DNA of 45,840 nucleotides, from the NCBI RefSeq assembly GCF_000384335.2, contig NZ_ARWG02000003.1, positions 1-45,840 of the forward strand, read 5' to 3'. The position numbers were made by a program, and so were the translations under genes. Every line of letters starts with the position of its first letter. The first letter of the stretch is position 1. Shown here in pieces: positions 1 through 45,840 of this stretch. The notes under the pieces are model-generated. The model had not been told where the DNA came from. It ran no database searches and saw only the letters and a program-made list of their open reading frames with translations. This DNA is from Hyphomicrobium sp. 99. GTDB taxonomy: Bacteria; Pseudomonadota; Alphaproteobacteria; Rhizobiales; Hyphomicrobiaceae.

Positions 1-95
1 TCCATCATGGGTGCGATACTGAATCGGTGATGCGCTGAAATCGCTGAATTATTTGACATTCCCGATGAAATCCGTTGCGCATGTTGCTGTTAACC
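1..95. repeat. Terminal direct repeat, left copy
   Basis: These 95 bases are identical to 45746-45840, the last bases of the window. The simplest reading is that the window is a circular or circularly permuted molecule written with an overlap, giving a unit of about 45,745 bp. Alternatives are true terminal repeats of a linear genome (T7-like phages have them) or the att duplication flanking a prophage, since an integrase begins at 187. I see no tRNA-like sequence in it. One operator-like half-site (GTTGCGC, 74-80) is present. Confidence 0.9.
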
Positions 96-186
96 GTGCT
101 CTTTGATGCTGTTTTCACATCATTGCACCCCGTTTCTAATCCGGTAATATTACAAGGTAATACCGAGGGAGCTTTGTAATACCGCA
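96..186 (+). promoter_or_regulatory. Integrase upstream region with repeated GTAATACCG sites
   Basis: Just before the integrase start, GTAATACCG occurs twice as a direct repeat (157-165 and 176-184, 19 bp apart). An inverted relative, CGGTAATA, lies at 142-149 and contains the 10-bp palindrome GTAATATTAC (144-153). Such clustered half-sites next to int could be integrase arm sites, an excisionase site or an int operator; the sequence does not decide. A purine-rich GAGGGAG at 165-171 is rather far from the ATG at 187. Confidence 0.45.
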
Positions 187-1284
187 ATGGGAACCATCCT
201 AGTTCGCCCCCGCAGTAATGGCACGACTGCGTTCATGGCGAAGATCATTCTGAAGCGTGCCGGGACCGTCATACACCGGGAGAGCAAGACATTCGAGCGA
301 CGCGCCGCCGCTGTTGCCTGGATTGAGAAGCGCGAAGGCGAGCTTGCGCGTCCCGGCGAGATCGAGCGCGCGAACGCGTCAAAGGTCACGCTGGCGGATG
401 CCATCGACAAATACACGACCGACAGCGCCAAGGAGATCGGCCGCACGAAGGCCCAGGTTCTTAAGGCAATCAAGTCCTACAGCATCGCCGCGAAGGAATG
501 CCACCTGATCCAGTCGTCAGATATTGTCGCGCTATCGAAGGAACTCGCGAAAGGCAGGAAGCCTCAAACCGTCGCGAACTATCTCAGCCACTTGGCGGCA
601 GTCTTCGCGATAGCAGGCCCGGCTTGGGGATACCGTTTAGACGCCCAGGCGATGAAGGACGCCTTCACCGTAGGCAAGCGGCTCGGATACACCGGCAAGT
701 CACAAGAACGCGACCGCCGCCCGACGCTCGACGAACTCGAGACGCTGCTGACGCATTACCAGGAGCGCCACCGTCGCCGCCCGCGTTCATGCCCTATGCA
801 CTACGTGTGCGCGTTCGCGCTGTTCTCGACGCGGCGGCAGGAGGAATTGACCCGCATCCGTTGGGAGGATTTGGACGTGCCGGGCTCGCGCGTCATGGTG
901 CGAGACATGAAAAACCCGGGCGAGAAGATCGGAAATAATGTTTGGTGCGATCTTCCTGAGCCCGCGCTGCGCATCATTCAAGCCATGCCGAAAAAGGGAG
1001 AGCGGATTTTTCCCTACTCAGCCAGATCGATCAGCGCGAACTTCACCCGCACGTGCCAATTGTTGGGGATCGAAGACTTGCACTTTCACGACCTACGGCA
1101 CGACGGAGTGTCCAGACTGTTCGAGATCGGAACGTCTATTCCGCGCGCCGCCGCCGTATCAGGGCACCGCTCATGGCAAACGCTTCAGCGCTACACTCAC
1201 ATGCGGCAGGCGGGAGATAAATATGCGGGCTGGAAATGGCTCGATGTCGTTTCCAGCCCGCTCGCCGTCAGTACCAGTTCTTGA
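187..1284 (+). CDS. int: Tyrosine recombinase (phage integrase)
   Basis: This 365-residue protein is a site-specific recombinase that would integrate and excise the genome at attP/attB. The N-terminal ~70 residues form a basic arm-binding-like region, followed by a SAM-like core-binding domain (about 70-165) and the catalytic domain. Visible catalytic residues are Arg217 (in STRRQEEL), probably Lys242, the His301-x-x-Arg304 pair (HDLR), His327 (GHRSW) and the nucleophile Tyr336 (QRYTH). The set is intact, so it is probably active. It lies next to the terminal repeat and the repeats at 142-184, as expected for an int-attP module. Its last 17 bases overlap the 3' end of the convergent endolysin gene. 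Upstream on the circular map is the strong terminator at 45695, so int needs its own promoter. Confidence 0.95.
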   Translation: MGTILVRPRSNGTTAFMAKIILKRAGTVIHRESKTFERRAAAVAWIEKREGELARPGEIERANASKVTLADAIDKYTTDSAKEIGRTKAQVLKAIKSYSIAAKECHLIQSSDIVALSKELAKGRKPQTVANYLSHLAAVFAIAGPAWGYRLDAQAMKDAFTVGKRLGYTGKSQERDRRPTLDELETLLTHYQERHRRRPRSCPMHYVCAFALFSTRRQEELTRIRWEDLDVPGSRVMVRDMKNPGEKIGNNVWCDLPEPALRIIQAMPKKGERIFPYSARSISANFTRTCQLLGIEDLHFHDLRHDGVSRLFEIGTSIPRAAAVSGHRSWQTLQRYTHMRQAGDKYAGWKWLDVVSSPLAVSTSS

Positions 1285-2191
1285 AAATGTCCTTGCGCTT
1301 CTTGATGATCAGCACCGCAGCGACGAGAACGATGCAGACGCCGGTCGCAATGAGCGGATAAGTGACGAACTTCGGCAGGCTGCTTTCTGAGGCGACGCCG
1401 GTTTGCTTCACGCCCTCAGCGGCCCCGCCCACGACGCAACCACCGCCGCCAGCGGCGATTGCTCTGCGTTCCTTCTCCGTCGCCGCGTCGATCACGTCCT
1501 TGCCGGGTGTCGACGTTGGCGGCGAGCCCGGCAGGCGATTAATGATGGCCTCGTTACCGGCCATGCGCGCGCGTCGATCAGCAAGCCCGTTTGTGCCGCC
1601 GTTCCATAGCCGCACGCAGCCGATGAAGTCGCCGGTATCGGCTTTGGCGTTCATCTTCTTCCACGTCCAGAACGCCGCCGACACTGCCGCCTGATTGTCG
1701 TACTTCGCGGCAATCTCGGGCTTGTCTTCAAGCGGCAGCTTAGCCAGTGCGCCGACTTTCGCGTAACCGTCGCGCCCAGTGATCTGCGGCCCACCGCGCC
1801 CGATGAAGCGAGAGCCATCGTCGGAGCCGGGACGGTTGCCCATCCGGTTGCCATAGATGTCGTCGAAGGCGCGCTTCTGCCAGCCGCTTTTAGTGCCGTA
1901 CTTCGCACGCACAGCGTCCGCGTTCTCGAAACGGTTCGGCCAAACTGCGGCCATGCGCGCCGCCGTGTAATTGATATTCTCCGTCAGGTTCTTGATCGTG
2001 AACCCGTCGACCTCGTGCTCGATGTTCGCGAAGAAAAACTTCAGCCGGTTGCGCGTGTGGTTGATGCCAGCCGGACCAAGTATCGAATCCTGCTTGTCGA
2101 TGAAATCCTTAAGCACCGCTTCCGGAGCTTTCGGAAATAGCGCGCGCATGCTTGGCAGATCGAGACGGATTGTCATTGTGCGGTTCTCCAT
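1268..2191 (-). CDS. GH19 (chitinase-like) endolysin with C-terminal membrane segment
   Basis: This 307-residue peptidoglycan hydrolase would cleave the host wall at lysis. Glycoside hydrolase family 19 signatures are visible: the catalytic Glu60 in EHEVDGF, the GRGGPQITG motif near 155-165 and RLWNGG near 195. No N-terminal signal peptide is seen. A Gly/Ser/Pro linker (about 222-270) leads to a C-terminal hydrophobic helix (about 276-296) followed by a basic tail (KKRKD), so the enzyme appears membrane-tethered at its C terminus, which is unusual for GH19 lysins. It lies far from the holin-like genes at 11607-12503 and downstream of the leftward early operon, so its expression may be wired differently from the late genes. 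The gene converges on int. Confidence 0.9.
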   Translation of the reverse strand: MENRTMTIRLDLPSMRALFPKAPEAVLKDFIDKQDSILGPAGINHTRNRLKFFFANIEHEVDGFTIKNLTENINYTAARMAAVWPNRFENADAVRAKYGTKSGWQKRAFDDIYGNRMGNRPGSDDGSRFIGRGGPQITGRDGYAKVGALAKLPLEDKPEIAAKYDNQAAVSAAFWTWKKMNAKADTGDFIGCVRLWNGGTNGLADRRARMAGNEAIINRLPGSPPTSTPGKDVIDAATEKERRAIAAGGGGCVVGGAAEGVKQTGVASESSLPKFVTYPLIATGVCIVLVAAVLIIKKRKDIFKNWY

Positions 2192-2417
2192 GATGAAACC
2201 GCGACAACCATTGCCCCGCGATAGTTGAGACAGAGAACACCCTTGAGGCGGCTTCTCTCAACCTATCCGGCCAGGGTGGATAGGTGAAACATGGTTTTGA
2301 TCGTCCGTGCAGAGCGGCATAGGCTTCGCCTCAAAGGGGGGTGTCATTGATGGCCTATGTAATCAAGGCAAACCGGTAAGTGGGCCGCAGCGCGGAATGA
2401 TCCATGCTGCGGCTCGT
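2192..2417. other. Intergenic region with hairpins and a 9-codon mini-ORF; possible small RNA
   Basis: There is no ordinary gene here. A perfect 7-bp stem lies at 2262-2268/2278-2284 (CCTATCC/GGATAGG), and an imperfect longer stem pairs 2220-2229 with 2255-2266. A 9-codon ORF at 2350-2379 (MAYVIKANR) follows a strong Shine-Dalgarno-like AAAGGGGGG. It is followed by an 8-bp GC stem (2384-2391/2406-2413) and a T-rich run on the + strand, although no + strand gene precedes it. The arrangement would suit a short + strand transcript of about 100-200 nt, or a leader peptide left from a deleted gene. Confidence 0.35.
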
Positions 2418-2427
2418 TTATTTTTTG
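2384..2427 (+). terminator. Putative rho-independent terminator (+ strand)
   Basis: GCCGCAGC and GCTGCGGC form an 8-bp stem around a 14-base loop that can itself pair (GGA/TCC). It is followed on the + strand by TCGTTTATTTTTTG. It overlaps the 3' end of the leftward primase gene and lacks a T-run on the minus strand, so it would act on rightward transcripts from 2200-2380 or on int read-through. Confidence 0.5.
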
Positions 2428-3287
2428 CGGCCCATAACGCGGACATTGCAGCCCTGCTCAAGCAATAAGCTTGCGATGCCGTCCCCTGTGCCCCGGCCCG
2501 GCGCATCAGAATCAGGCCAAACGATAACGCTACGACCCTTTAGCGGCGTCCAATCCGTATGCTTTGCGCCCTCTGTGCCGCCAGCCCACGACACGACAGC
2601 GCGGCCCGTCGCCTTCACCAGAGCATCGCGGCACTTCTCGCCCTCCGCAACGATCACTTGCCCGTCGCCCATCGCTTCGAGCCCGTACAGTGGGCGCGGC
2701 TTTGGGAACGGAAAGCGGCACCACCCTTCGCGTCCGTTCGGCAAGCGAACCCACATTACCATCGGCGTTTCTTTTTTGCCGTCCGGCAGATCATGGCGCA
2801 ACACGTAGCCGAATAGCGAACCGTCTTCGCGACGATACGGGAATATCATCGACGGCACGAACGACCCGACTTCGCGCTCAGTGCCAGCGCGCTTTGGATT
2901 GTAGAGCGTCACTCGCTTGCCCGGCTCGATCTCGTCGACCGGATCGACGGGCACGATACCGGCATACACGTCTCGCACTTCGACGTGACGCGGCGCGATG
3001 TTCGGCCCCGCCGCCTCGCCCTTCAGAATGCTGATCGCGCCAGGGAGATCGACCCGTTTAATCTGCCGGACAAAATCGAGAACGTCGCCCTTCGCGCCAC
3101 AGCCGAAGCAGTGCATCCGCTGCACGCGATCCCGTCCGTGGAAGATCGTAAACGAAGGCGTATCCTCTTCGTGGAACGGGCACGGCGCAACCCACTCGTC
3201 GCCGTCCTTCACCAGCGGAACGCCGAAGCGCTCCGCTGTTTCCGCAAGCGAGACTTCGCGCCGGATCAGATCGGTGTCTGAGATCAT
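2418..3287 (-). CDS. DNA primase, CHC2 zinc finger plus TOPRIM domain
   Basis: This 289-residue protein would synthesise RNA primers at the phage replication fork. An N-terminal zinc finger of CHC2 type is visible: C36-P-F-H39 and C60-F-G-C63. A linker leads to a TOPRIM fold with the acidic signature E215-G-E217 and D259-S-D261. There is no helicase domain, so it is shorter than T7 gp4. The helicase partner is probably the VapE-like ATPase (39337-40965) and/or the DEAD-type helicase (5248-6663). It is the last gene of the leftward early operon and overlaps the VRR-NUC gene by 4 bases (ATGA), implying translational coupling. Confidence 0.9.
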   Translation of the reverse strand: MISDTDLIRREVSLAETAERFGVPLVKDGDEWVAPCPFHEEDTPSFTIFHGRDRVQRMHCFGCGAKGDVLDFVRQIKRVDLPGAISILKGEAAGPNIAPRHVEVRDVYAGIVPVDPVDEIEPGKRVTLYNPKRAGTEREVGSFVPSMIFPYRREDGSLFGYVLRHDLPDGKKETPMVMWVRLPNGREGWCRFPFPKPRPLYGLEAMGDGQVIVAEGEKCRDALVKATGRAVVSWAGGTEGAKHTDWTPLKGRSVIVWPDSDAPGRGTGDGIASLLLEQGCNVRVMGRKK

Positions 3288-3700
3288 GCCAATATTCCCG
3301 CCAAGTCTTCATCGTTGCGGGCGATGCCTGCTCGCCCGCCCGCCTTCGATACAGCATCGATCCACGCGACTTGCTCAGGAGACGCCCGGCCCTTGTCCGT
3401 CTTCACTTCGACTTGCGCGTAAACGGCGACCGTCGACCCGACCATATCGGGAGTGATAACGACCGGCACCCACCCGCCGAGGTCCGACATTCCTTCGACG
3501 CCAGCACGGAAGGGCCGCGCCTTGCGTATCACAACGTCACCCGAGCCGAGCGTAACGAGCCGACCGGGATAGCCCTGCTCGACGCGGCCAATCCAAGCCA
3601 TGCCGACCTGCTGACGGAAAAGCCGCGCGCCGAGTTGCGACGCGCGGGCTTGCAGTCGGCGCATAAGATCGCCTTCTGTCACGTCATGCCTCGCCTTCAA
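3284..3700 (-). CDS. VRR-NUC domain nuclease
   Basis: This 138-residue stand-alone VRR-NUC protein belongs to the PD-(D/E)XK superfamily, whose phage members are thought to resolve branched DNA. Family features are visible: GMSD with Asp73, the catalytic E98-V-K100 and the downstream SPEQVAWIDAV helix with Gln110. The length matches phage VRR-NUC proteins. It overlaps the primase by 4 bases and the dCTP deaminase-like gene by 17, placing it inside the replication operon. Its substrate cannot be read from sequence. Confidence 0.88.
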   Translation of the reverse strand: MKARHDVTEGDLMRRLQARASQLGARLFRQQVGMAWIGRVEQGYPGRLVTLGSGDVVIRKARPFRAGVEGMSDLGGWVPVVITPDMVGSTVAVYAQVEVKTDKGRASPEQVAWIDAVSKAGGRAGIARNDEDLAGILA

Positions 3701-4148
3701 GCCGCGCGCCTTGCGGCCCGGCTTCTTGGTTCTGGTACTTGCCAGAGTAAGGCGCTTCGCTCGGAGCGTCCAAGCGATAGAACAGAATTTGCGCGATAGG
3801 GTCGCCGCTATCGATGCGCAAAACCTGATCCCCTTGGTTCTTAAGTTCGAGCGTCAAGTATCCCTTCCAACCCGGCTCGATCACCGTATTGAAAACGGAA
3901 AGCCCTTTCCGCGCCCAAGAACTTTTATCTTTGACCAGCGCAAGCACATCGGCCGGCATGTCAAAGTGCTCAATGCTCGAAGCGAGCGAGAAGGCACCCG
4001 GCGCAAGGTACAGGGTTTCGCAGATACGAATATCGTAGCCAGCGACAGACAAGCCGTAGCTACGACCACGCACGACGCTACGCTCGACGAACGGCTCGAC
4101 AGGACGCAGCGCCCTGATTGTTTGAGCGGACAGAATCATATGCGCCAC
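3684..4148 (-). CDS. dcd: dCTP deaminase / dUTPase-family nucleotide enzyme
   Basis: This 154-residue trimeric-fold enzyme would act on deoxypyrimidine nucleotides: dCTP deamination to dUTP, or dUTP hydrolysis. Family motifs are VAGYDIRI (36-42), KSSWARKGL (75-83), the block around IEPGWKGYLTLE (90-101) and GDPIAQILF (115-123). The tail contains SGKYQNQEAGPQ, typical of dCTP deaminases. I favour Dcd over dUTPase from that tail, but the reaction needs testing. It keeps the pyrimidine pool fit for replication and sits next to ssb in the early operon. The first residues (MAHM) leave the exact start uncertain by three codons. Confidence 0.88.
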   Translation of the reverse strand: MAHMILSAQTIRALRPVEPFVERSVVRGRSYGLSVAGYDIRICETLYLAPGAFSLASSIEHFDMPADVLALVKDKSSWARKGLSVFNTVIEPGWKGYLTLELKNQGDQVLRIDSGDPIAQILFYRLDAPSEAPYSGKYQNQEAGPQGARLEGEA

Positions 4149-4149
4149 C

Positions 4150-4602
4150 TCAGAACGGAATTTCGTCGTCGATGCCGACCTGAGCCGGATCTTGCGGAGC
4201 TTGCGGCCTGCTGGCGTTTTGGTTCGGATCGGACATGCCGCGCCCGCCGCCGTTATCGCCCAGCAGGATCAGGCTGCCGTTGAAGCCGGACAAAACGACT
4301 TCCGTCGTAGAGCGCTCGATATCCTGCTTATCCTTCCACTTGCGCGTTTGCAGCGCGCCCTCGACGTAAATCCTGCTGCCCTTCTTGACGTACTTCTCGA
4401 TGACCTTCACGAGAGCGTCGTTCCAGACCGTGACGCGATGCCATTCCGTCCGCTCTTTTTTCTCGCCGGTTGCCTTATCCTTCCAGCTTTCCGTGGTTGC
4501 GATTGAAAAATTCGCAACGCGCTGGCTTGTGCTCACATCGCGAAAGTCAGGGTCTTGCCCCACGTTCCCGATGATCTGCACCTTGTTGAGATAACCCGCC
4601 AT
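4150..4602 (-). CDS. ssb: Single-stranded DNA-binding protein
   Basis: This 150-residue bacterial-type SSB coats ssDNA during replication and recombination. The OB fold spans about 1-110, with the typical start MAGYLNKVQIIGNVG and the conserved TEWHRVTVW block near 52-60. A Gly/Pro/Gln-rich linker leads to the acidic tip DDEIPF, the docking peptide for partner proteins. Its start overlaps the preceding gene by 56 bases. It would cooperate with the RecT annealase (9219-10148) and the helicases. Confidence 0.95.
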   Translation of the reverse strand: MAGYLNKVQIIGNVGQDPDFRDVSTSQRVANFSIATTESWKDKATGEKKERTEWHRVTVWNDALVKVIEKYVKKGSRIYVEGALQTRKWKDKQDIERSTTEVVLSGFNGSLILLGDNGGGRGMSDPNQNASRPQAPQDPAQVGIDDEIPF

Positions 4603-5251
4603 TTAGTCCCCCTGTTTCGTTCATCACCAAGCGATAGCCTTGGCGATAGCCTACATTTTCAATCGATACGCCAGTTCCAACTAACTTCTCCCTCAGATGG
4701 CAGAGCGCCACCTTGAAAGCCGCATACATTTTTGACGCGCTCGGACCGCCGTCCGGATCGTCCGCGTACATCTCGTTAAAGATTGTTTCGGGCTGCACCG
4801 CGCGGCCCTTCCCAGACCATACCGCGCGCAAGATTGACTCTTGCAGCGGCGACAAACCTGCAGCGTGCGCGATGATGTCGACAGTCGGCTGCGGAACGCT
4901 TTGTTCGCAGCATGGGCAGGAATGTTTTACAGGTCGCAAGAGGGTCGCAAGAATTTCCGCGCGCGCCTCGACCAGATTTTCAATCCTAAAATTATCCGAA
5001 TTTCCGTCAGCAAACCGGATCATATTCCGCGTGATACCGTGGTGCCAGTTCCAGACGAGATAGTGAGCGGAGAAAAAACTGCCGCCGAGACGCACGAAAG
5101 GTTTCTTGCGACCCTCTTGCGACTTGCGCCAAGTGATCGCGCGCCCGCCGTTTCTCTGTCCAGATGCAGAATGCTGCCAGTACAGCATGCCGTCGCGGTA
5201 ATCCAACAAGCGCCGCGCTTCTTCCTTCAAGATCTGGTTTGGTATTTTCAT
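4547..5251 (-). CDS. Degenerate HNH-like domain fused to an OmpR-type winged helix
   Basis: The protein has 234 residues. Residues ~15-95 look like the HNH endonuclease module common in phages (YRDGMLYW near 18-25, AHYLVWNWHHG at 62-72, FRIENL at 88-93). However, the segment that normally reads Asp-His-x-Asn-Gly-Asp reads RFADGNSD (79-86), so the catalytic Asp-His pair is gone. A Cys cluster (C112, C114, C115) follows. Residues ~133-209 resemble the winged-helix DNA-binding domain of OmpR-type response regulators (LSPLQESILRAVW, then VGYRQGYRLV). No receiver domain is present. I infer a DNA-binding regulator or recombination accessory rather than a nuclease. It overlaps both neighbours in the early operon. 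Confidence 0.7.
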   Translation of the reverse strand: MKIPNQILKEEARRLLDYRDGMLYWQHSASGQRNGGRAITWRKSQEGRKKPFVRLGGSFFSAHYLVWNWHHGITRNMIRFADGNSDNFRIENLVEARAEILATLLRPVKHSCPCCEQSVPQPTVDIIAHAAGLSPLQESILRAVWSGKGRAVQPETIFNEMYADDPDGGPSASKMYAAFKVALCHLREKLVGTGVSIENVGYRQGYRLVMNETGGLNGGLSQQGADHRERGARP

Positions 5252-6663
5252 ACGCCGACCCTGCCCCCCTTAGCTTGTCGCGCCGTGTAAATGTGAGCGG
5301 CCCATGCTTCCGGCCGCTTGTATCCGCGCGCAGTTGCGAGCGCGACCAGAGCGTCTAGCGTCTTCGCTTCCGCCTGTTCGCGCTTGCGTTCGCGGCGGAT
5401 CGCTTCAACGTCGACCTCTTGCAATTCGCCGTCGACTTCTTCGATCTCACGCGGGCCGACCGTGGCACGCTTCTTCTCGTAGACGTGGCCGCACTCCGGA
5501 CACTTCGCGGCAGGCTGATGCGCGGCGAAGCATGACGGGCAGACGAGCAATTCAGCTTCGCGCTTCTTCTGCTTGCGCCCTTCGAGCGACCATTCGCGTT
5601 CTTCGTCGGGCAGGCCCAGGTTCGGCTTGGCAAAGCCGCCGACCATATCGATCAGGATATGAGGGACGCCGGTCCCATCCTGGCGAAGTCCGCGACCGTG
5701 CTTCTGCAAATGCCGCGCGAGCGATTGCGTTGGCGAGTTATCAAGCACGCATTCAATCGTCACCGGCCGGTCGACTTGCGCCGCGAGGTCGAAGCCCTCG
5801 CAGAAGAGTTGGCAATTGACGATGATGTCTATCTGCCGGTCAGCGAAGCCGATGAACGCGGCGCGTCGATCCGCTTGCGGCGTCTCGCCATCGAGCGCAA
5901 CGGCCATCACACCAGCGGCGCGAAACTCAGCGGCCAGACGTTCGGCGCTTTCGATGGACGGCGAGAATGCAATAGTGCGCTTGCCGAGCGCCTTGCTTTT
6001 CCAATGCTTCACGGCGTTTGCGAGAACGCCCTTGCCTGACATGAGGCTATCGAGATCCGACGAGACGTATTCGCCGCCTCGCGTGCGTAAGCCGCTCAGA
6101 TCGAGCCCGGCAGGAGAGAACGCACGGTAACGCGACAGGTGGCCGTTCTCGATCAGCCACCGGACAGACGGCCCCATGACCATCGTATCCCACACGTCGC
6201 CCAGCGGCTTGCCGTCTAAGCGCTCCGGAGATCCCGTCAGGCCGATAAGCTTCGCGCCTTCGGCCTTGTAGTGCAGCGCGACTTTCGCCCATCCGCTTGC
6301 CATGCTCAGGTGGGCTTCATCGACCATGACGTAACCAGCGGGAATTTTCCCGAGGCGATTTTTCAGTGTCGCGATAGAGGCGATGAAGACGCGATGATGA
6401 GGATTTAGATGATGCCCGGCAGCGATGTAAGAAAACGGGATGCCGAATTTATAGAACGTCTTCGCTGTTTGCGTGATCAGGTCGACGCGATGGACGCAGA
6501 AGATTACGCGCTTCTTCGCCTCGAAAATGCTCTTGATCAATGCGCCCGCGAGAACGGTCTTACCGAAGCCAGTCGGCGCATAGGTCAGCACCGACGCGTT
6601 CTCGCGCAGTGCAACGCGGAGCTTCGCGCGAACGTCATCCTGATCAGGGCGCAGCGTGATCAT
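5248..6663 (-). CDS. DEAD/DEAH-box (SF2) helicase with zinc ribbon
   Basis: This 471-residue superfamily 2 helicase is of the phage/RecQ-like-restriction-helicase type. Walker A is APTGFGKT (29-36), motif II is DEAH (115-118), motif III is LTGSPER (about 138-144) and motif VI lies near HGRGLRQ (about 324-330). After the second RecA domain comes a four-cysteine ribbon (CPSC and CPEC, about 370-390), then a Lys/Arg/Glu-rich helical tail. It probably unwinds replication or recombination intermediates. It overlaps both neighbouring genes by 4 bases, so it is translated as part of the early operon. Confidence 0.92.
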   Translation of the reverse strand: MITLRPDQDDVRAKLRVALRENASVLTYAPTGFGKTVLAGALIKSIFEAKKRVIFCVHRVDLITQTAKTFYKFGIPFSYIAAGHHLNPHHRVFIASIATLKNRLGKIPAGYVMVDEAHLSMASGWAKVALHYKAEGAKLIGLTGSPERLDGKPLGDVWDTMVMGPSVRWLIENGHLSRYRAFSPAGLDLSGLRTRGGEYVSSDLDSLMSGKGVLANAVKHWKSKALGKRTIAFSPSIESAERLAAEFRAAGVMAVALDGETPQADRRAAFIGFADRQIDIIVNCQLFCEGFDLAAQVDRPVTIECVLDNSPTQSLARHLQKHGRGLRQDGTGVPHILIDMVGGFAKPNLGLPDEEREWSLEGRKQKKREAELLVCPSCFAAHQPAAKCPECGHVYEKKRATVGPREIEEVDGELQEVDVEAIRRERKREQAEAKTLDALVALATARGYKRPEAWAAHIYTARQAKGGRVGV

Positions 6664-6872
6664 CGGCCGACCACCATGCGCTTGATGTCAGGTTCATGCG
6701 GAGCCATGCGCTTGAGCCGTGCCGCAAGCTCGCGCATAATTTCGACGTCGACGAGTTCGAGCGATAGCAATGCCGGACCCGCGTTGCCTCCATTGTAGGG
6801 ATGACAACGCATCACAAGGGCCTCAACGAACTCGGCCTGCTGTTGTAGAGTCAGACGCGGCGCGGAGGTCAT
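6660..6872 (-). CDS. Small early protein of unknown function
   Basis: This 70-residue, mainly helical, charged protein has no recognised motif. The 4-base overlaps with the Cro-like gene upstream and the helicase downstream show that it is a real member of the operon. Its place between regulator and helicase suggests a replication accessory role, but that is only context. Confidence 0.7.
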   Translation of the reverse strand: MTSAPRLTLQQQAEFVEALVMRCHPYNGGNAGPALLSLELVDVEIMRELAARLKRMAPHEPDIKRMVVGR

Positions 6873-7111
6873 TTGCCCCCCGGCGTCAGATCGCGCGATG
6901 TCAGTACGACCTTTAGCTTTTTGGCAACCGCAAGCAGATGTTTCTGGTCACGACCGTTAATTAGTCCTTCTTCGTCCTTAAGGGCGCGACTAACCTTGGA
7001 TCTATGCCTGTCAATCTCTCTGGCAAATGCCGACTGCGACAAGCCAAATTTATGAAAAACGCGTCGCCACGGCGTTGAGTTTTCTAGGGGGTGTTTCACG
7101 AGCTTGACCAT
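6869..7111 (-). CDS. Cro-like helix-turn-helix regulator
   Basis: This 80-residue DNA-binding protein heads the leftward early operon. An HTH_3-like fold spans ~18-65 (SQSAFAREIDRHRSKVSRAL at 25-44). Its HTH shares the pattern A-F-A-R-E-x6-S-x-V-S-R-x-L with the divergently transcribed repressor, which suggests that both bind the same operators, as Cro and CI do. Its promoter (-35 at 7161-7156, -10 at 7138-7133) is covered by two operators. Expected role: lytic switch, lowering repressor and early transcription. The Cro function is inferred from position and fold. Confidence 0.8.
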   Translation of the reverse strand: MVKLVKHPLENSTPWRRVFHKFGLSQSAFAREIDRHRSKVSRALKDEEGLINGRDQKHLLAVAKKLKVVLTSRDLTPGGK

Positions 7112-7118
7112 TCAAAGT

Positions 7119-7135
7119 AGTGCGATATTCGCAAC
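7119..7135. promoter_or_regulatory. Repressor operator site 1 (AGTGCGATATTCGCAAC)
   Basis: It matches the 17-bp dyad GTTGCGA-N3-TCGCAAC at 12 of 14 arm positions. Its centre lies 21 bp, two helical turns, from the next site, which would allow cooperative binding on one DNA face. Confidence 0.75.
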
Positions 7136-7161
7136 ATACGTTGCGCTTCTCGCATCGTCAA
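7133..7161 (-). promoter_or_regulatory. Leftward early promoter
   Basis: On the minus strand TTGACG (7161-7156) is followed after 17 bp by TATGTT (7138-7133), a good sigma70-type promoter. The predicted start is near 7126, a short distance from the Cro-like ATG at 7111. One operator (7140-7156) fills the spacer and another (7119-7135) covers the -10 and start, so binding would block RNA polymerase. Confidence 0.7.
7140..7156. promoter_or_regulatory. Repressor operator site 2 (GTTGCGCTTCTCGCATC)
   Basis: It matches the dyad at 12 of 14 arm positions and lies exactly between the -35 and -10 boxes of the leftward early promoter. Confidence 0.72.
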
Positions 7162-7217
7162 GCATCGAGCGCAACGCGCCGCATTTATTAAAGGGGGGTA
7201 TATGCCACTTGCAAGTT

Positions 7218-7234
7218 GTTGCGATAAATGCAAC
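7218..7234. promoter_or_regulatory. Repressor operator site 3 (GTTGCGATAAATGCAAC)
   Basis: It matches the dyad at 12 of 14 arm positions and lies 36 bp before the repressor ATG, so it probably governs repressor autoregulation. I do not see a convincing -35/-10 pair for the repressor gene here. Confidence 0.7.
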
Positions 7235-7269
7235 ATGAAGGCGCATCATAGGGAGTCGCGTATAGGCCG

Positions 7270-7887
7270 ATGTCAGATACAGCGCACGTCGACAGCGAGT
7301 GGTTTCGCACACGGTTCGCTCAGAAGGGAACGTCTTATAGGGCGTTCGCTCGCGAGCATGGCATGGACCCATCCGCCGTGTCGCGCATGCTGACAGGTCA
7401 AAGACGAATGCAGAGGGATGAAGCCGCCGCCATCGCTCAATTTATCGGCGCACCAGTCAGCGAAGTTTTGAAACATGCGGGCGTAACCATCGACGGCGAG
7501 TTCACGCCGATACTGCTCGTCGCAACGATCAATGAGCACGGCCAAATCGAGCGCCTACCGGAGCCGCGACCGTTGCCGCATTCAGTGATCGAGCGAGCGC
7601 AGTCTGCGATTGATGCGGTCCCGCGTGTTCTCGCTGCGCAGATTCGTGCGCTGACTGGACCGTTGACCGTCATGGATGATGCGCTTGTATTGTTCAGCCA
7701 CACCGATGACGTTGAGCCTACTTCGATAGGTGCGTTGTCTATCTGCCGGAACTTCGCGGGCGATCAAATCCTCGCCAAGATCGAGCGCGCCAGGAAGACC
7801 GGCGAGGCGCGCGTCGTCACGATTGACGGCAAGGTCAAGGAATTTGACCTGCAAACAGCGACGCCAATTCTGACGATCATTCCATAA
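7270..7887 (+). CDS. CI-like lysogeny repressor
   Basis: This 205-residue protein is transcribed away from the Cro-like gene. Residues ~10-55 form an HTH (SYRAFAREHGMDPSAVSRML at 22-41). The C-terminal half (about 130-205) resembles the beta-barrel of S24/LexA-type repressors (GALSICR, then GDQILAKIERA). I find no Gly-x-Ser-Met catalytic serine motif before it, so RecA-stimulated self-cleavage looks unlikely and induction may need an antirepressor or another route. I infer that it binds the seven dyads listed here. The gene ends at a strong hairpin terminator. SD support is weak (GGGAG ~15 bases upstream), as is common for repressor genes. Confidence 0.82.
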   Translation: MSDTAHVDSEWFRTRFAQKGTSYRAFAREHGMDPSAVSRMLTGQRRMQRDEAAAIAQFIGAPVSEVLKHAGVTIDGEFTPILLVATINEHGQIERLPEPRPLPHSVIERAQSAIDAVPRVLAAQIRALTGPLTVMDDALVLFSHTDDVEPTSIGALSICRNFAGDQILAKIERARKTGEARVVTIDGKVKEFDLQTATPILTIIP

Positions 7888-7894
7888 AACACGG

Positions 7895-7934
7895 AAGGCC
7901 GGTAACTCCCGCAACTGAGTTACCGGCCTTCTCT
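7895..7934 (+). terminator. Terminator after the repressor gene
   Basis: A perfect 14-bp stem (7895-7908 with 7917-7930, AAGGCCGGTAACTC and its complement) with an 8-base loop is followed by CTCTTG. It would insulate the repressor transcript and could stop leftward transcripts too. Confidence 0.85.
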
Positions 7935-8123
7935 TGCTGGCGCGCCCCGCTGCCGAGCAAATTAAAAAGCGTGCAGTTCCTAGAGGGATTCGCGGGTTTA
8001 TTGGGACTTCTCAAGCGGCCCACCGCAAAGCCGCTGCACCGGCTAATCGTTGCGATAAAAGCATTAACGATGTGTTTCCGTCAACGGGCGATGTGATTTA
8101 TTTTTAAAATCGCATCGGCCGCC

Positions 8124-8153
8124 TTGACGCGTGCGCTCTGTTGCCCGTAGTGT
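8124..8153 (+). promoter_or_regulatory. Promoter of the recombination operon
   Basis: TTGACG (8124-8129) and TAGTGT (8148-8153) are separated by 18 bp. The operator begins 28 bp after the start of the -35, exactly as at the 41221 promoter. Both promoters begin TTGACGCG. Confidence 0.6.
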
Positions 8154-8168
8154 TGCTCTTATCGCAAC
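8152..8168. promoter_or_regulatory. Repressor operator site 4 (GTTGCTCTTATCGCAAC)
   Basis: It matches the dyad at 12 of 14 arm positions with a perfect right arm. It covers the -10 end and start point of the recombination-operon promoter, 24 bp before the exonuclease ATG. Confidence 0.75.
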
Positions 8169-8192
8169 GCACCGCAACGAAAGGCGCATCGC

Positions 8193-9056
8193 ATGGCATC
8201 AGCCCAAAAAGTCAAGGACGACATTAAGCCCGGCATTTATGCGGGCATCCCCAACGAGGCGTATCATTCAGGCCCAGGCATTTCCAAGTCCGGCCTTTGG
8301 ACGATACACACCAAGTCACCGGCTCATTTCAAGTTCGGAGAGCGCAAGGAATCGACGGCTTTCGACATTGGCGAAGCTTGTCACCTTGCCATTCTTGAGC
8401 CGAACCTGTTCGAGAAGAAAGTCGTGCGCGGTCCCGAAGACCGTCGCGGCAACAAGTGGAAAGACCTTGCCGAAGTCTGCGGCATCGACGGAAAGCTGCT
8501 GCTGACATCTGGCGATTACGACAGCGCTCTCGCTATTCGCGACGCCGTGCATGCTGACGCATTCGTCAGCGGCATCGTCACCAACGAAAACGCGACCATC
8601 GAAACGTCTGGCTATTGGGTCGACGAGGAAACCGGCCTGCTCTGCCGTTGCCGCCCGGATCTTTACCGCCCCGACCTCAGCGTCATGGTCGACGTTAAAT
8701 CGACCGTCAGCGCACACCCCGACGCGTTCGCTAAGAGCGTCACCAACTACGGCTACCACGCGCAGGAAGCATTCTATTCAGACGGCTGGCGTGCGCTCGG
8801 GCAGAACGTCGACGGATTTGTGTTTCTCGCATGGGAGAAAACGAGCCCCTACGCGTTCGGGATCTACGAGCTACCCCCGGCAATCGTCGAGGAAGGCCGC
8901 GCCATCATTCGCCGCTCGCTCGAAACTTACGCTGTGTGCCAGCGCTCGAACTCATGGCCCGCCTACGGCCAAGGCGTCCAAGAGCTTGATTTCAAGCGTT
9001 GGGCCTACCGCCTGACTGAAGCCCCGTCAGCACTCGATACGGAGCTTTCAGCGTGA
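8193..9056 (+). CDS. PD-(D/E)XK exonuclease, RecE/lambda-exonuclease-like (DUF3799 type)
   Basis: This 287-residue 5'-3' dsDNA exonuclease would generate 3' single strands for the annealase encoded two genes downstream. Visible active-site residues are His64 (GEACHLAIL), Asp156 (CRPDLY), the D167-V-K169 motif and Gln191/Tyr195 on the following helix. It is similar to the C-terminal catalytic part of RecE rather than the full-length protein. It is the first gene of the recombination operon, directly behind a repressor-controlled promoter, so it should be off in lysogeny. Confidence 0.9.
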   Translation: MASAQKVKDDIKPGIYAGIPNEAYHSGPGISKSGLWTIHTKSPAHFKFGERKESTAFDIGEACHLAILEPNLFEKKVVRGPEDRRGNKWKDLAEVCGIDGKLLLTSGDYDSALAIRDAVHADAFVSGIVTNENATIETSGYWVDEETGLLCRCRPDLYRPDLSVMVDVKSTVSAHPDAFAKSVTNYGYHAQEAFYSDGWRALGQNVDGFVFLAWEKTSPYAFGIYELPPAIVEEGRAIIRRSLETYAVCQRSNSWPAYGQGVQELDFKRWAYRLTEAPSALDTELSA

Positions 9057-9250
9057 AGCTCTCCGTCCAGACGCGGCTTTATTGGGAGGCCGCACACTTC
9101 TTTCGCCGGTCCGGAAAATCGGACCTAACCATAGCAAAAAAATTTCTCGAAAAGGTCGCGGCCGACGCGCCCGCCCGTCTCAAAGACCGAGCAATCAACG
9201 TCCTCGTGGAGATCGACAATGAGCAATTCAACCGCGCTTGCAACCGCTGA
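9053..9250 (+). CDS. Small ORFan between exonuclease and annealase
   Basis: This 65-residue basic, helical protein starts at GTG (9053), overlapping the exonuclease stop, and overlaps the RecT start by 32 bases. No motif is recognised. The tight packing suggests a partner of the recombination pair. Confidence 0.7.
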   Translation: MKLSVQTRLYWEAAHFFRRSGKSDLTIAKKFLEKVAADAPARLKDRAINVLVEIDNEQFNRACNR

Positions 9251-10148
9251 CCAGCGTCAAGCTACACTTCGCAATGCCCTCGTGAAAATGGCCCCGGAAT
9301 TTAGCAAGGCGTTGCCGGGCCATATTACGGCCGACCGCTTCGTGCGAACGGCCCAGACAGCAATCGCACTCACGCGCAACATCGACCGCGTGAGGAACCC
9401 ACAGTCGTTGCTTGCAGCCTGCACAAAGGCCGCAGCAGACGGGCTTATTCTGGACGGGCGCGAGGCCGCGCTTGTCATCGACTACAACGGCGAAGCTCAG
9501 TACCGCCCGATGATACGCGGCTTGCTCAAGCTCGCGTATCAGAGCGGCGAGCTTAAAGGGATCGTTGTCGAAGTTGTGCGGCAGGGCGATGTCTTCAGGC
9601 ACCGGCCGACGAACCTGCTCGAGCCGATCACGCACGAGATCGACCACGACGCCGAACGCGGCGAGCCGCGCGTCGTCTATGCGATGGCCGAATTGAAGGA
9701 AGGCGGCATCGTTCACGAGGTTATGTCAGTCGCAGCGATCAATCGCATTCGCGACCGCTCTGATGGTTGGAAAGCCTTTCAGGCCGGTAAGATCAAGTCG
9801 ACGCCTTGGGGTACGGATTGGGAAGAAATGGCGCGCAAGACCGTATTCCGCCGCCTCTCGAAATATCTGCCGTCGAGCAATGAGAAATTGCACCAAGCGG
9901 CCGAACGTCCCGACGACGCCGTGACTATCGATGGCGAAGCCGTCGAGACGACGCCGCCGACGACGACGAAGGCACCGGCAGGCCCGAAGACGCGCGGCGG
10001 CGCAGCGGCGGCACTTAGAGCCGTTCAGCCCGTCCAGCAGCCGCTTGAACTCGATCCCGAGCGCGAGCCCGCAGAGCAAACCGGCTTCGACCTTGAGACG
10101 GGCGAAATCCTCGAAACCAGAGCGGACTACCCGGGCGACGACATCTAA
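9219..10148 (+). CDS. recT: RecT-family single-strand annealing protein
   Basis: This 309-residue annealase pairs complementary ssDNA exposed by the exonuclease. Family-typical blocks are DRFVRTAQTAIALTRN (44-59), PQSLLAACTKAAADGL (63-78), the YRPMIRGLLKLAYQSG segment (about 93-108) and DGWKAFQAGKIKSTPW near 182-197. The C-terminal ~80 residues are Pro/Thr/Ala-rich and probably disordered, ending in an acidic tip. GGAG precedes the ATG. Together with the exonuclease and SSB this is a RecET-like system. Confidence 0.93.
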   Translation: MSNSTALATADQRQATLRNALVKMAPEFSKALPGHITADRFVRTAQTAIALTRNIDRVRNPQSLLAACTKAAADGLILDGREAALVIDYNGEAQYRPMIRGLLKLAYQSGELKGIVVEVVRQGDVFRHRPTNLLEPITHEIDHDAERGEPRVVYAMAELKEGGIVHEVMSVAAINRIRDRSDGWKAFQAGKIKSTPWGTDWEEMARKTVFRRLSKYLPSSNEKLHQAAERPDDAVTIDGEAVETTPPTTTKAPAGPKTRGGAAAALRAVQPVQQPLELDPEREPAEQTGFDLETGEILETRADYPGDDI

Positions 10149-10190
10149 CGCCGCCCGGCATCAGCGCAATCATCGCAGGAGGAAACGAAA

Positions 10191-10844
10191 ATGCGTATCG
10201 AAGCAGGCAAATGGTATCTCAATCGGGAAGGCAATTGCGTCGGCCCGATGCAGCGGAACAAAGACGCGACGTGGTTCTGGAAGGATGGAGAAGAGCGTGC
10301 CTACTTTTTCGACGGCCGCGCGGGTGTTGGGCCACACCCGAGCCCGTGCGACCTCGTTCGAGAGTGGGTCAATCCGGACACTCCCACAGAGCCGCCGCAC
10401 GACCTCGTTCGCGAGCAGCGCTTCGTTCGGGAGCCTTACGCTCGCGTTGGGAAATGGGTCGATGCTCCCACGAGGCCCGGCAGCATCAGCTACGTCGAAA
10501 CGCAGGAACCGATCCAGAGCGTAGAAACGCAGGCACCGGCCCAGAACGACGACGCGACATATGACAGTCTAGTCCGCGTGCTCGCGGATGCACACGCGCA
10601 GGCGTCGCGCGGCAAAGGCAAGGAGCGCCACGCCAACGGCCGCCCATTTGACCGCCAGCCGATCATGGAGCTTGGGCGCATGTACGGCCCCGGCTTTGCT
10701 GCCGGGCAAGCCGCGAAGAAAGCCCAGGAAGCAATGGGCATGGTTGCGCGAGGCCATCGCAACGCTGCGGTCTTCGAACTGCTGGGATCGATCAACTATC
10801 TCGCGGCCTGCGTGATGCTAATACGCGAGCAGCAAGCCTCTTAA
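10191..10844 (+). CDS. Conserved-looking phage protein of unknown function
   Basis: This 217-residue protein has a strong GGAGG SD. Residues 1-80 are rich in Trp, Tyr and Gly with two related segments (PCDLVREW near 53-60, PHDLVREQ near 71-78), suggesting an internal duplication. A Gln/Thr/Pro-rich linker (100-125) leads to a helical C-terminal domain (about 130-217) with small-residue packing (GFAAGQAAKKAQEA). I do not recognise a family. Position in the recombination operon suggests a DNA-metabolism role. Confidence 0.75.
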   Translation: MRIEAGKWYLNREGNCVGPMQRNKDATWFWKDGEERAYFFDGRAGVGPHPSPCDLVREWVNPDTPTEPPHDLVREQRFVREPYARVGKWVDAPTRPGSISYVETQEPIQSVETQAPAQNDDATYDSLVRVLADAHAQASRGKGKERHANGRPFDRQPIMELGRMYGPGFAAGQAAKKAQEAMGMVARGHRNAAVFELLGSINYLAACVMLIREQQAS

Positions 10845-10865
10845 GCGCGGCACGGCCGCACAAAC

Positions 10866-10881
10866 TGTAATGTACATTACA
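10866..10881. promoter_or_regulatory. Perfect 16-bp palindrome TGTAATGTACATTACA
   Basis: It lies between two genes of the recombination operon and contains the first possible ATG (10870) of the SprT-like gene. It could be an operator for an unidentified regulator or a small RNA hairpin masking the start. It differs from the 17-bp phage operator but shares TGTAAT-type half-sites with the region upstream of int. Confidence 0.4.
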
Positions 10882-11610
10882 AACGAGAACGACATGCCAT
10901 CCGAACAGCGCACGCCTACGCAAGAAACGTACAGCGACCTACAAGCCGCTTACGATCACTTCAACACGACGCTGTTCGGAGGCGAGCTTCCTCCCTGCCT
11001 CATAACTCTACAGCGCAAGGGACCTCGGGTCATGGGGTATTACTCGCCAGGGCGGTTCATTCACCGCGCAGAGGAAGATCGTAAGACAGACGAGATCGCG
11101 ATGAGCCCGATTTTCTTCGTCCGCAAAGACGACATCGAGGCGCTTGAAGTTCTCGTCCATGAAATGTGCCATTTGTGGCAACAGCATTTTGGCACGCCAT
11201 CGCGAACTAGCTACCACAATAAGGAATGGTCGCAGAAGATGCAGGCCGTTGGGCTAATGCCATCAACGACCGGAGCGCCCGGCGGGAAAGCCGTTGGCCA
11301 AAGCATGGACCATTATCGTATTGTCGGCGGACAGTTCGAGGCCGAGGCGCAAGCACTCATAGACGGAGGATTTAAGCTCTGCTGGTACGACTGCACGGCA
11401 CGCTTTCCGATAATGACACCACGCGTTCCCCGCAGAAATGAGGACGGCGAAAGCGGCGAGGATGCTGGCGAAACCGAGGAAGCCGCTCCGCCTTTGTCTG
11501 GCAAGCGCGTAAAATTCACCTGCCCAAAATGCGAGGCAAACGCATGGGGCAAGGGATCTTTGCAGATCATGTGCGCCCCATGCGGAGTAGTTTTCGAGAG
11601 CGCAAGCTAG
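10870..11610 (+). CDS. SprT-like zinc metalloprotein
   Basis: Counted from the first ATG, the protein has 246 residues. Residues ~21-190 form a SprT-like domain with the zinc-protease signature H97-E-M-C-H101. A C-terminal zinc ribbon lies at about 216-240 (CPKC and CAPC). Eukaryotic SPRTN cleaves DNA-protein crosslinks; for phage members the target is unknown. A second ATG at 10894 would avoid the palindrome at 10866-10881 and is equally plausible. The gene ends the recombination operon and meets the late operon tail-to-tail (4-base overlap at 11607). Confidence 0.88.
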   Translation: MYITNENDMPSEQRTPTQETYSDLQAAYDHFNTTLFGGELPPCLITLQRKGPRVMGYYSPGRFIHRAEEDRKTDEIAMSPIFFVRKDDIEALEVLVHEMCHLWQQHFGTPSRTSYHNKEWSQKMQAVGLMPSTTGAPGGKAVGQSMDHYRIVGGQFEAEAQALIDGGFKLCWYDCTARFPIMTPRVPRRNEDGESGEDAGETEEAAPPLSGKRVKFTCPKCEANAWGKGSLQIMCAPCGVVFESAS

Positions 11611-12011
11611 CGCTTCGAGACGACGGCACCCAGCAGACGAGCGGCGATGTCAGTTGCCGCCTTGCTGCCGAAGTAGAAGCCAATCACCATCATAACGATG
11701 CCGCTCACTTGCGGGCCAGGATCAGGCGTCGAGCCCAAGGCTAGCACCGTGTCCCACACCACGATTTTCGCCACGTAGAGCAGCGCGCACTTGCCGATCA
11801 ATTCGCGCGTCGACCACCATTTATCGCTTTGAGCGGCAATCGTCGCAAGCGAGATTTGCCCCTCGAAAAATTTGACGGCCTGATCTGCGGCCAGCTTGTC
11901 CTTGTTCGTCTGCGCTGCAATCTTCGCCTGATAGGCACGCTCAAGCGGCGCAACCAGCTTTTCGACGAGCCCGCCCGTCAGCAGTGATAGAAGCCAAGTC
12001 ATCGTTCCCAC
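11607..12011 (-). CDS. Putative holin or lysis membrane protein
   Basis: This 134-residue protein has a hydrophobic N-terminal segment (WLLSLLTGGLV), a charged helical stretch (20-65) and two C-terminal membrane segments (about 72-95 and 103-120). This architecture fits phage holin-like proteins (3TM family). It is the last gene of the late operon, after two other small membrane proteins. The assignment rests on topology and position only. Confidence 0.6.
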   Translation of the reverse strand: MGTMTWLLSLLTGGLVEKLVAPLERAYQAKIAAQTNKDKLAADQAVKFFEGQISLATIAAQSDKWWSTRELIGKCALLYVAKIVVWDTVLALGSTPDPGPQVSGIVMMVIGFYFGSKAATDIAARLLGAVVSKR

Positions 12012-12208
12012 CCGAATTTTCGTTCAGCATAAAGCCACACTTCGGCCGCGACGCCGACCAAGCTTCCAAGAGCAACTTCGATCATTTGAATAACGTCGTC
12101 ATCAGCCGCGAGAGTTGTTCCGATGTCTGGCGACAGCAGACCTCGCGCCATGAGAAAAGCCGCGACGTATCGCAGCCCGATCCGAAGAATAATATTGGTC
12201 ATGGGCAC
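11999..12208 (-). CDS. Small two-helix membrane protein, putative holin
   Basis: This 69-residue protein has two hydrophobic segments (about 4-24 and 42-60) and a basic/Trp C-terminal tail. This is the class II holin-like shape. It overlaps the next gene by 13 bases. In a three-gene lysis cluster it could be the holin itself, or pair with the 134-residue protein as antiholin. Confidence 0.6.
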   Translation of the reverse strand: MPMTNIILRIGLRYVAAFLMARGLLSPDIGTTLAADDDVIQMIEVALGSLVGVAAEVWLYAERKFGWER

Positions 12209-12245
12209 CTCCGGACACTGGACTATCCCGGCAAGGGTTGCCGCG

Positions 12246-12503
12246 CTAACCGCCAGGAACCCCGGTCGTAGTTGCGACGCGCCAGAGCGCCGTTATGAAC
12301 AGTGCAAGAATGATCCACATAGCTTTGACGGCATGGCCGTTAAGGCGCTCGACTGACTTCTCGATGCGATCAAGCGCCGCTTCGACGTGCGGTCGTTGCG
12401 TTTCAAGGACGACAACACGATCATTGAGCTTGTTAACGCGCCCATGAATCTTATCCAATTCGGCTCTCATGTTGTCCGCTGACGTTGCGCGTTTCGCTGC
12501 CAT
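12246..12503 (-). CDS. Coiled-coil protein with C-terminal membrane anchor
   Basis: This 85-residue protein has an N-terminal charged coiled coil (about 8-58, heptad pattern around KLNDRVVVLE) followed by one transmembrane helix (about 60-78) and a Gly-rich end. The layout matches XhlA-like haemolysin/holin-associated proteins. Position after the tail fibre and before the putative holins supports a lysis-accessory role. Confidence 0.6.
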   Translation of the reverse strand: MAAKRATSADNMRAELDKIHGRVNKLNDRVVVLETQRPHVEAALDRIEKSVERLNGHAVKAMWIILALFITALWRVATTTGVPGG

Positions 12504-12595
12504 GTTATCCCGCCTTCATTTGATGCGGGATATAACCCGGATAAAGTTGACCGCTCATACTAAGCGGCCAACCAATCCCACCCCGAGCGGCCGCC

Positions 12596-15500
12596 TTAAG
12601 TCCCGATAAGGCCGTGCGTCGTCAACGCGTCAATGATCGCCTTAATAGCCGCCGCACATTCTGCCGTTGTGGCAGTGCTAACGTCCTTCGATGCCTTCGA
12701 TCCCGTTCCCGTCCACGCTGACCAGCCTGTGTCTCTAGCGCCAACAACCTTGACGTTGTTAACCAGCAAACTCGTGAGCAGGTACAGTGACGAGAACGGG
12801 AGCGTCGAAATACCTAGCGCCGCGCCGCCTGACGAACTAGGGAACAGCGCAACGTCAGAAAGGAAAATCTTGTCGGTGACGGTCCCGCCTACAGATAGAG
12901 CTAACGCAAGCTGACCCTGCGGAGTCGAACTGCTGACACTTGAGGCGACGCCGCGAATACGTGCGAACTCTCGTTGCGCGCCTGCGGTATCCGTCAAGTA
13001 GAACGACTGATAGACAGTATCGAAGTTGGTCGCGTTCGCTTGCGGCCTAACGCCTTCAAGCCGCAAGCCCTGTCTTGAGGCAGTGTTCGTATCGTTGATT
13101 AGCCGAAGTGGAACACCTGTCGCCCTACTAACCCTTGCTTGCGGCGGCGACGCATAATCCATGTCGGCTGTCTGGTAGGCAGCGATACGACCGGCCATTG
13201 TGATCATACCGTCAACGCCATTCGCTCCGTAGCGATAGACCGCTTGGCCCGTGCCTGGGTAGCGATTGAGATTTGCAGCGTCGAAGCGGCCACCGACTAC
13301 GTTAATCTGCGTACTGCCGACTGTGTTCGTCTTCGGGTCAATGAAGAAGGTACATGCTTCAGCGGGCATCTGCCACGAACCATAGACGCAGCCGATAAAG
13401 TCTATTCGGTTGAACTCGCCAGTGATAGCAATAGCGCCATTGCCAACGACGTCGTAGCCAAAGACAGTGGTGCACGCATTGAAGGTGGCAGAGCTACAGT
13501 TATCGAGAAGCATAACGAAGCCTGACTGTCCGAAGTTAGGAGATGTCGGACCGGCGCCGTGAATCTTAGAGCCGATAAAGTTGACAGTATTGCTCCAATT
13601 CTGTCCGACAAGCTGAACTGCGCCGGTAACGCTGTCCGAATAGCCGTGAGAGTTTTCTACACGACAGTTTACAAGACTGAGGTCATTGCAGTTTGCGCCT
13701 TGTCCGGAGACTGTTAGCAAGTCTTCAGTCTGTCCCAGAAACATCGCAGGGCGTACGATAATAGGAACATTCGTTGCCGAGAGGCGCGCTTGATGACTGA
13801 GCGTGATAGTCAGCCGGTCCGTACTTACGGCAGTGATGCGCGACACAAGAAGATCGTTAGACGTAAAGGTCTTCGATCCGCCCTTATAGACCCCAAGATA
13901 ATCGCCAACTCCGATGTCTGTAGACAAAGGATAGTTCAGCGCGAGCGAAGCGCTGTTAGCAGCGATAGTGCCGCGAAGGATCAAGAACGAACCCGGATTA
14001 CCAGAACCCGCGCGAATAGTTCCGGCCGTCACTGGCGTACCAATGGCGACCGTCGCAGACGTAACAGAAGTGATCTTGAACAGACTCGGTTGCGGATTGT
14101 TATTGCTTGCGAGCGTTCGGGCATTGTTGACAACAAAGTATTCTTGGTTGGTCGCGTGTTCCGCAAGCCAAAAACTCTCGCTAGCCGTGAGTGTGGCTGT
14201 GCCGTTTCCGTTATCGGTAACCGTGAATGTCGCCGTTCTGGAATGATAGCCGGACTTCGAACCGTTGATAATGTTGCCTTGCGTTTGTTGCGCGCCGCAA
14301 GACTGAACCGTCACATCGTTCCAACGAGAGTTAAAGCAACCTTCAACCCAGATGCCTGCGTTGAAAAAGCTATCGAAGTCGATTCCTTCCATATCGGCTT
14401 CCAGGAGGTTCCACCCGTAGAGGCCGATAGGATCAGTGAACTTACGTTCACCGAAAAACGTGAGGTTTGAAAACTTCGTGAGCATTCGCCAACCATACGG
14501 CAAATGTATAGGAAGAAGTGCACGCGGACCAACGACGCCACTCAACGGGCCAGCCGAGCGCGTGATAGTAGACGAAACAAAGTTCCGGCAGTGAATGTGC
14601 GCGCCGTAAGCGCCGCCGCCGCCCCTAAAAACAAGCATCTTCTGCTGGCCGAGCCCTGTCTGTGCCCAGATCTTCGCATATGATGTAGGACTAATAAGCT
14701 CGTCGTTGACCGCATACGAAGCGTTGCCGAAATCGACAACGGCCACGCGGAAGTTGCCGCCCTGCATCCATGTGATCGCGTCGTCAATCATCGTGCGGAG
14801 AGCGGCGGTAACGGCTGTCTCGTTCTGGCTTTGGTAGTTATATTTTTGTGCGTAATCCAAGTCAGAAGCGCTGAGATAGTCAGAGGCGCGAAACACGGCG
14901 GGAGCGTCGTAGACGGCCTCTGCTCGCGCAACAACGGCTTGCGCTTCGACTGCTGCCGCACGCGCGTCGTCTCTCGCACCTTCCGCGCCGGACTTCGCGG
15001 CTTCCGCGCCTGCCCTTCCCGCAGCGGCATCATCCTTGCTGCTCGCCGCAGATGCGGCGCTAGAAGCCGCAGCCGCCGCCTCGCCCGGAGCGGCGATAAT
15101 GTCGTCCATATTGTCGACAACGGCCTGCATGTTGCCGATGGCCCCGGCAACCGCGTCGATATTGTCCGCGCTGCCAGAGAGCCGCAAAATATCCCCGACC
15201 AATGCGTCAAGCTCGCTTGGATCTGCCGACACTGGAATTTTGACAGAGCGAGAGATTTGCTCGGCAAGCTGCTGATCGCGCTTGACGGCGAGATCAAGAC
15301 CGCGCTCGACCGTTTCAGCGTAATAGGCCCCTTGGTTTTCAAGATCTATGTCCTGAACGAATGGGACATCGAGAATGATCGTGATCGATTGGCCGCTCGT
15401 CGGCGCGACAGTCGTCTCGACCTTACCGCCTTCATCGTCTCCCACACCGCTGACCGTGTAGTCTGTCCCGAGCGTCAGCACCGTTTCAACGCCGCCCTCG

Positions 15501-15616
15501 GTGCGTATCACCTTAATGTGCGCTTCGTCGAAGATCTTGAAATCAAAATCGTGCAGCTTCGTGACGCCGTTCCCGAAGTACGGCCCGGATTTATTAGTGT
15601 CGCTTGAAACGGTCAT
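12596..15616 (-). CDS. Tail fibre/tailspike with T7-fibre-like N-terminus and beta-helix body
   Basis: This 1006-residue receptor-binding protein has several parts. Residues ~1-150 resemble the T7 gp17 virion-attachment domain (GVTKLHDFDFKIFDE, then LGTDYTVSG). An Ala-rich coiled-coil stalk (about 165-240) follows. The body (about 250-850) looks like a right-handed parallel beta-helix of pectate-lyase/tailspike type, with a probable insertion near 475-530 (TVTDNGNGTATL) resembling a small beta-sandwich. The C-terminal ~70 residues form a Gly/Ser/Thr knob. No catalytic motif is evident, but a depolymerase activity is possible. It is preceded by a 10-bp hairpin that abuts its start. Confidence 0.85.
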   Translation of the reverse strand: MTVSSDTNKSGPYFGNGVTKLHDFDFKIFDEAHIKVIRTEGGVETVLTLGTDYTVSGVGDDEGGKVETTVAPTSGQSITIILDVPFVQDIDLENQGAYYAETVERGLDLAVKRDQQLAEQISRSVKIPVSADPSELDALVGDILRLSGSADNIDAVAGAIGNMQAVVDNMDDIIAAPGEAAAAASSAASAASSKDDAAAGRAGAEAAKSGAEGARDDARAAAVEAQAVVARAEAVYDAPAVFRASDYLSASDLDYAQKYNYQSQNETAVTAALRTMIDDAITWMQGGNFRVAVVDFGNASYAVNDELISPTSYAKIWAQTGLGQQKMLVFRGGGGAYGAHIHCRNFVSSTITRSAGPLSGVVGPRALLPIHLPYGWRMLTKFSNLTFFGERKFTDPIGLYGWNLLEADMEGIDFDSFFNAGIWVEGCFNSRWNDVTVQSCGAQQTQGNIINGSKSGYHSRTATFTVTDNGNGTATLTASESFWLAEHATNQEYFVVNNARTLASNNNPQPSLFKITSVTSATVAIGTPVTAGTIRAGSGNPGSFLILRGTIAANSASLALNYPLSTDIGVGDYLGVYKGGSKTFTSNDLLVSRITAVSTDRLTITLSHQARLSATNVPIIVRPAMFLGQTEDLLTVSGQGANCNDLSLVNCRVENSHGYSDSVTGAVQLVGQNWSNTVNFIGSKIHGAGPTSPNFGQSGFVMLLDNCSSATFNACTTVFGYDVVGNGAIAITGEFNRIDFIGCVYGSWQMPAEACTFFIDPKTNTVGSTQINVVGGRFDAANLNRYPGTGQAVYRYGANGVDGMITMAGRIAAYQTADMDYASPPQARVSRATGVPLRLINDTNTASRQGLRLEGVRPQANATNFDTVYQSFYLTDTAGAQREFARIRGVASSVSSSTPQGQLALALSVGGTVTDKIFLSDVALFPSSSGGAALGISTLPFSSLYLLTSLLVNNVKVVGARDTGWSAWTGTGSKASKDVSTATTAECAAAIKAIIDALTTHGLIGT

Positions 15617-15618
15617 TG

Positions 15619-15649
15619 TATGGTGGCCCCGCTGTTTGAGGCCACCATA
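15619..15649 (-). promoter_or_regulatory. Perfect 10-bp hairpin at the tail-fibre translation start
   Basis: TATGGTGGCC (15619-15628) pairs with GGCCACCATA (15640-15649) around an 11-base loop. On the mRNA (minus) strand the stem ends two bases before the fibre ATG at 15616, and the only purine-rich SD candidate (GCGGGG) lies in the loop/stem. There is no T-run, so translational control or mRNA processing is more likely than termination. Confidence 0.6.
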
Positions 15650-15660
15650 TGCACAGATGG

Positions 15661-18600
15661 TTATTTCCCTCTGCGGCCGAGGATATATTCGAGAGGCGAA
15701 ACGTCTTCGCCTTCGTTGCTGCGCATCAGAGCATCGACCCCGCGATTGACCTGCGTTGCCGGGAGCCCCGTCGCCAAGCCCGTCGCGTTGATGATGCCTT
15801 TGATGTCTTTCGGCTTGATCCCGGCAAGTCCATCTTCCGAGAGCGGCGCGGTCAGAACATTGAACAGACCGATTGCCCCCTTGCCCGCATCGCCAATGAT
15901 GCCGCCATATGCGCCGCCACCATCGAAGCCCTGCAAGGCGCTCGCGCCATCGCGAACGAACGGTATCGTGCCCATGACGCTCAGGCCGGTTTGCTTCGCG
16001 AGGAACTTCGCCCAGCCGTCCTTTTTATCGTCTTCGCCGTCATCGCCGCCAGGAAGCTGACCACGGATCGCGGCCATTATGACGGCCTCAAGCGTGAACA
16101 GGAAAACCATGTCGACCGTCCATGACATTACCTCGACGGCCGATCTGGCGCTTACGCCTTCCTGCTGTAGCGTCCGCGATGCCTTGCCGGTCCGCTCGTA
16201 GGCGACGTTGAACTTGGCGAACATATAGGAGCCGAGCGCCGTAAACAGCCGCACGACATCATTCTGCCGCGCCGTGCGAGTGACAGAGCCGCGCTCGATA
16301 GCCGAGCGGTCAGAGAACAGGCCAGAAGCTTGCGCCCTTTTCACAACGTCGTCCGCATGAGCGATTGCTTTCGCCTCATCGTTACCGAAGCGGCGCAACC
16401 CCTGCTGATACCCGGCAAGCCAGGACGGAATGTCGACCGTGTACCACTGAACTTTAGTCATCAGCCAGAACGACAGCGGCCCGATCCATTCCGATTTAAT
16501 ATCGCCCCACCGCGACGCGACCGGCCCCATCTTCGGATCGTTGTAGAAATCGTTGATGTCCTTATTGAACGTCGTGGCGCGCGTGCTCATGAACGCCGAC
16601 TTTGCCGTGATGTCAGCGATAGCGCCCGGCCGCAGTGATGCTTGGAGCCCGCGCACGAAGTCGCGCTTGCCGAGCACGACCATTGTCTGCGACAGGCCCG
16701 AAATCTGAGACGCGACGGTCACGAGGTTGAATGCGAGCTTTGCCGCCGTAAAGTTCGACTTCAGAGAACGCGCCGCGCGGCCGACAAAATCACCAGACCG
16801 TAACTCGCCCTCCGCAACGTCCTTGAGCCAAAGCTCAAGAGCATCGAAGTCTGCCTGTTTGCCCGTCTCTGTGAACGCGTCACGGATGCGGCCATCTTGC
16901 AGAATGCGCCAGGAATTGGCGACCGGCTCGCTCAATTCCAGATCGTAGATCACTTGATTGACGTGCCTATGAAGCACGGACATATCAAGCTCAACGTCGC
17001 GCCCCGACGACTGCGCGCGTTCCTTCAAATGCCCGTTGCGCGTCTGCGCTTTGCCGAAGCGGCCAGCCTGCAATGACTGCGCAATTTCTTGCGTCTGATC
17101 ATCCCGAGCCAGCGACGAAAGACGCGGGTCGTATTTGATCGGATAATAGCCGCCCGCGAGCGTCTTGCCGCCGATTGTGACCGGCGAGCCTTCCACCCGT
17201 TTCGGCTCTACGCCCGTCGTCCGCCTCTCGCGTGCCGCTATGTCATTCCAGAACGACCCAACGTAATCCCACACCGATTGCACGAAGTCAGCATCGCGCT
17301 CGTCGAGCGTCGCCAGGATCGCAGCGACTTGCGCCTCTGTAAACGATCCGCGCACCTTCGGATCGGTAAGCCGCTGCATGTTGCCTTCGTTGCCGGTATT
17401 GAGCGCGACAGCGATCCGTTCCCACTTCGAGAGCGCAAACCCGATTTCAGGCATGTGTCGACGCACGGCCATTTCCCGCCGTTCGGCCTTCGAATAGACC
17501 GAGTAAAGCCCTTCGAGCGCCGTCGCCGCCTTTTCCTTGCGCACGATTAGACGGCTCATCGCGGCGTCGATTGGTGCCTTGATATTGCGGTACGCAGTCC
17601 CGGCATCCTTGAACCCGTCGATTTCCCGCAGGAGCGTCGTCGCGTTTAGCACTAGGTCAAGGAACTGCCGGGCACCGTGGCGAATAGCTTCGGCCTTCGT
17701 CTTGACGCGCCCAGGCGGACGCTTCTTTACGTTTGCCTCGAAGGCTTCCGCAATCTCAGTCACGACCTCATCGAGCGCGCGTTCATTCTGCGCATCGATC
17801 AGCTTGTCCCATCGCGTCGCTACGTGCTCGAGGTTTTTCAGGCTATCGATCACGCCGCGAAGCTGTTCGACCGGCAGAGTTTTGTAAGGCTTGCGCGCCG
17901 CGTCAGAGAGCACGCTTTCGGGAATAGAAATTTCGTTCTCACGCCCCGCCGCCTTCATCGCCTCAATGAAAGCATTGAGAGTGCCGCGCCGCTGTTCGGC
18001 CGCGCCGCTGATCTTGCGGAAGTCGTACCGTTCGAGAATTTCGTCGATAGCGCCCAGGTAATCGATAGTCGCGTTTTCGCGCCGACCAGCGCCAGCGATA
18101 CGCTCGCGCGTCGACTTGCTGTTCAAACGCTTGACGTAGTTTTCAGCCTTCTCGACTTCTTCGGCTACCTTGCGCGATTCCGTGTAGAGCGCGTGATTGA
18201 TCAACTGCCGCCGCTTTGCGTCGATCAGGTTCGCGACGAGCTCGTTGTAACCGGCCGTATGCGTCTCTACCGGCGTCGTCGCAATGAACTGGCCGCCGTC
18301 CGCACCGAACCGGCGCTCTGTGCGCTGGACGGTTTGGTCGCGGCTTTCGAGCTTGGCGTTACGATCCTCGATTGCCTTCGCCAGAGCGTCGGGCGACGCC
18401 TCGCCCTTCGCCACCGCGCGCGCCTTCGCCTCGATACGCCGGTTCGCGTTCTTGAGCCAAATGCTGTTTCGCGCCAGTTGTGCGGCGAGACGTTCGGCTT
18501 CTTCAGCCGCCGCGCGTTCAGCCGCAAGGAAACGGCCCGAAGCCGTCGCGTCTCGCACGCGCATGCGGGCAATCGTCAGGCGCGCGGATGCTCGCGCTTC

Positions 18601-21600
18601 TTTCGCAGTCAATGCGGGCTCGCGTTCCGCGACCTCGGAAACAGCTTTAAGTTCTGCTGCGATCCATTGGCCGCGCTTGTCGACGTGAACCGCGTCCACC
18701 GCTTCCGCTTCGAGCGAGCCGTCGTTCAGCACGTCGCCGTGACGATCACGCATAATGCGATCCGTCTCGGCCTCGATTGCCTCCGTGCGTTTTGGCGCGC
18801 GCTCCATCGCCTGAATCATTTCATCGCCGCTATCGAAGCCAAACCATCCAGCCGCTTCGTCGGGATCAATGCCGCCGTCGACCGTGTAGATCGTTTGCTT
18901 GCCGCGTGGCAAAGTTTTGAGAACGCCCGAGCCGTAACGAGCGACAAGGATTTCTTTCGACAGCCTCATGTCTGGCAGGTCTTGATCCTGGCCGTCGCCA
19001 AGCCAGCGCTTATTGCCCATCCATTCAATCGCGCGGAAATACGGGTAAGCGTTGACCTCCTTGGTAACTTGCGCCTTGACCTTCTCGCGCTCCTTTTTGA
19101 ACCATTCCTCTTTTTGCCGTTTAATCGGCTCCATAATTTCGCGTAGCAGGCGAGCTTTGGCGCTATCCTCGGCCTGCTGGCGTAGCTTCATCAGATTGGC
19201 GTACTCGGCCGCCGTAAGCCCAAGCTGCTCAGCCGTCGCGAAGACAGGCGTCGAGCCGCCTATGTTCCCTTGCGCCTTGGCGATTTCCTCATCCGTCGCA
19301 ATCATCCGATCGAATACGCCCCGGATCTGATCCGAAGGCTTGACGTTCAGTCCCGCCAACCGCTGATAAATCGACACGAGCCAAGCCCGGAACTTCTCGA
19401 AGGCAGAGCGCAATTCCTCATTCGGCGCGCGGCCCTCCATCAGATAGGCTTCAAACCCGCGCGCAAACTGCTCTTGGCCGCCGACGACAAGCGCGCGATC
19501 CTTTACCGCGTCGCCGGTCGTACCGTTGTCCAGCCATGCCGTCACGTCTTCTACGGTCACTGTAACGCCATCGGTCGACCGCGTTGCGTCTTTCGCCACA
19601 GCGTCGGCGTTCTCGCGCCACCACTCACGCACGGCCTTGATCTCCGCAGCCGCGTGCGGCTCACCGCGCGCCGCAAGATCCTCCAACACGGTCAAGAAGA
19701 AATGGCCGCTTTCATGGACGACGGTCGACAGGTTCGCCGTCTCGAACAGGCGAATGATCGACTCGCCACTGCTGACACCGGCAGAAGGGAATTGGATCGA
19801 GCCGCGAGCGCCCTGATTGTATGAGCGGCCCTCGAATTTCGGGTGCAGCGTGGCAGTCTCGCCCGGCGTCGGATAGTCGATCTCTCGCACGTCGAAGACT
19901 TCGGACACCGACGCACCGGCCTTGCCCTTGCTATAGCCGACAACGCTGTCATAGCCAGCCTCGCGTACTGCATGAGCAATCACGTTCTCTTGCAGGGCGT
20001 ATCGAAGCTGATTGCCCTGCTTACTGTTCGCGATGATCTCATAAGCCAGCGTTGGATCTGCGCCATGTTCTTCAAGGAAGTTCGAAACATTTTCCTCGAA
20101 CAGCCCAGGCTCGCGAAGCATATGCTTCGACGTGACGACGGCCATAACGGCGCGGTCAAGTTCCTTCATCGCGCCCTTGCCCTTGAGCGCATTCCATGCA
20201 GCCTCGGGAGCCTTGCCGCCCGTCGCGCCCTTCACAAACAGCGGGCGCTTTAGGATCGTTTCACCGCGCGTCTCTACCGGCCCGCCGTAAGCACCGCCAA
20301 CCGAACCCTTGCCGCGATAATACTTCGCATTCTTTGAGCCGACAGGGAGATAGAAGACGCCCGTTCGGACGGACGTTGCTCCGATCTGTTCCGGCTTCTG
20401 GTAGCGAACCAAATCGATCAGCAAGCCGTCATCGGTGATTGACGCGCCTGCCGTGTTTGCAACGGCCTCAGAGAATAGCGGATCAGATGGAAGCTCCACA
20501 GACATATCGATGCGGCGCGCCTGATCTGGCGTAACTTGCAGCGCTTTAAATGCCCCGCCGTGCTGGGTTGAGCGAACGACAATAACCTTGTTGTCGGGAA
20601 CGTCGGCCGTATTCCAAGGCGGCGGGATAGTGCCCTTCTCAGGCGGCTTGCCAAGTGCTTCTGCCGCATAGCGTTGGCGCATATCATCGGCGCGCTGCAT
20701 GCGATCACGCGTCTGAATGTTGCGCGCTTCGGCCTCGCCAGCGATGCGCCTATAATATTCGTACTTAGCCGCATAGATCAGATCCGCATGCGCGGCGCGG
20801 ATTTTTGGCTCCAATTGATCAATTCGAGCTTCGAGCTTAACGCGCTCTTCCGCGCTCGGAGAGCCGTCAAGCTTTTTCGCTATGGCTTCCCACTCAGCGA
20901 CGTATTGACTGATCTCGCGCTTTATTTCTTCGACCGTCACGCCTTCATACAGTTCGCCCATTTCGAGATTGCCGCCGTGCGCAAATCCTTCCTGATCTTG
21001 GATCACGTGCGCAATCTCATGCAGCAGAATAGAACGCGCGTGGACGAGGGTCTTACCCTGGACCTCAATGCTGTTCCCGTCCCATAGCCCCCCCGCTTCC
21101 GCGTTCGGGTTGATTTTGAATTTTACGGGAATGCCTTTGAAAATCGTATAGGCATCGAACAGCTTCGAATGATCGAGAAGCTCGCCAAGCGTGCCGTCGA
21201 ATCGCCAGCCGGACTTTGTTTTAGTCAGCGCGTTTTGTTTGATTGTAGCGTCAGCGTCGCTTATTTCGAACCGCCACTGACCGTCAGGCCCGACGAAGAA
21301 CCCGGTTTCGTCATAGATCTCATCTCGCGTCGCCCCAGCGGCGCGCATGAGAACGGCCTTGCTCAATGCCTCAAGTTCGACCGTCTTCGCGCTGATCCCG
21401 GCAAACTGATTGAACGACGACGCACCGGCCTTCTCCAAGGCTTTGCGGATCGTCGCATCATCGTCGTCTAGCGACACGCCGACTTCTGCAAGATGCTCTT
21501 CGATGCCGCTCAGATCCCTTGCGCGTTCAATCGCGGGGTCAATCGCATCATGCGCTGAATACTGAGCGCTTCCGGACAATTCCGCGTCGATAGCATCCCA

Positions 21601-23940
21601 CAGCGCCGCCGTAATATCCGGCGTCTGTCGACCTTCTTCGACCGCGCGCAGATATTCCTGTACTGCCGGATTGTCGGCCATGTAGCCGCGCTCTATCGCA
21701 GCGAGCGCTACGTCGTCGGCCCCGAACCGCTTTCCGTCGCCAGACCCGAGCATTGACGACTGACCGGCGACGAAGCCCTTGCGCGCAAGCCGCAACGACT
21801 TTTTGCCCTTGCCGCGATTAACGACCGTGGCATCGCGCGCCGCAAGTTCGCCACCCGCGTCATTGATGCCGCCGTAATCGGAAATGAACTCGAGCAACGT
21901 CTGCCGCTTGTCGCTGAGCGTCCTTGCCGCGCGCGCTTCGGCCAGCGTTCGCGTCAGCGCGTCAACATTGCGAAACTGCATTCCTTCCGGAATGGAACCT
22001 TTGATTTGCGGCAGCGGATACTGCTGCATAAATTCTTCTGTCGTCAGCCCCGAGCGCAGCGCCATCACGCGGTAAAACGCGGGATAAAGCATTGCTTCAG
22101 TCGTGGCGACATCGGTCGACCGCCCGGCCAAGCGAAGCCGCGACACCATCGTATCGTATATCTCTTGCTCGAACGACCGAAGTTCCTCGTTCCTCAAGCG
22201 GAGATCTTCAGCAAGCTGCCATGCTTCTTCGAGCGCATCGCTGACCTTTGCGTTGAACTCTGCCGCCTCCCCAAACGTCTTTTCGTTCGGATCGAACCGC
22301 ATGTTGTCGATCAGGAACGCGTCATGCTCTGAACCGGCAATTTGCGCCGCATACGTTGCAGTCGGGATTTGCAGATCTTGGCCGCCGTCAAGCGCCGCCT
22401 GTAGGTCTTCGCGCGTGACGCCTTCCAAACTGTCGACGAGATCGAACGGGTCAAGGTTCATCGACTGGAAGTATTCGGTGAACTTTTTCGCCGGAATGAA
22501 TACGTTCTCGACCGGCCCGTCTTTCGTCGCTTCAGCAACAAACTGGCGGAACTTCTCAGGCAAGCGATTGCGCAGCGCCGACGATTGCGCTTGTCCGGAA
22601 AGCTGCTCGAACAGCGCCTTGCGCGCCTCGGCTGATTTGGCCTTGGCCTGTGCATCGAGAAACTTTTCGCGGCCGACGCCGACGACTTCGATGGGAGCTG
22701 TTGCAAATTCTGCAATACCTTCCATCAGGATATCGCCTAGGCTCATCTGCTGACCGGAGAAGTATTGCCCGCCAGCTTCGCCAGAGGCACCCATTACCGC
22801 CTGCGTCAGCGATTGCAGGACCATGTTGCCCACAGGACTTTCCGCCAGCGTCTTGCCAGCTACGCCACCCGACAGGCCGTCCATCATGCCGACAATTACG
22901 CCTCGCACGTTGCCACGGTCGACGGCCGCTTTCATCAGTTCTGGGTTTGAGATCGCCGCAAGCGCGTCTTCAGGCTTCGAAATATCAAGGCCATGTTCCT
23001 TGAACAAATCGGCCGGCGCAGTTCCCATTTCCGTCGCAGCCGAAGTCGCGCCCAAAGTGACGGCACCGGCAATAGGGTTTCCCGTTCCAATCGTGACGGC
23101 CGTTGCCGCAGCGAGGGAGGGAAGACTTTCGGCCGCCGTCTCAGCGGCAAACGCTGCAAATGCTTTAGGGTCTTTGGCAATCGCCTGCATGTAGGAGCCG
23201 AAATCTGCCCACACGTCGCCGGACGGCTTGACTTCCGTCCAGATCTCGCGCCCACGCGCACCGGCAGGCGACATCGGGATCTCAGCAATGCGCTTATTGA
23301 TCAGCCCGACTTGCTGCTGATAATAGGCGGCGGTATTCTTCGCCGCGTCAGGCCCAGCGGCAAATTCGGAAAACCGCGACGTGGCGTAGCGAGAACCGGC
23401 CTTGAACAAGTCGATTGGATCTGGAACGCGTTTGTAAATCAGATTGCCGTTCTTATCGCGAACGTCAGTCTCACTCGCCAGGATGTCGCCAAACGACTGC
23501 TGCTGATCCTGATAGCGCTCCGTCGCGGCGTTCGCCATTAGCTGATTGTAAGCCATCGGCACGCGGTCGACGCCGCGCGATATGGCATTCTTCGCAGCTA
23601 CGAACGGCGTTTCCCACCACGACAGATTTGAAAGATCGTCTTTCGCAACGGCGGCATTCTCAGGGTTGCGCAGCCATTGGGTCAGACGCGGCGAACTCGA
23701 GAGGATCGTCGAGTTTTTCTGCCGTGCGATTTCCGCTTGGAAAACGCTGCTAAACTCTTGCACCATAGCCAGCGGCGGAACCGGCGAGCCGCTGATTTTT
23801 GCGAACTCGTTCGCGAGATTTATATGTCCCGCAACCTCGTCAGGCTTGCCGTCCGTCGTGGAGAGCACGACGTTCGCGGCCCCCACGTTGCTCTGCTGCT
23901 GCTTAGCTTTCCAGGTTTCGTAGTCTGCAAGCGTGTCCAT
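15661..23940 (-). CDS. Giant internal virion 'polyvalent' protein with two zinc-protease-like motifs
   Basis: This 2759-residue protein is in the position of T7 gp16 and is probably ejected into the host at infection. Ala/Gly-rich hydrophobic stretches (about 270-420) could span membrane. Around residue ~975 is HEIAHVIQ within a large-polyvalent-protein domain. About 1270-1370 (ending GYDSVVGYSKGK...SEVFDVREIDYP) resembles ADP-ribosyltransferase-like ends of phage polyvalent proteins. Around ~1410 is HESGHFFLT, a second HExxH-type motif. Long Arg/Glu/Ala coiled coils follow (about 1600-2100), and a hydrophobic helix lies near 2660-2680. I see no transglycosylase motif; wall cleavage is supplied by the next gene upstream. 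Functions beyond virion location are inference. Confidence 0.8.
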   Translation of the reverse strand: MDTLADYETWKAKQQQSNVGAANVVLSTTDGKPDEVAGHINLANEFAKISGSPVPPLAMVQEFSSVFQAEIARQKNSTILSSSPRLTQWLRNPENAAVAKDDLSNLSWWETPFVAAKNAISRGVDRVPMAYNQLMANAATERYQDQQQSFGDILASETDVRDKNGNLIYKRVPDPIDLFKAGSRYATSRFSEFAAGPDAAKNTAAYYQQQVGLINKRIAEIPMSPAGARGREIWTEVKPSGDVWADFGSYMQAIAKDPKAFAAFAAETAAESLPSLAAATAVTIGTGNPIAGAVTLGATSAATEMGTAPADLFKEHGLDISKPEDALAAISNPELMKAAVDRGNVRGVIVGMMDGLSGGVAGKTLAESPVGNMVLQSLTQAVMGASGEAGGQYFSGQQMSLGDILMEGIAEFATAPIEVVGVGREKFLDAQAKAKSAEARKALFEQLSGQAQSSALRNRLPEKFRQFVAEATKDGPVENVFIPAKKFTEYFQSMNLDPFDLVDSLEGVTREDLQAALDGGQDLQIPTATYAAQIAGSEHDAFLIDNMRFDPNEKTFGEAAEFNAKVSDALEEAWQLAEDLRLRNEELRSFEQEIYDTMVSRLRLAGRSTDVATTEAMLYPAFYRVMALRSGLTTEEFMQQYPLPQIKGSIPEGMQFRNVDALTRTLAEARAARTLSDKRQTLLEFISDYGGINDAGGELAARDATVVNRGKGKKSLRLARKGFVAGQSSMLGSGDGKRFGADDVALAAIERGYMADNPAVQEYLRAVEEGRQTPDITAALWDAIDAELSGSAQYSAHDAIDPAIERARDLSGIEEHLAEVGVSLDDDDATIRKALEKAGASSFNQFAGISAKTVELEALSKAVLMRAAGATRDEIYDETGFFVGPDGQWRFEISDADATIKQNALTKTKSGWRFDGTLGELLDHSKLFDAYTIFKGIPVKFKINPNAEAGGLWDGNSIEVQGKTLVHARSILLHEIAHVIQDQEGFAHGGNLEMGELYEGVTVEEIKREISQYVAEWEAIAKKLDGSPSAEERVKLEARIDQLEPKIRAAHADLIYAAKYEYYRRIAGEAEARNIQTRDRMQRADDMRQRYAAEALGKPPEKGTIPPPWNTADVPDNKVIVVRSTQHGGAFKALQVTPDQARRIDMSVELPSDPLFSEAVANTAGASITDDGLLIDLVRYQKPEQIGATSVRTGVFYLPVGSKNAKYYRGKGSVGGAYGGPVETRGETILKRPLFVKGATGGKAPEAAWNALKGKGAMKELDRAVMAVVTSKHMLREPGLFEENVSNFLEEHGADPTLAYEIIANSKQGNQLRYALQENVIAHAVREAGYDSVVGYSKGKAGASVSEVFDVREIDYPTPGETATLHPKFEGRSYNQGARGSIQFPSAGVSSGESIIRLFETANLSTVVHESGHFFLTVLEDLAARGEPHAAAEIKAVREWWRENADAVAKDATRSTDGVTVTVEDVTAWLDNGTTGDAVKDRALVVGGQEQFARGFEAYLMEGRAPNEELRSAFEKFRAWLVSIYQRLAGLNVKPSDQIRGVFDRMIATDEEIAKAQGNIGGSTPVFATAEQLGLTAAEYANLMKLRQQAEDSAKARLLREIMEPIKRQKEEWFKKEREKVKAQVTKEVNAYPYFRAIEWMGNKRWLGDGQDQDLPDMRLSKEILVARYGSGVLKTLPRGKQTIYTVDGGIDPDEAAGWFGFDSGDEMIQAMERAPKRTEAIEAETDRIMRDRHGDVLNDGSLEAEAVDAVHVDKRGQWIAAELKAVSEVAEREPALTAKEARASARLTIARMRVRDATASGRFLAAERAAAEEAERLAAQLARNSIWLKNANRRIEAKARAVAKGEASPDALAKAIEDRNAKLESRDQTVQRTERRFGADGGQFIATTPVETHTAGYNELVANLIDAKRRQLINHALYTESRKVAEEVEKAENYVKRLNSKSTRERIAGAGRRENATIDYLGAIDEILERYDFRKISGAAEQRRGTLNAFIEAMKAAGRENEISIPESVLSDAARKPYKTLPVEQLRGVIDSLKNLEHVATRWDKLIDAQNERALDEVVTEIAEAFEANVKKRPPGRVKTKAEAIRHGARQFLDLVLNATTLLREIDGFKDAGTAYRNIKAPIDAAMSRLIVRKEKAATALEGLYSVYSKAERREMAVRRHMPEIGFALSKWERIAVALNTGNEGNMQRLTDPKVRGSFTEAQVAAILATLDERDADFVQSVWDYVGSFWNDIAARERRTTGVEPKRVEGSPVTIGGKTLAGGYYPIKYDPRLSSLARDDQTQEIAQSLQAGRFGKAQTRNGHLKERAQSSGRDVELDMSVLHRHVNQVIYDLELSEPVANSWRILQDGRIRDAFTETGKQADFDALELWLKDVAEGELRSGDFVGRAARSLKSNFTAAKLAFNLVTVASQISGLSQTMVVLGKRDFVRGLQASLRPGAIADITAKSAFMSTRATTFNKDINDFYNDPKMGPVASRWGDIKSEWIGPLSFWLMTKVQWYTVDIPSWLAGYQQGLRRFGNDEAKAIAHADDVVKRAQASGLFSDRSAIERGSVTRTARQNDVVRLFTALGSYMFAKFNVAYERTGKASRTLQQEGVSARSAVEVMSWTVDMVFLFTLEAVIMAAIRGQLPGGDDGEDDKKDGWAKFLAKQTGLSVMGTIPFVRDGASALQGFDGGGAYGGIIGDAGKGAIGLFNVLTAPLSEDGLAGIKPKDIKGIINATGLATGLPATQVNRGVDALMRSNEGEDVSPLEYILGRRGK

Positions 23941-23997
23941 AAATCATCCCGCGCAAAAGCCTCGCACCGTTCTAGCGGGCGATGGTTGCGGGACAGA

Positions 23998-26274
23998 TCA
24001 GCGGCTAAGAACGAAGTCCTCGTAACGCTGCTCGACCTCTGCCTTGCTCGGTTTCCGGCCTAGTTCGCGTTCAAGATCGCCCGCAATCCCGCGCCTGAGA
24101 TCAATCGGGATGTCGTCATACTTGATAGCAATCTCGGCCGTGGAATCGTCTGGACGGTCAGCCAACTGGAACGCTAGGCCCGGCTTCTCGTTGGTTCCCC
24201 ACAGCATGCCGGGCGTTTTGATCACGACAGGCAAGAGAAGCTTGTTGATCATCGACTGGACTTCGATCTGCGTCGGAGCCCGGTTGTTATTGGTGCGCTT
24301 GAACGTCTCCATTTCGTCGGCCAGTGCGTTCTGGAACTTTACGACCTGCTTTGCCGCATTCTCTTTTTCCGTGCCCTTCTTGCCAGACGTCGAAATGCCG
24401 ACAGCCTCAAGCTGCGTTTGCGCCTGCGAGAACGCAGCCGACAGGTTAGTGCCGTTTTCGCGCGCCTTCCGCTTGTCCGATAGCGCATCTTGACGCCAGC
24501 CCCGCACCTTCTCCCAATCGGAATTGGAGAGCTTGTCGCGGTACTGGAACAGATCGACATTCGCGAAGCCTTCCGGATCGCTGGCGTACTCCGTTTGCAA
24601 ATCGTAAAGCGTGCGGTCGTCCGTCTTCGGCTCGCCGTGCGTGCGAAGCTTTTCCTGATAGCTCATAAGCGTCGTCATGCCCGAGGCCCCGAGCGCTTGC
24701 TGATAGTCGAGAGGGATCTTGGACAGTTCCAAGCCCGGATTTTTCATAAGCTCGCCTTCGGCCCAAGACTGCACCTGTTCGCGCTGTGCATCGATCTGCT
24801 TCTTTTGCAGCGTGTAATAGCTGCTCAAAGCCTCTTGCGTTTCCTTCCGTTCCTTCGGATTTTTGATCGCCATCAATTGCGCGTTGATGTCCGCCAAGCC
24901 TTTCGGCCCATAGTTCGGCAGCGCGGCCGTCTGCTCGTTCACGGTCCCGGCAGTGCGGAACCCGAGAACTTTGCCGGGATCGAACGACGCCACGCTTACA
25001 CGATTGCCCTGATTGCCGCCCAGGACCATGACTTTGCCGTTGCGGTCGAAGCCTTGGAAAAAGCCGACGTGTCCTTCCCATCCGTTCGGATCTCCGCGCG
25101 ACATGACGACGATATCGCCCGGCTTAGGCTGGTCAGTCGGCATTCCGAAATTGAGGAATGACCGCGCATTCAATTTGCCCGTTCCCTCAACACCAGACGC
25201 GCCGAGCACGCCATTGACGAAGGCCGCACACCAGGGCGTCACGCGCGGATCGACGTTTAGACCGGCAGAGCGTTTGATAAAGCTCGAGATCGCGCCCGCG
25301 TCCGTTCGCTCGTTCAGGCCGATAAACTTCGACGCGATCTCATTGGCATGCACGCGCGCCGGTACGGCATCGCTCTGAGCGGGCTTAGGCGCGGGATCTT
25401 CGAGGCCCATGCGCGCGGCGCGCTCGCGCGTTGGACCGGGAGCCTCGTCGTATGTCTGCGACGGGATACCGGCGACAATGCTCGCGACGTTGCGGCTTGC
25501 CTTCTCCGCAAGAATTGGAGCTTCGAGCGCCTTGTCGAGATTGGCCTTGTCGACCGCAGTCAGCGCCGCAGCATGATCGTCGATGTACGTTTTAGCGGCC
25601 AGCGGATCGGCAAGCGCAATCCGCGTCGCGATGTTCTTGTGAACACCCGACGCGAAGTCCTTCTCTTTGAGGCTCATCGTCGCGGCGTCCCAGCCGTGCA
25701 TCGCGCCCTGTTCTCGAAGTTCGAGAATACCGGCCGCGATGTTTTTATTGATCAGCGCCGGATTGTTGGCGTTCTCCAACGCGTCATTGGCAAACGTCTC
25801 AATTCGCGCCGTCGATGTTTCGTTGAACCAGCTTTTGCGCGCTTGCGCACTATGAACAACCGACTGCTGAAGGACCGACTGCAACCGGGACTGCGAGGCG
25901 TCCGAATAGCTCCGCGCCGCCCCGCCCGTCAGAGGCTTGCCAAATTCCTTGCGCTTCTCGTCGGCTTCCTTTTCGAACGCGGCGCGCGCGTCGACAGCGT
26001 TCCGGCCTTCGAGCGTCATGTATCCGCCTTCGCCGTACATTTTTTCGCGCAGCCAGTTCGAATAGGCGTTATCCGCGTCTTTCGCGCGGTTTGCGTCATC
26101 GAGCGCTTGCATTTGCGCCATTGCATCGGCCGCCTGACCCATGCCTTGCGCGAGCCCTTGCATGCCTCGCCCTGCGGCAGCGCCGAAGTCATCCGCCGAC
26201 GCGCGCACGTCAATGCCCTGCTGGAAGTTGGGCCGCAGAGAGACGGTCTGCTGATATTCCGGAACCTTGACCAC
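23998..26274 (-). CDS. Internal virion protein with NlpC/CHAP-like peptidoglycan amidase domain
   Basis: This 758-residue protein is in the position of T7 gp15. Residues 1-300 are Gln/Ala-rich and helical. About 312-440 form a cysteine amidase/peptidase-like domain (TIGR02594 type): FIGLNERTD (318-326), PWCAAFVNG with Cys349, PKPGDIVV and GHVGFF with His402. The C-terminal ~300 residues are helical and charged. It probably opens a hole in peptidoglycan for DNA ejection, a role played in T7 by gp16's transglycosylase. Thus the enzymatic domain has moved between internal core proteins. Confidence 0.85.
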   Translation of the reverse strand: MVKVPEYQQTVSLRPNFQQGIDVRASADDFGAAAGRGMQGLAQGMGQAADAMAQMQALDDANRAKDADNAYSNWLREKMYGEGGYMTLEGRNAVDARAAFEKEADEKRKEFGKPLTGGAARSYSDASQSRLQSVLQQSVVHSAQARKSWFNETSTARIETFANDALENANNPALINKNIAAGILELREQGAMHGWDAATMSLKEKDFASGVHKNIATRIALADPLAAKTYIDDHAAALTAVDKANLDKALEAPILAEKASRNVASIVAGIPSQTYDEAPGPTRERAARMGLEDPAPKPAQSDAVPARVHANEIASKFIGLNERTDAGAISSFIKRSAGLNVDPRVTPWCAAFVNGVLGASGVEGTGKLNARSFLNFGMPTDQPKPGDIVVMSRGDPNGWEGHVGFFQGFDRNGKVMVLGGNQGNRVSVASFDPGKVLGFRTAGTVNEQTAALPNYGPKGLADINAQLMAIKNPKERKETQEALSSYYTLQKKQIDAQREQVQSWAEGELMKNPGLELSKIPLDYQQALGASGMTTLMSYQEKLRTHGEPKTDDRTLYDLQTEYASDPEGFANVDLFQYRDKLSNSDWEKVRGWRQDALSDKRKARENGTNLSAAFSQAQTQLEAVGISTSGKKGTEKENAAKQVVKFQNALADEMETFKRTNNNRAPTQIEVQSMINKLLLPVVIKTPGMLWGTNEKPGLAFQLADRPDDSTAEIAIKYDDIPIDLRRGIAGDLERELGRKPSKAEVEQRYEDFVLSR

Positions 26275-26285
26275 GCGACGCCCCC

Positions 26286-26801
26286 TTAAGAAATCGTGCC
26301 GACTGACGACTTGTATTGCCCGTAAGCCTTCGCCCCGCCGCCCAAGATCGTCCCCATAGCGCTCAGATAGCCGCCGCTCGATGCCGAGCTAGCGCTCATA
26401 TTGCTTAGTTGCGCGCCTGCTCGCTTATTCGAAGCGTCGACTTTGTGCTCGTAGGCTTCACGATAGGAGTTTGTGCGGATCGTCAGCGCGTCAAGCTCGC
26501 CCAGCACCGCCGTATCGACCAGCGTATCGAGCGGAGAACCGAATGTCAGATCGACGCCGTTCGCGGCCATAGCCGCAGTCTGAGCGCCCTGTATCCGTGC
26601 GACCTCTTGGCGCTTTTTCTGTTCTTCGATCTGCCCGCGCTCAATCGCGTCTTTCGCCCGCTGATCGGCAATCTTCGCGTTCATGTTCTGCACTTGCGCG
26701 TTGAAGCGCTCGGCCTTCGCTGTCGCTTGCGCCTGCTGAACCTGACCGGCCGCGCCCATGAGCGTTGAGCCGAGCATAAGAGCCATCGTTATGTCGCACA
26801 T
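26286..26801 (-). CDS. T7 gp14-like internal virion protein
   Basis: This 171-residue protein starts MCDITMALMLGSTLMG, a form typical of this family, followed by an Ala/Gln/Lys-rich coiled coil (20-75) and a Gly/Ser/Ala-rich C-terminal segment with amphipathic character (about 135-160). In T7, gp14 forms the outer-membrane channel of the ejection apparatus. Its first 161 bases overlap the reading frame of the upstream gp13-like gene. Confidence 0.8.
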   Translation of the reverse strand: MCDITMALMLGSTLMGAAGQVQQAQATAKAERFNAQVQNMNAKIADQRAKDAIERGQIEEQKKRQEVARIQGAQTAAMAANGVDLTFGSPLDTLVDTAVLGELDALTIRTNSYREAYEHKVDASNKRAGAQLSNMSASSASSGGYLSAMGTILGGGAKAYGQYKSSVGTIS

Positions 26802-27261
26802 CGGTCGACCTCAATTCGAAAATATAAAAGTCGTGGCCGCGATATGTGATCGGCTCAGAAAGCGTAAACCCCAGCCACCGCAGCCAGCGAACCGACACCT
26901 CGTTGCGAACATCGACGAAATTCGTCAGCTTCGAATATCTCTCTAACAGTTGGTTTCTCCATTCACGCGACCGGCGAAGAAACTCCATCTGATGAGAAAG
27001 AACGACATCGGTCCCGAGCAACCAGGGCGCGCCGACCCCGGCAAGAATGTTTAAATCGCCAACGCCGAACATCACCTCTGGACGGCCGTCAATCAGCCAC
27101 GTCCAGGCGACCGACGACTTGCGAAGCGAGAACGCCAGGGCTTGCCCCGGCGTCTTTCCTGATGCCGCGTCGACCTCGAGCCTATCGGCCTCGCGCATCC
27201 GCCGCGCGATGCTGCGAATATGCTCTGGCCGCGCCCGAACGATCTGCGTCCGGGACTTCAT
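26641..27261 (-). CDS. T7 gp13-like / GNAT-fold virion-assembly protein
   Basis: As written, the frame encodes 206 residues. Residues ~1-150 resemble the acetyltransferase-like fold of T7 gp13 relatives (ARPEHIRSIARRMREAD at 10-26, LLGTDVVLSHQMEFL near 80-95, VRWLRWLGFTL near 124-134, FYIFEL near 145-150). The remaining ~55 residues are Arg/Ser/Glu-rich and coincide with the +1-shifted gp14-like coding sequence. That extension probably lacks a selected function; the natural stop seems to have been lost or missed. It is required for virion maturation in T7; the role here is inferred from gene order. Confidence 0.75.
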   Translation of the reverse strand: MKSRTQIVRARPEHIRSIARRMREADRLEVDAASGKTPGQALAFSLRKSSVAWTWLIDGRPEVMFGVGDLNILAGVGAPWLLGTDVVLSHQMEFLRRSREWRNQLLERYSKLTNFVDVRNEVSVRWLRWLGFTLSEPITYRGHDFYIFELRSTDVRHNDGSYARLNAHGRGRSGSAGASDSEGRALQRASAEHEREDCRSAGERRD

Positions 27262-29681
27262 TTGCCGACCGTCACGTCAGGCATGATCGCGAGAATTGTC
27301 ATAGGAAGCGGATCGAATTGCTTGACGAACACGCGCCCGTTGTCGTTCCAATCCCACGGCGGCGTTATCTTGATGTCGCCGGTATAGAGCGCGATTGCTT
27401 CGTCCCACGCCTCGGTTGATCGCTGCTTATATTCGACTAAGTGCTCGCTGTTACGATCACCGTCATAAGGCCCGACGAAAATTCCGCGCGTCTTCTCAAC
27501 GCGAAGCGTGACTTCAGAAACAGACTTCTGCCGACCCTGCACTGTGCCAAGCCCAGGCACCTGCCCAAGATCGAGGTTAAGCGTTTCGAGCGTCGCGACC
27601 ATTGGAAGGCCGACGTGAACTTTCTTCGCCGCATTCGGCAGCACCACGCCGACGCCGCCCGTCACGTTGCCGACGACGAGATTGCGCACCACGTTGCCAT
27701 CAGCCAGCGCGACGACAGCCTGCCCCTTCAAGTGATCGAGGCCCGTTATGATCTTCGCGGGCGCGCCTTCGTATGTCAGGCCGCAGTCGACGAAGAAAGC
27801 ATCTTCGATCTTCTTGAACGCGCGCGAATGAAGCCGCTCGATATAGCGCTTCTCCGTGCCGTCAATCGTGCGCTTGACGATGAAATAAGGAACGTCTTCG
27901 ATCCCCTCACGCGCGACAGTCACGTCCTCAAAAATCGCCGCTCCATTCGGGCCGCTTTCGTGGCGCGTCCATGCCCAAACGTCATGTTCTTTTAGATACG
28001 TCAGCGAGCAAAGCTTGCCGTTTTCCAACACGACCCAGACAATCGAATATGGAGCTTGCGCGTAACCCCACGCTTTGATCGTCTGATCTTCAAACAGATG
28101 CCGGGCAAGGATTGTCAGATCTTTGCCGTCGTATCCATTCGACGCGAAGTCGTAACTGAAATCTCGAACGACGCCGCCAGTCGCCTGCGAGAACAGCACA
28201 GTGTTTCCGACGACGACAGGCTGCACGCGAGACGAACCGCGATAACCCTGCGGATCAATTTTAATCGCAGACGGCGTGATCGCGTCCGAGTTAGACCCGC
28301 CGCTTACGACCCACTCAGCCCCCGACGTCAGAAGCATCAAGCCGCCCAGGGCAATCGCGCCGCGGATCTCGTTGACCTGCCGGGAGCGGATGCGGAACGT
28401 AACCGCGTCCGATGCCTTCGCCGGGCTCGAGTAGCCGAAATTCTCGTAATTCGCAGACTGCGATAGGAACCCCGCCTGCGGATCTTTCTTTGTCGAGAAG
28501 AAGCCAAGCCGCTGCTCGATGAATGTCGCAACGCGCGGATAATTGCCAGCACCTACGAACGGATTGCGGCCCGTCTGCGGCCCATCGGCCATGTCAGCGA
28601 CTATGTTATTGTCGGTGAAAAGCGTTGTTTCTGATCGGCCGATGTAGCCGTAAATCCCGTTGCTTTCCTTGTAGATGATATAAGCCGACGCACCCGCGCG
28701 AGCGGTCCACGTCAGCACGTTTTTATTGTTGTTCAATGATAGGTCATTGACCGCCGTTACCGGACTGCTTGGCAGACTTTCCTCGCCGGTATCACCGTCT
28801 ACGGCCGAAATGACATACTTCATTGGCTTGCCGTAAACGACTGTAATTGCAAGGCCGGTCGGAGTAGACGGCGCGCCGCTATCGGCCGCAGCCGGGATTT
28901 GCGGATCGACGCCGTTGATTTGCATCTGTTCAATGGTCGCCTCTGTCGTCGTCACTTCGACCAGAAGCCCTTGGTAATCTCCGTTGACTCGATAGAGCCG
29001 ATAGAGAACCGCGCCAGCGACTGCGTTCCAGGTAAATTTAGTCTGCCGCCCGTCTTCCTTTTCCGTTTGCAATATACGACTGACCGTCGTCGAGCCCGCG
29101 CTTTCCGCGCCGCTCGCATTAACAGCGGTAACTCGGAACGACGCGTTCGTGTTGCTCCCGCTCTTGCGTTGGAAGTGCTCAGATACGGCGAGGCCGGTCG
29201 GCGCTGTGATCTTCGGCGCGAACGTCACCGGCGTAATCGTCCAATTGTCGTCTGCAAGCCGCGCGATCTTCTGCACCGGATAATCCGGATGGCAGAGATA
29301 CATAACGTCAGCATCCTGAATATGATTCAGATCCCAGATGTCGGTATGCGCATAAGGCGTGACGACTTCGTAAGGAGCGCCAGATTTCAGGATCACGCCG
29401 CCGTCGCGAATGACCCTGAAACACTTGTCGCCAAACTCAAGCCGGTAAGTCTGTTCGGTGTTGAACTCGAACGGAATTTTTCGCGCGAACTTGGTGCTGT
29501 TCTTGATCTCGGTGACGAACTCAGTACCGGCCCGGTTCGACGCGCCGCCGTGCGGATGCACGAAGATATTGACCGCTGATCGGAGGCCAGACGAATACTT
29601 AGCCAGATCGACACGCGCGCCGAGCGCGGGCGATAGCTCACCGGCAGTAAATGACGGCTGATAGGCGCGAAGATCAGCCAT
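27258..29681 (-). CDS. Tail tubular protein B-like (tail nozzle)
   Basis: This 807-residue structural protein has the family-typical opening FTAGELSPALGARVDL (11-26), then SAVNIFVHPHGGASNRAGT (36-54). Internal fibronectin-like stretches (about 165-225 and 275-345) contain GLAVSEHFQRK and PTGLAITVVYGKP starts. Podovirus nozzle proteins of P22/BPP-1/T7 type share this architecture. Stop and start overlap the neighbouring gp13-like gene by 4 bases. Confidence 0.88.
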   Translation of the reverse strand: MADLRAYQPSFTAGELSPALGARVDLAKYSSGLRSAVNIFVHPHGGASNRAGTEFVTEIKNSTKFARKIPFEFNTEQTYRLEFGDKCFRVIRDGGVILKSGAPYEVVTPYAHTDIWDLNHIQDADVMYLCHPDYPVQKIARLADDNWTITPVTFAPKITAPTGLAVSEHFQRKSGSNTNASFRVTAVNASGAESAGSTTVSRILQTEKEDGRQTKFTWNAVAGAVLYRLYRVNGDYQGLLVEVTTTEATIEQMQINGVDPQIPAAADSGAPSTPTGLAITVVYGKPMKYVISAVDGDTGEESLPSSPVTAVNDLSLNNNKNVLTWTARAGASAYIIYKESNGIYGYIGRSETTLFTDNNIVADMADGPQTGRNPFVGAGNYPRVATFIEQRLGFFSTKKDPQAGFLSQSANYENFGYSSPAKASDAVTFRIRSRQVNEIRGAIALGGLMLLTSGAEWVVSGGSNSDAITPSAIKIDPQGYRGSSRVQPVVVGNTVLFSQATGGVVRDFSYDFASNGYDGKDLTILARHLFEDQTIKAWGYAQAPYSIVWVVLENGKLCSLTYLKEHDVWAWTRHESGPNGAAIFEDVTVAREGIEDVPYFIVKRTIDGTEKRYIERLHSRAFKKIEDAFFVDCGLTYEGAPAKIITGLDHLKGQAVVALADGNVVRNLVVGNVTGGVGVVLPNAAKKVHVGLPMVATLETLNLDLGQVPGLGTVQGRQKSVSEVTLRVEKTRGIFVGPYDGDRNSEHLVEYKQRSTEAWDEAIALYTGDIKITPPWDWNDNGRVFVKQFDPLPMTILAIMPDVTVGK

Positions 29682-30284
29682 TTATCCGCGCTCCGCGACA
29701 AGCTCGCTTTCGTGGTCCGATGTCTCGCGAACCTCGTTTGCGTCGGCCTCTGCCGCCGTCGCCTGCATCGCTTGCGCTAGCTGATAGCAGTCGGCACGTA
29801 TTTTCGGATCTCGTGTCAGCGGCATCGCAATTCGCGTCGCGAGATGCCAGCTAAGCGCATCGATAAACAACGGAGAAAAGCGCGTCGGATCAGCGAGCTT
29901 TACAGTGTACCGGAGAAACGCGGGCGACAGATCGCAATAGATCGTCGTGCCCTCGGCATCGTGAGGATATGCAAGTTCTTCTTGCAGCGTCTTCGGGCCG
30001 GGATCGATAGTCGAATATTCCGGCCGAACCCATCGAACCTTGAGGCAATCGACGGGCCGCTTGTAGGCGTGCGCCCATCGGCCGGGCTTGTCGTTCGCCA
30101 ATTCAGCGAGCGATTCCGTTTTGCCCGCAAACCGCCAGGGATAGACCTGCAAAAGCGTATCTCGCGCGTGCTCGTAGAACTGCTTGCAAGCGCGCGCTTC
30201 AGCGCCCGGCTCGTCTAGGCTCTGAATGTTTTGCTTGCCGATATTCGACAGGGCGAGATTGCAGATCGAAACGACCGAGGCCAT
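29682..30284 (-). CDS. Tail tubular protein A-like (adaptor/gatekeeper)
   Basis: This 200-residue helical protein has the conserved opening ICNLALSNIGKQNIQSLDEP (7-26) and YPWRFAGKTESLAEL (48-62), a pattern typical of T7 gp11-like adaptors that join the portal to the nozzle. It directly precedes the nozzle gene with no gap. Confidence 0.88.
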   Translation of the reverse strand: MASVVSICNLALSNIGKQNIQSLDEPGAEARACKQFYEHARDTLLQVYPWRFAGKTESLAELANDKPGRWAHAYKRPVDCLKVRWVRPEYSTIDPGPKTLQEELAYPHDAEGTTIYCDLSPAFLRYTVKLADPTRFSPLFIDALSWHLATRIAMPLTRDPKIRADCYQLAQAMQATAAEADANEVRETSDHESELVAERG

Positions 30285-30290
30285 GAGCGT

Positions 30291-30587
30291 TTAATTTCCT
30301 TCGTTCGGAAACAGGACGCTTGCGGCGTCCTTGTCCTTTGCTTTCGGCTCCATGCCCGCTTCGATGATTTCGAGGGACATACTGCGGCCGCCCTTGCTTT
30401 CGCTCATGCTTGACACGCGAACGGTTGCCGTCATCGTCATGAGTGTCCCGACGCGCACCGTATCGATGCCCATTGCGTCGATTTGCTTTTCATCGAAATA
30501 GAGCGACGGAAAGTATTCATCGCTCGTAGAGCCTTCCGGCTTGCTGGAAGGTTCGTCGTACTTTTGCCCCAAGCTGACGAGTTTCAT
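30291..30587 (-). CDS. Small head protein with C-terminal VLFPNE motif
   Basis: This 98-residue acidic/polar protein has a central beta-rich segment (about 40-75). I do not recognise a firm family; capsid staple or decoration is a reasonable guess from position between cement and tail genes. Its C terminus (SVLFPNEGN) matches a motif found twice in the scaffold protein (ILFPNE near 44, VLFPSD near the C terminus), suggesting a shared binding partner in the head. Confidence 0.7.
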   Translation of the reverse strand: MKLVSLGQKYDEPSSKPEGSTSDEYFPSLYFDEKQIDAMGIDTVRVGTLMTMTATVRVSSMSESKGGRSMSLEIIEAGMEPKAKDKDAASVLFPNEGN

Positions 30588-30889
30588 TCCCCTGCCTCTT
30601 CTTCCTGATCCACCAACGACCCGCTTAGAACCGCCACCGGCAGAACTGGCAAATTGTTGTAGAGTTTGCTGCCGTCATCGATCACGACGACGCCTAAGAC
30701 TTGCTGGTCATTGTGGAGCGCGGCGTCTGCATCGAGCACGTCGACACCAAGCACGCGCTCATTGCCGACGAAAAGAACATCAGCGTCGGCCTCGACAATT
30801 CCAATCACAGGCCGGTTGTTGAATAGAATGGTGCCGCTGGTTACGACCCTGACGCCGAGCACACGTTGCTCATTGAAGATCGAAGCCAT
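30584..30889 (-). CDS. Short repetitive beta protein, possible head fibre or decoration
   Basis: The protein has 101 residues, nearly all of which is five tandem ~18-residue repeats of the pattern L-F/Y-N-N-x-x-V-L-G-V-x-V-x-x-x-D/G: FNEQRVLGVRVV, FNNRPVIGIVEA, FVGNERVLGVDVL, HNDQQVLGVVVI, YNNLPVLPVAVL. Such repeats suggest a small beta-solenoid or beta-roll. It ends in an acidic tail. It overlaps the next gene by 4 bases. The role is inferred from head-module position. Confidence 0.7.
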   Translation of the reverse strand: MASIFNEQRVLGVRVVTSGTILFNNRPVIGIVEADADVLFVGNERVLGVDVLDADAALHNDQQVLGVVVIDDGSKLYNNLPVLPVAVLSGSLVDQEEEAGE

Positions 30890-30922
30890 GCGGCACCTGC
30901 TCTGCTTGGTTTATGAGAGAAG

Positions 30923-30940
30923 AAGGGCGCGAACGCCCTT
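30923..30940 (-). terminator. UUCG-loop hairpin after the 31427-30945 gene
   Basis: AAGGGCG/CGCCCTT (7 bp) closes a tetraloop that is TTCG on the transcribed (minus) strand, followed by CTTCTTCTCTC. It is a stable intercistronic hairpin, possibly a partial terminator lowering expression of downstream tail genes relative to head genes. Confidence 0.55.
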
Positions 30941-30944
30941 CCGT

Positions 30945-31427
30945 TTAAATGTCGTCGCCAGTCTCGCCGGTAGAGCCCGGCGCGATCCAATCGGGCTGAA
31001 CGCCGCCGATAGCTTCGGCCACGCCGTTGCCCGTCACCGTTACCGGCGCAGGAGCATCAGCGAACGGCCCGCGCTCGCTCTCGCTTGCCTCGACATAGGC
31101 CGCGATAATGCGGTCAGCTTCCGTCGCGTTGGCGACGTTCTCGCCAGTGATCGCTTTCGCAAGCGCTTTGCGATCTGCGGCTTTCCCATCCCGCCAATCG
31201 GCAGGAACGACAACAGGCCCGGCAGGTTTGGACTGATCGGCCGTCACTTCTGCCGGTTTCGATCCGCCCGTTTTGCCGTCGCCATCGTGGTCGCCCTTGC
31301 CGCCGAAAGAATATGGACGCGTCCACTTCGGCGGATTCTTCAGATCGTCCGGAACGTCGAAGATCGACCCCGGCTCTCTGATCTCGCCGCCGAAATAGCC
31401 ACGTACTTTTGCAACGACTTTAGCCAT
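30945..31427 (-). CDS. Head-module protein of unknown function
   Basis: The protein has 160 residues. The N-terminus (MAKVVAKVRGYFGGEIREPG) and DVPDDL resemble the short 'phage protein with G-x-R-x-G-x-x-F' opening of head-completion genes. The middle is Gly/Asp/Lys-rich and disordered, followed by a helical segment (about 85-120, DRKALAKAITGENVANATEA) and an acidic tail. It overlaps the cement gene by 8 bases. It occupies the slot next to the Bbp16-like gene; the role is unknown. Confidence 0.75.
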   Translation of the reverse strand: MAKVVAKVRGYFGGEIREPGSIFDVPDDLKNPPKWTRPYSFGGKGDHDGDGKTGGSKPAEVTADQSKPAGPVVVPADWRDGKAADRKALAKAITGENVANATEADRIIAAYVEASESERGPFADAPAPVTVTGNGVAEAIGGVQPDWIAPGSTGETGDDI

Positions 31428-31857
31428 TGGACTGGTTCCCCATCGTTACGCCCGCCGTTACCTTGCCCGCCGTCATCGGACCCGTCGCGACTGTGTAGTA
31501 CAGACGCGCATAGCGCTCGTCCGTGCCGCGCGTGATGTATTCCGGAACGACGATGAAGCCCTGCACAAGTTCGGCCTTGCCGATTGCACGGCTCTGCCAA
31601 ACAGTCTTTGCAGACGAGAAACTTTCGTTATCGTCGACTTCGAGAGAAAACTGCAAAGTCGCAGAGCCAGAAGCGGTGAACGCTTCGATCACCTGGATAA
31701 GCAACGGGATCGAGCACCCCTTGCCGATGTCGCGAGCGAGGTTCACGGCAGCGCCGTAGACGCGCCCCGTAGCGCCCAGGTCGATAACATTCGTAGATGC
31801 AGCCGACGCCGTAATTGCCTGCGCATCAGACAAAAGAGACTGATTGTCGAAGATCAT
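31420..31857 (-). CDS. Bbp16-like capsid cement protein
   Basis: This 145-residue protein opens with LLSDAQAITASAASTNVIDL (8-27), the signature of the Bbp16 cement protein of Bordetella phage BPP-1, which sits on the capsid surface and stabilises it. It is beta-rich throughout. It lies immediately after the major capsid gene, separated by a strong hairpin. Confidence 0.85.
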   Translation of the reverse strand: MIFDNQSLLSDAQAITASAASTNVIDLGATGRVYGAAVNLARDIGKGCSIPLLIQVIEAFTASGSATLQFSLEVDDNESFSSAKTVWQSRAIGKAELVQGFIVVPEYITRGTDERYARLYYTVATGPMTAGKVTAGVTMGNQSNG

Positions 31858-31901
31858 TTTAAAGCCTTTCGTTTCGGCCTATCCGGCCCCCGTTAATGGA
31901 T

Positions 31902-31923
31902 GGCCCGCCTGTTACAGCGGGCC
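31902..31923 (-). terminator. Hairpin downstream of the major capsid gene
   Basis: A 7-bp all-GC stem (GGCCCGC/GCGGGCC) with an 8-base loop lies 8 bases after the capsid stop codon. No T-run follows, so it is more likely an mRNA-stabilising or attenuating element that raises capsid output relative to downstream genes. Confidence 0.55.
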
Positions 31924-31930
31924 AGCCGGA

Positions 31931-32944
31931 TTATGCGTATGCCGGAACAAGCGCCTCGGTATTCAGAAGCGCGTCCGTCTCGCGGATCGGAATACCGCGA
32001 TACGTCTTGACTTCCTTGCCTTCGACAACGGCCTGCGACAGACCCGTATAGTTCGCGTTTGCAGCAAGAAGCGCGCGGTCGCTCGACTGAGCGTCAAGGA
32101 TTTCGAGAACGTCGCGGTTCATGTAGATCGCGATCCGGCTCGACTGAGCGTCGCGACGGCGCGACTGCAAGCGGTAGTACCCCTTGCGGAGCAGCGCCCA
32201 CAGATCGACAGTGCCCGCCAGCATTTCGGAAACGTCGATGTTCGCGATACGGGCGTTATAGCGCCAGTCTTTCACGAACATGCCGATATGCCAGTTAAAC
32301 AGCGTCTCCTTGACGTAGTAGGGATTGCCCGCGCTATCGGTAACGCGCTGCTCGCCCTTGTCCTCAATCGAGATGCCCGCCTTCATGCCCTTGGGATAGA
32401 GCAACGAGGTTGCATGATCGCCCCAGGTAACGAACCAGATCGACGTGTTGTCGCTTCCGGAGCCGCCGCCATGGATAACCTGCTCGCCCGCGCCAGGACC
32501 GCCGCGCACGGAGTAACGAGCCGATAGACCCTTGAACTTGTCAGGCGTCGTCGCCGTGTCGTGATAGAACAGACCCGTTGCCATTTCCTGATTCATGGCT
32601 TCGAGATACGGAGCGCTATCGACGAGACGCGCCTTTGCAGGATCGGGCGCAAGCTTGAGCAAGCGCGTATCGATTTGCGAGCCAGCTTCGAGGAAGCCGG
32701 TCGTATCGTCGACCTGCTGCATCGTCGCCTTTGACTGCGGAACGCCTTTGTAAAGACGGCCCCAGCCGACAGTCGGCAAACCTGTGCGGATCATGTGGCG
32801 ATGCTGCGCCTGCATGTTGCACTCGGTCGCGATTGCGTCGTCTAGGATAGAATTTTGCTGATTGAGAATTTCAGCAACCGTTCCCTCAGCGGACCCCTTA
32901 AAGGCGTCGATGAGGTTAGGGAAAGATTTGCCAATAGTAGCCAT
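31931..32944 (-). CDS. Major capsid protein (BPP-1-like podovirus)
   Basis: This 337-residue protein lies between scaffold and cement genes, the expected place, and its sequence resembles BPP-1-type major capsid proteins. The N-terminal arm (about 8-70) contains SFPNLIDAF, TVAEILNQQNSILDDAI and a segment around HRHMIRTGLPTVGWGRLY. The C-terminal half contains the helical spine (MLAGTVDLWALLRKGYYRL) and YRGIPIRETDALL, typical of the HK97-like fold. The N-terminal arm has a stand-alone homologue at 45046-45354. Confidence 0.9.
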   Translation of the reverse strand: MATIGKSFPNLIDAFKGSAEGTVAEILNQQNSILDDAIATECNMQAQHRHMIRTGLPTVGWGRLYKGVPQSKATMQQVDDTTGFLEAGSQIDTRLLKLAPDPAKARLVDSAPYLEAMNQEMATGLFYHDTATTPDKFKGLSARYSVRGGPGAGEQVIHGGGSGSDNTSIWFVTWGDHATSLLYPKGMKAGISIEDKGEQRVTDSAGNPYYVKETLFNWHIGMFVKDWRYNARIANIDVSEMLAGTVDLWALLRKGYYRLQSRRRDAQSSRIAIYMNRDVLEILDAQSSDRALLAANANYTGLSQAVVEGKEVKTYRGIPIRETDALLNTEALVPAYA

Positions 32945-32946
32945 GT

Positions 32947-33774
32947 TTAGCCTTTCGGAGCGTCACTAGGAAACAGGACGTGTGCAGGATCGGCAGGTTT
33001 GCCGGAACCGCCCGCGCCACCACTCGGCGGGGAATCCTCGCGGATCATCGCCCCGGCCTTCGACATGAAACGGATAAGCTCAGGATGGTTGCCGCCTCCA
33101 CTGGCGTTCAAATATTCCTTCAGTGCTGGCGTCCCGAGCTTGTTGACGGCGCGCGTAGCTGACGCGACAGTCGCGTCCCACTTGTCGCCGCCGATTTCCT
33201 TGTCAGCCTTCGCGCTATCGGCCCAGCCTTGGATCGTTTCGCCCCACTGCTTCGCCTCTTGCTCGATCTCTGCGCGCCGCGTTTCGATGTAATCGTTCGT
33301 TAGCTCTTGAGCTTCGCGGTGCGTGTAGCCTTTGGCTTTGAGACGTGGACTGAGCTTGTCGAGCAATGCCTTGTCGACCTCTACGCCGTCCGGCATCGTC
33401 AGGTTATATTTGCCGTCTTCAGGCACCTGATCGAGCGGATCGGCGCTCTTTTTGTCCTTGTCTTCTGCCGGTTTCGTCTTGTCGTGCTCAGCCTTCGCCG
33501 CAGCGCTCTCCGCATCGCTCTTGCTCGGATCTGCGACGTATTCCTTCCAATCGGTCGGCGCTTTATCACCGGCAGGCGTAGCTTCCGCAGGCTTCGCAGG
33601 ATCAACGGGCGCAGCCGGATCGGCAGGCTTCTCGTTGGGGAACAGGATCGTGCCTGGATCGCTCGGAGGCGTATTGCCGCCAGCGCCTTCATCATCAGGC
33701 GCGAAGAAAAACGCGGGAAAGAATACGCTTCTAAGCAATGTCTGCATCGTCTTCAGGCTCCAATTTCTCAGCAA
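32947..33774 (-). CDS. Capsid scaffolding protein
   Basis: This 275-residue highly charged protein has a disordered Pro/Ala/Lys-rich N-terminal half and a helical C-terminal half (about 150-245), as expected for an internal scaffold directly preceding the major capsid gene. ILFPNE (44-49) and VLFPSD near the C terminus are repeats of one motif. The native start is probably Met10 (MQTLLRSVFF), since the first codons overlap the previous gene by 44 bases. Confidence 0.82.
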   Translation of the reverse strand: MLRNWSLKTMQTLLRSVFFPAFFFAPDDEGAGGNTPPSDPGTILFPNEKPADPAAPVDPAKPAEATPAGDKAPTDWKEYVADPSKSDAESAAAKAEHDKTKPAEDKDKKSADPLDQVPEDGKYNLTMPDGVEVDKALLDKLSPRLKAKGYTHREAQELTNDYIETRRAEIEQEAKQWGETIQGWADSAKADKEIGGDKWDATVASATRAVNKLGTPALKEYLNASGGGNHPELIRFMSKAGAMIREDSPPSGGAGGSGKPADPAHVLFPSDAPKG

Positions 33775-34084
33775 GCGACTTCGCCGCTGCCTTGTCCGCT
33801 TCCCGAATTTCCTTCATCGCCAGCAGCAATTCGGGATAGAACTGCGGGTCGATCTCATCGAGCTTTGCGATCAGCTTTCGGCCGGCCGATTGCAGCCCGA
33901 GCGCGTAATTCGTCGAATTGTTTTCGCCTGTGTAAGCGTCCGTGTAGATCGCGCACTGTTCGAGCATCCAGAACAGAACGCGCTTGCCACCGGCCAACGC
34001 GAAGACATCGCGAAACGCCTTCGACATCTCCGCGCGTTCGATGATTTGCGCGGGCGAAAGTTGTTCTGTTAAATCCTCGCGCAT
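33731..34084 (-). CDS. Bbp19-like head protein
   Basis: This 117-residue helical protein has the block VFALAGGKRVLFWMLEQCAI (28-47) and DAYTGENNSTNYALGLQSAG (49-68). These are hallmarks of the Bbp19-like family found between portal and scaffold in BPP-1-type phages. Its biochemical role is unknown. It abuts the portal stop. Confidence 0.82.
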   Translation of the reverse strand: MREDLTEQLSPAQIIERAEMSKAFRDVFALAGGKRVLFWMLEQCAIYTDAYTGENNSTNYALGLQSAGRKLIAKLDEIDPQFYPELLLAMKEIREADKAAAKSLAEKLEPEDDADIA

Positions 34085-35775
34085 CAGCCAATCCCCAGCT
34101 TTTGCAGCAGCGCGCCGCCGCCAGCGTTATTCTGAGCATCAGCGAGCACCGACGCGGCTTCCGCGCCCTGCTTTGCAGCGGGTGCCATTGTGGCCGCCAT
34201 CGCCGCGCTTTCTGCCGCCTGCTGCTTCTGCGCGCGCGCTTGGCGGGTCTTCGCAACTTCATCGTCAGGCACAACGATAGACGGCGGCACGCCGATATAA
34301 TCGAAGTACACGTCTACAGCTTCGTCCGCGTCGATCTTGTCGAGAACGTCAGGCTTCACAGCAGACAACTGACCGACGAACGCAACACCGCGCTCGATGC
34401 TTCCAGTCGCGACGGCCTTCTGAGCTTGCGCCAGCATCGACGTATATTCGATGCCGAGGTTTTTCTTTTGCAGATCAGGAGGCGGCGGCGGCAGCATTTC
34501 GCGCCTGTTCATGATCGCATAGGAGCGCTCGATAATCGGCTCGAGTTGTCCGTTGTAAATGTTTTCGAGCACCGGCCCGAGCGCCAGCAGCTTTTCTTCC
34601 TTGCGCTCCGCGATCTCGAATTGATTGCGCGGCTGAATGCCTTCCATGTTCGCCAGCATCAGGAACAGATCAGCGTAAAACGTGCGATCTACGCGCCTCT
34701 GCGTCTCGTTGATGTCCTCGCGAAGCTCGCCCAGGCGCAAATCAACCTGCATTGCAGGGCGGTAGCCGACGTTGGCGCTTTGGGCGTCGACGTAGGTAAT
34801 CGAGCCCGGCAGAAGCGAAGCCGGGTTGTTTCGCATGCTCGTCGGTCCCGTCATCGGCGGCCGGACTTGCTTGTCTATGCCTTCGAGCTTCCGCGACTGC
34901 TCTTTTTGCAGCATCTTCACGTCACCGATGGCATCTTGCCCCGGCGACGTCGCGTAGTGATCATCTCCCGATAGTTCCCACGGCGGCGCGATAATCGGGT
35001 TTTCTTCGAAGCCGCTTTCTTCAAGAAGCTTGTCGCCGTCGCCGCCTTCCTCCCAATAGTTCGAGAGATAAGGCATATCCCACTTAGCCGCGCTGTCCGG
35101 ATTGCGGTTTAGACGCGGCTCGATTGCCTGCCAGATAACGAAAGTCTCATCGTATCGGCCGGAATCATACTTCTCGCGGATGCGATTGCTGACGTTCTTC
35201 AGCCCGAAGCGCCCGACGATCCGCTGAACCGACCAGCGGAAATTGCGATAGAGCGTCGTCGCACGGCCCTTTTCATCGCGCGCGATCCAGAACGTCCCAT
35301 GCAAAAGCTGGATCATGCGAATTACTTTTTCGTCGTCTTCGACGAGGATGCCGCACGACTGACCGAACAGGCCTAGATCGCCGTATCCTGTATGGAACGA
35401 GGTATAGAGGTTCGATGCCGAGAACACCTTGCGCATGCGTTCCTCGGTCAGAGACAGGTATTGCTTGACCGGCGCAAAGTCTCGCAGTTCCGGATCTTCG
35501 GCCGCGAGCTTGAACCAAGGCCGGGCTGGCGATGTCAGGCCCGAATGCATGCCTGATTTCAGCGTGCGATAGGCGAGCGTTCCCGTCCCGTCGATAATCT
35601 TCTTGCGCGAAGCGGCGCGTTCAGCACGCAATTGCGCGCGATACCGCGTCGGATCGACATTGTTCGCAAGCTCTTGCCAGTCGCTTTCCCACGGCTGGCG
35701 GATCTGCTTCAGTTCTTCGCAACGCCTGCGGTGATAGGCGATTTGCGTCTCGTTGCTCGGAGCGTTCGCGCTCAT
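34084..35775 (-). CDS. Portal (head-to-tail connector) protein
   Basis: This 563-residue protein of the T7/BPP-1 connector family forms the dodecameric DNA gate. Typical features are YHRRRCEELKQIRQPWESDW (14-33), GMHSGLTSPARPWFKL (75-90), a wing region near 190-330, and the clip/stem stretch ending in a Gln/Ala-rich barrel helix (about 505-555). Start and stop overlap neighbours by 4 bases and 1 base. Confidence 0.9.
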   Translation of the reverse strand: MSANAPSNETQIAYHRRRCEELKQIRQPWESDWQELANNVDPTRYRAQLRAERAASRKKIIDGTGTLAYRTLKSGMHSGLTSPARPWFKLAAEDPELRDFAPVKQYLSLTEERMRKVFSASNLYTSFHTGYGDLGLFGQSCGILVEDDEKVIRMIQLLHGTFWIARDEKGRATTLYRNFRWSVQRIVGRFGLKNVSNRIREKYDSGRYDETFVIWQAIEPRLNRNPDSAAKWDMPYLSNYWEEGGDGDKLLEESGFEENPIIAPPWELSGDDHYATSPGQDAIGDVKMLQKEQSRKLEGIDKQVRPPMTGPTSMRNNPASLLPGSITYVDAQSANVGYRPAMQVDLRLGELREDINETQRRVDRTFYADLFLMLANMEGIQPRNQFEIAERKEEKLLALGPVLENIYNGQLEPIIERSYAIMNRREMLPPPPPDLQKKNLGIEYTSMLAQAQKAVATGSIERGVAFVGQLSAVKPDVLDKIDADEAVDVYFDYIGVPPSIVVPDDEVAKTRQARAQKQQAAESAAMAATMAPAAKQGAEAASVLADAQNNAGGGALLQKLGIG

Positions 35776-35975
35776 CTGAAGCCACCAATCTGAAACGCGT
35801 CGACTTCCACGTAATTGCCGACGACGTGGCCGCCGTCAGTTTTCGCTTCCGTGCGCTCGCCTGAGAGAAGAAAGGCCCGCGCGCCCCAGATGATCACCGG
35901 AGGCGCGGGGTTACGAGGCATTACGCCCTCGTGGACCTGCTTATTGCTTGCCTTGTCGAACAGCCGGAAACGCAT
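35772..35975 (-). CDS. Small structural-module ORFan
   Basis: This 67-residue beta-rich protein (VVGNYVEVDAFQIGGF at the end) has no recognised family. It overlaps the portal start by 4 bases, so translation is coupled to the connector. Confidence 0.7.
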   Translation of the reverse strand: MRFRLFDKASNKQVHEGVMPRNPAPPVIIWGARAFLLSGERTEAKTDGGHVVGNYVEVDAFQIGGFR

Positions 35976-35978
35976 GCG

Positions 35979-36191
35979 TTACTGCCCGAGCAACGTCTTT
36001 TTGCCGGTATCGCCTACCGACGTGACGCCAGAGCCAGACGTAAGAACCGTCTGCGTTCCGGCTCGCATCCGATCGAGCGTCCGTCTGGACGACGCCGAGC
36101 GAGCGGCATCGCCATCAGGAGAGCGCTGCTGAGCGTATTGCGTCGGCTCTTGGAGCTTTGGCGTAGATGAAGACTGCGGAAGAATGCACAT
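35979..36191 (-). CDS. Small Ser/Thr/Gly-rich head-module protein
   Basis: This 70-residue, disordered, polar protein ends TVLTSGSGVTSVGDTGKKTLLG. Comparable short proteins with this C-terminal pattern sit beside portal genes in other podoviruses. The role is unknown. Confidence 0.65.
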   Translation of the reverse strand: MCILPQSSSTPKLQEPTQYAQQRSPDGDAARSASSRRTLDRMRAGTQTVLTSGSGVTSVGDTGKKTLLGQ

Positions 36192-36206
36192 AGCGGCACC
36201 TTTCGT

Positions 36207-36470
36207 TTAAACGGCTAAGAGATGGAGGGTTACGATGGCGACGCAGAACGTGCTGATGAACAGCGAAACGAATGCGCCTAAGCGCGATTGCGTCGCCTCA
36301 GCGACGTAGGACACGGCGAAAGGAAGCGCGGACAGAACGGCGAGCTTCACATAGAGAGCGTTATGTTCGATCAGATAGACCGCGATGCAGGCGGCAAACA
36401 AAAGGACGCAAAGCGCGCGCCCGTTAGCGGCGGCATTCTTCGCGATTGTGAGGCGTTCTAGTTCGCTCAT
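36207..36470 (-). CDS. Small multi-spanning membrane protein
   Basis: This 87-residue protein has three hydrophobic segments (about 19-37, 41-57, 65-85). It lies between TerL and portal, an odd site for a membrane protein. It could be a superinfection or lysis accessory, or a moron. Nothing more is visible. Confidence 0.6.
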   Translation of the reverse strand: MSELERLTIAKNAAANGRALCVLLFAACIAVYLIEHNALYVKLAVLSALPFAVSYVAEATQSRLGAFVSLFISTFCVAIVTLHLLAV

Positions 36471-36521
36471 TGCTGCACTCCGGATTAGGAGCGCACCAAA
36501 TCACGCGAACGGTTGTCGCCT

Positions 36522-38033
36522 TCACTCGAGAGGGTCGTAATCGGTCGTGACCGAGTGATAGCTTTCGCCGTTGGCTGTCGTCTTCTCTTGCAAGCGAACC
36601 TTCTTCGCGACCGGCTCGGCAAACGTGAGCGCCAGCGCATCGCCCTTGTTTGGCGACGGCAGAAGGCGCTCTTTCATGTCTTCCTTGCTTTCGAGTTGGA
36701 TCTTGCCATCCGTGCGAGGAACGGTTTCCGGCCCGACAATATCGTCATAAAGCTCCGTATCTTTCGGATCGATTGCGCCGCCCTGCTTCAGCCAGAGCTT
36801 CATGAGCCCCCACATTTCGGCGCGCTTATTCAGATAGCCGGGATCGATAGCCTTGCCTGAGAACCAAATCAGACGCCACGAGCGGCCCATGACATCGCCA
36901 GCGCTCTTGATGCCTGTGCCATAGCCCGCGTCGATGAACACCGCGTCGGCCTGATATTCATCTTCCAGGCTCGCGATCAGGTTCGCCATTTGAATGTCGT
37001 TATCGTTCCGCGGGATTGAGCGCAGATGCTTCGAATACAAGCCCTGCCGCATGTAGATCTCTAGGCTGTCGTCACCCGTCCATGCCGGATCGACGCCAAT
37101 AATGACCGGGGCGAAACTGTATTGCTCACGCCGCAAATGACGATTGCGAGCGGCGTCTGCATCCGCTGTAGAAATGAACTGCATAGCCGACTGCTCCGGA
37201 AAGAGGCCTCGCACGCGGTATTTGAAAACGTCGCTATCCTCGCCGTATTGCTTCAGGAGGCGTTCGAAGAACTTCTTGTTTGTGCCTGGGACAGTCCGGC
37301 TATCGATGTTCCGCGTGACCCAGAAATCTCGGAAACGCCTGAAGCACTCACGGAACCGGCCGCTGTTCTGCGTCGGATTGCCGAACGCGACCCAGATGAT
37401 CACGGTGTCTTCGTCCGTCATCGCGCCTTCAGCGACTTCCCAAACCTTCGGCGCGATACCGCTCGCCTCATCGAACAGGAGCAGGATTATCTTGCCTTGA
37501 TTGTGCAGACCGGCGAACGCTTCCGTGTTGTGTTCGCTCCACGTCACGAAGTCCATGCGCCAGCTATCCGTGGCGACGGGATCTCTCGACTTGATCGATT
37601 GCGAGTTGATGTCGAACCAATGTCCGGTAATCGAGCGCTTGAACCAGCCGCCGACTTCCGGACTTGTCTTCGTCCGCATCTGCGTTTCGGTGTTGGCGGT
37701 AATAACGACCTTGGCATTTGCCCAGCAGGACATCGCCCAATTTGAGAGCATGCCCATTTCGGCAGATTTGCCGATGCCGTGACCAGACGCGACCGCGATC
37801 TGTAGCGGCTGATACCGCGTCTCTGGATCGGCCAAGTGATCGCGAATGACGCGGTTTATATCGCTCTGCCACTCACGCGGCCCAGGATGCTTTTCGAGAT
37901 CGCCGTGCCCCCAATCCCATGCGACCTTAGACCAGCGGTCAGGATCGAACTGGCAGGAAGCGGCTAAATCAATGATCTCGTCGTTCGGATCTTGGTTGTG
38001 TCCGATGCCGACCTTGCGCTGAGCACTAGCCAT
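36522..38033 (-). CDS. terL: Terminase large subunit
   Basis: This 503-residue packaging ATPase-nuclease has Walker A SGHGIGKS (83-90), Walker B LLLFDEA with Asp188-Glu189 and the coupling motif FGNPTQNSG (217-225). The RNase H-like nuclease has GVDPAW with Asp315, VFIDAGYGTG (near Asp367) and a late acidic residue in NKGDALALTF near 475. All motifs are intact. It pairs with TerS (38328-38906), separated only by a small membrane-protein gene. Confidence 0.95.
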   Translation of the reverse strand: MASAQRKVGIGHNQDPNDEIIDLAASCQFDPDRWSKVAWDWGHGDLEKHPGPREWQSDINRVIRDHLADPETRYQPLQIAVASGHGIGKSAEMGMLSNWAMSCWANAKVVITANTETQMRTKTSPEVGGWFKRSITGHWFDINSQSIKSRDPVATDSWRMDFVTWSEHNTEAFAGLHNQGKIILLLFDEASGIAPKVWEVAEGAMTDEDTVIIWVAFGNPTQNSGRFRECFRRFRDFWVTRNIDSRTVPGTNKKFFERLLKQYGEDSDVFKYRVRGLFPEQSAMQFISTADADAARNRHLRREQYSFAPVIIGVDPAWTGDDSLEIYMRQGLYSKHLRSIPRNDNDIQMANLIASLEDEYQADAVFIDAGYGTGIKSAGDVMGRSWRLIWFSGKAIDPGYLNKRAEMWGLMKLWLKQGGAIDPKDTELYDDIVGPETVPRTDGKIQLESKEDMKERLLPSPNKGDALALTFAEPVAKKVRLQEKTTANGESYHSVTTDYDPLE

Positions 38034-38037
38034 TGCG

Positions 38038-38331
38038 TCACCAGTCGCGCCGGATCGGCTTGCGCGGATCGTGAGGAAGAGCGACGCCCCGGATTATCAG
38101 CCGCGTATAGCTCGCCATGTATTCCGAGCGCCACCGGCCCCAGAATAGCCTAGCACTCACGCGCTTGCCCTTGCCGAGCGACACGCGCTCGATGCGGCGC
38201 ACTTGGAGATATGCGCGGCTGGCCTCGTCGACGAGCACATACGCGACCATGACGACCAGGACGATCAGCCCGAGCATCATCACATAGCCAAGGATCATCG
38301 CCGTTCGATCCATCACTTCCCAGGTGATCAT
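38038..38331 (-). CDS. Small membrane protein between terminase genes
   Basis: This 97-residue protein has one long hydrophobic stretch (about 8-33), followed by a basic region. Its ATG overlaps the TerS stop by 4 bases (ATGA), so it is translated with terminase. A membrane protein wedged between terS and terL is unusual; function unknown. Confidence 0.7.
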   Translation of the reverse strand: MITWEVMDRTAMILGYVMMLGLIVLVVMVAYVLVDEASRAYLQVRRIERVSLGKGKRVSARLFWGRWRSEYMASYTRLIIRGVALPHDPRKPIRRDW

Positions 38332-38906
38332 TTGCCCTCGCGCTTTGCTGCACGCGCCAATCGCTCCGCGAGAGCATCGACGCCGTTCACTTCCAATTTG
38401 TCGTTGTAGAGGCTCAGATGCCGCGCAAGCTGATTGAGCGCTTTCGACTTGTCCGCGAGCTTCAGCACGAAATTCTGGTTGCGGTCATAGCCCCAGCCAA
38501 CGATTGCGCGCCGCACGTCTTCGGGAAGCTTCTTGATGTCTCGCGGCTCGCTGATGCCATCGAGAACCATTCGCTTGCCGTCGACTTCGATAATCGCGCC
38601 GCAGTCGATGCCGTCCAAGTCGCTATCTTCAATTGGACGCGCGATCTCGATCAGGTCAGCCGGGTCATAGAACGCCATGCGCTGAATTTCGAGCAACACG
38701 CGTTCCGCGCTTAGGCCGGTCTTCTCAGCGCGTTCAATCTTGGCCGCGTCGATTGCCTCACGGACTTGAGTTTTTTCAAGTAGCTCGTGAGCGATGCGGG
38801 ATGCAGTCTTCGGAGAATAGCCAGCACGTATCGCGGCCTGAGTTGCGTTCAGGTCGATCAGGTATTCGCGCACGAACAGCGCTTGCTTTGCCGTTAGCTC
38901 TGACAT
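38328..38906 (-). CDS. terS: Terminase small subunit
   Basis: This 192-residue protein of the Terminase_2 family has an N-terminal HTH (LTAKQALFVREYLIDL at 4-19, then ATQAAIRAGYSPKTA) that recognises the packaging site, a central oligomerisation region (about 60-120) and a C-terminal tail. It is the first gene of the late operon. The repeat-rich region directly upstream could contain its recognition site. Confidence 0.92.
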   Translation of the reverse strand: MSELTAKQALFVREYLIDLNATQAAIRAGYSPKTASRIAHELLEKTQVREAIDAAKIERAEKTGLSAERVLLEIQRMAFYDPADLIEIARPIEDSDLDGIDCGAIIEVDGKRMVLDGISEPRDIKKLPEDVRRAIVGWGYDRNQNFVLKLADKSKALNQLARHLSLYNDKLEVNGVDALAERLARAAKREGK

Positions 38907-38966
38907 GCCGCCATGTTTACGCGGCGATGGTTGGCGTCATGCACGCACGGCGCATCACATCGCACC

Positions 38967-38972
38967 ACAATA
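38967..38972 (-). promoter_or_regulatory. Candidate late-promoter -10 element
   Basis: TATTGT on the minus strand lies about 60 bp before the TerS start. There is no recognisable -35 (CTAAAA at the right distance), as expected for an activator-dependent promoter. Two CTGCTACC-type repeats lie at roughly -50 and -75. The assignment is tentative. Confidence 0.35.
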
Positions 38973-39006
38973 CCGGCAGTGCTCTTTGATTTTAGTCCGC
39001 TACCGA

Positions 39007-39290
39007 CTGCTACTGGCTTTCAACTCTGACCCGGTAGCAGTCCAACACTCTGATTTTATTGGCTTATTCCGGTCGGCTTTGCTGCTACCGGCTCACTTTC
39101 GCCAACATTTATATTCTCATGTATGATGTATATGCTTATCTCTATCCCACTTTTCACATATGTTTACCCTATATAGCTGGTAGCTGGTAGCAGAAGAGAG
39201 AAAAGAGCAGCAAAATCAGGAACTTGCCGCTGCTACCGGCTCTGCTACCGGCTCAAAATTAGCTGGTAGCAGGGCGTAGCTGGTAGCAGC
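39007..39290. repeat. Iteron-like repeats, consensus CTGCTACCGGCT in both orientations
   Basis: Direct-orientation copies lie at 39007-39017 (variant CTGCTACTGGC), 39082-39094, 39230-39242 and 39242-39254. Inverted copies (AGCTGGTAGCAG or CCGGTAGCAG) lie at 39031-39040, 39175-39193 (a tandem pair), 39261-39272 and 39278-39289. Nine half- to full-length copies thus flank an AT-rich stretch. This is the architecture of an iteron-type origin near the replication helicase gene; an activator-binding array is the alternative. Confidence 0.7.
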
Positions 39291-39307
39291 CGACGAAAAG
39301 CGACCAA

Positions 39308-39331
39308 AGAAAAAGCCCGCTCTCGCGGGCT
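39308..39331 (-). terminator. Terminator of the VapE-type gene
   Basis: AGCCCGC/GCGGGCT forms a 7-bp stem with a 4-base loop, followed on the minus strand by a T-run (A-run at 39308-39314 on the + strand). It lies just past the gene's stop at 39337 and keeps its transcript out of the repeat region. Confidence 0.85.
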
Positions 39332-39336
39332 CCATC

Positions 39337-40965
39337 TCACCAATCTGTCGTAAGCGTCTCGGCTGGCGGTGGATCATCGCCCGCCTCATGCGGCCACCAC
39401 TTCGCAAATTTCGGTTCGCCGCGAACGTAGGCTTTCACCTGCGCCCCGCGCCGCCGCAGGTTCTTAACATCAGGATCAAAGCCAAGCCCGGCCAGCGCCT
39501 TCTGCAACGAGCGCCGCTGTAGGTCGCTGATCTTATGCAAGCTGCCCTCATCAAGCCCGATCAGCTTCCACGCCTCACGTACCGGCAGCTTGATCTGCCC
39601 GTCCGGAATAACGCCGTCGAGCAGATCGCCCCACGCGCCGAAATCCGTCTTCGTTGTATTGGCCGCGTTGTTCGCTTCGTAAAGCTCGCCTTCAAGGTAC
39701 AGGTTTTCGTCCGGCTCAGCGGCGACCGTTTCACTCCAAAGCTGATCACGAACAGCGGACAAGCCGTCGACATCGGCCTTACCGGCCTCAACGACCCAGA
39801 ACCGCCGATTGCCCGTCAGAGAGGTCAGGAACCGCTTCTCGTTCGACGTGCCGAACAGGATGAATTGCCGCTGCACTTCCGTTTCCGTCCGCGCATACGC
39901 CTTGCGCGCGCGATCCGACTGCGTTGTCACGAAGTGCTTAATCGTCTCGACCTCGCGACGGCCCGCGCCGATCATCTCAGCCATCTCGATCAGCCACTTG
40001 CCGGAAGACTGTTCGATTACCGTCTTCGCGTCCGATCCGATGCGAAGCTGATCACCAAACCAGCGCGCGTCGGGACTGAGCGCGCGGATCAGCCGGGACT
40101 TGCCGAGATTTTCCGGCCCGTTCAGCACCAGGACGTGATCGAATTTGCAGCCCGGCAGGCGCACGCGGCGAACAGCGGCGCAAAGCACCTTGCGCGCGAA
40201 CGCCCTATTCAGCGGCGTTGCCTCGACACCAGCGTAAGTCTCGAGCCATCCGTCTAAACGCGGCACGCCATCCCATGCAGGAAGCGCCGCGAGATAATCC
40301 TTCACCGGATGGAACGACTGACCGCGCGCGACGCGCTCGATCACCGGGACGACGTTGGAGAACTTCGGCGTCATCTGCCGTTGTTCGAGCCATTCCACGA
40401 TGCGCGATATGTCGACATCGTTGACGCCACGCGTCGACCAGTCGCCCGGCTCCTTGTCCCACGGCGGCCGACGAACGATAGAGACGCGCCCGGCGAACTC
40501 GTCATATCCGAGCACGCCTTTCATTTCCTTTTGGTTTTCGAGAAGCAGCGCCCAGTTGAACGTAGCGCCGGGCTTTATTGCGCCCTTGTCTGTCTTCACG
40601 AACGTATCGGCCCAGAACTCGCTTGCAGGGTAACTCGCGCCCGTATGGATATTCGTAACCGTCGCTTCTTCCGGCTTCTCCTGCTGCGTCTGCTTAAGCT
40701 GCTGGATGATATCTTGCGAAGACTTCCCGGCAGGAGCAGGAGGCGCGGCAGGGGTTACGGTCGACGGCCGCGCGGCAGGCTTCTCAAAGTCGCCAGGGAA
40801 TTGCTCAGCGCGCCACGCCCGCCACTCGTCGACCGGCATGGCCGTTTCGCGCATGTAAGTGTCTAGCTCGACCTTGCCCCAGCCATCAGCCACCGCGTCG
40901 GCGCAATCCCAGCCTTTCGGCGGCAACTTGCCCGACTGCCAATCTGCGAACGTGTATTTTTCCAT
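39337..40965 (-). CDS. VapE-type replicative ATPase/helicase
   Basis: This 542-residue protein of the virulence-associated-E family (P-loop, SF3-like) is used by many phages and satellites for replication initiation. Walker A is NGPENLGKS (282-290). WLIEMAEM near 324-331 gives the Walker B-like acidic residues, and FGTSNEKRFL near 373-382 is sensor-like. The N-terminal ~100 residues are a poorly conserved Pro-rich region; there is no primase domain. The CHC2/TOPRIM primase is instead at 2418-3287. Its gene faces the repeat-rich putative origin. The C-terminal region (about 450-542) may bind DNA. Confidence 0.88.
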   Translation of the reverse strand: MEKYTFADWQSGKLPPKGWDCADAVADGWGKVELDTYMRETAMPVDEWRAWRAEQFPGDFEKPAARPSTVTPAAPPAPAGKSSQDIIQQLKQTQQEKPEEATVTNIHTGASYPASEFWADTFVKTDKGAIKPGATFNWALLLENQKEMKGVLGYDEFAGRVSIVRRPPWDKEPGDWSTRGVNDVDISRIVEWLEQRQMTPKFSNVVPVIERVARGQSFHPVKDYLAALPAWDGVPRLDGWLETYAGVEATPLNRAFARKVLCAAVRRVRLPGCKFDHVLVLNGPENLGKSRLIRALSPDARWFGDQLRIGSDAKTVIEQSSGKWLIEMAEMIGAGRREVETIKHFVTTQSDRARKAYARTETEVQRQFILFGTSNEKRFLTSLTGNRRFWVVEAGKADVDGLSAVRDQLWSETVAAEPDENLYLEGELYEANNAANTTKTDFGAWGDLLDGVIPDGQIKLPVREAWKLIGLDEGSLHKISDLQRRSLQKALAGLGFDPDVKNLRRRGAQVKAYVRGEPKFAKWWPHEAGDDPPPAETLTTDW

Positions 40966-41197
40966 AATTAGTCCCGGCCCGAATTGCGCCGAGCCGTGCT
41001 CGGGTCGACAGCATGGCCGTCAACGGTTGGCAATGCGATTGAGGCCCATCCGCCAATCGCAACGCAAAACACATCATGTTGTGGGTCGCGGCCATTAAGG
41101 TTACTGGCAGACCGCAATATCTTGTGCTGTGAAGATTTTTTTGATGCTCTTTCGATCACAACACCCGCCCCGCTTGATGCGCTAGACGTACATCATC

Positions 41198-41214
41198 GTT
41201 GCGAATATCGCAAC
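41198..41214. promoter_or_regulatory. Repressor operator site 5, perfect dyad (GTTGCGAATATCGCAAC)
   Basis: This site matches all 14 arm positions of GTTGCGA-N3-TCGCAAC. It lies just upstream of the -35 at 41221 and 51 bp centre-to-centre from site 6, so the pair flanks the promoter. Confidence 0.85.
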
Positions 41215-41220
41215 GGGCTA

Positions 41221-41250
41221 TTGACGCGGTGTGGATCGATGTGTGAATGT
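41221..41250 (+). promoter_or_regulatory. Promoter of accessory operon 1
   Basis: TTGACG (41221-41226) and GAATGT (41245-41250) are separated by 18 bp, the same geometry as the recombination-operon promoter. An operator begins 28 bp after the -35 start in both. Confidence 0.6.
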
Positions 41251-41265
41251 TGCGGCCATCGCAAC
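41249..41265. promoter_or_regulatory. Repressor operator site 6 (GTTGCGGCCATCGCAAC)
   Basis: It matches the dyad at 13 of 14 arm positions. It covers the end of the -10 and the likely transcription start, 14 bp before the first ATG of the operon. Confidence 0.82.
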
Positions 41266-41279
41266 GGAGAGCACATCAA

Positions 41280-41519
41280 ATGCGTCTGTACTTCATCGCC
41301 TGCGCTATCAGCGTGGACAATTTCGACCAGTTCGCAATCGCGCCCAGCAAGCAAACCGCGTTGGACCTTTGGGCACAGGCTTGGGATCTCGACGCGCGCG
41401 AGCGCGCAACCGCCCACGTCTTCGAGATCAAAGCCGCAAAAGTGACGAGCGAGACGCCGCGCCTTCTCGACTGGGACGGAGCCGACATCGTTCGGGTCCA
41501 TGACGAAGTGGAGCATTGA
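41280..41519 (+). CDS. Small accessory-operon protein, unknown
   Basis: This 79-residue alpha/beta-looking protein (MRLYFIACAISV start, acidic end) has its ATG at 41280 directly after operator 6, with CGGAGA as SD. No family is recognised. It is the first gene of a repressor-controlled operon, so it is likely an early lytic or host-takeover protein. Confidence 0.7.
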   Translation: MRLYFIACAISVDNFDQFAIAPSKQTALDLWAQAWDLDARERATAHVFEIKAAKVTSETPRLLDWDGADIVRVHDEVEH

Positions 41520-41521
41520 TC

Positions 41522-41836
41522 ATGGACATTCTGCCCCGCACTCTCGAGCAGATGGAGCTTCGCCGCACTCGCTACGAAGTCCAGCTAGTCATCGGCGGCA
41601 ATAGCCGCATCGTCGGCTACACGGCCCGCAAAACGCGGGAAGCGCTGAACGAGTACATCGCCAAGTATCGCGATGAGATTGTTAGGCACATCGGAGATCC
41701 GGACAGCGCCTATTACGGCGCAGGTCCAGGCCGCATCGACATCAACGACGACGTTTCTATTGCCTTCACCGGCCGGACCGAGCGCGACGCGCGCCGAGCA
41801 ATCGACCGCGAGCTCAACTCGGAGGTCGCGGCATGA
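41522..41836 (+). CDS. Small accessory-operon protein, unknown
   Basis: This 104-residue charged protein has a beta-rich first third (TRYEVQLVIGGNSRIVGYTA) and a helical remainder. I chose the ATG at 41522, two codons after a possible TTG. It is packed between neighbours with a 4-base overlap at its 3' end. Function unknown. Confidence 0.72.
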   Translation: MDILPRTLEQMELRRTRYEVQLVIGGNSRIVGYTARKTREALNEYIAKYRDEIVRHIGDPDSAYYGAGPGRIDINDDVSIAFTGRTERDARRAIDRELNSEVAA

Positions 41837-41988
41837 TCTCGAAGCGCATCTGGAAGATGAGCCGCAAATTGAAATCTCGGCATGGGATCACCGGAAAATC
41901 TGACCATTATTACGTGACCCGCGAAGGATGGTTTCTGTTCGGTGTTATCCCGATTTACGTGCGCGATATTGATGTGGAGGTGTCGTGA
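41833..41988 (+). CDS. Very small basic protein
   Basis: This 51-residue protein (MISKRIWKMSRKLKSRHG start; aromatic middle HYYVTREGWFLFGVIPIYV) overlaps the previous gene (ATGA) and the next gene's ATG. The coupling is the main support for it being real. No family is recognised. Confidence 0.6.
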   Translation: MISKRIWKMSRKLKSRHGITGKSDHYYVTREGWFLFGVIPIYVRDIDVEVS

Positions 41989-42740
41989 TGACAGTCCGCA
42001 TCATCGACACCGAAACGACCGGGACCGATCCAAGCGCAGATGAGATCTGCGAGATTGCATCCGTCGACCTGAAGAAAGTCGACGGCCTGTTCTGCGTAAG
42101 GAACCCGTTGTCGACGTTCGCCGCTATCTCGAAGCCGATGCCTCCCGAGGCGTCGGCTGCTCATCACATCGTCGACAAGGATCTGATAGGCGCTCCGCCC
42201 ATCGATCAGGCGCTAGTTCCGTTTACCGAGCACGACGACGCAGAGCTTGTTTTCGTCGCTCATAATGCGGACTTCGAGCGCGCATTTTTAAAGCCTTGGC
42301 TTAGATCGCAGCGTTGGATCTGCACTTATAAGGTTGCGCTTCGCGTGCTTCCGGATCTGCCGAGCCACAGCAACCAGTTCCTTCGCTATTACTTCGGGCT
42401 TGTCGAGCCCTTCGGCATGGCGCGGGAGAGCATCGCCCCGCACCGCGCGCTTTCCGACTGCTACGTGACCGCCGCAGTATTCGTGCAACTCGCGCTGCTT
42501 TCACCTAGCTACGCGCAAATGTTCGCGTGGAGCGACGAGCCGCCGCTTAAATCGCGGATCACGTTCGGCAAGAAGCACAAGGGACTTCGTTACGACGATC
42601 CGGCAGTCCCGACGAGCTATCTGCGATGGATCATCAACGAAAGCGACCTGGACGAGCCGACGAAGTTCAGCGCCCAGCATTGGCTTGACCAGCGGGCAGA
42701 GGCCGAAAATCAAAAACTTATGGCAGGGAGCCTGATTTAA
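41988..42740 (+). CDS. DnaQ/ExoX-like DEDDh 3'-5' exonuclease
   Basis: This 250-residue protein has Exo I IIDTETTG with Asp7 and Glu9, Exo II VAHNADFERAF (about 84-94) and Exo III HRALSDCYVTA near 144-154 supplying the His/Asp pair, so the active site is complete. The C-terminal part (SRITFGKKHKGLRYDDPA) resembles the ExoX-type extension. It may proofread, degrade host DNA or process recombination ends. The gene is translationally coupled to the 51-residue protein. Confidence 0.9.
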   Translation: MTVRIIDTETTGTDPSADEICEIASVDLKKVDGLFCVRNPLSTFAAISKPMPPEASAAHHIVDKDLIGAPPIDQALVPFTEHDDAELVFVAHNADFERAFLKPWLRSQRWICTYKVALRVLPDLPSHSNQFLRYYFGLVEPFGMARESIAPHRALSDCYVTAAVFVQLALLSPSYAQMFAWSDEPPLKSRITFGKKHKGLRYDDPAVPTSYLRWIINESDLDEPTKFSAQHWLDQRAEAENQKLMAGSLI

Positions 42741-42742
42741 AA

Positions 42743-42994
42743 ATGACCAGCATCACACCGACTACAGACCTATTCGCCACGTTGAAATTGACCGAGGACG
42801 ACATTGAAAACTGGCGCAAGCAGCTTGATCAGCTTGCAAGCGACACGTCGCGCAGCGCCCGGTTCCTGATCGCGCCAATCGGCCGTTGCGTCGTCGTCGT
42901 CGACGAGGCGCATATCTATGACGGCTACGACAGGCAAAAAGCGATTGCGCTCTACAACGCCGCTCCGAAGACGAAGAAGGCGACATCACGATGA
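42743..42994 (+). CDS. Small accessory-operon protein, unknown
   Basis: This 83-residue protein is helical at the N-terminus (LTEDDIENWRKQLDQLA) and then has a short beta segment (FLIAPIGRCVVVVDEA). No family is recognised. It ends in ATGA shared with the next gene. Confidence 0.7.
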   Translation: MTSITPTTDLFATLKLTEDDIENWRKQLDQLASDTSRSARFLIAPIGRCVVVVDEAHIYDGYDRQKAIALYNAAPKTKKATSR

Positions 42995-43167
42995 GCGAGC
43001 CACTTAAGCCATGCCCGTTCTGTGAGCCTTTATATTCGGACCCCGTTCTTGTGACCGGAAGCCCAGGCAATTCCTTCGTAATGTGTAGAGGCTGCAATTG
43101 CGCGACGGATGATGGCACGGCGGAACGCGTTGTCGGGCTTTGGAATCAGCGAAATGGGCAGCAATGA
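42991..43167 (+). CDS. Lar-like restriction-alleviation zinc protein
   Basis: This 58-residue protein has LKPCPFCEP near the N-terminus and MCRGCNC in the middle, forming a four-Cys zinc site, and ends GLWNQRNGQQ. This is the pattern of the Lar/DUF restriction-alleviation family (CPFC...C..C...W-N-x-R). Rac-prophage Lar modulates type I restriction; here that role is inferred by similarity. It shares 4 bases with each neighbour. Confidence 0.72.
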   Translation: MSEPLKPCPFCEPLYSDPVLVTGSPGNSFVMCRGCNCATDDGTAERVVGLWNQRNGQQ

Positions 43168-43409
43168 CCGAACTCGAAATGAAGCTGGCGTCGGCCCTGC
43201 TGTACGCGAAGGGGAAACTTAAGCTGTACCGAGGAGCGCACATCGGCGAATATATCGGCGGCGTTGAATACGCAGAGCTTATGCGGATCATCGACGACGC
43301 ACTCGACGCGACCAAGAAGAAGCCAGCGCCGGAAGCAGAAGGGATAATGACCCAACCCCGCCGCTATGACCCGCTCAGCCGCGAATACGACGACGAGATA
43401 CCCGATTGA
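43164..43409 (+). CDS. Last gene of accessory operon 1, unknown
   Basis: This 81-residue helical protein (MTELEMKLASALLYAKGKL) ends in a Pro/Asp/Arg-rich tail. I chose the ATG at 43164 because it overlaps the previous stop. A terminator follows. No family is recognised. Confidence 0.7.
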   Translation: MTELEMKLASALLYAKGKLKLYRGAHIGEYIGGVEYAELMRIIDDALDATKKKPAPEAEGIMTQPRRYDPLSREYDDEIPD

Positions 43410-43415
43410 CGACCG

Positions 43416-43446
43416 AGCCCGGCGAACCATTGCCGGGCTTTTTATT
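43416..43446 (+). terminator. Terminator of accessory operon 1
   Basis: AGCCCGGC/GCCGGGCT (8 bp) with an 8-base loop is followed by TTTTTATT. A near-identical stem recurs at 45695 after operon 2, so the two operons share a terminator type. Confidence 0.9.
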
Positions 43447-43454
43447 TGCCCCCA

Positions 43455-43483
43455 TTGACGACTATTGCGCTCTGATGTTATGT
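43455..43483 (+). promoter_or_regulatory. Promoter of accessory operon 2
   Basis: TTGACG (43455-43460) and TTATGT (43478-43483) are separated by 17 bp. The operator starts at 43484, so repression is by occlusion of the start. The leader before the 43514 ATG would be only ~24 nt. Confidence 0.65.
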
Positions 43484-43500
43484 GTTGTGGAAATCGCAAC
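43484..43500. promoter_or_regulatory. Repressor operator site 7 (GTTGTGGAAATCGCAAC)
   Basis: It matches the dyad at 12 of 14 arm positions with a perfect right arm. It places the PrtN-like activator and the capsid-arm mimic under repressor control. Confidence 0.75.
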
Positions 43501-43513
43501 ACAGAGCCGCAAC

Positions 43514-43873
43514 ATGAAAAAGAAATTCCCAACCATCGAGGTCAAATCCGCCACCGGCGGCAAGGTCTTCATTACTTGGCGCGATGTGAAAGCCAACCGC
43601 CGCTATCACATCTGGTTCAGCCGCGACCAACTCGATCACGTTTTTTATTCGAACTGGATCGATCCGCAGGGCAAGAGCCGAGGCCGAACGCACAAGCGCC
43701 TAAAGGCGAGCGCGAAGAAATGGGCACCATTCATGGCCCACATTCGCGCCGTGCTCGCGGCCCGGCAGATTTCCGAAGCCCGAGCGGCTTTCAATCTCAA
43801 ACATGATTCAGCACGCGCCGCCGCGTTCAAATTGCTGCCGCGCATCCCGACCGCTGAACTCAGGCCCTACTGA
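43514..43873 (+). CDS. First gene of accessory operon 2, unknown basic protein
   Basis: The protein has 119 residues. Its N-terminal beta-rich part (KKKFPTIEVKSATGGKVFI) and very basic C-terminal part suggest nucleic-acid binding. I chose the ATG at 43514 because it follows the promoter and operator; an upstream in-frame start would lie inside the terminator. No family is recognised. Confidence 0.72.
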   Translation: MKKKFPTIEVKSATGGKVFITWRDVKANRRYHIWFSRDQLDHVFYSNWIDPQGKSRGRTHKRLKASAKKWAPFMAHIRAVLAARQISEARAAFNLKHDSARAAAFKLLPRIPTAELRPY

Positions 43874-43892
43874 CACCAGGAGGCAATGCACA

Positions 43893-44129
43893 ATGTACGG
43901 CACCACTTGCACCATCGAGCGCGACGGCGAGCAGATCGAGGTCGAAGTCGAATATTCTCTGACGCCATACTACCCGGCCCAGACCTACGGCCCCGCAGAG
44001 AATTGCTACCCGGCAGAGGGCGGCGAGATCGACGAGCTTACCGCCTACCTCGACGGGGAGAAGTTCGAACTGACCCCCGTCGAAATGCAAGCCGTCGAAA
44101 AGCGCATCTATGAAATCGACCTTTGGTGA
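43893..44129 (+). CDS. Small acidic protein, unknown
   Basis: This 78-residue acidic protein is rich in Tyr, Pro and Glu (EVEVEYSLTPYYPAQTYGPA). A strong CAGGAGG SD precedes the ATG at 43893. Similar small acidic proteins occur in phage early regions. Function unknown. Confidence 0.72.
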   Translation: MYGTTCTIERDGEQIEVEVEYSLTPYYPAQTYGPAENCYPAEGGEIDELTAYLDGEKFELTPVEMQAVEKRIYEIDLW

Positions 44130-44133
44130 TGCC

Positions 44134-44400
44134 ATGAACACAGCATTCCTTTTGATGGCTCAATATGAAGGCAAGGCGGTCATTCCGCTTGACGACGTTT
44201 GCCGCGACTACTTCAGCCACCTGACGCCCGCGAAGCTTTCATATAAGGCGACCGCTGGCGAGATCGATTTGCCGATTGTGCGGATCGAGACGAGCCAGAA
44301 GGCCGCGCGCGGCGTTCACCTTCAGGACTTGGCGGCATGGATTGACGCCCGCCGAGCAGCGGCGCAGAAGGAAAACGATCAGTTGCAGGGGAGACGGTAA
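44134..44400 (+). CDS. PrtN-like (pyocin-activator family) transcriptional activator
   Basis: The protein has 88 residues. The start MNTAFLLMAQYEGKAVIPLD and the blocks CRDYFSHLTPAKL and GVHLQDLAAWIDARR are the hallmark of the PrtN family, whose Pseudomonas member activates pyocin structural genes after release from PrtR repression. I chose the ATG at 44134 (not 24 bases earlier) because family members begin MNTAFLL. The C terminus, KENDQLQGRR, carries the shared cassette tag. Control by operator 7 suggests a repressor-to-activator relay toward late genes; the target promoter is not proven. Confidence 0.85.
   Translation: MNTAFLLMAQYEGKAVIPLDDVCRDYFSHLTPAKLSYKATAGEIDLPIVRIETSQKAARGVHLQDLAAWIDARRAAAQKENDQLQGRR
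44380..44400 (+). repeat. Cassette-junction repeat, copy 1 (diverged)
   Basis: CAGTTGCAGGGGAGACGG plus TAA encodes Q-L-Q-G-R-R-stop of the PrtN-like gene and supplies GGGGAG 8 bases before the GTG of the next gene. It is the most diverged of the five copies. Confidence 0.8.
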
Positions 44401-44401
44401 A

Positions 44402-44617
44402 GTGAAGGTTGAAATTCACGGCAACGTGCGCGGCACGCCGGAAGTACGCAAGATATGGGAGGGTGAACTGTCTGCTTTGCCCCGACCAGACGACTACATA
44501 GTTCTAGATGAGGACAAAGCCGCCCTTTCAGTGCGCAATGTCATGATCATCGCGCCAACGAACAAAGCAATAATCAACGTGTGGGCACCCGAAAACGAGT
44601 ACCCTGCGATAGACTAA
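44402..44617 (+). CDS. Cassette gene 2, unknown beta-rich protein
   Basis: This 71-residue protein (GTG start at 44402) has a beta-rich pattern (VKVEIHGNVRG, then NVMIIAPTNKAIINVWAP). It ends in TAA two codons before an in-frame copy of the LQGRR module (44624-44644), so read-through would add C-C-Q-L-Q-G-R-R. The tag thus seems lost by a stop mutation. Function unknown. Confidence 0.7.
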   Translation: MKVEIHGNVRGTPEVRKIWEGELSALPRPDDYIVLDEDKAALSVRNVMIIAPTNKAIINVWAPENEYPAID

Positions 44618-44623
44618 TGTTGT

Positions 44624-44644
44624 CAGCTTCAAGGGAGGCGATGA
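44624..44644 (+). repeat. Cassette-junction repeat, copy 2 (untranslated but in frame)
   Basis: CAGCTTCAAGGGAGGCGATGA is in the frame of the preceding gene but after its stop codon. It acts as SD for the ATG at 44649 (GGGAGG, 10 bases). Confidence 0.85.
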
Positions 44645-44648
44645 AGCA

Positions 44649-44873
44649 ATGAGCGAAGAAAAATTCTTTCGATCCCTCGTCTTACAGTCGCTTTGGATCT
44701 TGATCGTTTGCGCGTTCGGCGGCCGACCGAGAGGCAGGGCGGAAGAATTGCGCGGCGAACTTATCCGCTACTTTGATGAGCACGGAAACCAGACCGAGAG
44801 CGCACACGAGTATCGGCGCACGACTACGTTCCCGGCTCTGCCAGCAGAAGACCAGCTTCAAGGGAGGCGCTAA
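44649..44873 (+). CDS. Cassette gene 3, small protein with possible membrane segment
   Basis: This 74-residue protein has a hydrophobic stretch at about 8-23 (SLVLQSLWILIVCAFGG), possibly membrane-associated, and a charged remainder with the C-terminal tag DQLQGRR. No family is recognised. Confidence 0.65.
   Translation: MSEEKFFRSLVLQSLWILIVCAFGGRPRGRAEELRGELIRYFDEHGNQTESAHEYRRTTTFPALPAEDQLQGRR
44853..44873 (+). repeat. Cassette-junction repeat, copy 3
   Basis: CAGCTTCAAGGGAGGCGC plus TAA encodes Q-L-Q-G-R-R-stop and places GGGAGG 6 bases before the next ATG (44874). Confidence 0.88.
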
Positions 44874-45044
44874 ATGCCAGTTATCTACTATTGCGATAGG
44901 TGCGGCACAGAGCACAAGATCACATCTAGGCCGAAGGTAATACCGACCAGGATAACGTGTCGGTGCGGAGTTACATTGACCATAGACGACCCCGAATTGC
45001 GAGAGTTGCCAGAGGCAGAAGAACAGCTTCAAGGGAGGCGATAA
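44874..45044 (+). CDS. Cassette gene 4, small zinc-ribbon protein
   Basis: The protein has 56 residues. YYCDRCGTEHK and TCRCGV give a CxxC...CxC metal site. The C-terminal half is acidic and ends EEQLQGRR. Such mini zinc proteins are often nucleic-acid or polymerase binders, but nothing specific is visible. Confidence 0.7.
   Translation: MPVIYYCDRCGTEHKITSRPKVIPTRITCRCGVTLTIDDPELRELPEAEEQLQGRR
45024..45044 (+). repeat. Cassette-junction repeat, copy 4
   Basis: CAGCTTCAAGGGAGGCGA plus TAA encodes Q-L-Q-G-R-R-stop. GGGAGG lies 7 bases before the GTG (45046) of the capsid-arm mimic. Confidence 0.88.
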
Positions 45045-45045
45045 A

Positions 45046-45354
45046 GTGAAGGAATCGCAAACCTATCCATCCTTAATCGACGCATCCGGGAGCGCGGCGG
45101 AAAGTATTGTCGCTGAAATCCTGAATAAGCAGAACCCGATTTTGGATGACGCTATTTTAGACATGCAAGCGCCGCATCGCTACCTGATCCGCATGGACTT
45201 GCCAGGAGTTGATTGGGGGCAACTCTACAGAGGCGTGCAAATTTCTTATGAGGCAAGGCAGCGCTTCAATGGTCGCAACTGGCGACGGATAAAGCGAGAA
45301 GTGCGAAAGGCCGTAAAAGCAGCGAAGCGCGAACGGCTTCAAGGGAGAAGATGA
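45046..45354 (+). CDS. Stand-alone mimic of the major capsid protein N-terminal arm
   Basis: The protein has 102 residues and a GTG start. Residues 8-67 align with residues 9-71 of the phage's own major capsid protein with one 3-residue gap; I count about 38 identities in 60 positions by hand, including VAEILN, ILDDAI and the spaced HR..IR..LP.V.WG.LY.GV pattern. After residue ~68 the similarity stops and a very basic helical tail follows (RRIKREVRKAVKAAKRERLQGRR in two pieces, with the shared tag). Nucleotide differences in the shared part are mostly synonymous. It has an intact frame, an SD from copy 4 and a repressor-controlled promoter. I infer a capsid-assembly decoy or modulator, possibly against related phages; a decaying duplicate is the alternative. 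Confidence 0.8.
   Translation: MKESQTYPSLIDASGSAAESIVAEILNKQNPILDDAILDMQAPHRYLIRMDLPGVDWGQLYRGVQISYEARQRFNGRNWRRIKREVRKAVKAAKRERLQGRR
45334..45354 (+). repeat. Cassette-junction repeat, copy 5
   Basis: CGGCTTCAAGGGAGAAGA plus TGA encodes R-L-Q-G-R-R-stop. It supplies GGGAGA just before the two tandem ATGs at 45351 and 45354. Confidence 0.82.
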
Positions 45355-45668
45355 TGGACCCAGCCGACCTAAACGACCCCGCGACGGCAGAGGCTTTTGT
45401 GCGCGAGAGCATCGCAGACCTTACCGAGACGATTGCAAAATTTGAAGCAGCCGCCGAACAGAAGATTCAGGGATACCGCAAACGCTTCCCTGCAAATTCA
45501 TCGTTGCTGCTGGATCTCTATCATTCAGTGCGCGAGGAGTTGCGCGAAACGACGGCAGATATGAGGATGCGGCGCAATCTGCTTCTTGGAATTATCGAGC
45601 GCGTCGAGTCGACGAGACGCCACCACGAGCCGATCAGATTAGGGGAACCGATCAGCACCCCCGAGTGA
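45351..45668 (+). CDS. Last cassette gene, helical protein of unknown function
   Basis: This 105-residue mostly helical, charged protein has probable coiled-coil segments (about 15-45 and 55-90). It does not carry the LQGRR tag, consistent with being the last gene. The ATG at 45354 has a better SD spacing (5 bases) than that at 45351. A terminator follows. No family is recognised. Confidence 0.7.
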   Translation: MMDPADLNDPATAEAFVRESIADLTETIAKFEAAAEQKIQGYRKRFPANSSLLLDLYHSVREELRETTADMRMRRNLLLGIIERVESTRRHHEPIRLGEPISTPE

Positions 45669-45694
45669 CCACATAAGTATTACATGACGAATGA

Positions 45695-45731
45695 AGCCCG
45701 GCTTAACCCATTGCCGGGCTTTTGTTTTTTC
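45695..45731 (+). terminator. Terminator of accessory operon 2
   Basis: AGCCCGGC/GCCGGGCT (8 bp) with a 10-base loop is followed by TTTGTTTTTTC. Stem and downstream T-run match the terminator at 43416, and it separates the operon from int on the circular map. Confidence 0.92.
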
Positions 45732-45745
45732 AGAGCGCCGTCCAA

Positions 45746-45840
45746 TCCATCATGGGTGCGATACTGAATCGGTGATGCGCTGAAATCGCTGAATTATTTG
45801 ACATTCCCGATGAAATCCGTTGCGCATGTTGCTGTTAACC
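45746..45840. repeat. Terminal direct repeat, right copy
   Basis: It is identical to 1-95. See the left copy for interpretation. If the molecule is circular, the region between the operon 2 terminator and int (about 250 bp) is non-coding and is the natural place for attP. Confidence 0.9.

Follow-up and report, generated by a model that had tools for sequence, protein, structure and literature searches.

Gene content of the locus and of the head genes

The window analyzed here is the whole contig C1 (45,840 bases) of the three-contig genome of Hyphomicrobium sp. 99. It contains a plus-strand operon that includes an excisionase-like gene, several small accessory genes and a stand-alone gene homologous to the N-terminal arm of a major capsid protein (MCP), which is referred to as the arm gene. 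The features of this region are the following:

43415-43440, plus strand: terminator-like hairpin before the operon
43484-43500, plus strand: operator-like palindrome GTTGTGGAAATCGCAAC before the operon
44110-44400, plus strand: PrtN-like protein (excisionase by PHROG 1300) that borders the variable slot on its upstream side
44380-44402, plus strand: boundary element, presumed original, at the 3' end of the excisionase-like gene (DQLQGRR stop)
44402-44617, plus strand: slot gene 1, 71 aa, no PADLOC match
44624-44646, plus strand: boundary copy, intergenic
44649-44873, plus strand: slot gene 2, 74 aa, ending QLQGRR
44853-44875, plus strand: boundary copy at the end of slot gene 2
44874-45044, plus strand: slot gene 3, 56 aa, zinc-ribbon-like by eye, ending QLQGRR
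45024-45046, plus strand: boundary copy that closes slot gene 3 and provides the ribosome site for the arm gene
45031-45038, plus strand: Shine-Dalgarno AAGGGAGG of the arm gene
45046-45354, plus strand: stand-alone capsid-arm gene, 102 aa, GTG at 45046 to TGA at 45354
45058-45237, plus strand: capsid-derived part of the arm gene, residues 5-64, N-arm helices and strand into the E-loop
45238-45351, plus strand: tail of the arm protein (residues 65-102), for the most part an amphipathic, basic helix; its final five codons (LQGRR) are the shared boundary
45334-45356, plus strand: boundary copy that closes the arm gene and provides the ribosome site for the gene after it
45351-45668, plus strand: last operon gene, downstream end of the slot, 105 aa
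45695-45720, plus strand: terminator-like hairpin 3' of the operon, -19.3 kcal/mol, z -4.7, absent from the consensus terminator scan
45746-45759, plus strand: att core TCCATCATGGGTGC (attP)

The head genes that bear on the arm gene are encoded on the other strand:

31420-31857, minus strand: cement/decoration protein, likely partner of the MCP arm (PDB 8cjz_B, E 1.4e-23; 3j4u_H, E 6.6e-19)
31931-32944, minus strand: MCP, GP7 family, epsilon15/BPP-1 type, 337 aa
32741-32929, minus strand: MCP codons 6-68, homologous to the arm gene by pairwise alignment
32947-33774, minus strand: head-assembly gene directly before the MCP gene (PHROG 458 'protease'; weak T7-scaffold match, E 0.015, below its cut-off)

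The open reading frame, coordinates, strand, product length and Shine-Dalgarno given for the arm gene in the initial annotation are correct, as is its transcription in the direction opposite to the MCP gene.

Homology of the arm protein to the major capsid protein

Pairwise alignment of the arm protein with the MCP of the window shows 37 identities in 60 positions over residues 5-64, and 39 in 69 over residues 5-73, which align with MCP residues 6-77 with one 3-residue gap; an earlier count by hand of about 38 in 60 with a single short gap is thus closely matched. The Smith-Waterman score is 181, compared to a maximum of 52 among 1000 shuffled ORFs. Pfam GP7 (PF20911) matches the arm protein with 34 bits (cut-off 27), over only positions 6-58 of the 313 of the profile, PHROG 212 major head protein matches it with an E-value of 5.9e-6, and the NCBIfam epsilon15 MCP model gives an E-value of 7e-7 with 29 bits, which is below the equivalog cut-off of 75. 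Judged by these comparisons the relationship between the two proteins is real, which confirms the original observation.

The homology stops near residue 64, inside the E-loop, and the complete HK97-type fold is absent from the arm protein, which is without spine helix, P-domain and A-domain. In the model of the MCP, which is weak (mean pLDDT 58.5), the stretch shared with the arm gene comprises helices 7-14, 19-30 and 32-36, two strands and the approach to the E-loop; the arm protein has no counterpart of the spine helix (102-126) or of anything beyond it. The predicted structure of the arm protein alone is of low confidence (pLDDT 53.6). The family source of residues 5-64 is the GP7-type MCPs, such as epsilon15 gp7 (3j40) and those of BPP-1 (3j4u) and Cobetia phage Carin1 (8cjz), which, unlike the arm protein, are full-length capsid subunits. 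The entry 8cjz is taken as the Carin1 capsid from the length and matching sequence of the Carin1 MCP.

The abrupt end of homology, followed by a basic tail, was also borne out: residues 67-102 (n = 36) include 15 K/R and 3 D/E, with a helical moment up to 0.89. No credible homologue of the tail was found in the genomes, viral contigs or loci compared. A resemblance to a frame of one genome (G189/L026; 15 identities in 36) gave an E-value of 6e-4 in one of 397 genomes and of 0.003 among the frames of the collected loci, and was rejected as chance level for that many genomes; derivation of the tail from another reading frame of the MCP gene was rejected by eye.

Operon organization, control signals and boundary elements

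Some phage records annotate matches of the PrtN-like protein as excisionase or PrtN, and its homologue in another genome of the genus (G020) starts at an ATG matching position 44134. No promoter or terminator of its own was found for the arm gene: the stretch between the hairpins at 43415 and 45695 is common to the operon, and a scan for sigma-70-type promoters found none in 41000-45840. With up to three mismatches, the operator pattern occurs 25 times in the window, each strand being counted separately, whereas shuffles average 9.4 and none of 100 reaches 25. Control by a repressor, as initially claimed, is plausible through the operator at 43484-43500, the one operator match on which the claim rests. 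Position in the excisionase operon would place expression of the arm gene at an early stage of induction or infection, ahead of the late genes.

A palindromic operator-like family, GTTGCGNNNATCGCAAC, is found at 7119-7234, 8152-8168, 41198-41265 and 43484-43500. Its sites surround an HTH repressor-like gene (7270-7887) and lie close to the starts of early operons.

The excisionase-like protein shows the C-terminus NDQLQGRR, while slot gene 2, slot gene 3 and the arm gene end in QLQGRR, QLQGRR and RLQGRR, respectively, and the 23-nt boundary copies are 74-100% identical to the reference copy. The copy that precedes the arm gene shares 78% identity over 40 nt, including AAAGTGAAGG, with the excisionase 3' end, so that the start of the arm gene (GTG AAG) seems to derive from the boundary. 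A relative of slot gene 2 in a viral contig (66%, residues 1-71) ends in ELPIDTRTQ, without QLQGRR, which suggests that the ending of slot gene 2 was added in this phage line. Among the best 80 of 158 excisionase loci, one (L167, whose contig also carries the MCP locus L073) shows an excisionase and a next frame both ending in DQLQGRR; no plus-strand frame ending in QGRR or QGRL was found in the other 79, so the exact ending is not general. No relatives of slot gene 3 or of the last operon gene were found in the viral-contig scans.

From 44380 to 45356, beside attP, the genes form an array of cassettes: three accessory genes in a row terminate in close copies of the excisionase 3' end (LQGRR and the Shine-Dalgarno), and one more copy is intergenic. 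A similar boundary pattern in another genome (G079, L246) was set aside because it apparently belongs to an ordinary chromosomal gene. Capture through a boundary sequence on the MCP side is unsupported, the sequence upstream of that gene being, by eye, without such an element.

Prophage state and comparison with a sister prophage

The contig ends 1-95 and 45746-45840 are identical (95 bp), which gives a circle of 45,745 bp on which the integrase gene (187-1284) follows the att site. Both att junctions also flank a run of N in the chromosome (G000:C3:2181374-2181645). From these identical ends and chromosomal junctions, the prophage appears to be integrated and also assembled as a circle.

A sister prophage in the same-genus genome G020 (L159, L160 and L161) shows 69-91% nucleotide identity in blocks over most of 8295-45761, the part of the window covered by the comparison, which leaves out 1-8294. 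It keeps the excisionase and the last operon gene (57% identity), and its slot contains two other small genes, the first of which ends in HQHQGRL; neither gave a BLASTP match at E up to 10 to the four slot genes of the window. The content of the slot therefore differs between otherwise syntenic relatives, which is the presence/absence pattern of phage accessory genes. The att core at the integration site of the sister prophage agrees with that of the window in 13 of 14 bases, and the sister prophage is without the arm gene. The initial description of a stand-alone capsid arm encoded as an accessory gene is supported, and the operon concerned is that of the excisionase. On the sequence evidence, the arm gene is a captured capsid fragment in a cassette array.

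An accessory slot might also carry a gene directed at host immunity. The free arm would then bind a host capsid-sensing defence protein without triggering it, or would trigger it in competitors, and a capsid protein is a known trigger of defence in the cited account of CapRel (PMC9712102). However, the PADLOC anti-phage defence profiles gave no match, at E up to 0.1, for the arm protein and its four neighbours, that is, among the five slot and end genes, and we regard this role as very unlikely.

Distribution of the arm gene

Only one of 50,697 phage records matches the arm protein at an E-value of 1e-3, and the match lies in the MCP of that record. The genome sets used at successive taxonomic levels overlap. 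In the 22 genomes of the genus there was one match besides the two of the window, in a 351-aa frame; the 103 genomes of the family gave, at E 0.01, one further match at chance level; in the 397 genomes of the order, 16 of the 17 places outside the window lay in frames of 342-381 aa, and the remaining one was a chance-level tail match; and the 385 genomes of the class showed three other places, in frames of 332-343 aa. Pfam GP7 was found at 25 places in the 397 order genomes, two of them in frames under 300 aa: the arm gene, the only one that holds the N-terminal part, and a C-terminal piece of a split MCP (G432).

Genome contigs of all species provided 41 matching loci, and 80 of 282 matching loci were kept from viral contigs; a search of viral contigs with the arm protein alone as query found no relative. 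An arm profile run over 149 loci matched 147 frames, nine of them under 280 aa. These nine are the arm gene, six frames truncated where a contig ends and, at the MCP locus, two broken MCPs (L052 and L108). With a profile of MCP arms only, run over 243 loci, the short-frame additions were repeat fetches of the arm gene and two 79-aa frames (L038 and L088) with an E-value of 0.68, rejected as chance. A further candidate (G080/L004) was rejected for the same reason (E 0.0044, a stop in the frame and no capsid-like ORF seen). Every other match examined was a full-length, contig-cut or broken MCP, or at chance level. The search for relatives proposed with the initial annotation thus leaves the arm gene as a singleton within the phage records, genomes and viral contigs searched, by pattern-based scans that may miss diverged stand-alone arms, and on this sampling of sequences a stand-alone capsid arm seems to be very rare.

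MCP genes broken by a frameshift or stop, or split, are found in related prophages and viral contigs (L052:9976-10998, L108:3768-4788 and G432:C82). Organisms at the related MCP loci include Pleomorphomonas, Rhizobium, Phyllobacterium, Mesorhizobium and Sphingomonas. The match in G276, a genome of the order, and the match in Pleomorphomonas diazotrophica end at an identical contig position, so that the order is probably Hyphomicrobiales.

Divergence and selection

Over the 60 codons compared, the arm gene and the MCP gene show 63 base differences, 15, 13 and 35 at the first, second and third codon positions, respectively, a distribution that departs from equal thirds (p 9e-4). By NG86, some 31 of these differences are nonsynonymous; the claim that almost all differences are synonymous holds at most for the stretches sampled for it, not for the 60 codons.

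For phylogenetic analysis, 77 distinct arm sequences including the arm gene were reduced to 58 (the arm gene, the MCP of the window, and those at least 60% identical to the latter over at least 70 columns) and, after thinning at 97%, to 47 including the arm gene, which leaves a comparison set of 46 MCP arms. In the nucleotide tree of the 47 sequences the arm gene joins the window's own MCP with a support of 96, on a long branch (0.68 vs. 0.034). A branch model on 18 of the 47 sequences gave an omega of 0.068 on the arm-gene branch vs. 0.070 in the background, and omega = 1 was rejected for the arm-gene branch (2ΔlnL 11.8, p 6e-4); synonymous sites are saturated. Coding constraint over the whole branch is clear, and the dN/dS comparison suggested at the outset accordingly rejects neutrality for the branch as a whole, while selection after the capture and selection in a donor capsid are not cleanly separable. 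When the branch was split into a capsid-constrained donor part and a later neutral part, the cost of neutrality in 2ΔlnL was 6.7 for a donor part of 1.2 units and 4.6 for one of 2.0 units; it fell to 2.1 at 3.5 units and to 0.8 at 5 units, where later neutrality was not rejected.

These values bear on a reading that we consider nearly as likely as the assembly decoy described below, although, like the decoy, short of an even chance: that the arm gene is a recent chance capture from an unsampled, diverged MCP gene, with its frame still open, and that the synonymous bias was imposed by the donor capsid on a protein without a selected role. It agrees with a singleton gene that the G020 sister prophage does not carry, with a neutrality that is not rejected at donor branches of at least 3.5 units, and with relaxed constraint as suggested by 11 residues of the arm protein that occur in none of the 46 MCP arms (leave-one-out mean among MCPs 1.1, maximum 7). 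However, it requires an unsampled donor lineage, and only three of the 46 MCP arms have a nearest neighbor below 70% identity; the tree joins the arm to the window's own MCP; shorter donor branches make neutrality costly; and the frame is intact, whereas in simulations with 0.35-0.83 substitutions per codon 22 to 5% of neutral 102-codon frames remained free of stops.

At the protein level, 13 of the 15 sites invariant among the 46 MCP arms are kept, and the 20 sites at which the arm protein differs from all three nearest MCPs favour MCP-variable positions (p 0.012). The 11 novel residues are not concentrated at variable sites (p 0.65) and include two changes in the RTGLP motif. The pN between arm gene and MCP gene, 0.22, is no larger than that of MCP pairs with a pS of at least 0.70 (median 0.27; 356 of 990 pairs), and the median pN to the other 45 MCPs is 0.33 for the arm gene vs. 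0.23 for the MCP of the window. We favour selection after the capture; the constraint probably continued, with altered requirements.

Another reading is that of a redirected small protein, in which the arm is a mere helical support for the basic tail, no capsid link remains, and the tail acts on nucleic acid or partners the neighboring excisionase. The amphipathic tail with its 15 K/R in 36 residues and high helical moment, the location within the excisionase operon and the changes at capsid-conserved positions are in line with this proposal. It is at odds with the 13 retained MCP-invariant residues and with the sister prophage, which integrated at its nearly identical core without an arm gene, and we judge it improbable.

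Proposed origin and function as an assembly decoy

The mechanism best supported by sequence and analogy, which we put forward tentatively, is that of a captured fragment turned into an accessory cassette that acts as an assembly decoy. Recombination would have fused MCP codons around 6-68 to a pre-existing start (an xis-type ribosome site and GTG AAG) and to a basic tail with the boundary at its end. The arm protein would be made early, with the repressor off. It has none of the spine helix, P-domain and A-domain that a capsid subunit requires, but it retains the arm. The free arm, perhaps with the basic tail, would fill the sites of the capsid arm on the edge of the cement sheet, on a neighboring subunit or on an assembly protein. 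The decoy would retard head assembly or lead to heads of the wrong size, with most benefit where the target is a related phage sharing the cell.

As described in the cited passages, a sheet of the BPP-1 cement protein is extended by the N-terminal loop of the MCP, which reaches out to it (PMC3863775), and the P22 coat N-arm binds scaffold by charged contacts (PMC9965877), so a free arm could by analogy occupy either partner. Mobile elements are also reported there to keep capsid homologues that redirect capsids, as with Ccm (PMC8569155, PMC6893505). Counted for the decoy are the homology, the 13 of 15 invariant sites, the 20 changes at variable sites, the omega of 0.068, the pN of 0.22 and the intact frame, together with the slot and its boundary, the integrated and circular phage, the known partners of such arms, the cement homologue encoded here and the Ccm precedent. 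Against it are counted the 11 novel residues (two in RTGLP) and the 3-residue deletion, through which some capsid contacts may be lost, the greater distance to the 45 MCPs, the neutrality allowed with a donor of at least 3.5 units, the singleton status, the pLDDT of 53.6 for the arm model and the scan that found no sigma-70-type promoter. Furthermore, expression in the phage's own lytic cycle would bring the arm into contact with its own capsid too.

Comparison with known systems

The initial annotation knew of no named precedent, and in the open-access text searched we likewise found no report of a stand-alone capsid arm; the nearest case is Ccm of SaPIbov5, a whole capsid homologue and not an arm. 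According to the cited passages (PMC8569155, PMC6893505), Ccm is a phage-derived capsid homologue kept by a mobile element and used on the capsid. The arm gene is likewise a capsid homologue carried apart from the capsid gene. However, Ccm is a complete HK97-fold protein located in pentamers and is satellite-borne, whereas the gene described here encodes the arm only, without a complete capsomer-forming fold, belongs to a complete phage and is known from sequence. Rcm and CpmB of SaPIs act on assembly of the major capsid protein as proposed scaffold competitors (PMC12409344; CpmB also PMC5644958), but in the part of the source cited they are not presented as capsid-derived (PMC12409344). The prophage tail-assembly blocker Tab, as described in the cited text (PMC10884400), acts against virion assembly of other phages, the same kind of action as in the decoy model; it differs in targeting tails, and the likeness is one of description, the arm gene having no PADLOC match.

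The wider proposition, that a temperate phage's own capsid arm has become a free early assembly inhibitor, swapped as a cassette and forming an arm-only counterpart of Ccm, would seem doubtful at present. Should the arm by itself interfere with head assembly, it would be a natural capsid-assembly inhibitor of very small size, gene capture would be an origin of such inhibitors, and the contact with cement or assembly protein would be a weak spot of this capsid type. Independently of the decoy, the gene array beside xis, with its common gene-end sequence, may represent a concrete route of cassette acquisition.
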